NCBI GenBank assembly: GCA_020831765.1
Contig: JAFIFY010000073.1
Span: 1-64,000 of the forward strand
DNA: 64,000 bases
Direction: 5' to 3'
From: Phycisphaeraceae bacterium
GTDB lineage: Bacteria; Planctomycetota; Phycisphaerae; Phycisphaerales; Phycisphaeraceae
Shown: positions 1 to 64,000 of the stretch, piece by piece
Layout: the number at the start of each line of letters is the position of its first letter
Numbering within the stretch: the stretch's first letter is position 1
The notes under the pieces: generated by a model
The model's input: the letters and a program-made list of their open reading frames with translations, nothing else
Database searches by the model: none
Told to the model about the DNA's origin: nothing
Program-made: the position numbers and the translations under genes

Positions 1-1
1 A

Positions 2-154
2 GTGTCAATCCCGGAGGGTGCCGCCGCCGAAAGCGATGAAGTCACCCCGGCAGCGGAAATCTTCGGCGATCAAAGGCTGACCGGAAGAAAGGGAAACCTT
101 GAAACCATATCCGGGGCTCGCGAACAGAGGCCAGAGGCCACCTTGTCGAAATGA
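2..154 (+). CDS. possible C-terminal end of a protein (5' end outside window)
   Basis: An open frame runs from the left edge to a TGA at 152-154, giving about 50 residues rich in Ala, Glu and Thr. It would be the tail of a gene that begins before the window. Nothing in the translated segment is recognisable, and the call rests only on the open frame and its GC-rich third positions. It could equally be non-coding. Confidence 0.3.
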   Translation: MSIPEGAAAESDEVTPAAEIFGDQRLTGRKGNLETISGAREQRPEATLSK

Positions 155-322
155 TGCCGCAAACTGTGGAATCAGATAGATTTAGGGTGTTTGCGATGTG
201 GTTGGTTGACTTTCCATGTGGCCCTGCCCGCGTAGGTCCACGAATAAAAAACATCATTTCGAGTACAATAATCAGAAGAGTAGAGCGTTTCGACGGAGCC
301 TCCGAATGAAAGGAAATCATCA

Positions 323-2776
323 ATGACTCGGCATGCTTCCAGACCTGGCTCATCCAGCCTCGGCGTCTTCACCGTGATGGTGACTTTTTTGTTTTGCTTT
401 CTGATGACCAGTCCCGGATTTTCGGCCGCGCCGGCTGCTCTGGGAATGTCAAGTCATGCCGGGGATCATGATTTTGCCTTTCCGCGCGAGGAGGGGGTCG
501 AATTGACCTCGTCTGTTGAGCACATTCGGCGTGCGTGGAGCAATCCTACGCATACCGGGTTCATCAAGGGCGGCAGCGGGACGGCGATCCAGTTGTTGGA
601 GGAAGGGTTTTCGCCGGCCTATGGGGAGTCGGCCGGTCCCATCCTTTCCGACGGTGTGTTGCTGGTTTCGTGGAGTCAGCCGAGCGGAGAGGTAAAAGCA
701 GATCTCGATACGATCACCGACCGGTACTTTCGTAACCGAGGCCGTAATGAAAGGCTGCTGGAAACTTACATGCGTGTGGATGCCGACTGGCATACGCTTG
801 CCCTCGATGCCAAGACAGGTGAGAAGCTGTGGCACCGTGTTGAGCGGTCGGCGTCCATCAATTTCGTGAGCAGCAAGCGCAACCATAACGGCATTACCGG
901 CGCGGCTCGCGATGGGGTTTACGTGACGATCACCATTCTTGGGCGGGTGTTTGCCTATGACCTGAAGACCGGGGAAACCCGTTGGACGACGACGCTGGAG
1001 GAATGGAACAAGCTTGCGCAAGGCGCCAAGGATGAACTGATGGCGTCGCGGACCGTTCCAGGTGTGGGTAGGAGCCCGTTTGGCCACAAACGCTCGGGTG
1101 CGTTCATTGTCGATGGTATCGCGGTCCTGCCCGACCTGCGTGGCGGGCTGATTGGTGTACGGCTGCGCGACGGTTCCAAAGTATGGCAGACCGCCCGCGT
1201 TCTTCATGATCAGGCGACACCCCGGCCGTGGCACCATGAGGGTAAGACCTGGCTGGTCTGCCACAATGCCTCTCGACGCGGCAACGGCATCCACTTGATC
1301 GACCCTCTGACCGGGCGGATTCAATGGACTCATGAGGCAGGCTTCAATCCGGGTGAGCTTCTCATGGGTGAGGGTTACATCCTTCTCAATGCCGATCCGA
1401 CGGCGACCCAGCGGTGTGTCTACACGTGCTATAGGCTCACGTTGGAGGGCCCGAAGAAACTGTGGGCCCTGGAGGATACGGCTTCCAATAGTGTCGAAAT
1501 CAGGGCGGACCGCGGGGCCGAGCGTAAGGGGGTGATTCGCGGAGGGATTCTCTATGTCAAATTGGGGGAGAGAAATGAAGGCCGCATGGCATCGGTTGAT
1601 CTGGCGACCGGAAAGGAACTGGATGCGGCACGAGAGCCGGCGGTGAGGAGTGTCGAGAATCAACCCTTTATTGCCGAGGACAAGCTGTTCCTTCAGTTGG
1701 ATTCGTCGCACTCAGGCCAAAACGCCGGGATGCGTGTCTATCAGCTGGGCGAGGCGGGCGAAATCCGCCATTTGGGTCGGGTGATGTACGAGGGTTTGGG
1801 AATTCGACAGATCACCGATTATCAATACCCGATGGAAATGCCGTATGCCGGTGGACGAATGTTTCTTCGGGGTCGCACGCAGATTGCCGCCATTGACCTG
1901 ACGGCAGTTACTGATCCGAAGGCCGAGATGGAGATGGAGCATCTTTTTGGCGGATTTAGGCGGCCGGTCAAAGCCGTCATGTTCGCCGACTCAGACGGGA
2001 TGCTGCGGAACGGCCGGCTGGAAAGTCCTCCGCGGAACGAATTGGGCATCGTGGGTACGCCCAATCATCGTTCGGATGCTTGGACACCGCTGACGCTCGC
2101 TGAAGATGTGAAACTGGGTGCGGCGTTTGAGGTTGAAGCGGAAATCGAATTTGTTGCCTTCTCCTTCCCGGCCATCATCATCATGGAAGCTGCGGGGGCG
2201 GATGAATGGACGGGGAGATGGGTTAGGCGTTTTACAGGCTGGAAGGAAACCATCACACACCAAGGCCGGGTGCATGACAGCAGTCGAGGGGGCTTTAGGC
2301 AGCGTGTGTGGCCGACGGACTGGCTCGAGCATCAGCCCTTGACCGCTTTCTCCGATCTTCCGGAGGGGCAGCAAAGGGTATTCCTCCAATTACACGCCTT
2401 TACCCCGCCGAGCAGAGCAGCAGAGGGTCCGCGCAACATGACGATTTGTCTGGACCACGATGGCCGGCGGGTGGTGGCGGCCGTTGGGGGTGCCTTCAGT
2501 TTCAACCAGTCCTACCACGAGATCGACACGTCTGACCTGGTGGTGACGGACAAGGGAATCAAGGGTACCGCCTTGGTGGTGCTGAATCCGGACCGATGGG
2601 TGCCGGGCGATTCGGTCAACGGGGGCAGCCTGGCCGGTCGAGTGAAGCTGGACATTACCTTCGGCGAGCCCGATGCCGAAGGTATCTATTCGGTCAGTGG
2701 AGCATGGTCTGTGGAGTGGGGATTGAAAACAACCCAGAGTGGTGCGATCCGCGCGAAGCTCTCAGGTACGCCCTGA
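323..2776 (+). CDS. secreted PQQ-type beta-propeller repeat protein
   Basis: 817 residues. The N-terminus has a basic start and a hydrophobic stretch (about residues 14-34) ending near an Ala-rich site, which fits a signal peptide, so the protein is probably exported. The middle part (roughly 130-520) carries blades of the PQQ-binding-like beta-propeller type, seen as repeated segments such as ALDAKTGEKLWH, AYDLKTGETRW and LIDPLTGRIQW. The last 280 residues are beta-rich and not recognised. Planctomycetes carry many such proteins, annotated as outer-membrane PQQ repeat proteins, with roles in surface scaffolding or sugar chemistry mostly untested. It is a distant relative of the product at 6827. 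No catalytic residues can be named. The ATG lies about 10 bases after a GAAAGGAAA purine run. Confidence 0.85.
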   Translation: MTRHASRPGSSSLGVFTVMVTFLFCFLMTSPGFSAAPAALGMSSHAGDHDFAFPREEGVELTSSVEHIRRAWSNPTHTGFIKGGSGTAIQLLEEGFSPAYGESAGPILSDGVLLVSWSQPSGEVKADLDTITDRYFRNRGRNERLLETYMRVDADWHTLALDAKTGEKLWHRVERSASINFVSSKRNHNGITGAARDGVYVTITILGRVFAYDLKTGETRWTTTLEEWNKLAQGAKDELMASRTVPGVGRSPFGHKRSGAFIVDGIAVLPDLRGGLIGVRLRDGSKVWQTARVLHDQATPRPWHHEGKTWLVCHNASRRGNGIHLIDPLTGRIQWTHEAGFNPGELLMGEGYILLNADPTATQRCVYTCYRLTLEGPKKLWALEDTASNSVEIRADRGAERKGVIRGGILYVKLGERNEGRMASVDLATGKELDAAREPAVRSVENQPFIAEDKLFLQLDSSHSGQNAGMRVYQLGEAGEIRHLGRVMYEGLGIRQITDYQYPMEMPYAGGRMFLRGRTQIAAIDLTAVTDPKAEMEMEHLFGGFRRPVKAVMFADSDGMLRNGRLESPPRNELGIVGTPNHRSDAWTPLTLAEDVKLGAAFEVEAEIEFVAFSFPAIIIMEAAGADEWTGRWVRRFTGWKETITHQGRVHDSSRGGFRQRVWPTDWLEHQPLTAFSDLPEGQQRVFLQLHAFTPPSRAAEGPRNMTICLDHDGRRVVAAVGGAFSFNQSYHEIDTSDLVVTDKGIKGTALVVLNPDRWVPGDSVNGGSLAGRVKLDITFGEPDAEGIYSVSGAWSVEWGLKTTQSGAIRAKLSGTP

Positions 2777-3088
2777 TCACATTTGCCGACAGACAACAAA
2801 GGTTCATTCCCCATTGCCGGACGAGGTTTGCTTTACCTCGTGTGTGCGCAACCAACTTCGCGTGAGGTCAGACCTATAACAGAGACAAGTCTCTACCTCC
2901 ATAGCCGTTGGACGGAGCAATCGTGATTCACGGATCATGACCCGAAGATAATTCGGCCGGTCATGGTGGTGTTGGTCTTGGCCGCGCGATCCGCATAGAA
3001 AACCGGCAGTGCCTGACGTTTGGCCCACCTTGGCTGTGGACCAGAGTGGTGATGCACGATTTCGGTGTGGATGCGACTTGCCAGGGAA
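2777..3088. other. intergenic gap with a 7-bp hairpin
   Basis: No credible gene is seen between the convergent genes on either side. A perfect hairpin (ACGAGGT at 2821-2827, ACCTCGT at 2835-2841, 7-base loop) lies 45 bases after the beta-propeller stop codon. It has no T-run, so it may protect the 3' end of the transcript or be a weak terminator. Confidence 0.35.
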
Positions 3089-3898
3089 TCACCACTTGTT
3101 CGGGAACTTGGCGGTTTCAAGAATCGCGATGCCGACGGCCAGAGCCTTCGTTCGCACGTGCTCATCTGGGTGCTTCTCCGCGAGATCTTCGAGGCGGGCC
3201 ATGAGCCGTTTGGAGAAGAGCCAGTCGCGGACGCAGGATCGCGCGGTAGCCGACATTTCCAGACTGTGGTAGGCCCCATTCAGGGTAAGCCCGCCAACAG
3301 CCAGGTTGCCGGCGCAAATGAGCAACTGGTTGATTGCGGCAACCTCCTTGCGATCGATCCACGCGGACAACCGCTCCGGAAGCGACAGCTCAAGAAAGGA
3401 AAACAGCTCCAGCAAGCGAAGCGCATCCCGCGGGCCCGCCCACTCCGGCATCGGCGTCTGAAGCATCGCCTCCCACCAGAGATCAAACCACTGCATCAGA
3501 GCCTCGACCTGATACGGCTTGAAGCGATGCCAGTCGGCTTGGACCATCCAAGTCACGGTCATCCAACGATCAAACGGCGAATAACGAAACGTCGGGTCGT
3601 CGACGCGTGGATGGTCGTACGCCAGCTCGGAGAGAAGCCACGGCAGGAAATACTGCAGTGCTTCGCGATCCTCCGAGTACCAGCAGGCGGCGTGCCAGGC
3701 GAGGTGCTCGTACTCCTCGCCTGTTAGTTCTGTGAGCGTCTTGGTCGCGCCGGCCTCTTCCATCTGCGGATCCAGATCAGCCCAGCCGGAATCGCCGACT
3801 CGCCGGGGAAAGAGGGTGCCAAGGCGGCGGGTCGCCCGCAGCAGATGCGCCTCAGCGGCGTCCCTGTTCAACTGAAGCTGGGATCCGCCCTCGTTCAT
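3089..3898 (-). CDS. hypothetical protein, alpha-helical
   Basis: About 269 residues if translation begins at ATG 3898 (MNEGGSQLQ); the frame stays open upstream to 3988 but the extra residues look non-coding. I do not recognise the family. The sequence is rich in Trp, Leu and Glu, has no signal peptide or membrane segment, and reads as a soluble helical protein, with a C-terminal part (ARLEDLAEKHPDEHVRTKALAV) resembling a HEAT or ARM helix pair. It is transcribed towards the beta-propeller gene and in the same direction as the lipoprotein gene behind it. It is probably cytoplasmic. Function unknown. Confidence 0.7.
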   Translation of the reverse strand: MNEGGSQLQLNRDAAEAHLLRATRRLGTLFPRRVGDSGWADLDPQMEEAGATKTLTELTGEEYEHLAWHAACWYSEDREALQYFLPWLLSELAYDHPRVDDPTFRYSPFDRWMTVTWMVQADWHRFKPYQVEALMQWFDLWWEAMLQTPMPEWAGPRDALRLLELFSFLELSLPERLSAWIDRKEVAAINQLLICAGNLAVGGLTLNGAYHSLEMSATARSCVRDWLFSKRLMARLEDLAEKHPDEHVRTKALAVGIAILETAKFPNKW

Positions 3899-4075
3899 CC
3901 TGTCAGTGTAACCCGCACCGCCGCCCCACGAGAACGGATCGGAAAGCTGATTTCCGACGGCCCGCGGCCCGAGTCTCAAGAGTATCATTGCCCGGCTGGT
4001 CGAAGTCGCGCCCGGCGTGCTCGTGGCGGGCTCACCGGTGCGATCGTGTGGGCCGTTGGTGTGGTTTGCCGTTTC

Positions 4076-4729
4076 TCACCGCATGGCATCGATGTCCAGG
4101 CCGAAGGCTTCCTGGATCGCCCGGCCAAGAACCTGCTCGAACTGCGCGAAGGTCATATCATCGGTGATGTGCTCTCGCGCCTCGTTGATGGCTTGCGAGA
4201 CCGCATTCAGCATGTCGATGCCCGTGTCACGTGATTCGTCGGCTGGACCGGGCATCATCGAATCCACATCCACTTTCCACCGGTCATCGACCCGGATCAG
4301 GAGATCGGTTTCGCCGAAGTCACCACCCATGCTGGCGCGATCGTCCTCGATCTGGACGGGATGGTCATCGAACCAGGCGCGCGTGGTGGGGAAATCGTAG
4401 GCTACCGGGATGGGCTGCTCATCGAGCGAGGCAAGCGCCTCATCGCCCCATCGTCCCTGCACCTCTCGCCGCGTCAGCAGCGAGGCGCGTGCCGTATGGA
4501 AGACCGCTTCGAGCAAAGCCGCATGCTCGGCCGGCTCATGGAACGCGTCCTTGAACCGATCGAGGTCATCTTCCTCGACCGCCAAGTGAATGCTGAGCAG
4601 GGTATTCTCCGGCGTGTCGTAAGTGTAAGTGGTAGGCCCATCGCGCATCTCACACCCCCCGACACCGAGTGTGAAGACGAGTGCCAGCGTCATCAGCGCC
4701 TTCCCCGTGAACAATCCTGCATGCTTCAT
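4076..4729 (-). CDS. putative lipoprotein of unknown function
   Basis: 217 residues from ATG 4729. The start is chosen because it places a typical lipoprotein signal at the N-terminus: MKHAGLF, a hydrophobic run, then a lipobox LGVGGC with Cys26 as the expected lipid-modified residue. The mature part is acidic, with a predicted helical stretch (SIHLAVEEDDLDRFKDAFH) followed by a beta-rich segment ending RVDDRWKVDVDSM. This resembles the small NTF2-like or DUF4878-type lipoproteins that follow a 'PENTLL' start, but I cannot name the family firmly. It should be anchored in a membrane facing the periplasm. It stands alone on the minus strand, just left of the insertion sequence. Confidence 0.75.
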   Translation of the reverse strand: MKHAGLFTGKALMTLALVFTLGVGGCEMRDGPTTYTYDTPENTLLSIHLAVEEDDLDRFKDAFHEPAEHAALLEAVFHTARASLLTRREVQGRWGDEALASLDEQPIPVAYDFPTTRAWFDDHPVQIEDDRASMGGDFGETDLLIRVDDRWKVDVDSMMPGPADESRDTGIDMLNAVSQAINEAREHITDDMTFAQFEQVLGRAIQEAFGLDIDAMR

Positions 4730-4865
4730 AACTCGTGTATCCTGAATCTGAATGAATGAACGCCCCCGTACCATGCGGGCCGCTTAGGGCGCGGTCACAA
4801 ATGGCGTGACCACTTCCGCTCCTACGGCATTGTACGCGGCGTCAGCGTGCCGTTCCATTCGCCGT

Positions 4866-4875
4866 GGGGCGGATA
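4866..4875 (+). repeat. left copy of the 10-bp target-site duplication
   Basis: GGGGCGGATA directly abuts the left inverted repeat of the insertion sequence and recurs exactly at 6204-6213. A perfect 10-base duplication is within the range made by ISAs1-family transposases and shows the element inserted here without later loss of either flank. Confidence 0.9.
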
Positions 4876-4892
4876 CAGGGCGAGGACATTTA
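4876..4892 (+). repeat. left terminal inverted repeat of the IS
   Basis: CAGGGCGAGGACATTTA. Its reverse complement matches 6187-6203 at 15 of 17 bases. The transposase start lies 118 bases inside it. Confidence 0.88.
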
Positions 4893-5010
4893 TCCGGTGG
4901 AATTTTCGGGTTGTCTGTGGTTCGAGGGATTTTGGTGCGAATAATTAGCCGTGATTGCTGGAATCGCGGGCCGCGACGTATCTTGAACCTCTAACGCTGG
5001 GAGTTGTGAC

Positions 5011-6189
5011 ATGGACGTCCATCCCCTGGGCGCTGTGCTGCGCCATTTTCAGGCTGTGCCGGACCCGCGACGCTTCAACGTGACCTACACGCTGCCCCAA
5101 CTACTGAGTTGCACGTTGATGGCGGTACTCTGCCGCTGCGACGACTACGAGGAGATCGCCGGCTGGGTGGAAGCACGCCACCCGTGGCTGGTCCAGGTCT
5201 TGGGGCTGCCCCGGGACCGCACGCCCTGCCGCAAGACCTTCGAACGCCTCTTTCGCCGGCTGGACCCGGCAGCGTTGACACGCTGCTTCATCCATCTGAC
5301 GGCCCGCCTGGCCGAGGCCTCGCGGGGCCGGCTGATCGCGATCGACGGCAAGACGTTGCGTCGCTCGTTCGACCACGCCCACCGGTCGCTGCCGATCCAC
5401 CTGGTCCATGCATGGGACCACGCCAATGGCCTGATGCTCGGGCAGATCGCGGTGGATGACAAGAGCAATGAGATCACGGCGGTGCCGGCCCTCCTGGAAC
5501 TTCTGGATGTGAGCGGGGCGGTGGTGAGCCTGGACGCGATGCACTGCCAGAAGGACACCGCCCGGGCCATCCGCAAAGCCCGGGCCGACTATCTGCTGGC
5601 GGTGAAGGGCAACCAGAAGGCCCTGCATGAAGACCTCAAGCTGTTCTTCGATGATGCCATCGAGCAGGGCGACCCGCTGCTTCTGCATGCGGTCGCCGAG
5701 CCGGACAACAGCCATGGCCGGCTGGATGAACGCCGCGTCTGGGCCAGCGGCGAGGTGGGCTGGCTTCGACGCCGGCACCCTGACTGGACCGACCTTCGCG
5801 GCATCGTCTGCGTCGAGGGACGGAGGCTGGACCTGGCCACCGCCAGCCATTCGGTGCAACGCCGCTACTACCTCACCAGCCTCGACCCCCGCCAGACCGG
5901 CGCCGCGCGGCTGGGCGAACTGGTGCGCGGCCACTGGTCGATCGAAAACAACCTGCACTGGGGCCTGGACACGAGCTTCGGCGATGATGCCGCACGCGTC
6001 CGAAAGGACCACGGTCCGGCCAACCTCGCCGCCATCAAACGCCACGCCCTGAACCTGGTCAAACGATCGACCCCGCAAGCCAGCACAAAGCTCAAGGCCC
6101 GACGCATGAGCCTCAAAAGCCGACGATTTCGATGCAGTCTCAAAGACGACTACCTCATCCAAACACTCACCGGAGGCGACCGTGAGTAA
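5011..6189 (+). CDS. ISAs1-family DDE transposase
   Basis: 392 residues, the usual length for this family. It has the N-terminal DUF4338/H-repeat-type domain (FQAVPDPRR near residue 14) and a transposase DDE_1/ISAs1 core. The acidic residues can be placed: Asp112 in IDGKTLRRS, Asp175 in SLDAMHC and Glu312 in the WSIENNLHW motif, so the enzyme should be active. It cuts and pastes the surrounding element. The stop codon lies inside the right terminal repeat region, as is common in compact insertion sequences. The start follows a purine run (GGGAG) 8 bases upstream. Confidence 0.95.
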   Translation: MDVHPLGAVLRHFQAVPDPRRFNVTYTLPQLLSCTLMAVLCRCDDYEEIAGWVEARHPWLVQVLGLPRDRTPCRKTFERLFRRLDPAALTRCFIHLTARLAEASRGRLIAIDGKTLRRSFDHAHRSLPIHLVHAWDHANGLMLGQIAVDDKSNEITAVPALLELLDVSGAVVSLDAMHCQKDTARAIRKARADYLLAVKGNQKALHEDLKLFFDDAIEQGDPLLLHAVAEPDNSHGRLDERRVWASGEVGWLRRRHPDWTDLRGIVCVEGRRLDLATASHSVQRRYYLTSLDPRQTGAARLGELVRGHWSIENNLHWGLDTSFGDDAARVRKDHGPANLAAIKRHALNLVKRSTPQASTKLKARRMSLKSRRFRCSLKDDYLIQTLTGGDRE

Positions 6190-6203
6190 ATGTCTTCACC
6201 CTG
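6187..6203 (+). repeat. right terminal inverted repeat of the IS
   Basis: TAAATGTCTTCACCCTG, complementary to the left end at 4876-4892 with two mismatches. It overlaps the last codon and stop of the transposase gene. Confidence 0.88.
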
Positions 6204-6213
6204 GGGGCGGATA
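6204..6213 (+). repeat. right copy of the 10-bp target-site duplication
   Basis: GGGGCGGATA, identical to 4866-4875. It is followed at 6216-6228 by GGTGTCAGGCACC, a near-palindrome with GGTG and CACC arms, so the element landed beside a small hairpin-forming site. Confidence 0.9.
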
Positions 6214-6826
6214 TGGGTGTCAGGCACCTTTGTCCTGGCCTTGCGACCCGATCGACTGCGTCCGGCCGTGGCCCAGCCACTCGGCCTGAGCATCACCCTG
6301 CGCTTCATCTCGTTGAGATGACCATCTTCGGCTGTGTGCCGTGCCAGTAAAACGCGGCTCGGGCATTACGCAAGGGGTGCCATCGGGGCGTCGCGATGGC
6401 TCATTGGTGCAGCACATTTGCAGTTCGCGTCTTAGGGTTTACGGAACGCGAAAAGTACATCGACAAATAAACTAGCGCCTGCATTAGGTGTTCAATGCAG
6501 TGCGTTGGCCGATGCGGATGACCGCGCACGGATCGAGTTTGACGGTGTGTTCGAAGGGCGTGCCATGATGGGTCTGAACGAGGCACTCGATGAACCATGG
6601 GAGCACGGATCATGATCTGAAGTGCGATGAGATTCTTGTTACCGGTGGCTTTGCTGATGAGGAGTGCTTCCGCGCTTGAGGTTCCTGCCGACGCCGACAG
6701 CGAAGAAGAGAAGAAGAGTAGGGGGCGAAAGGTGCACATGTATCAGAACTGCGCGGCCATCAAGATGACGGTCCAAAGTACCGCATCGGCCAGGCAGTCG
6801 AGCCCTGTGCGTCGAGGAAAACGAAT
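6214..6826. other. long intergenic stretch, possible degraded minus-strand remnant
   Basis: About 610 bases without a gene I can defend. On the minus strand, 6609 down to a TAA at 6484-6486 reads as a protein-like tail (WFIECLVQTHHGTPFEHTV...) cut off by an upstream stop, which may be the remains of an old gene. The rest holds only short frames. The region probably also contains the promoter for the PQQ gene at 6827. Confidence 0.3.
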
Positions 6827-9817
6827 ATGAGCACTGTTCGGACATGGATCGGATTTTCGATGGCGGTTCTGGTTTTGGGGATCGCGGTCGGCTCATCGTG
6901 GGCTGATGTGCGGTCCATGACGAGGCATGATGGCGGCGACGCCGGGCTGGTGGTGCTGGTCGAGCCGGTGGATGCGGCGTTGGCGACGCGGCTTGCCGAA
7001 GGGGGGCGGCATCTGGTGGTTGCGCTCAGCCGCGATCAGGCCGCGGTGGACCGCCTTGACCGTGCCTTCATGGAGGCGGGGGTGCATCCGGTGGCCGATG
7101 CCGTTCACTGGCGCGTGCCCGATGCGCTGCCGTTCCAGGACCATGCGGTCAACGTGCTGGTGATATCGAATGACCAGTCCCAGCGGCTGGGCCGTGATGA
7201 AGTGCTTCGCGTGATCGTGCCTGGCCACGGCCTGGCCCTGGTCGATGGGCAGGAGCTGCGCAAGCCGCGGCCTGAGGGGATGGATGTGTGGCTTGGGCAC
7301 CATCGTGATGGCACGGGCAACCGCGCCAGTCGGGATCAACTCGATCCACCCAACAGTATTCAGTGGATCATGGGGCCGCGCGATGTTCGCCGCACGGACC
7401 CGCACATCATCACCGACCGTGTTCACCTTTTGGGCGCGGGCATGTACCCATCGGACATCAACCGGGCGACCCTCGGTCACGGGCGCGTGTTCGCCCGCGA
7501 TGCGTTCAGCGGGGTCGGCCTCTGGAGCATCGAGCACACCATGAGCGGCACGTTGCCGTGGGATATCGTGACCATGGCCGCCGCCGGTCGTCTTTACCTG
7601 CCCCGTGCCGGCAGCGATGAGGTCGAGATCCGTGATGCCGTGACCGGTGAGGTGCTCCGCGAGGCGATCCCCGGGCTGACCTGGGCCGAGGAGGTCCGCC
7701 GCGGCGGCGGGCACAGCCGGATGCGAAACGCTTTCTCCTACCGGCTGCTGGCTGATGGCGAACGTCTTTACCAGCTCGACGGCGGCCGGACCATCCGCGC
7801 CTTCAACCTCGATGGTTCCGAGCGGCTGTGGGAGCATCGGTTGCCCGAGGACCAGTTCACCGACATGGGCGCCACCGATGGTGACAACCTGGTCGTCGTC
7901 GTCAGCTCGACGTCTGACTTTCCGTTCGGCAGCCAGCGCAACTTCACACGGAATACCAACATTGCTCAGGCCGTGCTGGGCCTTGATCCGGCCACGGGCA
8001 AGGAGCGCTGGCGCTATGAGGGGGTCAAGGGCTATCCGCTGTACTACATGGCCATGGACGAGGGAGCGGTCGTGCTGGCCTCCCATATGGACAGCCCCCA
8101 CCGGGCGCGAGCGACCCCTCATCCGCTCTATCCGACTCACGCGCAGGTCGAAGGCAACATCATGGTCTCCCTGGATGCGGCCAGTGGGCGCGAGCACTTC
8201 CGCCGCACCGATTTCAGCGACTTGAACAACCGCAGCCTGCGTCAGAACCTCAACGTCATCGCCGGTCGCATCATTCTCAACGAAGAGACGATGGCCTACG
8301 TGGTCGATCTCCGCACCGGCCGCACCATTTATCCCTCGCTCGACCTGGGCGCGCCACGCAACGGCTGGAACGCGATCACACCCAACTGGATCATCAGCAA
8401 CGGCCTTTTCGTCTCTCACGACGGCCAGCGCAGCGATGACCATGCCCACCGGATCAGTTGGCCGCAGTATTCCGGCTCGGGCAAGCCGGCCAACAACATG
8501 TACTACATCCCGCCGGGGCTGGAGACCATCAACGGCCCGTTTCACCAGGGTGAGATGCTGGCGCTTGCGCGGCGGACGCTGCCCGATCCGTTGCCGGACA
8601 ACCACCGGATGTTGAAAGAAGGGCGTATCTCCGGGGGTGTGCGGGAAGCCGCGGCCGCGGATTGGCCGACATTCCGAGGTGATTCGGCGCGTCGGGCGTG
8701 GCACCCGGCCGATGGCCCGGCCAATGTTGAACTCGCCTGGCAGACACGCATCGAGCTACCCTCGAACGATCACGAGATCGGCCGCGCCTGGGGCATGAAC
8801 AGCAATGTCTTTGGCAGGCTCACGCCGCCTGTGGCCGACGCCACGACCGTTCTGGTGGCCAGCACCGATGGCCAGACGCTCCACGCCCTCTCGTTGAAAG
8901 ATGGGTCGGAGCGCTGGTCACTGAATCTCGGGGCGCGGGTGAATGCACCGCCGACCCTGGCCCGTGGCGTGGCCTTCGTCGGGCTTGCCGATGGCACCGT
9001 CTCGGCGATCGATCTGGAACGAGGCCGGATCATCTGGACCTTCCTGGCCGCGCCCGCCGAGCGCCTGATCCAGGTGCATCATCAGTTGGAAAACAGCCAC
9101 CCCGTGCTCACCAGCCCGGTATTGCACGATGGCGTGCTGTACATCAGTGCCGGTCGCCACGGCCGCGCCGATGGCGGCATCCTGGTGTGGGCGTTGGATC
9201 CGGCCGATGGCCGCGTCCGCGGCAAGGCGAGCGTGACCGAATCGCATGTCAACGACATGCTGCAAGTGGTGGCTGGCCGGCTGCGGCTGGTCCGTACCGA
9301 CCTGCGGCTTCGCGACCTGCAGGCTTCGTCCAGCGACGCCGCGGCGGCCCCTTCCATCTATCCCGCCTCCGGTGGCAAGACCGGCGGCGCGGGCTGGATT
9401 CGGCCGACGGTTTTCTGGAGGGGCTACGTGGCCGATGCCGGGTCGCAGCGCACCAGCGCCAGGGGCTCTACGCAGTCCCAGGACGGCTTTGGCGTGTACA
9501 CCCGCGGCCGCTATCACGAGTTTGCCTTCAGCGACCTTGACACCAGTCGCAACGAGATCAGCGTGGGTGGCATCGTGAACGAATATCTCGCCGGTGCCGG
9601 CCGTTACCACTATGTCGCGGGTCGGGGCGCCGGCCGCGATGGCCGCGACCAGCTCCGTGTGGCCGTGATCGACACCGAGGCCGGGAATTCGCAAACCGTT
9701 GAGGTTCGGGTCATCGAGCCCGGCGAGCAGGTGGTGGCCGAGGGCATCGCCATCGCCCACGGGCACGTGATCGTCACGACCACGGCCGGCCGCGTGATCG
9801 TGTTCCGAGAACCGTAA
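6827..9817 (+). CDS. large secreted PQQ-type beta-propeller protein
   Basis: 996 residues. A signal peptide is clear (MSTVRTWIGFSMAVLVLGIAV then SSWA). Residues about 30-140 resemble a degenerate Rossmann or methyltransferase-like fold (VEPVDAALATRLAEGG, DALPFQDHAVNVLVI). Next come two propeller stretches, each introduced by the planctomycete signature of Trp plus an Arg-Gly/Asp-Asn run: WLGHHRDGTGNRAS near 150 and WPTFRGDSARRAW near 615. Blades include LDPATGKERWRYEG, LSLKDGSERWSLNLG and IDLERGRIIWTF. It is probably exported to the cell surface. The ATG follows GAGGAAAACGAAT. The GH123-like gene follows closely on the same strand and may be co-transcribed, suggesting a shared role in surface glycan chemistry (inference). 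Confidence 0.88.
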   Translation: MSTVRTWIGFSMAVLVLGIAVGSSWADVRSMTRHDGGDAGLVVLVEPVDAALATRLAEGGRHLVVALSRDQAAVDRLDRAFMEAGVHPVADAVHWRVPDALPFQDHAVNVLVISNDQSQRLGRDEVLRVIVPGHGLALVDGQELRKPRPEGMDVWLGHHRDGTGNRASRDQLDPPNSIQWIMGPRDVRRTDPHIITDRVHLLGAGMYPSDINRATLGHGRVFARDAFSGVGLWSIEHTMSGTLPWDIVTMAAAGRLYLPRAGSDEVEIRDAVTGEVLREAIPGLTWAEEVRRGGGHSRMRNAFSYRLLADGERLYQLDGGRTIRAFNLDGSERLWEHRLPEDQFTDMGATDGDNLVVVVSSTSDFPFGSQRNFTRNTNIAQAVLGLDPATGKERWRYEGVKGYPLYYMAMDEGAVVLASHMDSPHRARATPHPLYPTHAQVEGNIMVSLDAASGREHFRRTDFSDLNNRSLRQNLNVIAGRIILNEETMAYVVDLRTGRTIYPSLDLGAPRNGWNAITPNWIISNGLFVSHDGQRSDDHAHRISWPQYSGSGKPANNMYYIPPGLETINGPFHQGEMLALARRTLPDPLPDNHRMLKEGRISGGVREAAAADWPTFRGDSARRAWHPADGPANVELAWQTRIELPSNDHEIGRAWGMNSNVFGRLTPPVADATTVLVASTDGQTLHALSLKDGSERWSLNLGARVNAPPTLARGVAFVGLADGTVSAIDLERGRIIWTFLAAPAERLIQVHHQLENSHPVLTSPVLHDGVLYISAGRHGRADGGILVWALDPADGRVRGKASVTESHVNDMLQVVAGRLRLVRTDLRLRDLQASSSDAAAAPSIYPASGGKTGGAGWIRPTVFWRGYVADAGSQRTSARGSTQSQDGFGVYTRGRYHEFAFSDLDTSRNEISVGGIVNEYLAGAGRYHYVAGRGAGRDGRDQLRVAVIDTEAGNSQTVEVRVIEPGEQVVAEGIAIAHGHVIVTTTAGRVIVFREP

Positions 9818-9905
9818 ACCGAAGTGCCCCGCCTGCGACATGCAGCAGGTGGCGGTCCCAACGCCATCAGCTATCCCGCCGTCAGATCCAACAGGAGTGA
9901 TGACC

Positions 9906-11744
9906 ATGCGTCGAGTTGTTTCGAATCTGGCTTTTCTGCGTGCCACGGCCTGGATGTTCTGGAGCATCGCGCTGCTCGCGCTGATGCTTCCGCTTGTCGC
10001 CCCCACCGCCGCGCACGGCAGCATCGGCAATGTGAGCGTCTTCGAGAGTGTTGACGACAGCACGAGGCTTTCCGGGCCGCTGCGGCCGGTGGAGATGGTC
10101 GGGGCGCGCAATGGCTGGGCTTCCGGGCAAGTGCTGCTGATCAGCGACCGCCCGCAGAGTGCGGTTCGCGTCGAGCCCGGGCCGCTGGTGGGGCCGGGCG
10201 GGGCCCGCATTGCGGCTGACCGGGTCTGGGTGCGGTACGGCTGGAATCGCGAGCCGCATCGCATCGAGGGCGATAGCCGGACGCTGGATGAGTACATCAT
10301 CCTGGCCGAAGCGCCGCCACCGTCGTTCACCCGGCTGCCGATCTGGTTCACCGTTCGGATACCCGCCGATGCAGCGCCTGGCCAATACGAGGGGCCGGTC
10401 GAGATTCATAGCGGCAACCAGCGTCACACCGTCACGGTGCAACTGCGTGTCGGCTCGTTCATCCTGCCTGATCGCAAGGCGTACAACAGCCTGAACAACA
10501 TCACCTACTCACCGGACAGCATCGCCCTGCGGTACGGTGTGGAGCCGTGGTCGGATGAGCACCTTCGCCTTGTGCGGCCGACGATGCGCTGGCTGGCTGA
10601 GGCCGGGCAGCGGGTCTTTTATGTCACCTTCGCCGAGCGGACACAGTTTGGCACACGCACACCGTTGGTTCGATTCACCCGCCGGGGCGACAACCTGGTG
10701 CCGGACTACGTTCCACTGCGCCGCTTCGCCGCGCAGTGGAACGAGGTTATCGGCGCGCCACGCGCGGCGGTGCTTTACCTCTGGGATATCGACATGCGAC
10801 GCGCGACCGTCGGTGATGAGGTCGATACCATCTCGGTTGAGGTGGTGTCGCGTGATGGCACACGGGAGTTCGTCGCCATTCCCCACATCAGCACGCCCGA
10901 GGGCGATCGGTTCTGGAAGCCGGTGGTCGATGAGGTGATCAAGATTCTGACCGACCTGGGCTGGAGCCGGGATTCGATCTTCATTGGCGTCGCTCACGAC
11001 CGCAAGCCGACCGAGCGGTTTACTCAGGCGACCGCCAGACTGTTTCCGGGAATGGAATGGAACGTCATCTCGCACCAACGGGGCTATGGTCTCCCCCGAC
11101 GCCCTGAGCCCCGGCCGGGGTTGGTGATCGGTTTCCAGGAGCAGCCCCACATCCCGGTCGGGTATCCCAACGTGACCGAGAGCGGGATTCGCGGCGACTG
11201 GAATCAGCCTTTCATCCGCCTGACACTGGGTCGCGGGTTCTCCAGTGAATTGATCGAGTATTTCATGCTCAGCGAATCATCCAGCAGTGTGGGGGGGCGG
11301 GGCGGCAATCGGGGCCGGACAGAAGGGTCCCAGGGGATCAGCCGAATGTGGGGCGATTCCTTCCGGGTTCCGCCCGACATGAGGCGCCTGGTTCACCGCA
11401 GTGGCTGGGTCAACCTGCTGCGCAACACGCGCCATACGCTGGCGCCGGGTCCTGATGGGGCGTTGGCGAAGGTGAAGTACCAGATGTTTGTCGAGGGCGT
11501 TCAGGCCACCGAGGCACGCCTCGCGATCGAGAGAATCCTTGTTGGTGAGCAGAAGAGCGCCCGCATCCCCGCCGAGTTGGAGCGCCAGGCTCGTCAGGCG
11601 TTGCAATGGCGCATCAACTTCGAGCGTGAACAACGCTCGGGTAGCTGGACACGGTTCGACGAAGCCGAAGTACGGGATGAACTCCACAAGCTCTACGATG
11701 CGGCCGGCAGGCTCATCGAGGTCAGTGGGGTGAACGGGCGTTGA
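9906..11744 (+). CDS. secreted glycoside hydrolase family 123-like (DUF4091) protein
   Basis: 612 residues from ATG 9906. This start is preferred over ATG 9900 because an AGGAG box at 9893-9897 stands 8 bases before it, against 2 for the earlier codon. A signal peptide with a long hydrophobic core (residues about 16-35) is followed by a beta-sandwich region (WFTVRIPADAAPGQYEG, typical of the domain preceding the GH123/DUF4091 barrel) and a catalytic-type barrel. GH123 enzymes are N-acetylgalactosaminidases that use substrate-assisted catalysis; I cannot locate the acidic pair with confidence, so the activity is inferred. A Gly/Arg/Ser-rich insert (near SSSSVGGRGGNRG) is unusual. It follows the PQQ gene by 88 bases. 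Confidence 0.75.
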   Translation: MRRVVSNLAFLRATAWMFWSIALLALMLPLVAPTAAHGSIGNVSVFESVDDSTRLSGPLRPVEMVGARNGWASGQVLLISDRPQSAVRVEPGPLVGPGGARIAADRVWVRYGWNREPHRIEGDSRTLDEYIILAEAPPPSFTRLPIWFTVRIPADAAPGQYEGPVEIHSGNQRHTVTVQLRVGSFILPDRKAYNSLNNITYSPDSIALRYGVEPWSDEHLRLVRPTMRWLAEAGQRVFYVTFAERTQFGTRTPLVRFTRRGDNLVPDYVPLRRFAAQWNEVIGAPRAAVLYLWDIDMRRATVGDEVDTISVEVVSRDGTREFVAIPHISTPEGDRFWKPVVDEVIKILTDLGWSRDSIFIGVAHDRKPTERFTQATARLFPGMEWNVISHQRGYGLPRRPEPRPGLVIGFQEQPHIPVGYPNVTESGIRGDWNQPFIRLTLGRGFSSELIEYFMLSESSSSVGGRGGNRGRTEGSQGISRMWGDSFRVPPDMRRLVHRSGWVNLLRNTRHTLAPGPDGALAKVKYQMFVEGVQATEARLAIERILVGEQKSARIPAELERQARQALQWRINFEREQRSGSWTRFDEAEVRDELHKLYDAAGRLIEVSGVNGR

Positions 11745-12144
11745 CCGTCGTCCGAACAGAAGCGCATCAACAGGGCCGGGTACGCGATGCAACGGCTGAT
11801 GAGTTAGGTCACCAGACTGTGACCTTTGCCCGGCGCATCAACGCACACCCGCTCTGATTCGATTGAGAACGGCCTGAAGTTCAAGGTGTACAGGCCCGGC
11901 GATGGCCATGCATCCATGGCGCAATGACTTCCGCGCTGTCGATGTTCGTTATGCCATGTCTGGGAGCAAACCAACCGGCTTCAAATGATTGGCGTTGGAA
12001 TGCACTCTTGACGGGCGTTGATACCAGCGGTGTTCGCCGGTCAACGAAATAACGCGGATGCCCAATGGATGGGGCTGGGGTTGTGCGTTCGGGGTCGCGG
12101 GCGTATAAGCCAGTGGACAGGTGGCCACGAAAGGAGGTGTATCG
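11745..12144. other. intergenic region with a 6-bp hairpin
   Basis: No gene is evident in these 400 bases. A perfect stem (GGTCAC 11807-11812, GTGACC 11819-11824) followed by TTT lies about 60 bases after the GH123-like stop and may be a weak terminator. The end of the region holds the ribosome-binding site of the sulfatase, AGGAGGT at 12132-12138. Confidence 0.4.
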
Positions 12145-13539
12145 GTGAACAGGCGTCGCAACGTGTTGGTCCTGATGTCCGATGAGCACCGCGCTGATGT
12201 GTCGGGTTTTTCCGGTAACGACGTCATCCGCACCCCGACGCTCGACTGGCTGGCCGAGTCCGGGACGGTGTTCGACAACGCCTACACGCCCAGTCCCATC
12301 TGCGTGCCCGCCCGGCAGTGCATCCTGGCCGGACAATACCCCAGAACCTGCGGATGCGATGGCTGGGTGGGGCTGCCCGATGGGTACATGACCTACGCCC
12401 GGCGGTTCGGCCAGTATGGCTACCAGACGGTGGCCTTCGGCAAGCTGCACCTGCTGGGACCAGACCAGCTCAAGGGCTGGCAGTTGCGCCCGGTCGGCGA
12501 CGTTGCCTGCGGCCAGGTGGAGGGGCTTCGAGAGAGCTTCTTCGATGGATTCCAGTCGCCTCAGGATGACCGGCTTAACGTGCCCAGCTCCATGAAGTGG
12601 TCGGATGAAAAGGAGCTGCGCCGGGCCGGTCCGGGCAGGCACACCGAGCGGAAGGACGAGCTGGCGGTGCTTGGCGCCGAGGATTGGATCGATGACCACT
12701 TCGTCGGCACCTGGTATGACCGACAACTCCCGGAGCGGCCGGTGATGCTGTATGTCGGCCTGCACAACCCGCACTATCCCTACCAGTGCGATGAGCGGCG
12801 ATTCCGGTACTACCTGCCCCGTGTGCGTGGGTTTGAAGCCGAATCACCCCTCGATCACCCGTTCCTGGGCAAGTCGGCGTGGCCACAGGTGGCGTTGCAG
12901 GCGGGTAAGGACGTGCCGGCGCGTGCGGTAGTGCGGGCACGAGCGGCGTACTACGGCAAAGTGGAGACGATGGACGCCCATTATGGACGGGTTCTCGATG
13001 CATTACGCTTCGCGGGTGAGGATCTGGACGAGTGGATCATCGTCTATTGCTCCGATCACGGCGATCAACTTGGCGAGCACGGCGTCTGGGAGAAGCAGAA
13101 GTTCTACGAGGGCTCGGCGCGGGTGCCGCTGGTGATCCGCGCGCCCGGACTGCTGCCGCAGGGCGCTCGCATCGATGCCAACGTCAGCCTCTGCGATATG
13201 TTCGCGACCCTGTGCGATCTGGCCGGGCTGGAAACGCCTGAGGGGCTCGACTCCCGAAGCCTGCTGCCGCTGGCGACCGGCGCGGCCATGGACTGGCCGG
13301 ACGAGGCGTGCAGCTTCTTTCTTCAGCAGGGCTATTCGAACGTGATGATCAAACAGGGTCCGCTCAAGTACCAGTGGTACGAGCACGAAGAGCAAGGGAG
13401 AATGCCCGAGGTGCTCTTTGACCTTGCCAAAGACCCCTTGGAAACGGTCAACTTCATCGACGAGCCCGATCGTGCCGGCGATCTTGCCCGCTTCCGCCGC
13501 CGATTGACCGAACTCGGGTACGGCCCGGCGGTGACTTGA
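12145..13539 (+). CDS. type I sulfatase, apparently not secreted
   Basis: 464 residues. GTG 12145 is chosen because a full AGGAGGT sits 6 bases before it; the earlier in-frame GTG at 12121 has none. The alkaline phosphatase-type sulfatase fold is clear: metal-binding LVLMSDEHRAD at the N-terminus and the formylglycine motif C-V-P-A-R with Cys53 as the residue to be modified, followed by LAGQYPRT. Later motifs YCSDHGDQLGEHG supply further metal ligands. Such enzymes remove sulfate esters from sugars or small molecules. Unlike most planctomycete sulfatases it has no signal peptide, so it may act in the cytoplasm, as choline-sulfatase-like proteins do. No sulfatase-maturing enzyme lies in the window. 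Confidence 0.9.
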   Translation: MNRRRNVLVLMSDEHRADVSGFSGNDVIRTPTLDWLAESGTVFDNAYTPSPICVPARQCILAGQYPRTCGCDGWVGLPDGYMTYARRFGQYGYQTVAFGKLHLLGPDQLKGWQLRPVGDVACGQVEGLRESFFDGFQSPQDDRLNVPSSMKWSDEKELRRAGPGRHTERKDELAVLGAEDWIDDHFVGTWYDRQLPERPVMLYVGLHNPHYPYQCDERRFRYYLPRVRGFEAESPLDHPFLGKSAWPQVALQAGKDVPARAVVRARAAYYGKVETMDAHYGRVLDALRFAGEDLDEWIIVYCSDHGDQLGEHGVWEKQKFYEGSARVPLVIRAPGLLPQGARIDANVSLCDMFATLCDLAGLETPEGLDSRSLLPLATGAAMDWPDEACSFFLQQGYSNVMIKQGPLKYQWYEHEEQGRMPEVLFDLAKDPLETVNFIDEPDRAGDLARFRRRLTELGYGPAVT

Positions 13540-13638
13540 AGCCATCTCGATGAGGCTCAATGAGGAAGTGCCCGGGTTCAACGTCGCGCGACCCCGGGCG
13601 TGCATCTGACGCCGGTTCGTTGCTTGAGGTCGGCCCAC

Positions 13639-13908
13639 CTACTGCGCTTCGAAGAAGCGGGCGTTGGTTCCGCCGTTGCCGATGCGCATGCGTACGGGGC
13701 GGCGGCATTTGGGGCAGTGGCCTTCGTAGGCGTTGCCTTTGCGGTTACGGTAGATGCGTGTGTAGCAGCGGCAACAGCGGAAACGCACCGCCACCCAGGG
13801 CCGGCCGCGGAAGTCCGCTTCCGACGGCGGGGCTTCTGGGCCGCCGGCCGCGCAACCGCCACGAACGGACCTTCCGGAAAGTTCGATGATGTAATCCGGC
13901 TCGGGCAT
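13639..13908 (-). CDS. small zinc-ribbon protein
   Basis: 89 residues from ATG 13908 (MPEPDYIIELSG). The frame is open further upstream, but the translated extension looks non-coding. The C-terminal half carries two Cys pairs, CCRC and CPKC, 20-odd residues apart in a basic setting (YTRIYRNRKGNAYEGHCPKC), which is a zinc ribbon. The last part, MRIGNGGTNARFFEAQ, looks conserved. Similar short proteins occur in planctomycetes without an assigned role. It is probably a nucleic-acid or protein-binding module in the cytoplasm. Divergently transcribed from the C39-like gene. Confidence 0.7.
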   Translation of the reverse strand: MPEPDYIIELSGRSVRGGCAAGGPEAPPSEADFRGRPWVAVRFRCCRCYTRIYRNRKGNAYEGHCPKCRRPVRMRIGNGGTNARFFEAQ

Positions 13909-14150
13909 GGGGATGACATCGGCCAACGGGTGCCAACCCTTCAATCGCCGCGATCCGCCCGTCGCTGTCAAGCGGGCGCTCGGGTTCCCGGGCGATATTC
14001 CTCCGGCTCGCCATCCCTTATCGGACGAATCGGCGCTGTCCGATCCCCGTGGTCCGATTCGGCCCCCGATCCCGCAAGCGCGTGTGCAGACCGTCTCCGG
14101 CCCGTCCGAACTCATCCCACACGCGAAGCGTCGCGGACAGGAGGCGTGGG

Positions 14151-14981
14151 GTGGAAGGTTGGTTCATCAGCATTCTGATACTCAGTGCGGGATCGTGCGC
14201 GCTGGGGATTCGGGTCGGCCTGGCCGGTCGGCGGGTGACGACCCCGGCCATCGGCATCCTGGTGGGATGCATCGTGTTCTGGTCGGTTCTCATGATGCGG
14301 CCGGAATGGGCTCTGGCGATCGCTCCGTTGGGTCTGATCAGCCGCCTGGAATCGATCGGCGCTGCGCCCCTGTTCTGCGCGATGGCGGGAATCCTCTGGT
14401 CGATGGGCTATGACACGAGCGGAGTCCGACACCGGAAGCTGGCCATGGTCTGCGGAGCGGTTTGCGCGGCGTATCTGACGGTCGGCGGTGGCTGGATGAT
14501 CATGCCGACGCCGATGCTTGGGCTCGACCGTGAGCGGGGTTCGTTCACCGTCATGCAGAGCCGCCAGTACTCCTGCGTGCCCGCGGCCGGTGCCACCCTG
14601 CTCAATCGCATCGGTGTGCCCAGCAGCGAACATGAGATGGCGATCCTCACCCATACCCGGCCACGCGCCGGCTCAACGCTGCTCAAGGCCATGCACGGGC
14701 TTCAGCATCGACTGGACCTTGAAGGACGCGATCAACGCGTCCGCCTGCGAACCGCTTCGTTCGAGCAGCTTCGTGAGTTGCCTCATCCCATGCTGGCCAC
14801 ACTTCGGTTCGAGTTGACCGCGGCCCACATGGTCGTGCTGCTGTCGAGTGATGAAGAGGGTGTGGATTTATTCGATCCGGAGCTTGGCACCTATCGAATG
14901 CTGCGAGCGGATTTCGCGCCACGGTTCGGCGGGCGTGTCCTGGTGGTCTCGCCGGCCCATGAATTGATCGCCGCGCAGTAA
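14151..14981 (+). CDS. membrane protein with C39-like cysteine peptidase domain
   Basis: 276 residues from GTG 14151, which has AGGAGG (14139-14144) 6 bases upstream. The N-terminal 120 residues hold about four hydrophobic helices. The rest is a papain-like domain of the C39 type: QYSCVPAAGATLLN with Cys142 as the likely nucleophile, AAHMVVLL with His226, and an Asp in DLFDPELG near residue 243. C39 domains of this sort cut leader peptides at double-glycine sites in ABC exporters, but here the domain is attached to a plain membrane anchor without an ABC module. The substrate is unknown. It may process an exported peptide or act as a housekeeping membrane peptidase (inference). Confidence 0.72.
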   Translation: MEGWFISILILSAGSCALGIRVGLAGRRVTTPAIGILVGCIVFWSVLMMRPEWALAIAPLGLISRLESIGAAPLFCAMAGILWSMGYDTSGVRHRKLAMVCGAVCAAYLTVGGGWMIMPTPMLGLDRERGSFTVMQSRQYSCVPAAGATLLNRIGVPSSEHEMAILTHTRPRAGSTLLKAMHGLQHRLDLEGRDQRVRLRTASFEQLRELPHPMLATLRFELTAAHMVVLLSSDEEGVDLFDPELGTYRMLRADFAPRFGGRVLVVSPAHELIAAQ

Positions 14982-15038
14982 TCCTCCAATGGCCGCGTGC
15001 ATCGCTCGCCGGGCCGCGAAGGCGGTTACACTTGCCGC

Positions 15039-16112
15039 GTGAGTTCAGCCGATCCGCCAACGTCTCCAAAGTCCACGAACCGGCCGGCGCGCGCGCCGGT
15101 GATCGGCATCACCATGGGCGATCCGGCGGGCATCGGGCCGGAAGTGGTCGTCAAGGCCCTGGCCGACCCGAAAATCCGCGCCATGGCCAGATTCGTGGTG
15201 CTGGGGATGAATGAATTGATGGCCTATGCCGCGGATCTGGCCGAGATCGATCCCTACTGGTGGCGCTTGCAGCATGACAGCCCGATCGCCCGCGATGACA
15301 TGGTGCAGCCGGTGGTCGTGATGGATTACGATGAATACTCGCTGCTGGGTCAATCGGTGGCCCGGCCCACGCGGCAGGGCGGGCAGGCATCGCTTCGGTT
15401 CCTCGAAGATGCCCTGGCCATGGCCACCGCGCCGGCCCATGCCCCGGGCCGGATCGATGCGATCGTGACCGCGCCGATCTGCAAGGAGTCATGGAGGCTC
15501 GCCGGCGCACGTTTTCCGGGCCATACCGAATTTCTTCAACAGCGCACGCGATCGAAACGCGCGGTGATGATGTTCGCCTCGTCGAAGCTCAACGTGGCGC
15601 TGGCGACGGTACACCTGCCGCTGATGGATGTCCGCAACGTCCTGACGATCGGCGCGGTCTATGATCCGATCGATCTGGGGCATGAGGCCTGCAAGCGACT
15701 GGGCATCGAGAAACCCCGCATCGCCGTTTGCGGACTGAATCCCCACGCCTCGGAAAACGGCGCTTTTGGCGATGAGGAGGAGCGGCTGATCAAGCCGGCG
15801 ATCGAGACCGCCCGTGCCCAGGGAATCAATGTTCGCGGCCCGTTTCCCGGTGACACGATCTTTCGCGACGCGGTCGCGGGCCGTTACGATCTGGTCGTGG
15901 CGATGTACCACGATCAGGGTCTGATCCCGCTCAAGCTGCTGGCCTTCGATGAGGCGGTCAACCTGACGCTGGGGCTGCCGGTGATCCGCACCAGTCCCGA
16001 TCACGGCACGGCCTTTGACATTGTCGGCCAGAACAAGGCCGATCCCGGCTCGATGAAAAGCGCCATCCGCCTGGCCGTGACCCTGGCGACCCATGCCGCC
16101 AGTCAGGTCTGA
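15039..16112 (+). CDS. pdxA: 4-hydroxythreonine-4-phosphate dehydrogenase
   Basis: 357 residues from GTG 15039; an earlier GTG at 14997 is possible but adds unconserved residues. It oxidises 4-phosphohydroxy-L-threonine with NAD in the DXP-dependent route to pyridoxal 5'-phosphate. The family signatures are all visible: GITMGDPAGIGPEV at the N-terminus, the substrate-binding segment PGHTEFL, and MYHDQGLIPLK with RTSPDHGTAFDI near the C-terminus. The metal-binding His residues sit in HTEFL, YHDQG and DHGTAF. It is a cytoplasmic dimer in other bacteria. It ends 21 bases from the convergent hisB. Confidence 0.95.
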   Translation: MSSADPPTSPKSTNRPARAPVIGITMGDPAGIGPEVVVKALADPKIRAMARFVVLGMNELMAYAADLAEIDPYWWRLQHDSPIARDDMVQPVVVMDYDEYSLLGQSVARPTRQGGQASLRFLEDALAMATAPAHAPGRIDAIVTAPICKESWRLAGARFPGHTEFLQQRTRSKRAVMMFASSKLNVALATVHLPLMDVRNVLTIGAVYDPIDLGHEACKRLGIEKPRIAVCGLNPHASENGAFGDEEERLIKPAIETARAQGINVRGPFPGDTIFRDAVAGRYDLVVAMYHDQGLIPLKLLAFDEAVNLTLGLPVIRTSPDHGTAFDIVGQNKADPGSMKSAIRLAVTLATHAASQV

Positions 16113-16133
16113 CAACCGCCGATCCGCCGCGCT

Positions 16134-16748
16134 CTAAAGCACGCCCTTGGTGCTGGGAATGCCCGTGCCCGTGAGGGCGACCGCCTGTCTCAAGGCGCGG
16201 CCGAAGGCCTTGAAGATCGCCTCGACCATGTGATGATCGTTCCGTCCATAAGGCGCTTCGATGTGGATCGCCAGTTTTCCTTCGTGGGCCACGGCACGGA
16301 AGAATTCCTCGACGAGCTGCACCTCGAAGGTGCCGATTCTGGCTGATGCGCCGGAGAACTGGGCATGGAACCCGATCGCCGCGCGGCCGCTCAGGTCCAG
16401 GCTCACGCGCGCCAGCGCTTCATCCATCGGCACCGAGGCGAATCCATATCGCTCGATGCCTTTCTTGTCGCCAAGACACTGGGCCAGCGCTGAACCCAGC
16501 ACGATGCCGACATCCTCCACCGTGTGGTGATCATCAATGTGGTAATCGCCCTCGGCATCGATCTCCAGCAACATTCGCCCGTGGCGGGTGATGTGGTTGA
16601 GCATGTGATCAAAGAATCCCACTCCGGTGCTGATCGCCGGTTCATCGGCCGGCGGCTGGTCCAGATCGAGGGTCAGGGTGATGCAGGTTTCGCGGGTGTC
16701 GCGTTTGACCGTGCGTCGGCGGGAAGCAGTGGGGGATGGCTCGCTCAA
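16134..16748 (-). CDS. hisB: imidazoleglycerol-phosphate dehydratase
   Basis: 204 residues, the normal size for the single-function enzyme. It converts imidazoleglycerol phosphate to imidazoleacetol phosphate, the sixth step in histidine synthesis. The paired manganese-binding motifs are intact: FFDHMLNHITRHG and DDHHTVEDVGI in the first half, and the mirrored FDVQL-type and GRNDHHMVEAIFKAFGRAL segment in the second. The start overlaps the end of hisC by 4 bases (ATGA), so the two are translationally coupled and the product of HisB is passed to HisC. Confidence 0.97.
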   Translation of the reverse strand: MSEPSPTASRRRTVKRDTRETCITLTLDLDQPPADEPAISTGVGFFDHMLNHITRHGRMLLEIDAEGDYHIDDHHTVEDVGIVLGSALAQCLGDKKGIERYGFASVPMDEALARVSLDLSGRAAIGFHAQFSGASARIGTFEVQLVEEFFRAVAHEGKLAIHIEAPYGRNDHHMVEAIFKAFGRALRQAVALTGTGIPSTKGVL

Positions 16749-17848
16749 AGGGCGGTTCCTTTCCAGTCGCCGGCATCGAAGGCCGCCAGCAGGGCCTGGT
16801 TCTGTTCGGGCGTGCCGATTGTGATTCTGAGTTTATCCCGTAATCGATCCTCATCGAAATAGCGAACGAGGATATGGTCCTGCCGCAGTCGCTCGAGCAT
16901 CGCGCGTGCCGCGACTTCCGACGGCAGGCTCGCCAGGATGAAATTGCTCTGGCTTGGCTGCACCGGAATGCCGCGCGATTCCAGTTCCCGGCTGATGCGC
17001 TGACGTTCCTCGCGAACCTTCCGCCATGTTTCCCGGGCATACGGCTGATCGGCGAGGGCCGCGGCCGCGGCGCGCTGGGCGATAAAGTCAACGTTGTAGC
17101 TGTCGCGCGCCTTGTGCATGGCCGCGATCAATTCCACGCCGCCCAGCCCGTAGCCGAAACGCAAACCAGCCAGTCCGTAACCTTTGCTCAGCGACCGAAG
17201 GATCAGCACGTTCTCCAGGCCGCCGGGCCGCCGAATCAGATCCAGGGCATTGGAATCGGCGAAATCGACGTAGGCCTCGTCGATCAGCAGCACCCCCGGA
17301 AACCGCTCGGCCAGCAAGCGAAAGTCGCCGCTCGGCCGCATGCGTCCGGAAGGGGCGTGGGGATTGACGATCATCGCCAGACCAGCGCCGCTGTGTACCG
17401 CCTGGTCGATGAAATCGGTCGGCCACTCCAGCGATTCGGTCAGCGGAATCTCAAAGACCGGTGTGTCCTGAATCTCGGCCAGCACGCGGTAGAGGGCGTA
17501 GGTCGGCCGCGATACGACGATGCCGCGCGGCGAGCGGTTATCGGAACCGGCAGGCTCGCAGAACGTTGTAATCGCCAGGCGCAACAGTTCATCGCCGCCG
17601 TTGGTCGCGATCACCTGCCGGGGCTCGAGATCATGCGTCTCGGCGGCCAGAGCGCGAAAAGCCGGCGCATCGGCCGGCGGATACTTGCGAAGGGATTCGG
17701 GGTCCACCGCCCGGATCGCCTCGATCACTTTCGGTGAGGGAGGATAAGGATTTTCATTGGTATTAAGCTTGACCATCGCCGCGTCCACCGGCTGTTCGCC
17801 CGGAACGTAGGCGTTGAGATCGGTGATATTGCGGCGGGTCGGGATCAT
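16745..17848 (-). CDS. hisC: histidinol-phosphate aminotransferase
   Basis: 367 residues. It transfers an amino group from glutamate to imidazoleacetol phosphate, using pyridoxal phosphate. Fold-type I motifs are present: LNTNENPYPPSP at the N-terminus, NPHAPSG, the aspartate in LIDEAYVDF, and the pyridoxal-binding lysine in LRSLSKGYGLAGLRFGY. The order hisC then hisB in a tight pair is a common partial his operon. No other his gene lies in the window. No clear ribosome-binding site precedes ATG 17848. Confidence 0.96.
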   Translation of the reverse strand: MIPTRRNITDLNAYVPGEQPVDAAMVKLNTNENPYPPSPKVIEAIRAVDPESLRKYPPADAPAFRALAAETHDLEPRQVIATNGGDELLRLAITTFCEPAGSDNRSPRGIVVSRPTYALYRVLAEIQDTPVFEIPLTESLEWPTDFIDQAVHSGAGLAMIVNPHAPSGRMRPSGDFRLLAERFPGVLLIDEAYVDFADSNALDLIRRPGGLENVLILRSLSKGYGLAGLRFGYGLGGVELIAAMHKARDSYNVDFIAQRAAAAALADQPYARETWRKVREERQRISRELESRGIPVQPSQSNFILASLPSEVAARAMLERLRQDHILVRYFDEDRLRDKLRITIGTPEQNQALLAAFDAGDWKGTAL

Positions 17849-18041
17849 CGGTCGAAATATTGGGCGGGTCGAACGTTCGGCGCGTCAGGGCCAGGATCGA
17901 GTCCTGGCGGCCGAAGGTCGCTTCGGCTGGCGCGAATCACCCTTTCCGGGTGTCGGTGCCGATGATCTTATCGGGATCATTCGACGATATAAAATGGGAA
18001 TCTCATCCATCACACCGCTCGAGACGTACAATGCTTCAGCC

Positions 18042-19778
18042 ATGAGATCAAGGCGGAATCCAAAGTGGTGCATCAGCCTGATCGCGATCGCATTCCTTGC
18101 CATCGCATCAATGACCCCGCGCCCCGGCTTCACCGCCCCCGCCCCCGGAAGTAACCCCGCTCCTGGAAGTAGCCTCGGGGGTAACTACGCACTGGCAAGT
18201 CCCTTCCCCGGGTCCGGCATGGTCGCCATCTCGGGAGGTGCGGCGTCGCCTCGAACGATCGATGATGGGCAGCAGGCCACCTTCCGGGCGGCGGTCGCGC
18301 TTCTGGCTGAAGGTCTCCGGCCCGCTCGCGATGGAAGCCACATGGCCGTGATCCAGGCCTTGCGCCACCTGCGGGAACCGCAGCTCGAGCCGCTGATGGA
18401 ACACCTGGCCCAGTCGGCGGACCCGAATCTCCGGGTGCACGGCATCATGGGCCTGGCGGAGCTGAGCGAAGAGGGGGCCATCGATCTGGACCGCGTGCTG
18501 GCGTTCACCCGGCCGGAATGGCAGGTTGAGGTTCTGGGCGCGGCGATGGAATATGGCCTGCTCTCCGATGCCCAGGCATCGATCCTCATGACCATGCCCA
18601 ACGTCGATGATGGGGTCAAGGTGCTGGTGGCCGGCAGCCTCGCCCGTCACGGTGAAGTGGCCGAGCGTGAAGTCCTCAGACGGGCGGCACGAAGCGATCA
18701 CCTGTCCCGTGCCGCCGTGGCCGCGGTCATTCTCCTCCAGATTCAAGACCCCGATGCTCCGGCGATGATGGCGTCGATCGAGAGCCGTGTCGGCGGTCGC
18801 ATGCGCGAGATGATTCAGCAGTTGGCCCTTCGCACGGCGTACCGATTCCGGTTCGACCGGGTGGGTCCGTGGGCGTTGGGCCTGATCGAAGACCCCCAGG
18901 CCGGCATGCCCGTTCGCCTGGCGGCGTTGGAATTGGCCCTGGAGATCGAGCAGGAATCGGCCGGCGATGCCTGGCTGGAATTGTTCGGCCAGACGCCTGA
19001 CCTGGCCAACCAGATGCGCTTGGCCCTGATCGCGCTGCGAACGAGCTCTCGGGGTGATCCGCGGGTGTTCGAGAGGCTCTCGGCCATGGATGAGCCGATG
19101 CTCAGGAAGCTCGGGCGGGCGGGCCACGCGGTGGCCACGGGGGGCGACAGCCTGGCGCCGCTGATCGAACTGGTCGAATCCCGACATCCCCCCTCAATAC
19201 TCTGGATTCAGAAATACGCGGTTGAAGAGGCAAGACCCGAGTTGGGCTTCGCGCTTCTGACGCGCATCATCGAAATGGCCCGCTCGCCGCGCGATGAAGC
19301 CGTGATCGAGCCGGGCCGGGCCATGCGTGTGGACCAGGCCGTCACGGCGGTGGAGTTGCTTCTGATTTGCGATGATGATTCGGCGGTGCGTTACCTTGCC
19401 GATCTGCTCAGGGTTCCGGATCAGGATACGACGCTGGTGGAAGTTGTTCTCGGTGGATTGGTGCGAAGCGGGCGTCAGCGAGCCGCGGAGGTCGTCGAGG
19501 GTTTGGACCCGTGGGATCAATCCACGCTCGATGAGCTGACCGCGATGGTTCGGGGACGCCGGGAGGCGGGCCTGTCAACTGATGACCTTGAGCATCTGGA
19601 CAACGTGATCCGGGGTTCGCGAATCACGCAGAGAACCCTTAGGATTCAGGCGGCCTGCATCTGGCTCAAGCACCAGGGACAACTCCCCGAAGCCTTGGAT
19701 CGGATCAAGACCCACTCACCGGCGTCCATGGAAGGCAGGGATATGCGGGCTAAACGAGTGGGCCGGGCCGGACCCTGA
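18042..19778 (+). CDS. secreted HEAT-repeat-like protein with a repeat-derived insert
   Basis: 578 residues from ATG 18042; the longer open frame before it overlaps hisC and looks non-coding. A signal peptide (WCISLIAIAFLAIAS) is followed at residues 31-45 by a Pro/Gly/Ser stretch (TAPAPGSNPAPGSS) encoded by the G-rich repeat described below. The rest is a long series of helix pairs of the HEAT or ARM kind, for example QALRHLREPQLEPLMEHLAQ and HGIMGLAELSEEGAIDLD. Such proteins bind other proteins in the periplasm or at the surface; the partner is unknown. A possible -10 box TATAAA lies at 17988-17993. The DegT gene starts 2 bases after the stop, so the two are probably one transcript. Confidence 0.8.
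   Translation: MRSRRNPKWCISLIAIAFLAIASMTPRPGFTAPAPGSNPAPGSSLGGNYALASPFPGSGMVAISGGAASPRTIDDGQQATFRAAVALLAEGLRPARDGSHMAVIQALRHLREPQLEPLMEHLAQSADPNLRVHGIMGLAELSEEGAIDLDRVLAFTRPEWQVEVLGAAMEYGLLSDAQASILMTMPNVDDGVKVLVAGSLARHGEVAEREVLRRAARSDHLSRAAVAAVILLQIQDPDAPAMMASIESRVGGRMREMIQQLALRTAYRFRFDRVGPWALGLIEDPQAGMPVRLAALELALEIEQESAGDAWLELFGQTPDLANQMRLALIALRTSSRGDPRVFERLSAMDEPMLRKLGRAGHAVATGGDSLAPLIELVESRHPPSILWIQKYAVEEARPELGFALLTRIIEMARSPRDEAVIEPGRAMRVDQAVTAVELLLICDDDSAVRYLADLLRVPDQDTTLVEVVLGGLVRSGRQRAAEVVEGLDPWDQSTLDELTAMVRGRREAGLSTDDLEHLDNVIRGSRITQRTLRIQAACIWLKHQGQLPEALDRIKTHSPASMEGRDMRAKRVGRAGP
18132..18184 (-). repeat. G-rich short repeat, copy A (inside a coding region)
   Basis: On the minus strand this reads as units of the TTCCGGGGG type. 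The 22 bases 18132-18153 are the exact reverse complement of 57243-57264 inside imuA, and the 23 bases 18138-18160 match 28357-28379. The copy is read in frame in the HEAT-protein gene. Confidence 0.8.
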
Positions 19779-19780
19779 AC

Positions 19781-20965
19781 ATGAAAAGCATCATCCCTCT
19801 GAGTAAGCCCAGCATCACCAAGGCGGAGATCGATGCGGTGGTGGAAACCCTGGTCTCCGACCGCCTGAGCATGGGCCCCCGTCAGGCCCGTTTCGAAGAG
19901 ATGCTTGCCGACCTGACCCGTCGCCGCCACGGCATCGCCGTCAGCAGCGGCACCGCGGGTCTCCACCTGGTTCTGGCGGCGCTGGGCATCGGGCCGGGCG
20001 ATGAGGTCATCACCACCCCGTTCTCCTTCATCGCATCCTCGAACGCCATTCTCTTTGTCGGGGCCAAGCCGGTGTTTGTCGATATCGATCCGGGAAGCCT
20101 CAACCTCGACCCGAAGCGCATCGAGAAGGCCATCACCCCCCGAACCCGGGCCATCATCGCCGTCGAAGTGTTCGGCAACCCCACGCACATGGAGGCGATC
20201 GAGAAGGTCGCCCAGGCGCACGAGATCGTGCTCATCGAGGATGCCTGCGAAGGCCTGGGCGGTATGGCCGATGATCGGCCGATCGGCAATTTCGGCCGCG
20301 CCTCGGTCTTCGGCTTCTATCCCAACAAGCAGATCACCACCGGCGAGGGCGGCATGATCGTCACCGATGATGACCGCATCGCCGAGCTGTGCCGGTCCAT
20401 GCGCAACCAGGGGCGCTCGGTGAACCCGGCGGAACTGGCCGGCCCCGATCCCACCAATGCGGCGCGGTATGGAACATGGCTGGGCCATGAGCGGCTGGGC
20501 TACAACTATCGCCTCAATGAGATGGCCTGCGCCCTGGGCATCGCGCAGATGGAGCGGCTGGATGAACTGCTTGAGGCGCGTCGCGAACTGGCGATGCGAT
20601 ACATCCGAAGGCTCATGGAGTTTGATGAACTGATCCTGCCGGATATGCCATCAGCGCAGAACGCGAGCTGGTTCGTCTTTGTCGTCCGCCTGACCGATCT
20701 CTTCGGCCTGGTGGAACGTGATCGGATCATCCAGGGCTTGCGCCGACACGATATCGGCGCGGCCAACTACTTCCCCTGCATCCACCTTCAGCCGTTCTAC
20801 CGCGAGCAATTCGGCTTCAAGCCCGGCGATTTTCCGATCGCCGAGCACATCAGCAACCGCACCATCGCCTTGCCGTTCTTCGGTGAGCTGGATGAGACGG
20901 CCGTGGAACTGGTCGTCCAGACGCTCAAGGTCATGCTTCAACGCGAGCAACTGCTCAAGCGATAG
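19781..20965 (+). CDS. DegT/DnrJ/EryC1/StrS-family aminotransferase
   Basis: 394 residues. It is a pyridoxal-phosphate enzyme of the sugar aminotransferase family, which adds an amino group to nucleotide-linked keto-sugars for surface polysaccharides or lipid A. Visible motifs: SSGTAGLHLVLAALGIGPGDEVI, VDIDPGSLNLD, EDACEGLGG and the lysine in FYPNKQITTGEGGMIVTDD that binds the cofactor. The C-terminus carries GAANYFPCIHLQPFYRE, which is typical. Members of this type resemble perosamine synthase or ArnB, but the substrate cannot be told from the sequence. It begins 2 bases after the HEAT-repeat gene. Confidence 0.92.
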   Translation: MKSIIPLSKPSITKAEIDAVVETLVSDRLSMGPRQARFEEMLADLTRRRHGIAVSSGTAGLHLVLAALGIGPGDEVITTPFSFIASSNAILFVGAKPVFVDIDPGSLNLDPKRIEKAITPRTRAIIAVEVFGNPTHMEAIEKVAQAHEIVLIEDACEGLGGMADDRPIGNFGRASVFGFYPNKQITTGEGGMIVTDDDRIAELCRSMRNQGRSVNPAELAGPDPTNAARYGTWLGHERLGYNYRLNEMACALGIAQMERLDELLEARRELAMRYIRRLMEFDELILPDMPSAQNASWFVFVVRLTDLFGLVERDRIIQGLRRHDIGAANYFPCIHLQPFYREQFGFKPGDFPIAEHISNRTIALPFFGELDETAVELVVQTLKVMLQREQLLKR

Positions 20966-21112
20966 CCACCATCTCGGGCTGAATCGAAACCCGCGGCCGC
21001 GCTATCGGGGCAGAGGGGTTATCGCACGGGGACAATCGGGCATTGCGCATCAGGCCGTGCTCACCCGGCTGGATCGGCAATACTGTCCGGAACCTCGGCG
21101 TCGGATCGTTAA

Positions 21113-21135
21113 CGCAAATCTAACATTTGCGCTTT
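21113..21135 (+). terminator. probable intrinsic terminator after the DegT gene
   Basis: Stem CGCAAAT (21113-21119) and ATTTGCG (21125-21131) with a 5-base loop, followed by CTTTT. The stem is short and AT-rich, but position and tail fit a terminator about 150 bases after the stop. Confidence 0.5.
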
Positions 21136-21281
21136 TGCGTTCGGTTTCGCATGATAGGGCTGATGAATCAGCCGTCAGCCAACTCACGACAGGGTCGCCG
21201 CCGCCGGCAGCGGCTTGACCGCAAGCACGTGCTCGGCCTGCCGCAGTTGCGGCTCATCTGCGAAATGCACTTGAGCCTTCG

Positions 21282-21728
21282 GTGAAACCTGACGACATCG
21301 ACCAGGCGCGGCCGCAAGGCCCCTCTGAACGAGATGCCATCACCAGGCAGCGCGTCCACCAATCTTTCTTCCGGCAGGCAATCGTCAGCAGTTACAACGC
21401 GACCTGCTGCATCACGGGCATCACGGTGAGCGAATGCCTCATTGCCAGTCACATTGTTCCCTGGAGCGTCAACGAGCGGTTGCGGGCTGATCCGACCAAC
21501 GGCCTATGCCTCAGTGCAACGTTTGATCGCCTGTTCGATGCCGGGCTTATGACCGTCACCAATGACTTGACTGTCCGTTTCGCTGATCGGCTCCTTCGCG
21601 ACACGGGGCCATCAATCCGACAACTGATCGTCGTTTATGAAGGGCAGCCAATCCAGCGACCGACACGTTTCCTGCCGTCCAACGACTGTCTCAATTGGCA
21701 TCACAAGCACGTTTTCGAGAAACAGTGA
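21282..21728 (+). pseudogene. HNH endonuclease, N-terminally truncated
   Basis: 148 residues from GTG 21282. The C-terminal HNH domain is present (CCITGITVSECLIASHIVPW, then ADPTNGLCLSATFDRLFDAGL), of the HNH_2 type found in stand-alone restriction-like nucleases. Family members normally carry about 150 further residues before this domain. Here an in-frame TGA lies about 65 bases upstream and the preceding DNA gives no such domain, so the gene looks like the surviving 3' part of a nuclease. It may be inactive, or a small free HNH protein. A conserved small gene follows after 18 bases. Confidence 0.65.
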
Positions 21729-21746
21729 TTTGGAGATCGTATACCC

Positions 21747-21995
21747 ATGCCCGACCAAGAGAATCTTGTCCTGCTTGTCGACGAGTACCGTTCGTTCGTC
21801 CACGAATCCGTGATTGACAAGGGCGTGCCTGACTGGGATGCGCTGGCCGCTCGACTGAGCGCTGACGGAGAATGGACGCTCGATGGCGCCCAACATCTGA
21901 TCGGACTCGTTCAGGCGTACGGATCATTCGTACTCCGGAATGCCGCATCGCTTGCGATCGCCGCCGGGATCGAAGACGGCGCCGTGGGCCTGTAG
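21747..21995 (+). CDS. small conserved hypothetical protein
   Basis: 82 residues, acidic, helical, with a regular pattern (LLVDEYRSFVHESVIDKG, LSADGEWTLDGAQHLIGLVQAYGSFVLRNAASLAIAAGIEDG). It reads like an intact gene, preceded by GGAG 12 bases before ATG, and I believe short proteins of this pattern recur in planctomycetes. No function is known to me. It sits between two nuclease remnants, so it may be a bystander or part of a former defence locus. Confidence 0.6.
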   Translation: MPDQENLVLLVDEYRSFVHESVIDKGVPDWDALAARLSADGEWTLDGAQHLIGLVQAYGSFVLRNAASLAIAAGIEDGAVGL

Positions 21996-22107
21996 CGAGG
22001 TTGGCGTGGAAGACGGCGTGGTGAAGGCGATCGTGCCCGTGACCGGCGGGGCAAGCGGGCGCTGCGTCGGCGGGGCTGGGAGGTTCTTGGGGGTCTGGGC
22101 GTGTCAA

Positions 22108-22530
22108 TCACGCAATGTGAAAAGCCTCCAAGATCGTCTTCGGCGATTCCTGGGGTGACGACGGAGGCCGATGCTCCCTCGCGTGGCTGGATCGAGACAT
22201 CGGCCGTGTACCGCGGCACGCTGGGAAGCCTGTGCAACCCCAGAATGATTGACCCGGGTTTTTACCGCGTCTGGCGGTGCGCTTCGCCATTGGTTTGCCG
22301 CACTTCGGACATTCGGGCGCGGCGGCGATCGGTTCCGGTTCGACGGTCTTGGCTTTCGATGCCGGCTGCGATCGGGTACGGCCTGTTCGCTGCACGCCCG
22401 AGATCATGCGCTCGAGCATCTGGCCATCGATGAGCTCGATGCCGTTCTGAGATGCGAAGCGTCCGGCATCATCCGTGAAGCGGCCACTGGTACGGATTGC
22501 CTTCAAGTTCGGCGGGCGGCCTTGCTCGCC
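22108..22530 (-). pseudogene. remnant of an Mrr-type restriction endonuclease with zinc ribbon
   Basis: The readable part holds the end of a restriction-endonuclease-like domain (TSGRFTDDAGRFASQNG then IELIDGQML, the usual close of the Mrr_cat fold) and a topoisomerase-type zinc ribbon (CPKCGKPMAKRTARRG, FWGCTGFPACRGT). The N-terminal part carrying the catalytic Asp/Glu-x-Lys core is missing: upstream sequence runs straight into the TAA of the ankyrin gene, in the same frame. The ATG at 22506 gives a 132-residue product that could not cut DNA. It is a fragment left after a deletion or rearrangement. Confidence 0.7.
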
Positions 22531-25023
22531 TTACTCCCTTGCGCCTTTTTCTTCAAGCAGGCGGATCAGTTCAGGGTTACCGACCTGGCGGGCGACCTGG
22601 AGGGGGGATTGGTCGGCTCGGTTTTTCCTGTTGGGGTTGGCGCCCATGTCCAGGAGCAGGCGGGTGATGGCGGGTTGGTTTCGTGATACGGCGATGAGAA
22701 GCGGGGTTGCGCCGGTGTCGCTTTCGTGATTGAGGTCGGCGCCGACTTCGGCCAGGATTTTGACGATCTCTTCGTGGCCTCGGTCGGCGGCGACCATGAT
22801 GGGGGTGAGCTTGGTGTTGTTCTGGACATCGACGAATGAGCGGGCGCGGATCAGGCGTCGGACGGCATTGATGTGTCCGCCGGCGGCGGCGATGAAGAGG
22901 GCTGATTCCCCGGTGACGGTGGTGCGATCGACGCGTGCCCGTCGTTCGAGGAGGAAGTTGAGGATTTGCTCATCGCCCCGGTCGGCGGCGGCCATGAGGG
23001 GGGTCAGGCCATCGATGCCCGGTTCATCGATCGCCGCGCCGGCTTCGGCGATCATGCGGACCATTTCGATGGGACCGAACCGGATCGCCTCGGTCAGGAG
23101 GCCTCGCCGACGGTTGTTGACCGCATCGGCCTTGTGCCCGGCCTCGAGCAGCATCTGTACCGTCCGGGTATCGCCGGAACTGACGGCATGGAACAGGGCG
23201 GTATTGCCGTCGAGATCGGACTGGTCCGGCCGGGGCGGTGGCGATTGACCGAGCAACAGGCGGACGACATCGTTGTGACCGCCGCGCGCGGCGTGCATGA
23301 GGGGCGTTACGCCGATGTCATCCGGTTCATGGATGTCGGCATTGCGTTCAAGCAGCAGACGGACGACGTCGGTATGCCCGGCCTGCGCGGCGACGCTCAG
23401 CGCCGAAGCGCCCTGGCGTGCGCGATCTTCGACATTGGCACCGGCTTCGAGCAGGCGACGGACAATGGCGACATTGCCCGATTGCGCCGCCGGAAGCAAC
23501 GGCGTCACGCGGTCATTATCACGGCGATCGACCCGTGCGCCTTTTTCCAGCAATAGCCGCACCGTCCGCTCATCACCACTGCGCGCGGCAAAGTGCAGGG
23601 GTGTGGTTCCATTGCGTGAGACGTGGTCGGCCGCGGCGCCGGCTTCGAGCAGACGCTCGACGGTGGCCGCCTGGCCGGTGAGCGCGGCCAGCATCAGCGG
23701 TGTCACGCCGGCCTCGTTGGCGACATCCGGCGATGCGCCATGCCGCAGCAGCAGCGCGGCCAGTTCCGGGCGGCCGGACGCGGCGGCGAGCAGGGCGGTG
23801 GTGCCGTCGGTTCGGCGGTGTCCGACCTCGGCCCCGGCCTCCAGCAGCGCCCGAAGCACCTCGGCATGGCCGGCCTCGGCGGCGCGGATCAGGGCGTGAT
23901 GGCCCAGCGGGCTCTGGTGATTCACATTGGCGCCCAGCGCCAGCAGGCGCGAAACGATGGCCGCATCGCCATGTCGAGCCGCCATCAGCAGCGGCGTGAT
24001 TCCGAAGTGGTCCGCCCGGTTGACCGTCTGGCGGGTCGGGTTCTCCCACCAGATGGAAGGCTCGGCTTCATCCACCCATGCGCGCCGGCCCGGACCATCA
24101 AGCGTCCAGGTGATCCGGCTCAAGGGCACCTGCCCGATCAGACCGGTCATCTCCCGCTCCTGGCCGGGTTCAGGCCCGCGGGGCGGATCGCGCAGCTCGA
24201 ATCGAACCTGCAAGTCGGCGAATGGCCTGCCCAGCACCGTCACCCTCGAAACGTTGCCGACCATGAGCCAGACATTGACCTGATCCCTTGACGGGCCAAG
24301 ACGACGAAGCGAATCCTCGCGGAACGATTCCGGAGCACGGGCATGCCAGAACTCGGGCACGCGCATCGATTCGTTCCGCGAGGTTTCGATACGCAGACGC
24401 AGTTGTCGATCGGTGCCCGCGAACCGGCCACGGATATACACGCCGCTGTCGTCGATTTCGACTTCCTCGGCGTTATCGGGAGCATTGATGTGGGCCGGAT
24501 CGTGCAGCACCACCCGGCGCGCGGCGAAGTCGAACGTCGTTGTCAGTTGCCCGAGAATGTCCATGCCCAGGATGCCATCAATGGCCACCCCGGTTGATTC
24601 AGCGAAGTGGGAAAGGTCCGTGGCGAGGATGAAGCGAGGGGTCATGTCGACCGACCCGATCGAGAGCTTCTCGACCCCCCGGCTCTGCACGCGCGATTGC
24701 CTTCCGCCCACCACCGCGTGGCCCTGGCCGAGTACGGGCAGGTCCATTCGAATCGCGGTCGGGGCGTTGACCATGGTGAACCGCGTCGCGGTATCGACCA
24801 GAAAATGGCCGGCATCGCGTCCGTTGATGCTGACCGGCACGAGCAGGACCACATCGCCGGTCCGGGCTTCGACCGCCACGCGGCGCTGTCCATCGGGGAA
24901 GCGCACCGTCGTTGAGGCGTGTGCCAGGTTTGGCAGGCAGGCGGCCAGAACCATCGCCACGGCAAGCAGATGGGCGAAGACGCCCCTGGGGCTGAACGTT
25001 GCGGGCCTGGTCAGTTCCATCAT
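22531..25023 (-). CDS. secreted aspartyl-protease-like and ankyrin-repeat fusion protein
   Basis: 830 residues. The start (ATG 25023 or 25020) has AGGAGA 5-8 bases before it. Residues 1-36 form a signal peptide. Residues about 55-180 match the bacterial retropepsin-like aspartyl protease domain: HFLVDTATRFTMV (Asp-Thr-Ala in place of the usual Asp-Thr-Gly) and the flap-end motif GILGMDILGQLTT. Residues about 340-825 hold 15 ankyrin repeats of 33 residues (GTTPLHFAARSGDERTVRLLLEKGA is a model unit, here split by its family pattern). Ankyrins bind proteins; the domain order suggests a periplasmic or surface protease targeted by the ankyrin tail (inference). The Ala in the active-site triplet may lower activity. 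Confidence 0.85.
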   Translation of the reverse strand: MMELTRPATFSPRGVFAHLLAVAMVLAACLPNLAHASTTVRFPDGQRRVAVEARTGDVVLLVPVSINGRDAGHFLVDTATRFTMVNAPTAIRMDLPVLGQGHAVVGGRQSRVQSRGVEKLSIGSVDMTPRFILATDLSHFAESTGVAIDGILGMDILGQLTTTFDFAARRVVLHDPAHINAPDNAEEVEIDDSGVYIRGRFAGTDRQLRLRIETSRNESMRVPEFWHARAPESFREDSLRRLGPSRDQVNVWLMVGNVSRVTVLGRPFADLQVRFELRDPPRGPEPGQEREMTGLIGQVPLSRITWTLDGPGRRAWVDEAEPSIWWENPTRQTVNRADHFGITPLLMAARHGDAAIVSRLLALGANVNHQSPLGHHALIRAAEAGHAEVLRALLEAGAEVGHRRTDGTTALLAAASGRPELAALLLRHGASPDVANEAGVTPLMLAALTGQAATVERLLEAGAAADHVSRNGTTPLHFAARSGDERTVRLLLEKGARVDRRDNDRVTPLLPAAQSGNVAIVRRLLEAGANVEDRARQGASALSVAAQAGHTDVVRLLLERNADIHEPDDIGVTPLMHAARGGHNDVVRLLLGQSPPPRPDQSDLDGNTALFHAVSSGDTRTVQMLLEAGHKADAVNNRRRGLLTEAIRFGPIEMVRMIAEAGAAIDEPGIDGLTPLMAAADRGDEQILNFLLERRARVDRTTVTGESALFIAAAGGHINAVRRLIRARSFVDVQNNTKLTPIMVAADRGHEEIVKILAEVGADLNHESDTGATPLLIAVSRNQPAITRLLLDMGANPNRKNRADQSPLQVARQVGNPELIRLLEEKGARE

Positions 25024-25379
25024 TCAAGTCTCCTGGGTATCGAAGCGCCCTGGTTCCCGGTTTCCGGGGGCGAACCCTTCGAGTGATCCACGGGGGAAGT
25101 TTTACATTGAGCCGGTCCGCGCGGCGGTTGAATGGCAATCGGGGCACGGGTGGGGCCGATCCGCGATTGTACCCTTAACCCGTGGCGATTCGGAGCATTG
25201 CACGGCTGCCGGGGTTGCAGTCGTGCCCGGGGGATCGGCCGGCGATGGAGGCGGGGCGGCCGAAGGCCGACTGGGCGGGGGCTGAATGTGCTACGATGGG
25301 CCGCGTGTGGATGCATGAATCGTATCGTTCTGCCGGATCGCGATCGCATGAGACTTCTTAAACCGCTCACGGATGGGCC
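25024..25379. other. divergent promoter region
   Basis: The 356 bases between the ankyrin gene (minus strand) and the topoisomerase gene (plus strand) should hold both promoters; none is clear enough to mark. A single TTTCCGGGGGCG at 25066-25077 resembles one unit of the G-rich repeat family. Confidence 0.35.
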
Positions 25380-27287
25380 ATGACCGCAACGTACAGCGCC
25401 AAAGACATCACCGTACTGGAAGGATTGGAACCGGTACGCAAGCGGCCGGGCATGTATATCGGCGGCGTGGGGCCGGCGGGGCTGCATCATCTGGTGTGGG
25501 AGATCGTCGATAACTGTGTGGACGAGGCGATGAACGGCCACGCGGGCGAGATCAGTGTCACGATGCACGCTGATGGCACCTCGATCACCGTCAGTGACAA
25601 TGGGCGCGGCATTCCGGTGGACATGCACCCGGTCCATCGCAAGCCGGCGCTGGAAATCATCCTCTGCACACTGCACGCCGGCGGGAAGTTCGAGCACAAC
25701 AATTATAAAACGGCCGGCGGTCTGCACGGGGTGGGCGCCAGCGTCGTCAACGCGCTTTCGGCCAAGCTCACGGCCACGGTCAAGCGCGATGGCCAGCGCT
25801 TCGAGCAGAGCTTCGAGGCCGGCAAGCCGGTGGGCAAGCTCAAGAAGCTCGGGCCGGCGCGCGGATCGGGCACGACGATCTATTTCCATCCCGATCCGAC
25901 CATCTTCCCTTCGATCGAATTCAACAGCGAACTGATCCGCCAGCGCCTGGAGGTGATCAGCTATCTGCATCGCGGCGTCAAGGTCAGCTATGAGGATCAG
26001 GTCGCCGGACAGTCGTTCACCTTCAAGCACGAGCGGGGATTGCTGGATTTTCTGGGCAAGCTCACCGCCGAGCGCAAGTCGCGGACCGTTCACGAGCAGG
26101 CGTTCTCGCTCAGTCGCGATAACGGCGGCCGATTGGAAGTCGCGCTGCAATGGACCGAGGCGACCGATGAATGTGTGCGCAGCTATGTCAATGGCATTCC
26201 GACCGGCTCCGGCGGCACGCATGAGAACGGGCTGCGCGGCGGTATCTCCAAGGCGATCCGCAACTACATCGAAACGCACAAACTCCAGCCCAAGGGCGTG
26301 ACGATCGGCCTGGATGACATCCGCGAGGGGCTGGTGGCGATCATCAGCATCTTCATCGCCGATCCGCAGTTTCAGGGTCAGACCAAGGACCGGCTGAACA
26401 ACCCCGAAGCGCAGAACAGCGTGGATGCGGCCATTCGCCAGGGGCTGGAGCACTGGTTGAATCACAACCGCAGCATGGCCGAGGCCATCGTGGCCCGCAT
26501 CATCCTCTCGGCCAGGGCCAGGGCCGCCAGCCGCGCCGCGGCCAGTGAGATCACCCGCAAGACCGCCACCACCGGGAGGCTCAATCTGCCGGGCAAGCTG
26601 GCCGATTGCTCGAGCCGAAGGTCGGATGAAACCGAGCTGTTCATTGTCGAGGGCGATTCGGCCGGCGGAAGCGCCAAACAGGGTCGTGATCGCACGCGAC
26701 AGGCGATTCTTCCCCTGCGCGGCAAGGTGCTCAACACCGAGCAGGCCTCGATGGCCAAGGTGCTGGATAACCGCGAGCTGTCGGACATCATCCAGGCGCT
26801 GGGATGCGGCATCGGGCCCAAGCTGAATCTTGATGGCCTTCGTTACGGCAAGGTGATCCTGCTGATGGACGCCGATTCAGACGGCCATCACATCGCGACG
26901 CTGCTGCTGACGTTCTTCTACCGGCACATGCGGGAATTGATCGCGGCGGGCAAGGTGTATCTGGCCCAGCCGCCGCTTTACCGCATCGAGATCGGCAAAC
27001 AGACGTTCTGGGCGGCGGACGATACCGATCGCGACCGCATCTTCAAGCAGCACCTCAAGGGCAATCAGAGGCCGGAAGTGACCCGCTTCAAGGGGCTGGG
27101 CGAGATGATGGCCAGGACGCTGTGGGATACGACGCTCAACCCGGCGACGCGGCGATTGATTCGCGTGGATATCTCCGACGGTCTGGCCTCGGACCGAATC
27201 ATCAACGAGCTGATGGGCAAGGATGCTTCAGCGCGATTCACGTTCATCATGGAGCGTGCCGAAGAAGCCCAGGAACTGGATCTTTAG
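25380..27287 (+). CDS. type II DNA topoisomerase subunit B (GyrB/ParE family)
   Basis: 635 residues. ATP-binding GHKL domain: GLEPVRKRPGMYIGG, EIVDNCVDEAMNGH with the catalytic Glu and Asn, SDNGRGIPVD, and the lid GGLHGVGASVVNALS. A transducer domain follows, then the Toprim domain with FIVEGDSAGGSAKQGRDR and the metal-binding DADSDGHHI, and the tail FKGLGEMMARTLWDTT. The protein relaxes or introduces supercoils together with an A subunit, which is not adjacent. The short length without the extra GyrB insert suits either a Gram-positive-like GyrB or ParE; I cannot decide. Cytoplasmic. Confidence 0.95.
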   Translation: MTATYSAKDITVLEGLEPVRKRPGMYIGGVGPAGLHHLVWEIVDNCVDEAMNGHAGEISVTMHADGTSITVSDNGRGIPVDMHPVHRKPALEIILCTLHAGGKFEHNNYKTAGGLHGVGASVVNALSAKLTATVKRDGQRFEQSFEAGKPVGKLKKLGPARGSGTTIYFHPDPTIFPSIEFNSELIRQRLEVISYLHRGVKVSYEDQVAGQSFTFKHERGLLDFLGKLTAERKSRTVHEQAFSLSRDNGGRLEVALQWTEATDECVRSYVNGIPTGSGGTHENGLRGGISKAIRNYIETHKLQPKGVTIGLDDIREGLVAIISIFIADPQFQGQTKDRLNNPEAQNSVDAAIRQGLEHWLNHNRSMAEAIVARIILSARARAASRAAASEITRKTATTGRLNLPGKLADCSSRRSDETELFIVEGDSAGGSAKQGRDRTRQAILPLRGKVLNTEQASMAKVLDNRELSDIIQALGCGIGPKLNLDGLRYGKVILLMDADSDGHHIATLLLTFFYRHMRELIAAGKVYLAQPPLYRIEIGKQTFWAADDTDRDRIFKQHLKGNQRPEVTRFKGLGEMMARTLWDTTLNPATRRLIRVDISDGLASDRIINELMGKDASARFTFIMERAEEAQELDL

Positions 27288-27350
27288 TCCCCTCGAGTGA
27301 AAGGATCGGCCGCGGTTCGGCCGCGCCGGAGGGATGGGAGTCCGCTTGCC

Positions 27351-28268
27351 ATGTCGATGCCGACCTCCAGATCGCCGGATACCCAAGCCGATCCGACCTC
27401 CGGGCGCGATTCGGGCGAACCCTATGCCGTGGAATGCCGGGGGGTAACGGTTCAGCGTGGGGCGAGGCGGATTCTTGATGATGTCAGTGTGAAGCTCCAA
27501 GCGGGTCGGTGTCATGTGCTGCTGGGGCCCAACGGGTGCGGCAAGACGACATTGGCCGGGGTCATCACAGGCGCGGTGCCGACCATGGCCGGCATGGTTG
27601 GCGTGCTGGGCCACGTGATCGGGCAATGTGATATCCGGGCGCTTCGTCGATCCATCGCCGTGGTCAACAGTGTGGTCTCCAGCGAGGGGCATCACCCATC
27701 CAACGCCGCGGTGGATGGTTCGTTGTCCGCGCGGCGTGTGGTGTGGACCGGTTTCTTCGGCACGGTGGGGCTCTACGACCGCCCGGATGCCGAGCAATGC
27801 GAGCTTGCCGACCGGCTGCTGGAAAGCATGGGCATGCTCGAACGTGCTGGGCAGGTGTTCCAGACGCTGAGCAGTGGCGAGCAGCGTCGCGTGGCGATGG
27901 CCCGCGCCCTGGCCTGTCGGCCGAGGCTGCTGATCCTCGATGAACCGACCACCGGCCTGGATCCCTCGGCGAGGGAGCAGTTGCTGGCAGCGCTGGCCAC
28001 GGTGCTGAATTGGCCCGATCCACCGACGGTGCTGATGATCACGCACCATGTCGAGGAGATCCCCCGCGCCGCTGCTCAGGTCATATTGATGAAGGACGGG
28101 CGCATCATCGATGCCGGCGAGCCGAGCCGATGCATGACGCCGGAACAATTGACCCGGTTGTTCGATTGCCGGATGTATGTTCGGCGCGTCTCGGGGCGAT
28201 GGTGGCTGGAGGTTCTTCCGGAGGCCGGGCTTGATTGGATTCGCCCACTTGAGACCGGGCGCGGCTGA
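27351..28268 (+). CDS. stand-alone ABC transporter ATPase
   Basis: 305 residues from ATG 27351 (a GTG at 27297 is an alternative start). One nucleotide-binding domain: Walker A GPNGCGKTT, signature LSSGEQRRVAMARAL, Walker B LLILDEPTTGLD, and the switch His in MITHHVEEIP. The N-terminal 27 residues are Pro/Ser-rich. No permease gene is adjacent. The arrangement resembles the ModF/YlmA group of lone ATPases that may act on non-transport targets or pair with permeases elsewhere. It follows the topoisomerase gene by 63 bases. Function uncertain beyond ATP hydrolysis. Confidence 0.88.
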   Translation: MSMPTSRSPDTQADPTSGRDSGEPYAVECRGVTVQRGARRILDDVSVKLQAGRCHVLLGPNGCGKTTLAGVITGAVPTMAGMVGVLGHVIGQCDIRALRRSIAVVNSVVSSEGHHPSNAAVDGSLSARRVVWTGFFGTVGLYDRPDAEQCELADRLLESMGMLERAGQVFQTLSSGEQRRVAMARALACRPRLLILDEPTTGLDPSAREQLLAALATVLNWPDPPTVLMITHHVEEIPRAAAQVILMKDGRIIDAGEPSRCMTPEQLTRLFDCRMYVRRVSGRWWLEVLPEAGLDWIRPLETGRG

Positions 28269-28326
28269 CCGGCGATGAACAATCGCAGAGTTACCGACTG
28301 TTTCGCGCCAGGGATGATGCGCGGCG

Positions 28327-28392
28327 TTCCCGGAATTCCGTCAGGGGGTTCCGCGGGCGGGGTTACTTCCGGGGGCGGGTTCCGGGGGTGGG
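28327..28392 (+). repeat. G-rich short repeat, copy B
   Basis: Units TTCCGTCAGGGGG, TTCCGCGGGCGGGG, TTACTTCCGGGGGCGGG and TTCCGGGGGTGGG in a row. Bases 28357-28379 match 18138-18160 exactly in reverse complement. It lies just before the ATG at 28404, so it falls in the leader of the sigma-like gene, or its N-terminus if an upstream start is used. Confidence 0.8.
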
Positions 28393-28403
28393 TGGATGTT
28401 GAC

Positions 28404-29882
28404 ATGGCCAAGGCGAAAGAAACAGGTGGATTCAATTACAGCGAACTGGCATCGCTGGTGGCGCAGGCTCGTCTGATTCCTCTGGCCAAGCGATCGGATC
28501 AGGTTCGTCATGCTGAGGCGTTGCATGATGAGCTGGAGGCGGGCCGCGCTTATCCCTTCGATTATGTTTATTACCGGTTGACGGGCCATCGCGCGGATCG
28601 CGGTTCGGATGTGGTGATGATGGCGTGTGATCTGTTGGCGGCGGACCTTCGGCAGTTCATCGATCGGCTCAGCCGGGTGGGCGGAATCGCTCCGGGTCCG
28701 GAAGAGCGGGTGCTGATGCTTGATCAGGTCGCTTCGCGTCTGGGCATCAGCACGCGAACGGTGCGTCGATGGCGTCAGCGGGGCTTGCGCTGGCGATGGT
28801 CGCGCCTGCCCGGCGAGTCCGGCAAGCGTCTGACATTCACCGAATCGGCATTGGCGGCTTTCTCAAGGGAGCATGCCCAGGAGTTGAACCGGGCGCGTGA
28901 TTTCTCGCGCACCGATGAAGCGGCACGCCGGCACATCATCGAGCGGGCCATCCAGCTGGCCCGATGGGGGGGCATCCCGCGCCAGCGCATCGCGGCGCAT
29001 CTGGCCAGGAAGACCGGACGCGCCGTCGAGACCATCCGGCAGATTCTGGTCCGCCACGATCGCGAGCATCCGGGCGAGGCGATTTTCAAGACCGATCGCC
29101 GGCCGCTGGCGGCCCATCAGCATGGGGTGATCGAGCGGGCATGGCGGAGGGGCCTGCCCATCGCGCGGATCGCCCGTCACTTCGCCAAGACCCGGATGAG
29201 CATCTATCGCATCATTCGCGAGCAGCGTGCCCGGCGGCTGGCGGCCATGACGATCCGGTGGGTGGATTCGCCGCTGTACCGACTGGCCGATGCGAGGCAG
29301 TCGCTGGCCATCACGCTCGATGAGGCCGTCGGCGAGCCGGCGGAGCCGGGGCTGGAAGCGGCGTTGCTCCCCGAGCCGGTGGCTGAGCGGGTTTGCCGCT
29401 TTACCCTTAATGATGATCGGGCCAAGCGGGTCAGCCTCTATCGCCACCTGCTGCTCCGCGATGCCGGCAAGGCGATCGCCCGGCTGCCGCGCCACAATCC
29501 ACCGGCCGGCGCGCTGGATCGCATCGAGCGCGATCTGGCCTTGGCCTCGCGGCTTGCCGATGCGCTTCTGATCGGCCATCTTCCCCTATTGGCGAGACTT
29601 ACGCATCGCCAGCTTTCGATCACGCACCAGGGGCAGGTGGCCCGGGGGATGTTCATCGAGGCGCTGGGACTGGGCTTGGAGGTGATGCGGGAAGTTCTGG
29701 AGCCTCTGGATGTGGGCAGGATCGCATCGGTGGAAGACCGGCTTTCGTGGGTGGTTATGCGCCATTTTGCGGCGCATCTGGTGCCCGGGCGTGCGGCTCG
29801 TCGGGATGTGGAGAGCATGACCGAGCGATTACTTGAGCAGTTGCCGGACTGGCCCGAGGGGTCGGGCATGGCGAATCGCTGA
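28404..29882 (+). CDS. triple helix-turn-helix protein with sigma-70 region-2-like tail
   Basis: 492 residues from ATG 28404; a longer frame upstream would translate the G-rich repeat. Residues 1-100 are a helical domain opening with NYSELASLVAQARLIPLAKR. Three HTH units follow: MLDQVASRLGISTRTVRRWRQ near 120 (MerR-like), an IPRQRIAAHLARKTGRAVETI unit near 200, and GLPIARIARHFAKTRMSIYRI near 255. The last 110 residues line up with sigma-70 region 2: EALGLGLEVMREVLEPLD matches the EGN..LMRAVEKFD segment and LSWVVMRHFAAHL the TWAIMKNFARSI segment. Regions 3 and 4 are absent. Planctomycetes have longer sigma factors with the same front part; this may be a truncated paralogue, perhaps an anti- or co-regulator (inference). 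Confidence 0.72.
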   Translation: MAKAKETGGFNYSELASLVAQARLIPLAKRSDQVRHAEALHDELEAGRAYPFDYVYYRLTGHRADRGSDVVMMACDLLAADLRQFIDRLSRVGGIAPGPEERVLMLDQVASRLGISTRTVRRWRQRGLRWRWSRLPGESGKRLTFTESALAAFSREHAQELNRARDFSRTDEAARRHIIERAIQLARWGGIPRQRIAAHLARKTGRAVETIRQILVRHDREHPGEAIFKTDRRPLAAHQHGVIERAWRRGLPIARIARHFAKTRMSIYRIIREQRARRLAAMTIRWVDSPLYRLADARQSLAITLDEAVGEPAEPGLEAALLPEPVAERVCRFTLNDDRAKRVSLYRHLLLRDAGKAIARLPRHNPPAGALDRIERDLALASRLADALLIGHLPLLARLTHRQLSITHQGQVARGMFIEALGLGLEVMREVLEPLDVGRIASVEDRLSWVVMRHFAAHLVPGRAARRDVESMTERLLEQLPDWPEGSGMANR

Positions 29883-30065
29883 GCGTCGCGACCGGGGGCT
29901 TGGCGGCAACGCCGTGGGTTGGACGAGAGGAATTGACGCTCTTTTTGAGGCCGCCAGCCTTGATTCACCTGCGCCCGGAAGGGGGCGAGCCAGCGGTGGG
30001 GCGATGCGGGTACCGGGTTGGCGCGGCGGGACGGCTTCGGGTATGATCGGGAGGAAGGCAGTGCT

Positions 30066-30094
30066 TTGCCTTCGGTTGTTGCTTGAGTTACACT
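30066..30094 (+). promoter_or_regulatory. predicted promoter of rpsB-tsf
   Basis: A -35 box TTGCCT (30066-30071), a 17-base spacer and a -10 box TACACT (30089-30094) match the sigma-70 pattern at 4 of 6 and 4 of 6 bases. Transcription would start near 30101, leaving a leader of about 175 bases. Confidence 0.55.
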
Positions 30095-30100
30095 GATCGA

Positions 30101-30276
30101 CTCGGCAGAAAGGGCAACTTTCTGTCCCGTTTCTTTTTTGTAGGGAAGTGGCCAGGGCCGTTTCCGACGTGCGAGCGAGCGAAAGCTTCGCCGGGAGTTG
30201 AATCCCGAGGTTCGCTGCATGCTGTATCCATCGAAGCTTGCCGCGCAGTGGCATGCGCTAGTTCAAGGAGCCTGAC
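30101..30276 (+). promoter_or_regulatory. structured leader of rpsB
   Basis: The leader holds hairpins: CAGAAAG with CTTTCTG (about 30106-30124) followed by a T-rich run; GCGAA with TTCGC; and CGGGA (30192-30196) with TCCCG (30203-30207). Ribosomal protein S2 controls its own leader in several bacterial groups; whether this leader does so is not known. The rpsB ribosome-binding site AAGGAG is at about 30266-30271. Confidence 0.45.
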
Positions 30277-31131
30277 ATGGCATCGCTGGTTAATGATCTG
30301 ATCGAGGCGGGGATTCATTTTGGTCATCGCTCGACCAACTGGAATCCGAAAATGGGTCCGTACATTTTCGGCAAGCGGAACAGGATTCACATTATCAATG
30401 TGCAGGAGACGATCAAAGGGCTCCTGTTGGCGCGCAAGTTCGTGGCCAAGGTGGTGGCCGGCGGCAAGGATGTGCTCTTTGTCGGCACCAAGCGCCAGGC
30501 TCGGGCGTGCATCGAACAGCACGTCGGCGCGACCGGCATGCCCTACGTCACCGAACGCTGGCTCGGCGGCACGCTGACCAACTTCCGCACCATCCGCGAT
30601 CGACTCAAGCGGCTGGAAGAGCTCGAGAAGCTCGAAGAGACCGGCGAGATCAACAGCTATTCGAAGAAGATGGAAAGCCAGTTGCAGCGGGAGAAATCCA
30701 AGATTCTGCGCAACCTCGGCGGCATCCGCACGATGAACACGCTGCCCGGTGCGATGGTGGTGGTCGATGTGCGTCGCGAGATGAACGCGTTGCGCGAGGC
30801 GCGTAAGCTGGGCATCCCGACGGTGTGCCTGATCGACACCGACAGTGATCCGGACATGGCCGACATTCCGATCCCCGGCAACGATGATGCGATGCGGGCG
30901 ATCGAGGTGGTCATTCAGAGTCTTTGCGCGGCGGTGATGGAAGGCAAGAGCGGTCGCCAGGCGGCGCGTGAAGGCGCTGGCGAGGATGAATCGCGCGGTG
31001 AGGCCGCGCCGCGTCGCCGCAGCCGCGCACGCTTCCGCGCTGATGATGCCGCGCCGGCCGCCGAATCGGCCGAAACCGCCGCCGAAGCGCCAAGCGAGCA
31101 GGTATCAAGCTCCGCGCCGATCCAGGATTGA
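30277..31131 (+). CDS. rpsB: 30S ribosomal protein S2
   Basis: 284 residues. It binds the head-body junction of the small subunit and helps recruit S1. The family motifs are clear: MASLVNDLIEAGIHFGH, WNPKMGPYIFGKRNRIHIIN, FVGTKRQA, ERWLGGTLTNFRTI and the C-terminal IPIPGNDDAMRAIE. The last 55 residues form an Ala/Arg/Glu-rich tail beyond the usual end, a common variable extension. The ATG has AAGGAG 6 bases upstream. It is followed by tsf as in most bacteria, but the gap of 277 bases is unusually long and contains G-rich repeats. Confidence 0.97.
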   Translation: MASLVNDLIEAGIHFGHRSTNWNPKMGPYIFGKRNRIHIINVQETIKGLLLARKFVAKVVAGGKDVLFVGTKRQARACIEQHVGATGMPYVTERWLGGTLTNFRTIRDRLKRLEELEKLEETGEINSYSKKMESQLQREKSKILRNLGGIRTMNTLPGAMVVVDVRREMNALREARKLGIPTVCLIDTDSDPDMADIPIPGNDDAMRAIEVVIQSLCAAVMEGKSGRQAAREGAGEDESRGEAAPRRRSRARFRADDAAPAAESAETAAEAPSEQVSSSAPIQD

Positions 31132-31172
31132 TCCGGCAGCCGGCCGGAGATTGAAGCCCCATGCCGAAGGCT

Positions 31173-31197
31173 GCCCCCGGACCCCGGACCCCGGAAG
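31173..31197 (-). repeat. G-rich repeat, short diverged copy F
   Basis: On the minus strand, CTTCCGGGGTCCGGGGTCCG followed by GGGGC, a variant of the G-run units seen elsewhere in the window, within the rpsB-tsf gap. Confidence 0.45.
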
Positions 31198-31315
31198 ATT
31201 GGGCCACGCCGGACGAGCTGAGGCGCGCCACCGGGCCGGCGATATGGCGGGAAGGGCCGGAGACTGGAGCACTCGTGAGCGGCAACTTCCGGAACCGGTT
31301 TTTGCCAGCGGATTC

Positions 31316-31360
31316 TCAGGGGGTTCCAGGGTGGACTTCAGGGGGTTCCGGGGGGCGGGG
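31316..31360 (+). repeat. G-rich short repeat, copy C
   Basis: TTCTCAGGGGGTTCCAGGG, then a GGACTTCAGGGGG unit and TTCCGGGGGGCGGGG. Four G-runs within 45 bases could form a G-quadruplex in the rpsB-tsf spacer, 50 bases before the tsf start. Confidence 0.65.
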
Positions 31361-31408
31361 CGTCTCTTACCCCATAAGCAATCAGAACCGATATTGGAGA
31401 CTTCATCG

Positions 31409-32224
31409 ATGAGTATCAGCGCGAAGGATGTAATGGCCCTGCGGCAGCGAACGGGGCTGGGCATGATGGAATGCAAGAAGGCGCTCTCGGACACCGACGG
31501 CGACGTTGACGCGGCCATCAAGCTGCTGCGTGAGCAACTGGGCAGCAAGATGCAGGAGCGTTCCGGCCGGGAGGCGATGGAAGGCGCGGTCGCCGCGGCC
31601 CGGCGTGATGGGGCGGTCAGTCTGGTTCAGTTGGTCAGCGAGACGGATTTTGCCGCGCGTAACGATGGCTTCGTCGCCGCGGCGCAGAAGATCGCCGAGT
31701 TGGCGCTGGATGGTCCGGACGGTGAACACACCGAAGGCACCGCCGCCATGAATGACCTGGTCGAGGGTCTACGCATCACCATCAAGGAAAACATCACGCT
31801 TCGCCGCTTCGTGAAGCTTTCAGCGCCCAAGGTTGGCAGTTATGTTCATCACAACCGCAAGCTGGGCGCGATCATCGGCGCTGAGGGCGACCTGAGCGAC
31901 GATCTGCTGATGGGCCTTTGCCAGCATGTCACCGCCGCCGTGCCACCGCTGATGCCCGCGCCCGAGGCGATCGATGCCGACGGCCTGGACCCGGCGAAGG
32001 TCGAGGCCGCCCGTGCCGAGTTCACCCAGGAAGCCGCCGATTCCGGCAAGCCGCCCCAGATCGTCGAGAAGATCGTCGAGGGCAAGCTGAGCAAGTGGAA
32101 GGATGAACGCGTTCTGATGGGCCAGGTCTATGTCCGCGAGCTGGATGCCAGGAAGCCGGTGCGGGATTACATCCCCAAGGGTGCCAGGGTCACCCACATG
32201 CTGCGGTATTCGTTGACCGATTGA
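31409..32224 (+). CDS. tsf: translation elongation factor Ts
   Basis: 271 residues from ATG 31409, with GGAGA 8 bases before it; the open frame that continues upstream is not conserved. EF-Ts exchanges GDP for GTP on EF-Tu. Motifs: the N-terminal UBA-like domain (VMALRQRTGLGMMECKKAL with DVDAAIKLLRE), the TDFVA-like segment SETDFAARNDGF, and the C-terminal VYVRELDARKPVRDYI. Size and domain order are normal. It forms the second gene of the rpsB-tsf unit and is closed by a strong terminator. Confidence 0.97.
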   Translation: MSISAKDVMALRQRTGLGMMECKKALSDTDGDVDAAIKLLREQLGSKMQERSGREAMEGAVAAARRDGAVSLVQLVSETDFAARNDGFVAAAQKIAELALDGPDGEHTEGTAAMNDLVEGLRITIKENITLRRFVKLSAPKVGSYVHHNRKLGAIIGAEGDLSDDLLMGLCQHVTAAVPPLMPAPEAIDADGLDPAKVEAARAEFTQEAADSGKPPQIVEKIVEGKLSKWKDERVLMGQVYVRELDARKPVRDYIPKGARVTHMLRYSLTD

Positions 32225-32261
32225 GCGGGCGTTCCAGGCGCTGGACATTCTGATGAATCGC

Positions 32262-32302
32262 AAAAAGTCCCCGACGCCCAGGCGTGCGGGGACTTTCTTT
32301 CT
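32262..32302 (+). terminator. intrinsic terminator of rpsB-tsf
   Basis: A 10-bp stem AAAGTCCCCG with CGGGGACTTT encloses a smaller ACGCC/GGCGT stem and is followed by CTTTCT. It lies 38 bases after the tsf stop codon. Confidence 0.85.
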
Positions 32303-32385
32303 GGGGCGCTGGCGATGCTTTAGCGCACTTGGCCAGGCCACCGATGAACCATAGGGGTGACCATTCCATCGGCGCGGGATAGGAT

Positions 32386-33495
32386 ATGGGCATGCATGCG
32401 GTTCTGATCGCCGGTGAGACATGGCTGGATCAGGAGTTGGCGCTGTTTCGCCAGCTTGTGATCGGCCTGATCGATGAGATGGTCCGCGTCAGTCAGGTGG
32501 TTCCGCCGCGCTTCCCCGATGATGAACTGGTTTCCTTCAGCCCGCGTTTCGGTTTCGAGGCCGTGGGCCGTTGGGGGTTCAAGCGCCATCGAGTCCACCG
32601 CCTGGCCGAGGCCATCAAGCCGCAGGAACCGGAGCTGATCCATGGTCTGGATGGTGAATCATGGGCCACCGCCGTGGCGCTGAGTTCGAGCCTCGATCTG
32701 CCCCTGGTCCTCTCGATCTTCTCATTCGATGACTTGGCGATGTTGCCAGGCGTGTTGCGAAAGGTTGATTCCGGGCGACTGATTCTGCTGCCGGCCAGTT
32801 CCGGCATCGCCGAAGCCGCGGCCGGTCTCGTGCCCAAAGGGGTCGAGATGCGCACCTGTCTGCCCGGCGTCATGCCCGGACGCGACAGCGAGCAGACTTC
32901 GCGCGGCTCGACGGGCTTCTGTGCGCTGGTCAGCGCCCCGGGCGAGTTCGATTCGAGCTACTCGATGTTTCTCGATGCGGTCGCGTCACTGCTGGCCGAA
33001 GACAGCGAACCGCAGTTCTTCATCGACGGCCCCCCGGCGCAGCAGCACGCCATCTGGCGCAAGGCCAGACGGCTTGATCTCTTGCGCAACATCACCATGA
33101 TCGACACGCAGACCGCCAGGCGTCAGGTTCTGGCCGGGCTCGATGCGCTGTTCCTGCCGCGTGCCAGCGGCCAATGTCGAAGCCTGACGCTGCGAGCCAT
33201 GGCCGGCGCCATGCCCGTGATTGGCATGGAGGACCCGGCCAACGACTTTCTCATCCACGAGGAGACCGCCTGGCTGCTCAAGGAAGGCACCCCCGAAGGC
33301 TGGAAGAAACTCCTGGTGCGCTGGCGCACCCGTCCGGAAGATGCGGCCCAACTGGGCAAACGAGGTCAGGAATGGGTCAACCAGCACGCCCGCCCCTCGA
33401 ACTTCATCCTCGGCAACCTCGAAGCCTACCGCCACCTCACCGGCGAAAGCATCCCCTTCGCCGCGCAGACCAACGCCGAACCCGAAGGGGCCTGA
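32386..33495 (+). CDS. glycosyltransferase, GT4-like (GT-B fold)
   Basis: 369 residues. The N-terminal half is a diverged GT-B domain (VLIAGETWLDQELALFRQLVIGLID, then IHGLDGESWATAVALSSSLDLPLVLS); the C-terminal half carries LDALFLPRASGQCRSLTLRAMAGAMPVIGMEDPANDFL, which occupies the place of the donor-binding E-x7-E region of family GT4, though the usual glutamates are replaced (SLTLRAM). The acceptor and sugar are unknown. With that replacement it may be inactive or bind an unusual donor. No signal peptide; cytoplasmic. It stands alone between the tsf terminator and the AT-richer orphan gene. Confidence 0.75.
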   Translation: MGMHAVLIAGETWLDQELALFRQLVIGLIDEMVRVSQVVPPRFPDDELVSFSPRFGFEAVGRWGFKRHRVHRLAEAIKPQEPELIHGLDGESWATAVALSSSLDLPLVLSIFSFDDLAMLPGVLRKVDSGRLILLPASSGIAEAAAGLVPKGVEMRTCLPGVMPGRDSEQTSRGSTGFCALVSAPGEFDSSYSMFLDAVASLLAEDSEPQFFIDGPPAQQHAIWRKARRLDLLRNITMIDTQTARRQVLAGLDALFLPRASGQCRSLTLRAMAGAMPVIGMEDPANDFLIHEETAWLLKEGTPEGWKKLLVRWRTRPEDAAQLGKRGQEWVNQHARPSNFILGNLEAYRHLTGESIPFAAQTNAEPEGA

Positions 33496-33655
33496 TGTGT
33501 AGCGATGGAGAGGCGCGGGCTTCGCACTGCGGTTCTGCGTCTGGGAGAGGGTTCCTGTCCTTAGGCAACCTTGTTTTGAACTGGACCTTTTGATAATCTC
33601 GACCAATGCGACCGAAATAATGGGGCGATGCACGAGGTCGGGATGTACCAATACA

Positions 33656-34609
33656 ATGGATACAATTCACCAACTCGAATCGGAAATACGCAAGTACATA
33701 AATCAGCCACGTATTCAGTACAGGATCATGCAAAGTAATCGTGACTGGACGCAGCTATGCGTATCACTCGACGTAATCGGTGATTCGCAATCGGCCATTG
33801 AGGCATACGCGGCGGCAGAGGCGGAATCTGGATCGGGAATGGCGTATCTTCAGGTCTTTGGCTTATTTCAAGCCTTCTTCTTGCAGCAGGACGCGACGAA
33901 GCATCTTGCGGAAGCGCTGAACATCACGTTGACGAACTTTGATGAGTTGAGTGAAGTTCGCAAGACGCGAAACGATATTGTTGGGCACCCGACAAAACGT
34001 GGTACGTCAGAAAAGACAACGTGGCATGTGATATCGCGTCCTACTTTGTGCAAAGAGAGATTCAGTGTTCTCAGCACAGGCGACGCGTCCCCGAAGTTGG
34101 TGTCACGAACCATTGATGTGGAACGCCATATGAAGCTCCAAGTATACGGCGTTAAGGGGCAACTTCGTAGGATTCTAGACGAGTTGGGGGCTCAGAAACG
34201 GGAACATGCGATGAGATTTGCCGACGAGAAACTCGCGGATATTTTTGCACAGGGAATGCTTTACCACTGTACTAAGATATTCGAGGGCATTGGTAGACCG
34301 TCGCATATTCCAGTTGCAGAGATAAGCCTTGATACATTGCATGGCTGGGTGGAGGCGTTTTGTTCTGCGCTAACGGATCGTAGCGAATTGCCGGGTAATC
34401 AATCTATCCAGTCGTGCTTGGATGAACTGTGCCATACGTTTCTTCGTCTTCGAGGATTTTTCAATGGAGAATCGCCGCTGAACGCGGATGATGCAAGAAT
34501 CTTCGCGTACTTTCTTGACGTAAAGATGAGAGAGCTTGCTAAGATTGCGGCCGAGTTAGATCAGGACTATGCCGCGCACTCGTCCGACTTGCCAGCCGAT
34601 GAGCTATGA
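33656..34609 (+). CDS. HEPN-like orphan protein, probably acquired
   Basis: 317 residues from ATG 33656; TTG 33590 and ATG 33620 are possible earlier starts, and no ribosome-binding site decides. The gene is plainly AT-richer than its neighbours and uses many A/T-ending codons, which points to transfer. Near residues 100-116 it reads EVRKTRNDIVGHPTKRG: Arg105-Asn-x4-His111 is the R-N-x4-H motif of HEPN ribonucleases, and the surrounding helices (FGLFQAFFLQQDATKHL before it) fit the HEPN four-helix bundle. The C-terminal 170 residues are helical and not recognised. HEPN proteins often serve as toxins or anti-phage effectors. No antitoxin-like gene is adjacent. Confidence 0.65.
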   Translation: MDTIHQLESEIRKYINQPRIQYRIMQSNRDWTQLCVSLDVIGDSQSAIEAYAAAEAESGSGMAYLQVFGLFQAFFLQQDATKHLAEALNITLTNFDELSEVRKTRNDIVGHPTKRGTSEKTTWHVISRPTLCKERFSVLSTGDASPKLVSRTIDVERHMKLQVYGVKGQLRRILDELGAQKREHAMRFADEKLADIFAQGMLYHCTKIFEGIGRPSHIPVAEISLDTLHGWVEAFCSALTDRSELPGNQSIQSCLDELCHTFLRLRGFFNGESPLNADDARIFAYFLDVKMRELAKIAAELDQDYAAHSSDLPADEL

Positions 34610-34739
34610 TGAAGCAGTCGCTAAAGGGGCAAGGTGCGTCATCGGTGGCAACGCTCATAGAGGGGGCATAAGAGATTGGCGCGGCGAATCGGGCCGGGCC
34701 CGATGGGGGTGTTCTGGCTTGGCGTTGTGGAATTGGCTT

Positions 34740-35660
34740 TCAGTCGCTCTTTACCGGTAGACGGATGTGGAAGGTGGCGCCCTCGTCGGGTTGGCTTGTG
34801 ACGCTGATGGTGCCGCCTGCGGTGGTGATCAGGTCGTGGCAGACGGTCAGGCCGAGGCCTGTGCCGGAGGCATCGTCCGGTGTGGATGACTCGGGGGAGG
34901 GATCGGGCGATACTTTTGTGGCACCGTTGCGCGGGTTGGCTTTGCGTTGGCGTTGGCCGGTTCGGGGTTCCGTGGACGCCGCGCCGTTGACCGAATCGGC
35001 CAGTGTTCGTGTGATGAACGGCTCGAACAGGGTTTGTCGGATGCTCTCGGGGATGCCCGGGCCATCGTCGGCGACATCGATCCAGGCGTAGTCGCCATCG
35101 ATCCGGGCGCCGATCGTGATTCGGCCGCTTCGACCCTTGAGCGCCTTGCGGGCATTGAGCAGAAGGTTGAGAAAGACCTGCTGAAGGCTGATCGGGTCGA
35201 TGGCCAGTTGAATATCGGGCAAGTCCAGCACCAGTTCGATGCCATCGCGCGATAGTGGCCGCGCAAGGCAGACCAGCGCTTCTTCAACGGCGGAGCGCAG
35301 ATCGGCTCGGGCGTGGGCGGGGGAGTTGCGGGCGAATCCGAGCAATGATTCGCAGATTTTTGATGCCTGCTCGGCCCCGCCCAATGCCCGTTGCAGGGCC
35401 TTGAGGACCAGTTCGGCATCGTTCATGTTCGCCAGGGCCATCTGGGCGTAGCACATCACCGGCGTCATGAGATTGTTGTATTCATGGGCGATGATGCCGG
35501 ACAGGGTTCCGAGGGTGGCCAGTTTATGGCTCTGGACCAGTCCCTGACGCAGCCGGGCCAGCTCTTCCTCCAGTTCCGCGATGCGCGCAGCGGCATCGGC
35601 AGGCCGCATGCGCGGCCGCGTTCGATTCTGACTGGCAACGGATGCGCCCTGCTCCATCAT
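34740..35660 (-). CDS. sensor histidine kinase without membrane segment
   Basis: 306 residues from ATG 35660 (MMEQGASVA). An N-terminal coiled coil (about 22-48) leads into a HisKA-type dimerisation helix with the phospho-acceptor His59 in GIIAHEYNNLMTP. The ATPase domain has the N box (LQQVFLNLLLNARKA), G1 (DVADDGPGIPES) and G2 (GTGLGLTVCHDL). Between F box and G2 there is an unusual low-complexity insert of about 45 residues rich in Arg, Pro and Ser. There is no sensor domain or transmembrane helix, so it should be cytoplasmic; its response regulator is not nearby. The family resembles NtrB/ZraS-type kinases. Confidence 0.88.
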   Translation of the reverse strand: MMEQGASVASQNRTRPRMRPADAAARIAELEEELARLRQGLVQSHKLATLGTLSGIIAHEYNNLMTPVMCYAQMALANMNDAELVLKALQRALGGAEQASKICESLLGFARNSPAHARADLRSAVEEALVCLARPLSRDGIELVLDLPDIQLAIDPISLQQVFLNLLLNARKALKGRSGRITIGARIDGDYAWIDVADDGPGIPESIRQTLFEPFITRTLADSVNGAASTEPRTGQRQRKANPRNGATKVSPDPSPESSTPDDASGTGLGLTVCHDLITTAGGTISVTSQPDEGATFHIRLPVKSD

Positions 35661-35815
35661 CAGGGTACATCGACCGGACCCGGGCGCGGCATAAGGGCAG
35701 CGCAGCGCCGAAAGAATCAATTGTGATGATTGTGCCGGATCGTCGGGCCGAACGTTTCCTTATCGGTCGCGCGGGCCATGCCGATGCGCTCATCCCGTGG
35801 CGATGGGCCGAACCA

Positions 35816-36337
35816 TCAGAGGCAGTTCTTGATCAGGTATCGCGTGGCATCTTCGGGAGCGAGCAGCGTGACATCGAAGACATGGTCGGCGATCTGGCGA
35901 TAGACCGGATCGCGTCGTTCCAGGACCTTTTCGATTTCCCGCTCAAGATCGGCCTCGCCGGTCAGGCTCGGGCGGTCGGCGGCGGTGACCGGGTCGGCTT
36001 GAATCCGCCGCGCCAGTTCTGAAGTCTGGCAGTAGAGATAGATGCGTACAGCCTTGGCCGCCTCGATCGCCTCGCGGGCACCCGGCTGCATCACGGTCCC
36101 GCCGCCGAGGGCGATCACCTGATCATCGGCGGCACATAGCTTGACGGCGATCTCGACTTCACGTTGACGAAACGCCGGCTCACCGTGTTGCTCCCAGATC
36201 CGGGCGATCGTCATGCCGCCGAACGATTGGCGGATCAGTTCATCGGTATCACGAAAGGTCTTCCAGAGCTGATCGGCCAGGATGCGACCGATGGTTGTCT
36301 TGCCGCTTCCACGATATCCCATCAGGATGATGTTCAT
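35816..36337 (-). CDS. aroK: shikimate kinase
   Basis: 173 residues, normal length. It phosphorylates the 3-hydroxyl of shikimate in the route to chorismate and aromatic amino acids. Motifs: Walker A GYRGSGKTT at residues 7-15, the shikimate-binding Asp in FRDTDELI, the R-x-x-E segment FRQREVE and ALGGGTV, and the lid Arg in ADRPSLTG. Cytoplasmic. The gene is divergent from acpS; no other aro gene is in the window. Confidence 0.95.
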   Translation of the reverse strand: MNIILMGYRGSGKTTIGRILADQLWKTFRDTDELIRQSFGGMTIARIWEQHGEPAFRQREVEIAVKLCAADDQVIALGGGTVMQPGAREAIEAAKAVRIYLYCQTSELARRIQADPVTAADRPSLTGEADLEREIEKVLERRDPVYRQIADHVFDVTLLAPEDATRYLIKNCL

Positions 36338-36522
36338 GCTGGTTTCTTCAGGAGGTTGATGGCCTGGATCGCTTTGGTCCCGATGTGGGCCGGCGAAGCT
36401 TGGAGTTTACCCATTGGCCCCGATCGGTTCGCGCTGGTTCGAGGCTGAGCCCGATCGGCCCCGGCGTTGGAGCGGCCGGGGGCCGGGTTGCCTGGCCGGG
36501 GTCAAGGCATCAAACTACGGCG

Positions 36523-36918
36523 ATGGGCATTGTCGGCCATGGAATCGATCTGATCGGCGTCGAGCGTGTCGCCGCGCTGGTCGAGCGGCACGGGGAGCGT
36601 TTTCGGCGGCGGTGTTTCACCGACGAGGAGTGGGGCTTTGCCATGGAGCATCGAGACTGGGCACCCCACCTTGCGGCGCGTTTCGCGGCCAAGGAGGCGA
36701 TCTTCAAGGCGTTGGGCACGGGATGGTCGGGCGGGATTCGCTGGACCGATGCCGGGGTGGTGCGGCTGCCTTCAGGGCGGCCCACGGTCCGGCTTGAGGG
36801 GGTGGCGCTGGAGGTGGCGCGCAGCCTGGGTATCACCACGTGGTTTCTGAGCCTGAGCCACTCCGATGGCATGGCCATCGCCAGCGCGATCGCGGTGAAC
36901 GAATCGCCGGGCACGTGA
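36523..36918 (+). CDS. acpS: holo-[acyl-carrier-protein] synthase
   Basis: 131 residues from ATG 36523; the longer upstream frame is not conserved. It moves the phosphopantetheine arm from coenzyme A to acyl carrier protein. The two metal and CoA binding motifs are intact: GIDLIGVERVAAL with Asp8, and RFAAKEAIFKALGTG with the second acidic residue; the C-terminal SLSHSDGMAIASAIA is typical. Cytoplasmic, usually trimeric. Confidence 0.95.
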   Translation: MGIVGHGIDLIGVERVAALVERHGERFRRRCFTDEEWGFAMEHRDWAPHLAARFAAKEAIFKALGTGWSGGIRWTDAGVVRLPSGRPTVRLEGVALEVARSLGITTWFLSLSHSDGMAIASAIAVNESPGT

Positions 36919-37111
36919 GGTCAACTCGCAGGGCCGCTGTCTGGGCGAGCTTTGGAGCTATACTTCCCAAGCGCCAAAGCATGATCGGGAATCCGGGCCT
37001 TCGGGCATGGCGAGGAGCCTTTCTTGAACGTTCGCCGGGTTGAATCGGCGAAATGATGGTGGGGCGGGCGTGGCGGTCGGGGATCCCTCGACCGGTGCAG
37101 GAAATCTTGCC

Positions 37112-37771
37112 ATGGCACAAAGACGCGATCGAACCCTGCTTCTGGATGTGATGCGGAGGAATCCCACGATTCTGGAGGCCCCGGAATCGCCCGTCGACGG
37201 GGATTCGGAACTCGAACCCGGTGCGCCGCCGCCCCGCACCTGGGGTGCGGGAAGCGCGCCGGTGCTGCTGCGCCTGCCGCGCGGCTATGCGATCCTGATG
37301 GGCATCGGGATTCTGCTCCTCCTGATCCTGGGCTACTTCGCCGGATATGCGAGGGGGGACCGAACGGGATACAGCCGCGCCGAGGCCGCCATGAGCCAGC
37401 GGGAGCGGGTCGAGCGGCCGATCGAGGAACGGGCCGGCATCTGGGGGCCGATGCTGGTCGAGCATCCGGGCGGCGAAGATGACCCCCGGCTGCCGGGCTT
37501 GAGCTATTTCCACCTGGCCAACTATCCCAAGACCGATGCCTTCCGGCTGGTCGAGTTCCTCAGAGGCCATGGCGTGGCGGCTTTTGCCACGCGGCGAAAT
37601 GATGATATATTCAGTGTGTGGGCCGGGCAGGGCTTTTCGATGGATGATGAGGCGCGCCAAGCCCGCCAGAGCTACCTGCGCCACTTGGGTGAACTTGGCC
37701 GGGACTGGGGTCGCCGCCCTTACGGCGTGGACACGCTACCCGGCATAAATCTTCAGGAATACAGACCTTAG
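37112..37771 (+). CDS. single-pass membrane protein, hypothetical
   Basis: 219 residues from ATG 37112, with CAGGA 9 bases before it. Residues 1-55 are a cytoplasmic, Pro-rich stretch; a transmembrane helix follows (ILMGIGILLLLILGYFAGYA). The outer part ends in a segment (YFHLANYPKTDAFRLVEFLRGHGVAAFATRR) whose beta-alpha-beta look resembles a SPOR-type or peptidoglycan-contact domain, but the match is loose. It lies 40 bases before the small basic protein gene, probably on one transcript. Confidence 0.65.
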   Translation: MAQRRDRTLLLDVMRRNPTILEAPESPVDGDSELEPGAPPPRTWGAGSAPVLLRLPRGYAILMGIGILLLLILGYFAGYARGDRTGYSRAEAAMSQRERVERPIEERAGIWGPMLVEHPGGEDDPRLPGLSYFHLANYPKTDAFRLVEFLRGHGVAAFATRRNDDIFSVWAGQGFSMDDEARQARQSYLRHLGELGRDWGRRPYGVDTLPGINLQEYRP

Positions 37772-37811
37772 CGATGAATCGCCCTTGTGCGATCTTGAGG
37801 AACGAACAGTC

Positions 37812-38024
37812 ATGAGTCTTGATCGAAGTCTCAAAGTGGGTTCGAGCATCACCAAGCACCGCAATGTGCTGACTCGGGCCGAGCGGATCGAACGCCTCCG
37901 GAAATCGGCCGGTTTCGACATGGAAACCGGCAAGGCTCTGGGTTTGCCCAAGGTTGGCAACCGAAAGGTCGTCACCGGCGCCAAGTCCAAGAAGAAGCAG
38001 GCGACCGACGAAGCCAAGGCCTGA
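37812..38024 (+). CDS. small basic protein of the PVC bacterial group
   Basis: 70 residues from ATG 37812, after TGAGGA. The sequence pattern MSLDRSLK, KHRNVLTRAERIERL and GLPKVGNRKVV matches a short lysine- and arginine-rich protein family known from Planctomycetes, Verrucomicrobia and Chlamydiae. Its high charge has led to the idea that it binds the ribosome or rRNA; that is not proven. A strong terminator follows the gene. It helps fix the phylum of this window. Confidence 0.88.
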   Translation: MSLDRSLKVGSSITKHRNVLTRAERIERLRKSAGFDMETGKALGLPKVGNRKVVTGAKSKKKQATDEAKA

Positions 38025-38062
38025 TCGATAGACGTTGGTCGGGTTCCCCGCTCTCTGTGGAT

Positions 38063-38098
38063 GCAGCCTGGGTGAATCGCCCCGGGCTGCTTTCGTCT
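38063..38098 (+). terminator. intrinsic terminator after the small basic protein gene
   Basis: A 10-bp stem GCAGCCTGGG (38063-38072) with CCCGGGCTGC (38081-38090), one wobble pair, 8-base loop, then TTTCGTCT. About 40 bases after the stop codon. Confidence 0.75.
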
Positions 38099-38159
38099 GG
38101 TCGATGCGTGATGCCGTGTGGCCCGCGTCCGGCTTCGAGCCTGATGGTGGAGTCAAGCC

Positions 38160-39347
38160 ATGTTTGATGCCGACCGTTTCATCTCACAGCGCGCCAGGCA
38201 GATCGATGCCTCGGGCATTCGGCGCGTGTTCGATCTGGCCGCATCGCTCAAAGACCCGGTCAACCTTTCCATCGGCCAACCCGATTTTGATGTGCCCCAG
38301 CCGATTCTGGAGTCGGCCATCGAGGCCATGCGACGGGGCATGAACCGATACACCGTCACCCAGGGCATCGAACAACTCCGGCACGAGATCGAGGCTTCCT
38401 TCACGGCCCGGTTTCCCGATTGGAAGCCGGCTTCGAATGAAGCGGATGCCGATGGGTTCTCGACGCTCATCACCTCGGGCGTTTCCGGCGGCCTTGTGCT
38501 GGCGCTTCTGGCGACGGTCGGGCCTGGCGATGAAGTCATCATGCCCGATCCTTACTTTGTCATGTACAAGCATCTGGTGACGCTGGCCGGCGCCACTCCG
38601 GTGATGGTGGATACCTATCCGGATTTCGAGCTGACCGCGCTGCGCGTGGAATCGGCCATCACGCCGCGCACCAAGCTGGTGCTGTTCAATTCACCGTCGA
38701 ATCCCACCGGTGTCGTGTCGCCCGCCGAGACATGCCGGGCGCTGGCCCGGCTGTGTGAGGATGCCGGTGTTCTTCTGGTCAGCGATGAGATTTATTCCGA
38801 GTTCTGTTATCTGCCCGAGGGCCTGCCTTCGCCGGCATCGTTCGGGCGGAACCTGCTGGTGCTTCGGGGTTTTTCCAAGACATACGGCATGACCGGCTGG
38901 CGTCTGGGTTATGCGGTCGGCCCGGCACCGGTTCTGGCGCAGATGACCAAGCTGCAGCAATACACCTTCGTGTGCGCGCCTTCCATGGTGCAGTTCGCCG
39001 GTATCGAGGCGCTGAAGACCGACATGGGCGTTCAGATCGATCACTACCGGGCCAAGCGGGATCGGGTTGTCGAGCGTCTGAGCGGTGTTTATCCGCTGGT
39101 GCCACCGGCCGGCGCGTTCTATGCGTTTCCCAAGGTGCCCGAGGCGCTCGGGCTTTCGGCCACGGCTTTCGTCGAACGGGCGATCAGCGAGCATAAGCTG
39201 CTGGTGATTCCCGGCGCGGTGTTCAGTGATCGCGATACGCACCTTCGCCTGAGCTATGCCTGCGATGATGCGATGCTCGAGCGCGGCCTTGATGCGCTGC
39301 TCGCGCTCGCCGGAGCCCGGACCGAGCGAGCGGGCTCCAGTCGCTGA
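38160..39347 (+). CDS. class I/II aminotransferase (aspartate-type)
   Basis: 395 residues. A pyridoxal-phosphate enzyme with fold type I. Motifs: LSIGQPDFDVP at the N-terminus, GDEVIMPDPYF, the FNSPSNPTG turn, SDEIYSEF with the cofactor Asp, and FSKTYGMTGWRLGY with the Schiff-base lysine. It probably transfers amino groups between aspartate or a related donor and 2-oxoglutarate; the exact substrate cannot be fixed. The methyltransferase gene follows after 12 bases and may be co-transcribed. Confidence 0.92.
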   Translation: MFDADRFISQRARQIDASGIRRVFDLAASLKDPVNLSIGQPDFDVPQPILESAIEAMRRGMNRYTVTQGIEQLRHEIEASFTARFPDWKPASNEADADGFSTLITSGVSGGLVLALLATVGPGDEVIMPDPYFVMYKHLVTLAGATPVMVDTYPDFELTALRVESAITPRTKLVLFNSPSNPTGVVSPAETCRALARLCEDAGVLLVSDEIYSEFCYLPEGLPSPASFGRNLLVLRGFSKTYGMTGWRLGYAVGPAPVLAQMTKLQQYTFVCAPSMVQFAGIEALKTDMGVQIDHYRAKRDRVVERLSGVYPLVPPAGAFYAFPKVPEALGLSATAFVERAISEHKLLVIPGAVFSDRDTHLRLSYACDDAMLERGLDALLALAGARTERAGSSR

Positions 39348-39359
39348 GGGAGGCCGATC

Positions 39360-40208
39360 ATGCGTCGGCCGGATCGATGGCGGCTCTACGAGCAGGCGGT
39401 GCAGCACCCCGAGGCGGAGGTGGCTTTTTTCGAGCGGGCCTGGCGTTTGCGGGCCACGGACGGCGGAAGCCCAACACCGGCATCCCTGCTCTGTGAAGAT
39501 TTCTGCGGTACGGCCGAGGTGGCGCGGGCCTGGATGCTTCTGGGCGAGGATCGGCGGGCGGTGGCCATTGATCATGACCCGCGGGTGCTCAAGCGCGCCT
39601 GGCGTGCCTGGTGTGCGCACTTCCGCCGACTGCGCGATGCGGGCCTTGAACCTGGCGATTCCCTGGACCGGCAGGCCGATCTTCACCTGCTCTGCGCTGA
39701 TGTCATGCAGGCGAAGATTCCGCCGGTTCACATCATCGCCGCGCTGAATTTCTCGATACTGACCTTTCACCAACGCCAGTCCCTGCGGGCATATCTTCGA
39801 CATGCCCGCCGAAGATTGCTGCCCGATGGGCTGCTGGTGATGGACCTCTTCGGCGGGCCCGGCGCCATGATGCCCGGTACCGTCTGGCGAAGGGTTGAGC
39901 CGTCTGATGGATCGATCGAGCCTTTCGATTACGGCTGGGAACAGCGGACGTTCGATGCGGCGACCGGGCGGATCGATTGCCGCATTCACTTTCGATTCGA
40001 CGATGGCACGACCATGCGAAGTGCTTTTCGATATGACTGGCGGCTCTGGTCGCCGGCGGATATGGTCGAGATGTGCCTGGCCGGCGGCTTCCGTCGGGCC
40101 CAGATCCATAGCGACCTGGTCGGCGGTCAGCGCACGGGGCGATTCCGGCGCACTCGATCCATGCCCAACGCCCGGGAGTTTGTGGTGTACATCGTCGCTC
40201 AGCGATAG
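39360..40208 (+). CDS. SAM-dependent methyltransferase
   Basis: 282 residues. The SAM-binding motif I is present in a planctomycete-type variant (LLCEDFCGTAEVARAWML), followed by VAIDHDPRVL (acidic loop that holds the ribose of SAM) and a motif IV region NFSILTFHQRQSLRAYLRHAR. The C-terminal half is beta-rich (DYGWEQRTFDAATGRIDCRIHF). The acceptor is unknown. It may follow the aminotransferase in one operon. Cytoplasmic. Confidence 0.85.
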   Translation: MRRPDRWRLYEQAVQHPEAEVAFFERAWRLRATDGGSPTPASLLCEDFCGTAEVARAWMLLGEDRRAVAIDHDPRVLKRAWRAWCAHFRRLRDAGLEPGDSLDRQADLHLLCADVMQAKIPPVHIIAALNFSILTFHQRQSLRAYLRHARRRLLPDGLLVMDLFGGPGAMMPGTVWRRVEPSDGSIEPFDYGWEQRTFDAATGRIDCRIHFRFDDGTTMRSAFRYDWRLWSPADMVEMCLAGGFRRAQIHSDLVGGQRTGRFRRTRSMPNAREFVVYIVAQR

Positions 40209-40266
40209 CCGGCGAGTGCCGAACCCAGTCAAGGCTCACCGGCGGCCCGACTGCGAGGGCTTGGGT

Positions 40267-41289
40267 TCAAGGCTGGTCGACCAGGATGCCATTGAGCGGG
40301 ATGAGTTCTTCTACGGCCTGGTCGATGGTGTAGGCGCGGTCGAGTCTCAGCGGCAGGATCATGCCGTGGTCGTGGTCCGAGGCCAGGATCAGCACGCGGT
40401 CGGCCTGGATTTCATAGCCCATGTCCGCCGGCTGATGGCCGGTGATGAAGAGCTCAACGTTCCAGGCTTTGCCCAGGGTTTCGACAGTGCGCTCAGTATG
40501 GCGGCGGCCCCAGACCATTCTGTAGGCATCGCCGGCCTGTTCCAGATCATTGGGTGTGATGGTCCGCTGGAGAATGGCCGGGTCGAACGAATTCAGGACG
40601 CGGGGGCTGGGCAGGCTGTGGCTGAACAGGATGCCACGGGGCATGCGGACGGCCAGCGGCAGGCTGACGATGTAGGTACCGATCGCCGCGCGGACGTCCT
40701 GGGCGTCGTTGCCGAATAAGCGCTCCAGGCCGCGATCGAATAGGGCGGTGACCTCGCCAGCGTCCTTGAGGATGCCTTCACCGCGATACTGGGCCAGCTC
40801 ATGGTTGCTCATGACATTCAGAACCCTTCCCGGATACTGAAGTTGCATCGCGGCGATCCGGATCAGGGTCCGAGCGGAAAGATCGCAGCCGTTGATGGGA
40901 AACGGCCCGTGGATGACCTCGTGCAGAATCAGGACTCGATCGGGATGCCGGTGCAGCGCCGCAAAATGGATGATTTTATCCAGGTTGGGCGTGTGGTCAT
41001 GCAGATCACCGGTCAAAATGACCTGGCCTTGCTCCCCAAGCTCCACCAGCGAGCCGGTTCTGGCAGGGAGGGTACTGTTCAAATGCGCGGCATGGCGAAG
41101 AATGGCGATCACTTTTTCAGCATCGGACATCGGAATGGGCGCTGGCGGGCGGTCCTCGGGCGGCAGGTCGGGGCGCGGCAAAGTCTCGACGTCGGGAAGC
41201 GGAAGCGAGCGGGATTCGGAGCCATCGCCGGGGTTTGACCCGGAATCGTTCGCCGGTTGGCCGGGTCTGGATGGGCGGGGTGAACTCAT
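40267..41289 (-). CDS. metallophosphoesterase (calcineurin-like)
   Basis: 340 residues from ATG 41289. Residues 1-55 are a disordered Pro/Ser-rich tail. The metal-binding motifs of the family can be read in order: VILTGDLHDHTPNLD, ILHEVIHGP, VMSNHELAQYRG (the GNHE motif with Ser in place of Gly), LFSHSLPSPR and LFITGHQP. It should be a di-metal phosphoesterase acting on phosphate mono- or diesters; the substrate is unknown. It diverges from the ECF sigma gene. Confidence 0.87.
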   Translation of the reverse strand: MSSPRPSRPGQPANDSGSNPGDGSESRSLPLPDVETLPRPDLPPEDRPPAPIPMSDAEKVIAILRHAAHLNSTLPARTGSLVELGEQGQVILTGDLHDHTPNLDKIIHFAALHRHPDRVLILHEVIHGPFPINGCDLSARTLIRIAAMQLQYPGRVLNVMSNHELAQYRGEGILKDAGEVTALFDRGLERLFGNDAQDVRAAIGTYIVSLPLAVRMPRGILFSHSLPSPRVLNSFDPAILQRTITPNDLEQAGDAYRMVWGRRHTERTVETLGKAWNVELFITGHQPADMGYEIQADRVLILASDHDHGMILPLRLDRAYTIDQAVEELIPLNGILVDQP

Positions 41290-41425
41290 GGCGGTATCAT
41301 GTAGGTTGATGGCATCGAGGGCAACCCGGCCGCCGCCCGGTATTTTCCGGGCTGAGCCAGCGACCGCCCGTCGTGGATGCCAACCGGGTTTCATGGTTCC
41401 TGCGCCCATAGGGTAAGTTGTCCTC

Positions 41426-42094
41426 ATGGCTGTGAATCCGCCCGAAGATGGCTTGGGAGAGTTGCTGGAGCGGGCGGGCGATGGCGACGCCGAGGCCTGG
41501 CGAACGCTGGTGGGGCTATATTCCCGCAGGGTTTTCGGGCTTCTGCTCAAGCAGTGCGGGGACCGTGACCTTGCCGAAGAAATCACTCAGGAGACGTTCG
41601 TCAAGGTCGTGACCCATCTGTCCCGCTACCGGGAACAGGGGAAGTTCGAGCCTTGGCTGTTCCGAATCGCGATGAACCGCCTTCGTGATGAAATGCGCCG
41701 CAAAAAGCGCCATGCGCGACCCATGGACATGTCGCCGGGCAGGGGAGAGGATGGCGAAGGGTCCGGCTTCGGGGGGGAGCACCTCTCCCAGAGTCACCTG
41801 ATCAGCAGCAACGGTCGAATCCCGGCATCGCCACTCGAACGGGCTGAGGCGGGGGAGGAGATACGGCGCCTTCAGGAAGCCATCGGCCGGCTGAGTGCCG
41901 CCGATCAGGAGATTCTTTACTTGCGGCACACCGCAGGCATGAAATTTGCGGAAATTGCCGCAACATTGGACCAGCCCCTGGGCACGGTTCTGGCTCGTGG
42001 GCACCGTGCCCTGAGCAAATTACGCAAGATGCTGAGCCTGGAGGATGAAGATCAGACCACCCCGGAGCCCATCAACAAGGGGGAATCGGCCTGA
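41426..42094 (+). CDS. ECF-type RNA polymerase sigma factor
   Basis: 222 residues. Sigma region 2 spans about 20-90 (RVFGLLLKQCGDRDLAEEITQETF, then PWLFRIAMNRLRDEMRRKKR), and region 4 about 155-210 (LSAADQEILYLRHTAGMKFAEIAATLDQPLGTVLARGHRALSKLR as one HTH, abbreviated by its family pattern). A poorly conserved linker of 45 residues carries Gly/Ser. It directs RNA polymerase to a small regulon in response to an external signal. The following two genes, a membrane protein and an exported coiled-coil protein, are in the same direction and likely act on it. Confidence 0.93.
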   Translation: MAVNPPEDGLGELLERAGDGDAEAWRTLVGLYSRRVFGLLLKQCGDRDLAEEITQETFVKVVTHLSRYREQGKFEPWLFRIAMNRLRDEMRRKKRHARPMDMSPGRGEDGEGSGFGGEHLSQSHLISSNGRIPASPLERAEAGEEIRRLQEAIGRLSAADQEILYLRHTAGMKFAEIAATLDQPLGTVLARGHRALSKLRKMLSLEDEDQTTPEPINKGESA

Positions 42095-42235
42095 CGATCC
42101 AAATATGGGCCTTGTACTAGCCGATTGCAATAAAAGAAGGAAGTGCTTCGATTTCCCGGTAGGCAGGCCGATACACCTCGACGATGCACGGTGCCGAGTT
42201 GGGGTGACAGTGGCCGGAGACAGGTATCCGCGGCG

Positions 42236-43075
42236 ATGAACGGCTTGAATCCCCGAGATTGGAACCAGCGCCCGCCCGAGTCATTGGGTGAGGCGATCGC
42301 CGCGCCGGGATCGGAGCTGGGCCAGTCGGTTCGGTCCATCCTGCTCATTGACCCGGAGCTGGAGCGAAAGTTGGATTCGGCCCTGGCTGTGAAGCCCATG
42401 ACCTCCGACGAGTTGGACCTGACCCTGGCCCGCTGGTGCCTGGCATTGGAAGACTCGCTGCCGGCGCTGGATCAGGCGCTTGCCGTTGAGCCGCCTCAGG
42501 GTCTGGAACAGCGGATTCTCGATGCGACCAGCGATCAGATACCCCAGCCGATCACACACGGGCTTGACCGTGCCTTGGAGCCGGAACCGGTTTCCGAGCC
42601 GCTGCGGCGCGCACTTGAAGCGCTCGTGCCGGCGGATTGGCGGGACGGCATCGCCGATGAGCCGGTGAGGGACGGTGTGCTGGCACGAATCGGCGCGGCC
42701 GAGTCGACAACCTCGGGGCTGCTTGGCGGTGGTTGGCGGGTCGCGGCGGCGGCCGTCATCATCGTGGCGCACATCGGGGCGCTGGCGATGATCCTTTCCG
42801 ATTCACCCAGGGCCGAGCCCACCGCCGCCGGCCCGGTTCAGGCCGAGGCCCAGCGGCTGGCCATGGAAAGCCAACTCAACCGGCTCTTCGACTTGATCGA
42901 GAAACCGGCGTTCCAGGATTCATTCGATCGCGAAATCTCAGCATTGCTCAATGAGATCGAGCTTGCCGCGGATGATGCGATCGCCGATGGGCTTTTTTCG
43001 CCCATGGAGCTTCACTGGCGGGCGGACCTGGATGAGTGGTCCCTGTCGATTCCAGAGGATGGCGAATTGTTCTAA
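42236..43075 (+). CDS. membrane protein, possible anti-sigma partner of the ECF factor
   Basis: 279 residues from ATG 42236. Residues 1-165 form a cytoplasmic, acidic, helical region with repeated segments (LDQALAVEPPQGLEQRIL, LDRALEPEPVSEPLRRAL). One transmembrane helix follows (WRVAAAAVIIVAHIGALAMIL), then about 80 residues outside the membrane. This layout, next to an ECF sigma gene, is what an anti-sigma factor would show, but no zinc-binding anti-sigma motif (H-x3-C-x2-C) is visible. The assignment is therefore from context. Confidence 0.6.
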   Translation: MNGLNPRDWNQRPPESLGEAIAAPGSELGQSVRSILLIDPELERKLDSALAVKPMTSDELDLTLARWCLALEDSLPALDQALAVEPPQGLEQRILDATSDQIPQPITHGLDRALEPEPVSEPLRRALEALVPADWRDGIADEPVRDGVLARIGAAESTTSGLLGGGWRVAAAAVIIVAHIGALAMILSDSPRAEPTAAGPVQAEAQRLAMESQLNRLFDLIEKPAFQDSFDREISALLNEIELAADDAIADGLFSPMELHWRADLDEWSLSIPEDGELF

Positions 43076-43236
43076 AGGTTCGGCGATGCCGCGTTCCTGT
43101 CCCGGTCCGGTTCGACAAGAGGGGCTGGCGCGTACGGCCGGTTTTGCATGGTGAAAAGGCAAATGCGGGTTACTCCCGCGGGATCGCGTTCCTTCCGGGG
43201 GCTGTGGCAGACGTGTTTGGAATAAGTGAACGACTC

Positions 43237-44019
43237 ATGAATGCAGACGGGACAAGTGGACGGAGTACGACGATTCGGCGAACGGCCCGGCACGTTCTGC
43301 TGTGCCTTTGTGCCGTGGCCGTGGCGGTCGTGCTGATCCCGGACTGGCGTGTCCATGCGGATGCTGGGGCGACCACGCCCGAGCGACGCGCGGCGGGGAG
43401 CGGTGCTTCGACCGATTCGCCGGAAGCCCCCGCGCGCGAAGGGCGGGCGAATACAGCGGCGCCGGACGGTGAACGCGTCCCAGCCGCGAGGAGCCAGCCG
43501 CCGCCCCGTCCCCGCGTTCCGGCCGACAGTCGCCCGGTGATCAGCCCGCAGATGCTCGATGATGTGTTGGCGGTGCTCGATGACATCGAGCCGCAACTGG
43601 CCGCGGAAGTTCGCCGCAGCCACGAGTCCAACCCCGAACGCACCATGGAACTGCTTCGTCCGCACCTGCCGTCCGTGCGGCGAATGATGACGATCAAATC
43701 GAGGGATCCGCGAGGCTACCAATTCCGCGTCGATGATCTGAGGTATGCCCGCAAGACCAACGAACTTGCGAAAAAGATCGCCGACGCCAGAGAGGCGGAG
43801 AATGACCAGCAGGTCCGAAGGCTGACCCGGGAGGCTCGTGAGCTGGTCTCCGAGCACTTTGATATGCGCCAGGCGTGGCGCAAGCACGAGGTACAGCTTC
43901 TTGAGCGACGCGTCAGTCAGATGCGTCAGGCGATCGATACCCGTGGGCAACAGAAGCAGCAGATCATTGATGACAAGTTGGAAGAGATTTCCGGCGGCGT
44001 TGTCAGTGGAGATTTCTGA
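43237..44019 (+). CDS. exported coiled-coil protein, possibly Spy/CpxP-like
   Basis: 260 residues from ATG 43237. A basic N-terminus and a hydrophobic run (HVLLCLCAVAVAVVLIP) form a signal peptide or anchor. Next comes a disordered Ala/Pro/Gly region to about residue 105. The remainder is helical and charged (RRMMTIKSRDPRGYQF, ARKTNELAKKIADAREAEN, VQLLERRVSQMRQAI), with the heptad-like pattern seen in periplasmic stress sensors of the Spy, CpxP and CnrX type. As third gene of the ECF trio it could sense envelope stress for the membrane protein before it (inference). Confidence 0.6.
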   Translation: MNADGTSGRSTTIRRTARHVLLCLCAVAVAVVLIPDWRVHADAGATTPERRAAGSGASTDSPEAPAREGRANTAAPDGERVPAARSQPPPRPRVPADSRPVISPQMLDDVLAVLDDIEPQLAAEVRRSHESNPERTMELLRPHLPSVRRMMTIKSRDPRGYQFRVDDLRYARKTNELAKKIADAREAENDQQVRRLTREARELVSEHFDMRQAWRKHEVQLLERRVSQMRQAIDTRGQQKQQIIDDKLEEISGGVVSGDF

Positions 44020-44128
44020 GGCGCTGGGATTCGCGTCCCGCCGGCGCGGCAGTCATCGGCTGACATCAAAAGTCCCGTTTCTCGCTGAAAAGCCGTGTGA
44101 TCGAGGGTCGTTCCGGTGTTCGTTCGGC

Positions 44129-44157
44129 TTGGATTTTTCCACGCGATTCGATATACT
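44129..44157 (+). promoter_or_regulatory. predicted promoter of the DUF4914 gene
   Basis: -35 TTGGAT (44129-44134), 17-base spacer, -10 TATACT (44152-44157); matches of 4 and 5 of 6 bases. The start site would be near 44164, 71 bases before the ATG, whose ribosome-binding site AAAGGA lies at 44221-44226. Confidence 0.6.
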
Positions 44158-44234
44158 TTCGCCGACGGCTGTGCCCTGACCCAGCCCCGCATACTTGCCG
44201 CCGACGCGTCAACCATTCCTAAAGGAAAAGTCCC

Positions 44235-46157
44235 ATGCCCGTTGCCAGCCCCACAGCTTCCTGCCCATTCCACGTCCCGACCGAACTGGCTGAAATCCTC
44301 GCGGAGTGTCCCGGGTTCACCATCGCCAATTCATCAGATGAACTGGTCGAACTGGCGGTTCGTGATGCGGCGACCGAAGGGCCGAACGTCGGCTGGCATG
44401 AGGTGGCTTACGACATTCCCGGCCAGGGGCGACAAGTCCTGGCCACGGTTTGCCGCGTCAAGAACGGCATCGCCGCCAACTACCCGGACCCCTACATGCG
44501 CCGGCGCGACCCGGATTGCATGTTCATCGGTGATAAGCTGCCCACCAATAAGCCCCGCTTCGATGAACGCTTCGGCATGGACTTCGAGAAGGTGCGCCAG
44601 GAAACGTTCGAATGGCTCAAGAAGCAGGAGCTGGCGCTCTTCACGTTCTATGCCGGCAGCGGCCGATCCACCGGTGTACCTTCGGTCGTGGTTGCGCCGG
44701 CCAATACCGGTTTCTTCGCCTTGGGTCTGGCGCTGCTTCAGGGCATCCTTGACAGTCGCAAGCTTGATGATTCCTTCAAGCCCCAGGCGGTGATTTACGT
44801 CGCGCCCACCTTCCGCCAGACCCACTTCAAGGGCAAGCAGGTGGTCGTTCACAATCGCCGCGAGCATATGCATGAGCTTTTCAGCTTCAATCTGTATCCC
44901 GGCCCGAGCGCCAAGAAGGGCGTCTACGGCATGCTGCTGACCCGGGGCGAGACGGAAAAGTGGGTCACCGCCCACTGCTCAACCGTCCAGGTCGTCACGC
45001 CTTACGACAACAAGCTCACCATCATGCACGAAGGCGCTTCGGGCGGTGGCAAGAGCGAAATGCTCGAACACGCCCATCGCCAGCGTGACGGTCGATTGCT
45101 CCTGGGTCACAACCCGATCACGGACGATCGCCGCTATCTGACGTTGCCCCGAACCTGTGAACTTCACCCGGTCACCGACGACATGGCCACCTGCCATCCG
45201 ACGCTGCAGAAGGGCAAGGGGAAGATCACCCTCATGGATGCCGAAGATGCCTGGTTCATCCGCGTGAACCACATCAATCATTACGGCATCGATCCGCATC
45301 TGGAAGAGATCACGGTCCATCCCTCCAAGCCGCTGCTGTTCCTGTCCATCGATGCCAAGCCGGGCTCGACCGCGCTGATCTGGGAACACATCATGGATGA
45401 GCCGGGCAAGCCCTGCCCGAATCCCCGTGTGATCGTGCCCCGCGAGGTCATCCCCGATGTCGTGAATGGATCGGTGACGGTGGATGTGCGAAGCTTCGGG
45501 GTGCGGTGCCCACCGTGTACCCGGGAGAAGCCCACCTACGGCATTCTCGGTCTGTTTCACATTCTGCCGCCCGCCCTGGCCTGGCTGTGGCGCCTGGTCG
45601 CGCCGCGCGGCCATGACAATCCGAGCATTGTCCAGACCGAAGGCCTCAGTTCCGAAGGTGTCGGCTCTTACTGGCCGTTCGCCACGGGCCGCAAGGTCGA
45701 TCAGGCCAACCTGCTGCTGCGACAGATCATCGATACGCCGCGCACCAAGTACATCATCTGCCCCAACCAGCACGTGGGCGCCTGGAAGGTCGGCTTCATG
45801 CCGCAGTGGATCGCCCGGGAGTACCTCGCCCGGCGCGGCGGGGCACGCTTCACCACTTCGCAGGTACGCGCAGCGCGTTGCCCGCTGCTTGGCTACGCCC
45901 TCAGCTCCCTGGTGATCGAGGGCCAGACCATGCCGCCGATCTTCCTCCGCGTCGAAAAGCAGGACGAAGTCGGACCCGAGGCATATGACCTGGGCGCCAA
46001 GCAACTGGCCGAGTTCTTCCATCAACAGATCCAATCGTTCCGCGAGCCCGATCTCGATCCCCTGGGCGAAAAGATCATTCAGGCGTGCCTGGACGGCGCT
46101 ACGGTCGAGCAGTATGAAGAACTGCTCGATGGCGGCGGCCTGGCCGATGATGAATGA
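44235..46157 (+). CDS. DUF4914-family protein with a PEPCK-like P-loop
   Basis: 640 residues, full length for the family as far as I know. The middle carries an ATP-binding loop EGASGGGKSEMLEHAH (near residue 270), similar to the one in ATP-dependent phosphoenolpyruvate carboxykinase, and DDRRYLTL with acidic residues nearby. Further motifs (FFALGLALLQGILD, VIYVAPTFRQTHFKGKQV) are conserved in the family. The enzyme's reaction is not known to me; kinase or phosphotransfer chemistry is likely. It has its own promoter and a strong bidirectional terminator, so it is an independent gene. Confidence 0.85.
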   Translation: MPVASPTASCPFHVPTELAEILAECPGFTIANSSDELVELAVRDAATEGPNVGWHEVAYDIPGQGRQVLATVCRVKNGIAANYPDPYMRRRDPDCMFIGDKLPTNKPRFDERFGMDFEKVRQETFEWLKKQELALFTFYAGSGRSTGVPSVVVAPANTGFFALGLALLQGILDSRKLDDSFKPQAVIYVAPTFRQTHFKGKQVVVHNRREHMHELFSFNLYPGPSAKKGVYGMLLTRGETEKWVTAHCSTVQVVTPYDNKLTIMHEGASGGGKSEMLEHAHRQRDGRLLLGHNPITDDRRYLTLPRTCELHPVTDDMATCHPTLQKGKGKITLMDAEDAWFIRVNHINHYGIDPHLEEITVHPSKPLLFLSIDAKPGSTALIWEHIMDEPGKPCPNPRVIVPREVIPDVVNGSVTVDVRSFGVRCPPCTREKPTYGILGLFHILPPALAWLWRLVAPRGHDNPSIVQTEGLSSEGVGSYWPFATGRKVDQANLLLRQIIDTPRTKYIICPNQHVGAWKVGFMPQWIAREYLARRGGARFTTSQVRAARCPLLGYALSSLVIEGQTMPPIFLRVEKQDEVGPEAYDLGAKQLAEFFHQQIQSFREPDLDPLGEKIIQACLDGATVEQYEELLDGGGLADDE

Positions 46158-46195
46158 TCTCGTCGCGATCACGCCCACATGTTGAAATATGAACA

Positions 46196-46228
46196 GCCGC
46201 CCGCGGAATCTCGCGGGCGGCTTCTTTT
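46196..46228. terminator. strong terminator between convergent DUF4914 and ilvD genes
   Basis: GCCGCCCGCG (46196-46205) pairs perfectly with CGCGGGCGGC (46212-46221) around a 6-base loop, followed by TTCTTTT. The plus-strand gene is clearly served; ilvD on the other strand ends 33 bases away and could use the same stem, though its tail is poorer. Confidence 0.85.
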
Positions 46229-46260
46229 GGGGGTTCTTCGAGCCTTTTCGACACGACCGA

Positions 46261-47952
46261 TCAAAGGTCGGTCACACATCCCCGGCTGGCCGGGCCGACC
46301 AGGCGGATGTACTTGGCCAGCGTGCCGCGCTGAGCCTTGTAGGCCGGCATCGTCCAGCTCGCCTTGCGCGCCGCCATTTCCTTTTCATCCACGGCGATAT
46401 CGATCGAGCGATTCGAGGCATCGATGATCACCCGGTCGCCATCGTGCACCAGTGCGATCGGCCCGCCTTCCTGCGCTTCGGGGCAGACGTGCCCGATGAT
46501 GAATCCGTGCGAGCCGCCACTGAACCGACCATCGGTGATCAGTGCAACATCATTGCCCAGGCCCGCGCCCATGATCGCGCTGGTGGGGGTGAGCATCTCA
46601 GGCATGCCCGGCCCGCCCTTGGGCCCTTCGTAGCGGATGATGATCACATCACCCTTGCCGATCCGGCCCTGTTCCAGCGCCTCGAGCATCAGTTCCTCAC
46701 TATCAAAGCACTTGGCCGTTCCCTCGAATCGAAGCCCCTCCTTGCCCGTGATCTTGGCCACCGCGCCTTCCGGGGCGAGGTTGCCGTAGAGGATCGTGAT
46801 GTGGCCCTTGGGCTTGATCGGCTTATCCAGGGGCGCGACCACATCCTGGCCCTGCTTCAAGGTCGGTGCTGATTCCAGGTTCTCGGCCACGGTCCGCCCG
46901 GTGACGGTCATGCAGTCGCCCTTGAGCATGCCTTCATCCAGCAGCATCTTCATCACCGCCGGAATGCCGCCGACGTTGTGCAGGTCTTCCATCACATACC
47001 GCCCCGACGGCTTGAGATCGGCCAGGAAAGGAACCTTGTCGGCCACCACCTGGAAATCATCGAGTGAGAGTCGCACATCCACCGCATCGGCCATGGCCAG
47101 CAGGTGCAGCACCGCGTTGGTCGAACCGCCCAGCACCATGACCACCACCATGGCGTTGTGGAACGCATCGCGCGTCATGATGTCGCGGGGCTTGAGGTCC
47201 ATCTCCAGGAGATTGCGGATCGCCTGGCCGGCCATCCGGCATTCTTCGATCTTCAGCGGGTCCACCGCGGGTGTCGAGCTGGAGCCGGGCAGGCTCATGC
47301 CCATGGCCTCGATCGCGCTGGCCATGGTGTTGGCGGTGTACATGCCGCCGCAAGCGCCAGGGCCGGGTATGCTCCGGCGCACGATCTGGCACCGCTGCTC
47401 CTCGGTGATGCGGCCGGCCAGGGCCTCGCCGTAACACTGGAACGCCGAGACAATGTCCAGCGGCTGGTCCTTGCCGCCATCCTTCATGCAGCCGGGCTTG
47501 ATGGTCCCGCCGTAGATCATCAGGCCCGGACGGTTGACCCGTGCCATGCCCATGATGCAGCCGGGCATGTTCTTATCGCAGCCCGGCAGCGTGATGCAGG
47601 CGTCGTACCACTGCGCGGCCATGACCGTCTCGATCGAATCGGCGATCAGGTCGCGCGATTGCAGCGAAAACGACATGCCGCTGGTGCCCATCGAAATGCC
47701 GTCCGAGACGCCGATGGTGTTGAACCGCAGCCCCACGAGCCCCGCCTCGACCACACCCCGACGAACTTCACCGGCAAGGTCCAGCAGGTGCATGTTGCAT
47801 GTGTTGCCCTCGTACCAGCACGAGGCGATGCCGATCTGAGGCTTGTTCATATCCTCTTCGGTCAGACCCGCGCCGTAAAGCATGGCCTGACTGGCCCCCT
47901 GGCTGCGGGGCTGGGTGATCCGGCAACTGATGCGATTGAGTGAATCGGGCAT
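46261..47952 (-). CDS. ilvD: dihydroxy-acid dehydratase
   Basis: 563 residues. It dehydrates 2,3-dihydroxy-isovalerate and -methylvalerate in the last common step to valine and isoleucine, using an iron-sulfur cluster. The cluster cysteines are visible in [23 protein letters not shown] and [13 protein letters not shown]; the substrate segment SFSLQSRDL and the C-terminal [11 protein letters not shown] are intact. The leader upstream contains the largest copy of the G-rich repeat, so control of ilvD may involve it (inference). The other ilv genes are elsewhere. Confidence 0.97.
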
Positions 47953-47993
47953 GGAGTTCTCCAGGTCATTGGCGGCGTGGGCCGGTTTTTTTG

Positions 47994-48071
47994 TTCCGGA
48001 GGCGAGGCCGGGGTTATTTCCGGGGGTACTTCCGGGGGCGGTTCCGGGGGTACTTCCGGGGGGGGCGGGGG
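47994..48071 (+). repeat. G-rich short repeat, copy D (largest)
   Basis: Two identical 21-base blocks, 48018-48038 and 48042-48062, each made of TTCCGGGGGTAC plus TTCCGGGGG, with diverged units before them (TTCCGGAGGCGAGG, GGGGTTATTTCC) and a run of eight G after them. It lies 42 bases upstream of the ilvD start, so the ilvD leader RNA would contain the C-rich strand. Confidence 0.88.
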
Positions 48072-48466
48072 TTGATCAGCGGACAAGGATACCCTTGCCT
48101 CGTCCCCGCGGGAATCATCCGTTAGGCCGATGCGGGCGGCGAGGCCATATCGGCCAAGCCATCAATTCCGACCGGCAGGACCGATGTTGTAGACTTCCCC
48201 GCCCCGATTCGCAACCAGCCGGCCCGAATGCCGAGATGGAAAAGCTCGAGTCCGCAATGACCGCCGCGCGGCCGATCTTCCCGGGCGTTCGCGGTTTGCG
48301 GTGGCCGGCTCCGCTCCGCTCGCCCGCGTTGCGCTCGCCATGATGGGCAACCCCGGGGAACGCTTCCCCTGAGTTGAGCATGGGGACATTTCCACTTGAG
48401 TTGCGGCAACGTGATCCTTGGTCAACGATCTGAAGGCCGATTCGATGATCGGATACACTGCCGGGC
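48072..48466. other. intergenic region upstream of the HAD gene
   Basis: No gene can be supported in about 395 bases. A perfect small hairpin GGGGAA-CGC-TTCCCC lies at 48355-48369. The DNA from 48240 to 48400 looks like non-coding or decayed sequence. The region should also include the promoters of ilvD and of the HAD phosphatase. Confidence 0.4.
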
Positions 48467-49159
48467 ATGATCAAGGCGATGATCTTCGATTTCGATGGCG
48501 TGCTGGTGGATTCCGAGCCCCTGCATTTTCAGGCGTTTCTTGATGTGCTCGGGCCATTGGGCGTGGAGTTCGATTATGATGAATATCTGCGCACTTACCT
48601 GGGCTTCGATGACCGCGATGCACTGACTCATGCGGTGCGGGCGCATCGCGGCGATTGGCCGGAGTCGTTGGACCTGGCAGCGCTGTGTCGGAGCAAGCAG
48701 GAGGCTTTTGAAGCGATCATCGCCCGGGGCATCGACCCGATTCCGGGGGCGGAGGAACTGGTTGCGCGCATCAGCAGTGTCATGCCCGTGGCCATCGCCA
48801 GCGGGGCGACCCGTCGCGATATCCAGCTCATCCTCGGCGGCCTGATGCCGGATCATCCCTTCGATCCGATTGTCAGCGCTGATGATGTGGAACAGTCCAA
48901 GCCGCATCCGGCGACTTACCAGCAAGCCGCCGAGGGTCTGAGCCGACGCGCAGGTGGTGCGGGCCCAATCCGCCCGGGCCAGATCGTGGCCATCGAGGAC
49001 ACCGCCGCCGGCATCGAATCCGCCCGGGCGGCGGGGCTCTGGACGCTGGGCGTGCTGACCACCTCGCCTCGATCCGCGCTCCACCGCGCCCATCGAATCA
49101 TCGAGGACTACGCCGAGGTAACCCCCGAGCATCTTGCGCGCTGGTTCGGGGCGGATTAG
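48467..49159 (+). CDS. HAD-superfamily hydrolase (phosphoglucomutase/phosphatase type)
   Basis: 230 residues. Motif I FDFDGVLVDSEP holds the nucleophile Asp and acid-base Asp; motif II is IASGATRRD, motif III the Lys in SADDVEQSKPHP and motif IV AIEDTAAGIESARAAG. The cap is helical (subclass I). Such enzymes act as beta-phosphoglucomutases or small phosphatases on sugar phosphates; which one is not evident. Cytoplasmic; gene stands alone on the plus strand. Confidence 0.93.
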   Translation: MIKAMIFDFDGVLVDSEPLHFQAFLDVLGPLGVEFDYDEYLRTYLGFDDRDALTHAVRAHRGDWPESLDLAALCRSKQEAFEAIIARGIDPIPGAEELVARISSVMPVAIASGATRRDIQLILGGLMPDHPFDPIVSADDVEQSKPHPATYQQAAEGLSRRAGGAGPIRPGQIVAIEDTAAGIESARAAGLWTLGVLTTSPRSALHRAHRIIEDYAEVTPEHLARWFGAD

Positions 49160-49309
49160 GTGAAGGCCCCGGGGCGGCTTGTCCGCCGGTCCGCCTGGCG
49201 CTAACCAGCCACGTTGAGTTTTCGGTTAGCATCCGCCCGCGACGCGGGGTTGTTTTGGCGATTGCCGGTAAGCGGGTTCGGGGTGGAACGCGACCGTGGA
49301 GATCGATGC

Positions 49310-50383
49310 ATGCGTATCTGCCTGATCAACGAGGCCTGGCCGCCGCTGGTCAATGGCGTGGTCACCACCTGGACGCGCGTCTATCGCTGTCTGACGGCCT
49401 GGGGCCACGACGTACACGTCCTCCACCCGGCGATGTTCCGCACGGTTCCCTGTCCTGGCTATCCCGAGATTCGCCTGAGCGTTCGTCCAAGGGCGGCGGT
49501 GTCGGCCTGCCTGGAGGCCATCGATCCGGAGGCGGTGCATATCGCAACCGAGGGGCCATTGGGCGCGGCGGCGCGCCGGTGGTGTCTGGACAACGGCATG
49601 CCGTTCACCACGTCGTATCATTCGCAGTTTCCCGAATACCTGAAGCAATACATCCGTCTGCCGGTTTCACTCAGCTATCCCTATATGCGAAGGTTTCACG
49701 CCCCGGCGCGGCGGACACTTGTGCCGACGCCTTCCATGAAGGCCCGGCTCGAACACTGGGGCTTTGAGCATGTCAAGGTCTGGTCGCGAGGGGTTGATGG
49801 CTGGCTCTTCCAGCCGCGCGGCGAGCGCCGGGATGCCTTTGCCGGCCTGCCCCGGCCCATCTTCATCTGCGGTGGCCGAGTGGCCCGTGAGAAGAACCTG
49901 CCGGCGTTCCTGGGCCTCGATCTGCCGGGCACCAAGGTGGTCATGGGCGCCGGTCCTGTGCTCGGTCGGCTGATGCGGAAGTTTCCCGATGCGGTGTTCA
50001 CCGGTTATCAGAGCAACGAAATTTTCAGTTGGATGATGGCGTGTGCGGATGTGAAGGTCTTCCCGAGCCTGACCGATACCTTCGGCCTGGTGATGCTCGA
50101 GGCGATGGCCGCCGGGGTGCCGGTGGCAGCGCATCCGGTGACCGGTCCGGTGGATGTGATCCGCTCGGGTGAGGGGGGCGTGCTGGATGAGAATTTGAGG
50201 CACGCGGCCATGGATGCCCTGGACCTGTCACGCGATTCCTGCCGCGCCCAAGCGCTCAGCTACACCTGGGATGACTGTGCCCGCGACCTTCTGGCCCACC
50301 TTGAACCCCGCGCTTCAACATGCCGAAGCGAAAACCCGATCCCGGCACGCCCGGCGGCCATGGCCACCTCCACCGCCGGCTGA
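49310..50383 (+). CDS. glycosyltransferase family 4 (mannosyltransferase-like)
   Basis: 357 residues from ATG 49310, preceded by GGAGA. A GT-B enzyme with the N-terminal acceptor domain (RICLINEAWPPLVNGVVTTW, ATEGPLGAAARRWCLDNGMPF, TSYHSQFPEY) and a donor domain with GGRVAREKNLPAFLGLD and PSLTDTFGLVMLEAMAAGVP, the E-x7-E type site. It resembles GDP-mannose-dependent alpha-mannosyltransferases that build phospholipid mannosides or glycolipids. Membrane-associated activity is likely although no helix is present. Confidence 0.9.
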   Translation: MRICLINEAWPPLVNGVVTTWTRVYRCLTAWGHDVHVLHPAMFRTVPCPGYPEIRLSVRPRAAVSACLEAIDPEAVHIATEGPLGAAARRWCLDNGMPFTTSYHSQFPEYLKQYIRLPVSLSYPYMRRFHAPARRTLVPTPSMKARLEHWGFEHVKVWSRGVDGWLFQPRGERRDAFAGLPRPIFICGGRVAREKNLPAFLGLDLPGTKVVMGAGPVLGRLMRKFPDAVFTGYQSNEIFSWMMACADVKVFPSLTDTFGLVMLEAMAAGVPVAAHPVTGPVDVIRSGEGGVLDENLRHAAMDALDLSRDSCRAQALSYTWDDCARDLLAHLEPRASTCRSENPIPARPAAMATSTAG

Positions 50384-50580
50384 GCCGGCCGGAAACCTTT
50401 CTGTAACCTCGCCGATCGGACGGGCATCCAAGTGGTGTCGCCGGCGAAAGCGGACAGTCGAATGGGGAACAATGATCCGTTCCCTGCCTTCTCCGAGTTC
50501 CGCTTTCGATGCCTTGTCGCCCTCGGAAGGACGGCACCCGGCTTCCGGATATCAGAATCAACCCCCGAAAGGAGCATGCC

Positions 50581-50916
50581 ATGAGTGCGGTCGATGTGGT
50601 TACATCCAGTGAGTTCGAGTCCCGAGTCTTGCGTTCGGCGCGGCCGGTGCTGGTGGATTTTTACGCCGACTGGTGCGGGCCTTGCCGGATGCTGGCCCCG
50701 ACGCTGGAGAGGCTCAAGCAGGAAACGGCGGATGTGGCCGAGGTGGTCAAGGTCGATGTCGATCAGTCCACCGACCTGGCAAGCCAGTACGGCATCCAGA
50801 GCATCCCGGCACTGCTGCTTTTCAAGGATGGACAGGTGATCAGCCGCGAGGGCGGAGCGCTGCCGCTTGCGCAGCTCAAGGGCATGATCGAGCAGGCGCT
50901 TGCGGCAACCGCCTGA
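50581..50916 (+). CDS. trxA: thioredoxin
   Basis: 111 residues from ATG 50581, 6 bases after AAGGAG. The active site WCGPC is in its normal place (FYADWCGPCRMLAPTLE), with the cis-Pro segment IQSIPALLLFKDG. It reduces protein disulfides in the cytoplasm using thioredoxin reductase. It is transcribed towards the transporter operon. Confidence 0.96.
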   Translation: MSAVDVVTSSEFESRVLRSARPVLVDFYADWCGPCRMLAPTLERLKQETADVAEVVKVDVDQSTDLASQYGIQSIPALLLFKDGQVISREGGALPLAQLKGMIEQALAATA

Positions 50917-50944
50917 CCAGCGCGGCGAAAACACCAACTCGATA

Positions 50945-50965
50945 AGAAAAAGCCGGACAACCGGC
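50945..50965 (-). terminator. terminator of the transporter operon (minus strand)
   Basis: On the minus strand GCCGG-TTGT-CCGGC is followed by TTTTTCTT. It lies 65 bases past the stop of the small subunit gene, and is a short but well-formed intrinsic terminator. Confidence 0.7.
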
Positions 50966-51029
50966 GTGGATGCCCTTCAGTCGCCGCCGATCCGTATCGG
51001 CGCGATGAGGCTTCCGCGCTGGTTGTCAC

Positions 51030-51185
51030 TTAATCCCGGTCCAGGTCCGTCGGTTCGATGTCCGCCGTGCTGTGGATATGTGATGCGGTGTCCCGGTTGG
51101 AAAGCACCTTGATGACACACCAGAGCAGAAACACCGTGACGCCGCCCACCGAAACGAGCATGACAAGCCATCCAAGCATGGTCAT
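51030..51185 (-). CDS. small membrane protein coupled to the NSS transporter
   Basis: 51 residues from ATG 51185, which overlaps the transporter stop by 4 bases (ATGA) and has GGAGGT 6 bases before it, inside the transporter's last codons. One transmembrane helix (MLGWLVMLVSVGGVTVFLLWCVIKVL) and a short polar tail. Small one-helix proteins of this sort are made next to neurotransmitter:sodium symporter genes in many bacteria, the methionine/alanine importer small subunit being the best-known case. Its role here as a partner of the transporter is an inference from coupling. Confidence 0.8.
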   Translation of the reverse strand: MTMLGWLVMLVSVGGVTVFLLWCVIKVLSNRDTASHIHSTADIEPTDLDRD

Positions 51186-53116
51186 GGGAATACCTCCGTC
51201 TCCATGCGTTCGCGCTTCGTCCAATTGTAGACCGCCCGGGTGAGCAGCAGGCCGACAAAACCGATCATCGCCACGACGAAGAAGAAGCCGATCAGGTGGA
51301 CTGGAATCTTGTCATCCTCGATGGTGAACAAAGCCGAGAGCCGCTCGGGAAGGTTATTGACCAGCCAGAGGGCGAAGATGATCAAGAGGTAAGTCGGCGA
51401 GACATACTTGAGCACGAAAGGCAGCCAGGAGGGCAGGCTGATCTCCGCGCCGTCGCGCATCTCCTTCATGCCTTTTTCAAGGCCCATCACCCAGCCAAAG
51501 AGGATGATCTGGATGGTGGCCATCAGATAAATGGCCAGCGTGCCCACCCAGAAATCCAGCACGCTCAGCGCGGCGTAACCGGCCGAGAACATCATCACGA
51601 AGGCCGCGCCCACGCCGGTGATGAAGATCAACAGCACGCTCGATGCCTTCCGGCCGATGTTGAGTCCTTCTTCGAGGAAGGCCACGGCGGGCTGGAGCAT
51701 CGAGATCGAACTAGTCACCGCGGCCAGGAACAGCAGGAAAAAGAACAGGAAGCCGACCCAGCGGCCCAGCGGCATCTCGGCGAAGACGCCGGGTAGCGCG
51801 ACAAAGCCCATGCCGAAGGTGCCCGGCGGGTTGGCCACGGTGGCCACGCCCAGGAAGACGAAGGCCGCCGGAATGGCGATCATCGCGCCCAGCGCCACCT
51901 CGCAGAAGCTGTTGCCCGCCGCCGAGGTCATCGCGCTCAAGGCGATGTCATCGCGCCGGCGGATGTAACTGGCATAGGTGATGACGATGCCGAATCCCAC
52001 CGACAGCGAGAAGAAAATCTGTCCCGCCGCGGCCAGCCAGATTTCGGCGTTGGCCAGCGACTGGAAGAAGGTCAGCGACCGGACGACGACCCGGTCATCC
52101 TCGATCTCCAGGGCCAGGCGGGCTTTCTGATGCCGCCATAAGCCTTCCGGATTGATCCGTTCGGTCAGCGTGAATTCCCTGGGCTTGTTGTCGATGGTCA
52201 CGGTGAATTGAATCGGTTGATCCAATTCGGTGCGGGTCGCCGGGCCACGCCAACCGGCCAACGCCAGCGCGCCGCCCAATGCCTGGCGGTCGGTGTACCG
52301 GATCGCGCTCGTCCGTTGATCCTCCATCTCCGGCTCGAGCGGCTGATCCGCCTCGCTGAGGTTCGGGGCGAGCGTATAGAGCAGCTTCACGTTGTCATCC
52401 TCAGTGGCCAGGATCGTGCCGTCCACCACCGGGTTCCACATGTAGCCCAGGCCGTTCATCACCGTCTGATCGGGCTTCTCCGGATTGGCTGGCAGCGTGA
52501 CCACGCGAATCAGCACGAGAATCGCCAGCAGCACCAGCAGCGGCATGGCGATCTTGCAGAAAAGCTCGATGCCTTTGTTCAGCCCACGATAGATCAGGAA
52601 GAAGTTCAGGACAAAGCAGGCCACCGTCAGAATCACCACGGGCGAGCGGCCGAACCGGAACAGGTTGAAATCGCCATCCGCCCCGGTGAAGCGGTCGAAG
52701 AACTCGCCCGGATTGTCGAACAGATGAACCTGGCCGGTGAGGTAATACCACGCATAGCCCAGGCACCAGGCCTCGACCACGACATAGAACATGAAGATCA
52801 TGATGGGGATGACCGGTCCGAGGATGCCCAGATAGGCTCCGCGCGGCCTGCCGGTCACCGCGGCGAAAACGCCGGGCGAGGAGTTGTACCCGCGCCGCCC
52901 GCCGTAGCGGCCCATTGTCCATTCCACCAGCGCGATGGGAATGCCCAGAAGCAGCAGGGCGACCACGTAGGGAATCATGAACGCGCCGCCACCATACTCA
53001 GCGGCGATGCCCGGGAATCGGAGAAAGTTGCCCAGTCCGACCGCACTGCCGGTCACGGCCAGGATGACTCCGATCCGGGTCGCCCAGCCTTCGCCACGAC
53101 GTCTGGGTTCGGCCAT
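51182..53116 (-). CDS. neurotransmitter:sodium symporter (NSS/SLC6) with large loop insert
   Basis: 644 residues from ATG 53116 (a GTG lies one codon earlier). The core is LeuT-like: TM1 with AVTGSAVGLGNFLRFPG, the sodium site region, TM6 AAGQIFFSLSVGFGI and about 12 helices overall. It should import an amino acid with sodium. Between TM5 and TM6, where related proteins have a short loop, there are about 120 extra residues (roughly 233-352), polar and beta-rich (IQFTVTIDNKPREFTLTE), probably an external domain. The partner gene downstream overlaps by 4 bases. Confidence 0.92.
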   Translation of the reverse strand: MAEPRRRGEGWATRIGVILAVTGSAVGLGNFLRFPGIAAEYGGGAFMIPYVVALLLLGIPIALVEWTMGRYGGRRGYNSSPGVFAAVTGRPRGAYLGILGPVIPIMIFMFYVVVEAWCLGYAWYYLTGQVHLFDNPGEFFDRFTGADGDFNLFRFGRSPVVILTVACFVLNFFLIYRGLNKGIELFCKIAMPLLVLLAILVLIRVVTLPANPEKPDQTVMNGLGYMWNPVVDGTILATEDDNVKLLYTLAPNLSEADQPLEPEMEDQRTSAIRYTDRQALGGALALAGWRGPATRTELDQPIQFTVTIDNKPREFTLTERINPEGLWRHQKARLALEIEDDRVVVRSLTFFQSLANAEIWLAAAGQIFFSLSVGFGIVITYASYIRRRDDIALSAMTSAAGNSFCEVALGAMIAIPAAFVFLGVATVANPPGTFGMGFVALPGVFAEMPLGRWVGFLFFFLLFLAAVTSSISMLQPAVAFLEEGLNIGRKASSVLLIFITGVGAAFVMMFSAGYAALSVLDFWVGTLAIYLMATIQIILFGWVMGLEKGMKEMRDGAEISLPSWLPFVLKYVSPTYLLIIFALWLVNNLPERLSALFTIEDDKIPVHLIGFFFVVAMIGFVGLLLTRAVYNWTKRERMETEVFP

Positions 53117-53370
53117 CACGCGATTTCCTCTGGTGTTGTTGGACCCTGATACGACCTCGCTCCGCCCGGAAAATTTAGGCGGAAGACCGCCGACATGCAA
53201 CCCAAGCCGGAAGCGCGGCGATTCCGACCCGCCGCCCGGGCGGGTTCCGTGGCGATGTTTCGGGGGGCGTGAACTTGCTCCGTCCGATTGCGCGATGGAT
53301 GATGTTCGCCGATCGACACGCCGCCGCGCTTCGGTGGTGGTCGAGATGTTCACGGAGGATGGTGACCTTC

Positions 53371-54690
53371 ATGATTGACCTCCATCAAGGCAATTCGTTC
53401 TACTGGCGGATCGATGGCCGGCCTCGGCTGCTGCTGGGCGGCAGCATCGAGGACAACCTCTTTCAGATTCCCGACCTTGAAGAACACCTGGACCTCCTGG
53501 TCTCGGTCGGCGGCGATTACGTGCGCGGCACGATCTCCAGCCGCGATGAAGGCAACGTCTGGCCCCATGCCCGGACCGACCCGGATGGGCTCTACGACCT
53601 GAACCGCTTCGATCCGGAATACTGGCGGCGGTTTGATCGGTTCATTGACCTGACCGAAGCGCGGAAGATTGTCGTGCAGATCGAAATCTGGGATCGCTTC
53701 GATTATGCCCGCCAGCCGTGGGAAGAAAACCCCTTCAACCCCCGGAACAACATCAACTACACCGCCGAGGGAAGCGGCCTGAAGATGCGCATCACCAGCC
53801 ATCCGGGCCTGCGGGAGAACGCTTTCTTCCGTTCCATCCCCGCCTGCGAGGATCGGCCGGTGTTGCTCAAATATCAGAAGGCCCTGGTGGACCGCATTCT
53901 CCAGACATCACTGGGCCGGCCCTATGTGCTGTTCTGCATCTCGAACGAGACCAACGAGCCGCCGGCTTGGTCGACCTTCTGGGCCGATTACCTCCACCAG
54001 AAGGCGGGCGAGCGCGGCGTGCCGTTGCACCTGACCGAAATGTGGGACCCCCACGACCTGGCCGACCCGGTCCACGAGGCGACCTGGAAGGACCCTCAGC
54101 GATACACCTTCTGCGATATCTCCCAGAACAACCATCGCCCGGCCCATGACCACTGGAGCAAGGCGGTGGGCTTCCGGAAGAAGATTTTGAAAGAGGGTCC
54201 GCCGCGCCCGATCAACAGTGTGAAGGTCTACGGCTCCAATGCCTACCGATACGGCACCACGCGGGATGCCATCGAGCGGTTCTGGCGCAACATCTTCGCG
54301 GGCCTGGCCGCGGTTCGATTCCATCGGCCGCCCACCGGCCTCGGGCTTGGCGACCTCGCCCAGGCCCATATCCGCAGCGCGCGCATGTTCACCGATCGCA
54401 TGAACCACCTCTTCGCCGCTGAACCGACCATCGATGTGCTGGCCAACCGCAGCTACAACGAAGCCTATGCCCTGGCCTGTCCGGGTCGTGAGTATGCGGT
54501 GTTCTTCCCCGACGGCGGCGATGTGATGCTGGATGTCGAGCCGGGCCGGTACGAGGTCCACTGGATGAAGCTTTCCGAGAGTCGATGGCTCGAACCGTTG
54601 TGCCCGGAGACCACCGACGACCGTATCCACCTGCCCACCCCCGAACCCGAAGGCTACTGGGCCGCGCTCATCCGAACCGTAGCCGGTTAG
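53371..54690 (+). CDS. putative glycoside hydrolase (DUF4038-like barrel), cytoplasmic
   Basis: 439 residues from ATG 53371; GTG 53362 is closer to the GGAGG box at 53354-53358 and could be the true start. It has a TIM-barrel look: YWRIDGRPRLLLGGS at the N-terminus, EIWDRFDYA, LFCISNETNEP (a likely acid/base Glu in the Asn-Glu pair), and CDISQNNHRP. The C-terminal part ends with GRYEVHWMKLSESRW, like the small beta domain of these proteins. Such enzymes cut plant or algal glycans; the substrate is unknown. No signal peptide was found. Confidence 0.7.
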   Translation: MIDLHQGNSFYWRIDGRPRLLLGGSIEDNLFQIPDLEEHLDLLVSVGGDYVRGTISSRDEGNVWPHARTDPDGLYDLNRFDPEYWRRFDRFIDLTEARKIVVQIEIWDRFDYARQPWEENPFNPRNNINYTAEGSGLKMRITSHPGLRENAFFRSIPACEDRPVLLKYQKALVDRILQTSLGRPYVLFCISNETNEPPAWSTFWADYLHQKAGERGVPLHLTEMWDPHDLADPVHEATWKDPQRYTFCDISQNNHRPAHDHWSKAVGFRKKILKEGPPRPINSVKVYGSNAYRYGTTRDAIERFWRNIFAGLAAVRFHRPPTGLGLGDLAQAHIRSARMFTDRMNHLFAAEPTIDVLANRSYNEAYALACPGREYAVFFPDGGDVMLDVEPGRYEVHWMKLSESRWLEPLCPETTDDRIHLPTPEPEGYWAALIRTVAG

Positions 54691-54757
54691 AAAGTTGAGA
54701 GGAGAAAGTGGGGGAAGATCCGTCTTGTCTCCTCTCTGCTTTCTCCTTTCGACTCTC
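54691..54757. terminator. imperfect inverted repeat between convergent genes
   Basis: AAAGTTGAGAGGAGAAAG at 54691-54708 pairs with CTTTCTCCTTTCGACTCTC at 54739-54757 (16 of about 19 positions). It is purine-rich on one arm, separates the glycosidase and imuB genes, and could end transcription in both directions. Confidence 0.5.
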
Positions 54758-54773
54758 TCCGGCGCAAGCCGGC

Positions 54774-56567
54774 CTAGGTCCAGATGCCGTGGATGTACCA
54801 GTTGTTGGCATGGGATGTTGCCGGGTTGTTGGCTGGGGCCGGGTTGGTGGGTTCGCTGGTGTGTGTTTTCGTGATTTGTTCCGGTTCTTCGTCGGTGGTC
54901 TGGTTCATCAGCCACCACCATCGGCCGGCATCGTCCAGTGCGCGGTAGTAATCGCGCATCGGCATGAAGCGGCCTGGTTCGGTCCACCAGGCCGGCGCGA
55001 TGCGTTCGGGGCCGTGAAGCTGTTGAATCCGATATCGTCCGCCGCGCCATGCGAACGTGGCTGGCAGGGCGTTCTGATCCCATCGAATGATGGTCAACGG
55101 TTCGGGTGGATGGATCAATCGCGTGGGGCGGACCAGCTCGTTTCGCATCCGGGCATCGGCATCGTCATCATCATCCGTCCGACCGCCGCGCTGCAACGTG
55201 GCCGCTTCCACCGCTTCGAGCATGACAAAGGCCGCCTCGGGCTGATGCCTGGCCACGAGTCGGGCCAGGCGAACCTGCCGCGAGCCCAGTCGTCGCGTCA
55301 GGCGGTCGAGCAGTTGTCCCAACTCCGGATCATCGCGCCATGCCGGATTGCCCGCATCTGTCTCATCGCGCTTCTGATCGCTTTGTCCAACATCGGCCGC
55401 GCGATCGGCTGCGGATGATCCGGGCGCTGCGATCGCGGCAAGCCGGCCCTGTGTCCGGGCGATCGGGCCCATGTCCGCGGCGTGCAGTTCGATGGCATCC
55501 AGGCCGAAGCCGATATCGATGTGCTGGGCTTCGGGTTGAAGCAGCGTCCACAGGTGCGCTGGATCGCGTGAGGGCCGACTCAGGCGGATTCGCCGTGTCT
55601 CCGGCCCACCCTGGCAACGCACCAGTTTCATGACCAGTGTGCTCACGCCCTGGTCGAGTTGTTCCAGGCGCGTGCAGAGCACCTCCAGCATTTCCCGCAG
55701 CGCCCGCCATACCGCCTCGACCTGCCGCACCGGCCCGGCCGGCTGGCGAACCACCTCCACCCGCTCGAGCATGCGCAGCGGTTGCACGGGCTCTTCCCGT
55801 TGGCCCAGTGCCCGATGGAGGGCATCGAGCACCGAGGGACCGAAGCGCGCATGAAGCGAAGCCGGCCGGATCGCGCGAATCTGGCCGATCTGTTCGATGC
55901 CCACTTCCGCCAGCGTGGTGGCCGCCTGGGGTTCCAGTCGAAGCGCGGCCACCGGCAGGGGATCGATCGCCCGGGCAATATTCGCCGGTTCCTGGATGAT
56001 CGATGCCGGCTCGCCGCTGAAGCGCGCCATTGCCCAGGCCGCGCCGACCGTCGGTGCCATGCCCAGCCGATGCTCGATGTCCAGTTGCTCCAAGCCCTGT
56101 CGGACCTTTTCAATCAGCCGCGCCCAGCCGCGATGCAGCCATTGGCAGCCGGTGACATCCAGCAGCAGGCCGTAGACCGGTGGCTGGGCGGGAAAGAACG
56201 CCTCGGTATCCAGGCCGACGATCGGGGTCAGGCTGATGGCCCAGCGTCCCAGCGCTTCCAGTGCGCGGCGTGCCTGGGCGGGTTGATGATCAACCGCGAT
56301 GAAGGAGCGTTGCTGGAGCAGGGCGCGGGCGTGGGCCAGGCTCATGCCCGGTTCGACGCCGCGCGATGCGGCCACAGGGCAGCATTGCACCACCCAGCGT
56401 TGCCGGGCGCGTGTGCCGATGATGAGGATCGCCCGCTTATGGCGCGCACGGGGCATCGGGCGGGATGAAGCGCTGATTGCGGGTGAAGCGGATCGATGCG
56501 CCGCCCGCCGCCGCGCCAGATCAACCTCCCAGCGGGGCAGATCAATCGACAGGATCATGCGATGCAT
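54774..56567 (-). CDS. imuB: ImuB-like Y-family polymerase-related protein
   Basis: 597 residues. The N-terminal part resembles a Y-family DNA polymerase (MILSIDLPRWEVDLARRR, LLLDVTGCQWLHRGW, GMAPTVGAAWAMARF), the helix-hairpin-helix area TLAEVGIEQIGQIRAIRP follows, and the C-terminus matches the ImuB tail (RRLGSRQVRLARLVARHQPEAAF, then PPEPL and RGGRYRIQQLHGPERIAPAWW). ImuB is an inactive polymerase that recruits DnaE2 for error-prone repair after DNA damage. It overlaps the imuA stop by 26 bases. No dnaE2 follows. An acidic and Gly/Ser-rich insert lies near residues 420-460. Confidence 0.88.
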   Translation of the reverse strand: MHRMILSIDLPRWEVDLARRRAAHRSASPAISASSRPMPRARHKRAILIIGTRARQRWVVQCCPVAASRGVEPGMSLAHARALLQQRSFIAVDHQPAQARRALEALGRWAISLTPIVGLDTEAFFPAQPPVYGLLLDVTGCQWLHRGWARLIEKVRQGLEQLDIEHRLGMAPTVGAAWAMARFSGEPASIIQEPANIARAIDPLPVAALRLEPQAATTLAEVGIEQIGQIRAIRPASLHARFGPSVLDALHRALGQREEPVQPLRMLERVEVVRQPAGPVRQVEAVWRALREMLEVLCTRLEQLDQGVSTLVMKLVRCQGGPETRRIRLSRPSRDPAHLWTLLQPEAQHIDIGFGLDAIELHAADMGPIARTQGRLAAIAAPGSSAADRAADVGQSDQKRDETDAGNPAWRDDPELGQLLDRLTRRLGSRQVRLARLVARHQPEAAFVMLEAVEAATLQRGGRTDDDDDADARMRNELVRPTRLIHPPEPLTIIRWDQNALPATFAWRGGRYRIQQLHGPERIAPAWWTEPGRFMPMRDYYRALDDAGRWWWLMNQTTDEEPEQITKTHTSEPTNPAPANNPATSHANNWYIHGIWT

Positions 56568-57561
56568 CGCAGGCCACCTCCCAGCTCATCTCCGTGATCG
56601 GTCGATGCATCGTCGCGGCCGGCATCGATGTCGAGGGTTCCTTTGGCGCTGCGATCGCGCCGGCCCTTGCCCGGAGAATGGTCAACCGCCATCCGGCGAC
56701 CGGCTCGCCGGGTGCCTCCCTGTTGGATTGCGATGCGTTTGTCTCAGGCCGGGCGATATCGCGGCAGGGGGCGATGAGCCAGCGACTGGCGGCGTGGGAG
56801 ATTTCACCGGCTTCGCTTGGCGGGCGAACCAGCAGCACGGTTCGACCCGCCTGCTGGGCGCGAAGCTGCAAACGCCGTGTGGCCGCGCGGCTGAAGCCAG
56901 CGCCATCGGCGATGACCAGCGCCAGGCCGGGATACTGCAACACCGTCTCCAGCGTCCAGAGCCGATCGGCGACCGTGGCCGGATCGATCCAGAGCGAGAC
57001 GGCCGAAAGATCGGCGTGACCGTGCGCGGCTGAGCGGTCAAGGGCCGGGGGGTAAGGCCAGATCGACCGGCCGATCCACACCAGGCGCACCGCATGCCGG
57101 GCCGGCTCGTGCTCTTCCCGATCCCGTACCGCGCAGCGCGACAGTTCGATCAGCAAGGCGGTCGGCGGCAACCGGCATCCGGGGTGATCCGCGCGGCGGT
57201 CGCGCGGCGGTGAGCTTCCGGCACTTCCGGCACTTCCGGGGGTACTTCCGGGGGCGGGGGCGGTTAGGCCGAGCCATTCATGGAGCACGCCTTGCGCGAT
57301 GCCCCAGCCGGCCAGAAAAGCGGGGCGGAGGGGTGGGCGGCTCTCCTCCCGAGGGGTCGCCTGCTCCAACCGCCGCAAGTTCGCCGCCAGTTCTTGAAGC
57401 GATCCAGCGCGGCCGGTCACCGCAGCCGCTGAACCCTCGCGGCTCGGAGCTTTGTCCGGGCGGTCGGCCGATCGCACGCACTCTGGCCCTGGATGAGGCC
57501 ATGCCTCGACCTGCTGATCAAGCCCCAAACCCACATCCAATCTGGCCGAAAACGGGTGCAC
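56542..57561 (-). CDS. imuA: ImuA-like RecA-fold protein with repeat-derived insert
   Basis: 339 residues from GTG 57561. The part LAANLRRLEQATP, FLAGWGIAQGVLHEWLGL and the RecA-like core (VRLVWIGRSIWPYPPAL, LALVIADGAGFSRAATRRLQL) match ImuA, which helps form the mutasome with ImuB and DnaE2. Residues 100-116 (TAPAPGSTPGSAGSAGSS) come from the G-rich repeat at 57215-57264 and lie in a loop before the nucleotide-binding region. A promoter with its -10 box only 8 bases before the GTG suggests a leaderless transcript. The start could instead be internal. Confidence 0.78.
   Translation of the reverse strand: MHPFSARLDVGLGLDQQVEAWPHPGPECVRSADRPDKAPSREGSAAAVTGRAGSLQELAANLRRLEQATPREESRPPLRPAFLAGWGIAQGVLHEWLGLTAPAPGSTPGSAGSAGSSPPRDRRADHPGCRLPPTALLIELSRCAVRDREEHEPARHAVRLVWIGRSIWPYPPALDRSAAHGHADLSAVSLWIDPATVADRLWTLETVLQYPGLALVIADGAGFSRAATRRLQLRAQQAGRTVLLVRPPSEAGEISHAASRWLIAPCRDIARPETNASQSNREAPGEPVAGWRLTILRARAGAIAAPKEPSTSMPAATMHRPITEMSWEVACDASHDPVD
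57215..57264 (+). repeat. G-rich short repeat, copy E (inside imuA)
   Basis: Three short CTTCCGG units are followed by TTCCGGGGGTACTTCCGGGG and GCGGGGGCGG. Bases 57243-57264 match 18132-18153 exactly in reverse complement. In both genes the strand is C-rich and read in the same frame (Thr-Ala-Pro-Ala-Pro-Gly-Ser). Confidence 0.85.
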
Positions 57562-57569
57562 AACCCGGC

Positions 57570-57598
57570 ATTCTAGACACCTAACAAAAACCGATCAA
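57570..57598 (-). promoter_or_regulatory. predicted promoter of imuA-imuB
   Basis: On the minus strand, -35 TTGATC (57593-57598), 17-base spacer, -10 TAGAAT (57570-57575); 4 and 5 of 6 bases match. Transcription would begin at about 57563, leaving almost no leader before GTG 57561. I see no clear SOS operator, so damage control is assumed from the gene family only. Confidence 0.5.
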
Positions 57599-57754
57599 AT
57601 AGCCGTTTCGCCCTTGCGGATCCGCCCTGGGCCCGGACCCACGCCCGGTCGGTAACCGTGGATCGCTGGACATGGCGGTATGCTTGATCGATCGCCATCC
57701 GGCGGGGATGGATGGCTTGGACTGAAAGGACGAGATACAGGAAAGGAGCGACTG

Positions 57755-59791
57755 ATGATCGGCAGAAGGGGCTGGACCGGGGTTGAATCTGCACCGCGAG
57801 AGCCGGCGTATCTGGGCAATGGTCTAATCGGTCTGCGGCCCTCAGTGCGGAACCCGCTGGATGAATACAGCCGCTGCTATGTCTCGGGTCTGGTCGAGCG
57901 CGAGCCGAAGTGGGGCATCACGCAGCTTGCCGAGTTGCCCAATCCCTTTCACATTCTTTTCCGACTCGACCGCCATCCGGCCGGCTTGGATTGTCAGTCC
58001 CAGAGCCTGGATATGGGGACAGGGGTGCTGACCTCGGATCTGGTCGGCACCGATGCGTCGGGCCGAACAGCCGACATTCGGGTTGTGCAGGTGGCTTATC
58101 GCAGCGTTCCTTGCCTTCTGGGCATGCATCTTCGTGTCATTCCCGACCAGACCGGTTCGTTGAGTCTGGAACTGAGGATCGCTCCGCCGCGCAATACCCT
58201 CGTGCAGAGCCGGTGCATGGCATCGGTTCCGGGCGTGCTTGGCGATCCAGGTGATCTGCGGGTGGAGTGGCACTGCCCGGCCACGGGTTCCGCTTGCGGA
58301 ATGCACGCCGTGCCGGTGCTCGATCCGGCAACGCACCCGCCACGCATCGAGGCGATGGCTCACCGTGTTCACGCCCAGGTGGATACGCTTCGGCTTTCCT
58401 GGGCGCGTGCGGAAGCAGGTAAGCCGCTGGAGCTTGACTGGATCGTTGCGCTGGTGAGCAGCCGATATCACCCGCGTCCGCTACTTCAGGCCGGGCGGAT
58501 GGTCAGATGGGCGAGTGCGGCGCGCGGCATTGTTGAACTGAACGATGACCATGCCGAGCAGTGGCGGCGAATCTGGCGTTCGTGTCCAGTGATCGATGGG
58601 GATGATCTGACCCAGGATGCTGTTGAAGGCAGCATGTACCATCTGCACGCATCGATTCACCGATCAAGTCGAACATCGATCGCGCCTTTTGGTCTTTCGA
58701 GCAACGCGTACTACGGCCATGTTTTCTGGGACTGCGAGACCTGGGTCTTTCCCGCGCTGCTTCTGCAGTCGCCCGAGACCGCCCGGAATCTTCTTGAGTT
58801 CCGTCTTTCGGGGTTGGATCAGTCGCGCATGCAAGCGGCGCTGTTCGGATTCGATGGGGCCATGTTCCCATGGGAGGCGATCGACGGTGGCGCGGAGGAC
58901 ACCCCGGCCTGGGCGGCGACGGGCTGCATGGAGCATCATATTACGCCCAATGTGGCGCTGGCGTTCTGGCAATATCAATGCATCACCGGCGACCGGTCGT
59001 TTCTTCACCGCGGCACATGGCCGGTTCTCAGTCAGGTGGCCCGATGGATCGTTTCCCGCGTGGAAAAGACCTCGCGGGGATATGAGATCCGCCACCTGAT
59101 TCCGGCCGATGAATATTCATTTAACATTGATAACTCCACCCACATGAATATGGCGTGTGCTTCTGCGCTTCGCGCGGCAACAGCCTGTGCCGCGCTTGTC
59201 GGTGAGCACGCGCCGGCTTTGTGGAATGAAATCGCCCAAGGGTTGGTGATTCCCCGTGATGAGCGGGGGAACATCCTGCAGCAGGATGGCTGGACGCCCG
59301 AGCACCGATCCAAACAGGCCGATACCATTCTGGCGGTCTATCCGCTGCACGCGATCCACGATCCGGTCGATATCGCCGGAATCCTGCGCGATCATGTACA
59401 GGTGGATGCCGGCCATGCGTGCGCCGCGGCCATGGGTGACCAGATCAATGCCGTTGTCTGTGCCCGGGCCGGAAGGCAGAAGCTGGCCCGGACGGCCTGG
59501 GATCGAGGCTGGAAGCCGTATTGGATCGATGTCTGGTCGATGTATGCCGAGACGGCCAGGCGCGATGCCGGGTGCTTCATCACCGGTTGCGGAGGAATGC
59601 TTCAGGCCATCCTGGCCGGGTTCCCCGGACTTCAACTCGACCTGCCGCAACCGGCGGCTCATCCGGTGGCCTTGCCGCAAGGCTGGAAATCCATCACCTG
59701 CCCACGTCTATGGATCCGTGGGCGGCCGCATTCGCTCAATGCGGCCGCAGGCATGTCCAAGGCCCTGCTGGAGCCGATTGGCGAAGATTGA
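57755..59791 (+). CDS. GH65-family-like glycosidase or phosphorylase
   Basis: 678 residues from ATG 57755, with AAGGAG 6 bases before it. The order of domains fits family GH65: a beta-sandwich (YLGNGLIGLRPSVRNPL), a linker, and an alpha/alpha barrel with YYGHVFWDCETWVFPALL and FPWEAIDGGAEDTP. The likely general acid lies in IPADEYSFNIDNSTHMN, where other members have a Glu. The closest relatives appear to be the glucosylgalactosyl-hydroxylysine glucosidase and trehalose/kojibiose phosphorylase groups; which substrate is used is unclear. No signal peptide, so cytoplasmic. Confidence 0.85.
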   Translation: MIGRRGWTGVESAPREPAYLGNGLIGLRPSVRNPLDEYSRCYVSGLVEREPKWGITQLAELPNPFHILFRLDRHPAGLDCQSQSLDMGTGVLTSDLVGTDASGRTADIRVVQVAYRSVPCLLGMHLRVIPDQTGSLSLELRIAPPRNTLVQSRCMASVPGVLGDPGDLRVEWHCPATGSACGMHAVPVLDPATHPPRIEAMAHRVHAQVDTLRLSWARAEAGKPLELDWIVALVSSRYHPRPLLQAGRMVRWASAARGIVELNDDHAEQWRRIWRSCPVIDGDDLTQDAVEGSMYHLHASIHRSSRTSIAPFGLSSNAYYGHVFWDCETWVFPALLLQSPETARNLLEFRLSGLDQSRMQAALFGFDGAMFPWEAIDGGAEDTPAWAATGCMEHHITPNVALAFWQYQCITGDRSFLHRGTWPVLSQVARWIVSRVEKTSRGYEIRHLIPADEYSFNIDNSTHMNMACASALRAATACAALVGEHAPALWNEIAQGLVIPRDERGNILQQDGWTPEHRSKQADTILAVYPLHAIHDPVDIAGILRDHVQVDAGHACAAAMGDQINAVVCARAGRQKLARTAWDRGWKPYWIDVWSMYAETARRDAGCFITGCGGMLQAILAGFPGLQLDLPQPAAHPVALPQGWKSITCPRLWIRGRPHSLNAAAGMSKALLEPIGED

Positions 59792-59955
59792 GCGAAGGTG
59801 AATTCGCGCTACTGGCCAACCGTGAACTCCCGTTGCCCGACTTACTCCGCACAAAAGCCCTGCTTCGATCGCAGCCAAACCGTGGCGGTTCCAAAGGAAC
59901 ATCGCCAGGACGATGGGACCGTCCTTGAAGCAGCAGTTCCCGGAGATGGGGTCGG

Positions 59956-61290
59956 TCAGCGCTGTCGCTGTCGGCGACCGGCAAGCAGCAGGCCGCCGAG
60001 TGCGAGCAGGGTGAGCGAGGCGGGCTCGGGGATCAAGGCCGGTGGTTCATCGCCAGAGTCGTAATTGGCAAAGAGCAGGAACGCATCGCGGAGACTGACG
60101 CGGCCATCCATGTCGAAATCGCCCATGCCCCATCGCGCATTGTCCATGCCGAGATTGGCCTGCAGCAATGCCAGGTCCAGGTCATCGATCACCAGGTCGC
60201 CGTTGGCATCGCCATCCATCAGGGCAACGTGCGTGACGTTGAGCACCAGGTCGCCAAAGTGGCCCGACTCGTTGGGGTTATTCATGTAGTACTCAAACCC
60301 GCTCATGTGCCCATCAAGCTTGGGCACATCGCCCACCCAGACCGGCGGAAAGACGGAGTTATCCCAGTAGCCATGGTTCGGGGCCATCAGGATTTCTTCA
60401 TGGTACTGGTCTCCGGCGAAGACCGGCTCGATGGAACTGACGGCCAGGTAATAGTCGCCGGCCTCGAGCAGTTCGAACATGTTCCAGGATGTCGCCGGAC
60501 CGTGGCGGGCGCGATCGCCGTACCGCCAACCGGGTTGGTTGTAGGGTTGGCCGGTACTGGGATTGATCACCGGATCGCCGTTCTGATCAAGAATGATGGG
60601 GCTTAGCGCTGTATCCCAGACCGCGTATTCGTTGAGCGCGGTAGGAAAGTCGGGCGGAAAATATTTCTGCTCATTGCCCTCATTGCCGGGCGCTGACCAG
60701 CCGGTATACGGCGTCGGATCATTGGGATCGGCATCCCAGCGCGGGTTTCCAGGCGCGTTGGGCACAAAGTGGGCCTCGGTCAGGGCGACGGCCCAATACC
60801 AGTTGACAAAGCCGTTGTCATACTTCGGATCGAGCACCGGATTGTCGTTCTCATCCAGATAGCCGTGGGCGATGGGGTTGCCATCGGGGCCGCGCACGTT
60901 CTTGGAGATGGCGACAAGCGAGCCATCCGTCCGGTAGATTGCGACCTGCGTGTGGTTGTAGGTACCCAGGACCGGTCCACCGCTTTCGGGATTGCCCGGG
61001 CCCTGCGTGCCCATGTCCGAACCGATGGTGTCGAACGTGACCAGACTCCGTCCATCGCTGGTGTACTTGTACCAATGCACGGCCGGATGCTCGATGAACG
61101 TATCGACGTCGAAGCCGATCTTCATGTTGAAGGTCTGGACGGCATTCGGGTCCGGCAGAATATGGGCCAGATACGTTCCGGCGGGATCGGCCTGAACCGG
61201 GTCAGGGAAGCCGCTGGACAAAACACTAGACTGTCCGGAAAACGATGCGACAGCGATCGCCGCGCCAAAACAGACCTTGCGAACCGGCAT
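59956..61290 (-). CDS. PEP-CTERM exported protein with dockerin-like segment
   Basis: 444 residues from ATG 61290, with AAGGAG 9 bases before it. A signal peptide starts the protein. Near 375-425 two Asp-rich calcium-binding loops (DGDANGDLVIDDLDLALLQ and DFDMDGRVSLRDAFLLF) form a dockerin-like pair. The last 30 residues are the PEP-CTERM sorting tail: Pro-Glu-Pro-Ala, a hydrophobic helix (LTLLALGGLLLAG) and RRQRQR. Such tails are cut by an exosortase and are linked with extracellular polysaccharide. The rest is unrecognised beta-rich sequence. Confidence 0.88.
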   Translation of the reverse strand: MPVRKVCFGAAIAVASFSGQSSVLSSGFPDPVQADPAGTYLAHILPDPNAVQTFNMKIGFDVDTFIEHPAVHWYKYTSDGRSLVTFDTIGSDMGTQGPGNPESGGPVLGTYNHTQVAIYRTDGSLVAISKNVRGPDGNPIAHGYLDENDNPVLDPKYDNGFVNWYWAVALTEAHFVPNAPGNPRWDADPNDPTPYTGWSAPGNEGNEQKYFPPDFPTALNEYAVWDTALSPIILDQNGDPVINPSTGQPYNQPGWRYGDRARHGPATSWNMFELLEAGDYYLAVSSIEPVFAGDQYHEEILMAPNHGYWDNSVFPPVWVGDVPKLDGHMSGFEYYMNNPNESGHFGDLVLNVTHVALMDGDANGDLVIDDLDLALLQANLGMDNARWGMGDFDMDGRVSLRDAFLLFANYDSGDEPPALIPEPASLTLLALGGLLLAGRRQRQR

Positions 61291-61342
61291 GGCACAATGC
61301 TCCTTCCTTTTGACCCGGACGATGTACGCCTCACCCCGTAAC

Positions 61343-61348
61343 ATTATA
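61343..61348 (-). promoter_or_regulatory. -10 box of the PEP-CTERM gene
   Basis: A perfect TATAAT on the minus strand, 53 bases before the ATG. No good -35 box is seen 16-18 bases further upstream. Confidence 0.4.
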
Positions 61349-61656
61349 ACTCACGTTTGACGAGAATTCTTCCCGGATGCGGAGAATAATTTTCATTGTT
61401 CGCCGATTATCCGGGTGGGTGAGCGTGCGCGATCAACTTGTGGCAGACGCAGATGGTATGAGCCAGTCCCCCCTGACCGCGCATCTGGAGTGTCCGGGTA
61501 TGGGCTTTGCTAAGTCATCAAGGCGGCGTGTCTTTACTGGATCACCTTGAAGGTACCCGCCCAGGAGTTAATTGAATGCGGCCTTCCCGAGTTTGCCGAT
61601 CTGGTTCTTCCGGGCGATCCACACCCTGCATTTTCATCTTCGAGCGTTCGCGGACC
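61349..61656. other. divergent spacer between PEP-CTERM and pseudopilin genes
   Basis: About 300 bases; nothing else recognisable. Promoters for both neighbours should lie here. The pseudopilin start at 61657 has no clear ribosome-binding site. Confidence 0.4.
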
Positions 61657-62499
61657 ATGCGTGCCCATCGATCCGGCTTTACGCTGATCGAGTTGCTGGT
61701 CGTCATCAGCATCATCGCGTTGCTCATCGGCATCCTGTTGCCGGCCCTGGCCGGTGCCAGGCGGTCCGCCCGAAGCGTCGTCTGCATGAGCAATGTCCGG
61801 CAGATCACGCTCGGGCTGATGACCTACGCGGAAGAGTACAACCAGTTCATTCCACCGGCCGAAGCCAACACCACGATGGGCGGTGTCAGCGGTCTTGCGA
61901 GTTGGCACGTCGTGGCCTGGGGATTCATCAATGATGGGGCCTTCGAGGGAACGTCCTTTACAGGTCCCTCTGGCAATTATGAGTATCTGAAGGACACCGT
62001 CTTCGAGTGCCCTCTGGCCGGGGAAAGCCGTTTTGGCGGTTACAGCACATCGAACCATCGGCAGAACGGTTTTGGCATCAACATCAGTATTCCCGGGCTG
62101 TCGGGTGATGTGGGCATGAACCACAGTCAGCAGATCGTTCGGGTTCGCGAACCACAGAACATCAACACCCTGGCGAGCCCTTCATCGACGATGATGCTCA
62201 GCGATGCGCGAGGCTATTACCTGGAATATTACGATCGCGGCCGCGCACCCAACGCGATGGATGCGGGCATCGGGGTGGCCGGCGGCATGTTGGCGGCCCT
62301 TGGTCGGCACGGGGCGGAACGATGGAACATGGCCTTTTTTGATGGGAGCGCTCGGGTTGTCAATTTCTCTGAGGTGCCCGGCACCCCGGATGGCTTCTAC
62401 AACGTCGGCAATCGTCTGACGCCGGGCCAGTTGCTCAACCATCCACAGCTCGAACGGAACACCAAGCTTTTCTGGACCGGGTCGCCCGGCCCGAATTGA
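61657..62499 (+). CDS. type II secretion pseudopilin-like protein (prepilin N-terminal domain)
   Basis: 280 residues from ATG 61657. The prepilin peptidase site and helix are unmistakable: HRSGFTLIELLVVISIIA with Glu at position 5 after the Gly. The protein then has the globular part usual in the large planctomycete family and ends with a histidine followed after 10 residues by Asp-Gly (RHGAERWNMAFFDGS), close to the family's H-x9-DG mark. The products may be minor pilins or scaffold proteins; none has a defined role. The prepilin peptidase gene is not in the window. Confidence 0.93.
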   Translation: MRAHRSGFTLIELLVVISIIALLIGILLPALAGARRSARSVVCMSNVRQITLGLMTYAEEYNQFIPPAEANTTMGGVSGLASWHVVAWGFINDGAFEGTSFTGPSGNYEYLKDTVFECPLAGESRFGGYSTSNHRQNGFGINISIPGLSGDVGMNHSQQIVRVREPQNINTLASPSSTMMLSDARGYYLEYYDRGRAPNAMDAGIGVAGGMLAALGRHGAERWNMAFFDGSARVVNFSEVPGTPDGFYNVGNRLTPGQLLNHPQLERNTKLFWTGSPGPN

Positions 62500-62609
62500 A
62501 TCCCGCTCTCGGGTCCACGTTGATCACGGGTCCAGTTTGACTGATCGACGCTGACTGGTCCGCGCAGATCACGCTGGCCCGCCCGCCGCCGCGCGCGCGC
62601 CTTGCTTGA

Positions 62610-64000
62610 TCATTCATCATCACTTGAAGGCGTCGCCGTGGCCAAGGCGGGCACCGGCTTGCCCGCTTCGCTCAGAAGCGGGTTGATCAATCGCACTTTT
62701 TCAGTCAGAGGTCGGCCGGGATGCAGTCCGATGTGGCGGACCTTGCCCGCCGGGTCGATGATGGCGACCGACGGGATGCCCGTGATGCCGTAATCGGGGT
62801 TGAAGACGTTCTGCTCACTGAACGCCACCGGCCAGGTCATCTGTCTTTCCTCGATGAAGCTCTTCATCAGCTCCATCTCCTGTTCAGGGTTTCCCTGGGT
62901 GTTGACCCGCTGACGCATGCCGATGTGCCGTCCCTGAATGCTTGTCACCCCAAGCACCACGACATCGAATCCCTCGTAGTACTGTCGCAGTTCCCTGACA
63001 TTCGGGAATGAAGCGATGCATGGTCCGCACCACGTGGCCCAGAAGTCCAGCACCACCACCTTGCCCCGCAGATCCTTGAGCGAGGTGAACCGCGCTTCTT
63101 CATTCTGAGGATCGAAATACCAGAGGAAGTTCATCTCGGGAGCGGGGTGATCGATCAGCTCGCCCCGGGCCAGCGCGCCGGCCAGCCGATGGCGGGCGCT
63201 CTGAAGCAGCGACTGATCGCGCTCGGACAGGTCTTGCTCCATCCTGGCATCGATGGCGCTGATCAGGGCGCGGCGATAGGGATCGATCGCCTTCATCATT
63301 CGCGTACTCTGGTTTCGACCCGCGGAGAGGAAGAAGCCCGAAGCCCGGCGGAAATCGTCCACGGATGCATCCTCGGGCAGCCGAGTCGCGGCGTGATTGA
63401 GCAAATCGACCAGGGGCTTGAAGCGCTCCTCGGGAAGGGCTGCCGACGCCGAAAGAAGGGGGCTTACGGTGCCCAATGCGATGGCTTGGCGGAGCGCGGG
63501 ATGCTTCAGCGACGCTTCCAGGATGGCCAGGTGAGATGCTTCATCCACATGGCGGGGATGCAGGAGCAGCCGCAACGAGGCGGCTCTAGCGCCCTCGGGC
63601 GTCTCTTGCTTCATGTAATGTTCCAGCGCCTCATCCACGCGGCGGACGGTTCGGTCGGAGAACACCATCGGCACACCGCTGATCGCCTTCTCGATCTGGT
63701 CAGTGGGGATGGCTTTGAAATCCAGATCGGCAAAGGCCTGATCGATCAACTCGCCGATGTCTTCGCGGGCCATGGTCCGGCCAGCAGCGCGGGCTTGCCG
63801 GAGCGCGTTCTGGTATTGGGCGATGGCCGCCTCGACTTCGCTGGCGTGCTCAGCCGGCTGAGGGTCAGGCTCGGTGGCCGTGGGACTGGGCTGGACTGGA
63901 CGAAGGACATGGGCGGGGGCATCCTGCGACCATGCGGGCGGGGTGATGACCAGCAGAACCATGGCTGATGCCAGGAGATAACCGCGATGCAGCGCAGAGG
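62610..64000 (-). CDS. TlpA-family thiol-disulfide protein (5' end outside window)
   Basis: At least 463 residues; the frame stays open through the right edge (SALHRGYLLASAMVLLVITPPAWSQ, which looks like the middle of a signal peptide), so the true start lies beyond 64000. The N-terminal 270 residues are a helical region with no recognised domain. The C-terminal domain has DFWATWCGPCIASFP, the redox-active Cys pair, and the cis-Pro segment ITGIPSVAIIDPAG, as in TlpA/ResA reductases that keep periplasmic cysteines reduced, for example in cytochrome c assembly. Confidence 0.9.
   Translation of the reverse strand, partial: SALHRGYLLASAMVLLVITPPAWSQDAPAHVLRPVQPSPTATEPDPQPAEHASEVEAAIAQYQNALRQARAAGRTMAREDIGELIDQAFADLDFKAIPTDQIEKAISGVPMVFSDRTVRRVDEALEHYMKQETPEGARAASLRLLLHPRHVDEASHLAILEASLKHPALRQAIALGTVSPLLSASAALPEERFKPLVDLLNHAATRLPEDASVDDFRRASGFFLSAGRNQSTRMMKAIDPYRRALISAIDARMEQDLSERDQSLLQSARHRLAGALARGELIDHPAPEMNFLWYFDPQNEEARFTSLKDLRGKVVVLDFWATWCGPCIASFPNVRELRQYYEGFDVVVLGVTSIQGRHIGMRQRVNTQGNPEQEMELMKSFIEERQMTWPVAFSEQNVFNPDYGITGIPSVAIIDPAGKVRHIGLHPGRPLTEKVRLINPLLSEAGKPVPALATATPSSDDE

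Follow-up and report, generated by a model that had tools for sequence, protein, structure and literature searches.

The small dispersed repeats (SDR) of cyanobacteria, SDR5 among them, reportedly have units of approximately 20–27 bases and occur at many loci. The heptanucleotide repeats (STRR) of cyanobacteria are short, tandem and degenerate, and form dispersed arrays. Rickettsia palindromic elements are approximately 100–150 bases long and look selfish, with inserts in genes that keep the reading frame. A repeat with a core of nine bases, found in a genome of the Phycisphaeraceae, resembled each of these in part. Like the SDR, it was very short, dispersed, partly tandem and apparently mobile without an encoded transposase, and its relatives offered the occupied and empty sites by which SDR mobility is recognised. 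It differed from the SDR in the length of its unit (9 versus approximately 20 bases, the smallest inserts of a whole core being 9 bases), its presence not only in the host family but also in phages, its occurrence in coding DNA in all frames, its razor-sharp core and the variable bases trailing that core. Short, degenerate tandem arrays were shared with the STRR, but isolated single 9-mers were also inserted inside phage and host genes. Short, frame-keeping inserts in genes were shared with the Rickettsia elements, whereas the 9-mer is non-palindromic and only 9 bases long. An earlier note on this DNA, made from its letters, knew of no named family of this form. Our literature search, which reached mostly non-subscription journals, agreed with this and returned no paper describing such a 9-base insert.

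The window, that is, the whole stretch of DNA analysed (64,000 nucleotides), belongs to a 4.71 Mb draft genome of 193 contigs (98% complete; G000), and genes were called with a simple codon model of our own. Among named organisms, the nearest RpsB matches came from metagenome-assembled genomes assigned to Phycisphaeraceae, Phycisphaerae or Planctomycetota, which places this organism in the Phycisphaerales. The five repeat places and two weak ones listed in the earlier note were all found as described, as was a block shared between two of them: positions 18138–18160 (reverse complement) equal 28357–28379 over 23 bases. The arrays at 47994–48071 and 57215–57264 had 24 bases in common, and those at 18132–18184 and 57215–57264 had 22. 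The repeats were therefore real, but the 12-mer first given as their motif (TTCCGGGGGTAC) occurred only three times in the window; the enriched unit and true repeat core was the 9-mer TTCCGGGGG (= CCCCCGGAA), with varying spacers between units. Consensus information dropped outside the 9-mer. CCCCCGGAA is not self-complementary, so that the unit is not a palindrome, and an Rfam search of the window gave no match. The earlier note had proposed a comparison of motif frequency with the expectation from base composition. The window contained 15 exact copies of TTCCGGGGG on both strands, whereas 100 order-3 simulations averaged 1.14 and never exceeded 6, and the whole genome contained 280 + 255 = 535, versus 11 + 16 = 27 for the reversed-pattern control (TTCCGGGGGYRS: 143 + 126, versus 3 + 4 for its control). 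Across 452 kb of the genome, TTCCGGGGG topped the over-representation among all 9-mers (67 versus 5.6 expected, z 25.8). The core was sharply bounded in sequence space. The exact word CCCCCGGAA was counted 174 times in this genome versus 13.7 expected, whereas all 27 one-mismatch neighbours were near expectation; in G015, another member of the family, the exact word was 22-fold up and its one-mismatch neighbours at most a few-fold. Even in motif-rich phages there was no excess of isolated one-mismatch units, with 108 exact and 98 one-mismatch units and approximately 107 of the latter expected from permuted words.

Copies in the window are listed in Table 1. The first array stands 42 bp from the start of ilvD (46261–47952, minus strand), whose leader reads CCCCCGGAA. 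The gene 3' of 28392 had a helix-turn-helix match and a weak match to sigma-70 region 4, and the array at 31316 lies between rpsB (30277–31131) and tsf (approximately 31403–32224). These positions bear out the earlier placement of copies in the leaders of ilvD and a sigma-like gene and in the rpsB–tsf gap. Two further places had been assigned to the inside of genes, which was not upheld: the array at 18132, between an aminotransferase gene (16745–17848, minus strand) and an ORF at 18219, and that at 57215, in the gap ahead of a GH65-family gene (57680–59791), are intergenic by the simple gene calls, though crossed by long open frames. Elsewhere in the window, positions 22531–25023 encode a protein of 830 aa with ankyrin repeats and, at its N terminus, a retropepsin-like aspartyl protease domain. 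When RNA folding was computed with a G-quadruplex term, the energy was lower for four of the five window places, which is compatible with structure formation without demonstrating it and does not account for single copies on both strands of genes. The role in RNA or DNA structure suggested by the earlier note, quadruplexes included, is at most a possibility: isolated copies in coding DNA, found on both strands and in every frame, speak against a single structural role.

Table 1. Arrays and single copies of the 9-base core in the window.
Feature	Position	Strand	Basis
Array, four exact TTCCGGGGG cores at 48018, 48030, 48042 and 48054, 12-base period	47994–48071	+	sequence
Array, exact cores at 57234 and 57246, after two degenerate ACTTCCGGC units	57215–57264	+	
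Array, exact cores at 28367 and 28380, directly upstream of a helix-turn-helix gene starting at approximately 28404	28327–28392	+	
Array, one exact core at 18142 (minus strand) and degenerate units	18132–18184	-	
Degenerate array, one exact core at 31346, rpsB–tsf gap	31316–31360	+	
Weak degenerate CCCCCGGACCCCGGACCCCGGAAG stretch, rpsB–tsf gap	31173–31197	-	
Single exact core	25062–25070	+	
Single exact core within aminotransferase gene	17293–17301	-	
Single exact core, stretch without called gene	43193–43201	+	
Single exact core within HAD-like hydrolase gene (48467–49159)	48741–48749	+	
Single exact core within called gene (53362–54690, plus strand)	53739–53747	-	

In 1.08 Mb of the genome, 194 cores fell into 130 clusters, of which 84 were single exact cores. 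Although approximately 80% of this sequence was coding according to the simple gene caller, 64 clusters were intergenic and 65 genic. Clusters mostly had one orientation, with mixed orientation in 2 of the 130. Spacing within arrays was mostly 9, 12, 15 or 18 bases; multiples of three made up 23 of 24 genic spacings and 25 of 36 intergenic ones. The arrays were polar: units on the C side were exact and the others progressively degenerate. On the CCCCCGGAA strand, the first unit was usually exact, and mean mismatches increased from 0.25 to 1.14 along the array in this genome. The C-side unit was the better one in 28 cases and the worse in 4, compared to 29 and 9 in G015 and 12 and 1 in phages. 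Since isolated units showed no decay series, the degenerate units of arrays were probably produced degenerate rather than decayed from exact ones. Two tRNA genes in the sample (Gly, L099 6824–6897; Met, L053 19482–19555) had a core within 10 bases downstream of their 3' ends, in opposite core orientations; two genes were too few to use.

High counts were limited to two families of Phycisphaerales, that of this genome (13 to 1641 copies per genome, with 1641 in G015) and a sister family, in which the signal was weaker. Elsewhere the phylum was at background, with almost all of the 294 sampled genomes outside both families near control level. Other words were over-represented in G015 (L110–L129), namely TGCTGTGTGGCACCC, tandem repeats of GTACGGGG and of TTAGGAG, and CCCTGGGCTTT, the last probably terminators. 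Genomes of genus g20 carried other dispersed repeats of approximately 65–75 bases in dozens of copies with 80–98% identity, for example in G064 (contig C23, L359, 6036–6107 and approximately 4707–4771). Copy-dense stretches of the single-contig genome G066 were considered as prophages and rejected as such, the genes there being ordinary metabolic ones; copies in its acetyl-CoA synthetase were mostly natural-looking sequence.

One contig in the bin of the window's genome (C69, L086) was a phage, with a terminase, a head protease, decoration and tail proteins, and contained 20 cores in 13.2 kb versus 0.18 expected. Among 80 IMG/VR relatives of its terminase, loci were either rich (for example, L156 with 30 cores, L151 with 17, L157 with 15 and L130 with 12) or empty, and the terminases of empty loci were just as close as those of rich ones. 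The distribution of rich and empty states on the terminase tree requires seven changes, with at least four of them forced by well-supported branches. Bin membership and the common motif suggest that these phages are linked to this host family. A second phage-like stretch was present in G000 (L054, contig C3 20001–36104, at approximately 8750–9925), and the ParB/methyltransferase gene of L054, related to IMG/VR phage genes, has a core insert (ASGG) relative to those. The viral contig L210 (IMGVR_UViG_3300033489_000019) contained 16 cores, the majority within a tandem array spanning approximately 240 bases (approximately 10357–10596); its composition (35% GC) suggests a different host.

To follow the arrival of the motif, each copy in the rich phages was compared with the best-flanked relative lacking it, with 40 permuted 9-mers as control; the comparison used pairwise gapped BLASTN alignments, often of approximately 65–90% identity, at which gap placement is ambiguous. 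Of the 157 evaluable phage sites, 86 were insertions, 26 were substitutions without a gap and 45 fell into neither class, and insertions were far more frequent than at permuted-word sites (56 of 675; odds ratio 13, p = 5e-36). Insertions were at approximately 60 times the control, while the substitution-type sites were only approximately twice the ~11 per permuted 9-mer, and the excess of the motif is therefore due to insertion. We catalogued 54 clean single-gap phage insertions, with lengths of mostly 9, 12 and 6 bases. Where the gap could be placed around the core, most inserts were either CCCCCGGAA itself or the core extended by at least three bases. Examples, with the insert in brackets, are GTGGCCCCG[CCCCCGGAA]TAGTC (L133 8038 versus L132) and GCCTGA[CCCCCGGAA]CCAGCC (L133 7966 versus L132). 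At one homologous terminase-proximal site, CCCCCGGAA was followed by CTG (L130), CGT (L150) or CAA (L241), and a methyltransferase motif of L130 was changed from GDIWVLGDHRLMCGD to GDPRNGHRLMCGD through a 12-base insert. Lengths other than multiples of three were rare (11, 13, 14), which would follow if inserts within genes are subject to purifying selection. The inserts were in sense (29) and antisense (25) orientation and used all frames, which indicates that the unit works as DNA rather than through an encoded peptide. The 54 clean insertions showed neither target-site duplications nor terminal inverted repeats, in contrast to MITEs and other IS-derived elements. The footprint of a larger element flanked by direct cores was also considered and rejected, as the 20 gaps between 60 and 4000 bp showed no favoured spacing. 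In host contigs of several family members, insertions were found at 8 of 37 core sites versus 5 of 274 control sites (p 1.6e-5), a small set with one site counted twice; a first host test in one genus had given 5 of 17 versus 6 of 251. One host insert had 12 bases and a flank identity of 89% (G065 L386 3911 versus G063 L373). The earlier idea of a small mobile or slipping repeat is thus supported by the short, clean inserts of phage and host DNA, on which the tandem arrays are superimposed, and since the motif appeared at sites without an earlier copy, slippage alone is insufficient.

We consider it fairly probable, from these comparisons of sequences, that CCCCCGGAA/TTCCGGGGG forms the core of a very small insertion element, dispersed within one Phycisphaerales family and copied from a fixed template. 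The comparisons show that new copies arise when the whole 9-mer, or the 9-mer and a few variable bases, is inserted in either orientation and any frame, in phage and host, with no target-site duplication to be seen. Each insert would be copied off one fixed putative template while a broken or nicked end is repaired. The candidate writer would be a telomerase-like templated addition or another enzyme with a short template, after which the end would be rejoined, and the putative template RNA would bear UUCCGGGGG. Selection would purge frame-breaking inserts, leaving multiples of three in genes and arrays enriched between genes, and phages would pick up the motif while replicating in such hosts.

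The sharp core could also mark a selected recognition motif, a Chi-like, uptake-like or self-marking site bound by a host protein, such that DNA lacking it is disadvantaged, phages living in these hosts gain it and insertion is just one route of gain. Like uptake sequences and Chi, the 9-mer is a short exact motif with hundreds of copies, razor-sharp against one-mismatch neighbours, and the near absence of excess one-mismatch forms fits selection, as do close phage relatives that are either rich or empty. Core pairs at homologous positions agreed at 9/9 in 274 cases and at 8/9 in 110, with flanks only 75% identical. Such exact cores amid diverged flanks could reflect selection on the motif or recurrent insertion at tolerated sites. 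Selection alone would, however, be expected to work mostly through point mutation of near-matches, and substitutions were only approximately doubled, compared to approximately 60-fold for insertions. Gain through insertion, polar tandem arrays, intergenic enrichment and extreme contrasts between related genera are unlike uptake sequences or Chi. In G066, the core was on the G-richer strand in 47 of 100 placed copies, a weak test of Chi-like strand bias as GC skew was sampled coarsely. We regard this explanation as unlikely.

Template switching or micro-homology-mediated repair could copy short stretches of arrays already present, without any dedicated machinery, a route we think distinctly doubtful. 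Its independence of a special enzyme is in line with the negative family searches described below, and many inserts adjoin C or CC, which could prime. Copying from existing arrays should, however, also spread the degenerate units and spacers that are common there. Isolated one-mismatch units were not in excess, which favours one fixed template, and the bases after the core differed even at the same site. As a functional 3' element, post-stop arrays, C-rich on the mRNA, would serve as Rho-loading or 3'-end signals. In three pooled genomes, 17 arrays had their C side at most 15 bases past a stop codon, compared to 1 array with the opposite side there (p 1.4e-4), but this covers only 17 of 157 intergenic clusters, with most other copies coding or elsewhere. 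It is a very improbable origin of the repeat, and a 3'-end role of stop-adjacent arrays may be a secondary use. Ordinary GC-rich minisatellites made by replication slippage and coding for Ser-Gly-Gly or Pro-Pro-Glu linkers would account for the tandem spacing and its multiples of three in genes, but are disfavoured by the empty-site alignments, the predominance of single exact cores, the use of all frames and both strands and the recurrence of an identical 9-mer in many genera and their phages, and we give this reading almost no credence.

Candidate enzymes for the templated insertion that we favour were searched for in the family. The profiles RVT_1 (PF00078) and UG17-type RT (PDLC03754) each matched 23 of 51 family genomes, and a reverse transcriptase was rejected as the writer as both profiles missed the copy-rich G015, G016, G027 and G066. 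Ku end joining was rejected with Ku in 1 of 51 genomes, and an IS200/RAYT Y1 transposase with no PF01797 match in the 98% complete G000. The repeat is intergenic in part, dispersed and often right after stop codons like REP, BIME and REPIN elements, but differs from these RAYT-associated elements in having neither a palindrome nor, in this genome, a Y1 transposase. The only reverse transcriptase found in G000 (L096, contig C95, 279–4823) adjoins an FGE-sulfatase-like ORF, an arrangement typical of diversity-generating retroelements; next come an AAA+ ATPase (IetA-like) and a protein with a caspase domain. The contig with this reverse transcriptase contained no exact core. An enzymatic precedent is DRT10, in which a telomerase-like bacterial reverse transcription copies a 9-nt template (Eco3 DRT10) into tandem repeats, whose spacing is imprecise in some systems (PMC12632851). 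Its product is an extrachromosomal single-stranded cDNA and its template is poorly conserved (PMC12632851), whereas the 9-mer is constant across genera and reverse transcriptases are absent from several copy-rich genomes. By analogy, this precedent makes a template-directed writer plausible in principle; on present evidence, DRT10 itself is not the system behind the 9-mer. More tentatively, and as a possibility rather than an expectation, dedicated machinery might carry a short internal template and use it to write the fixed nine bases into DNA ends, in the host and, most densely, in infecting phages. This would be a programmed micro-insertion, possibly in defence or repair, with a telomerase-like step that lacks a recognisable reverse transcriptase.

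Mobile DNA is generally believed to require a unit of sufficient length for its ends to be recognised. If the fixed-template explanation is true, nine bases inserted whole, hundreds of times, into bacterial chromosomes and phage genes would match or undercut the smallest size known for mobile DNA and be among the smallest spreading DNA elements seen, and a templated insertion activity that nobody has described would be implied in these organisms. The model predicts which nine bases appear, and how. The 9-mer may also serve as a sequence tag by which uncultured phages can be assigned to this family of bacteria.
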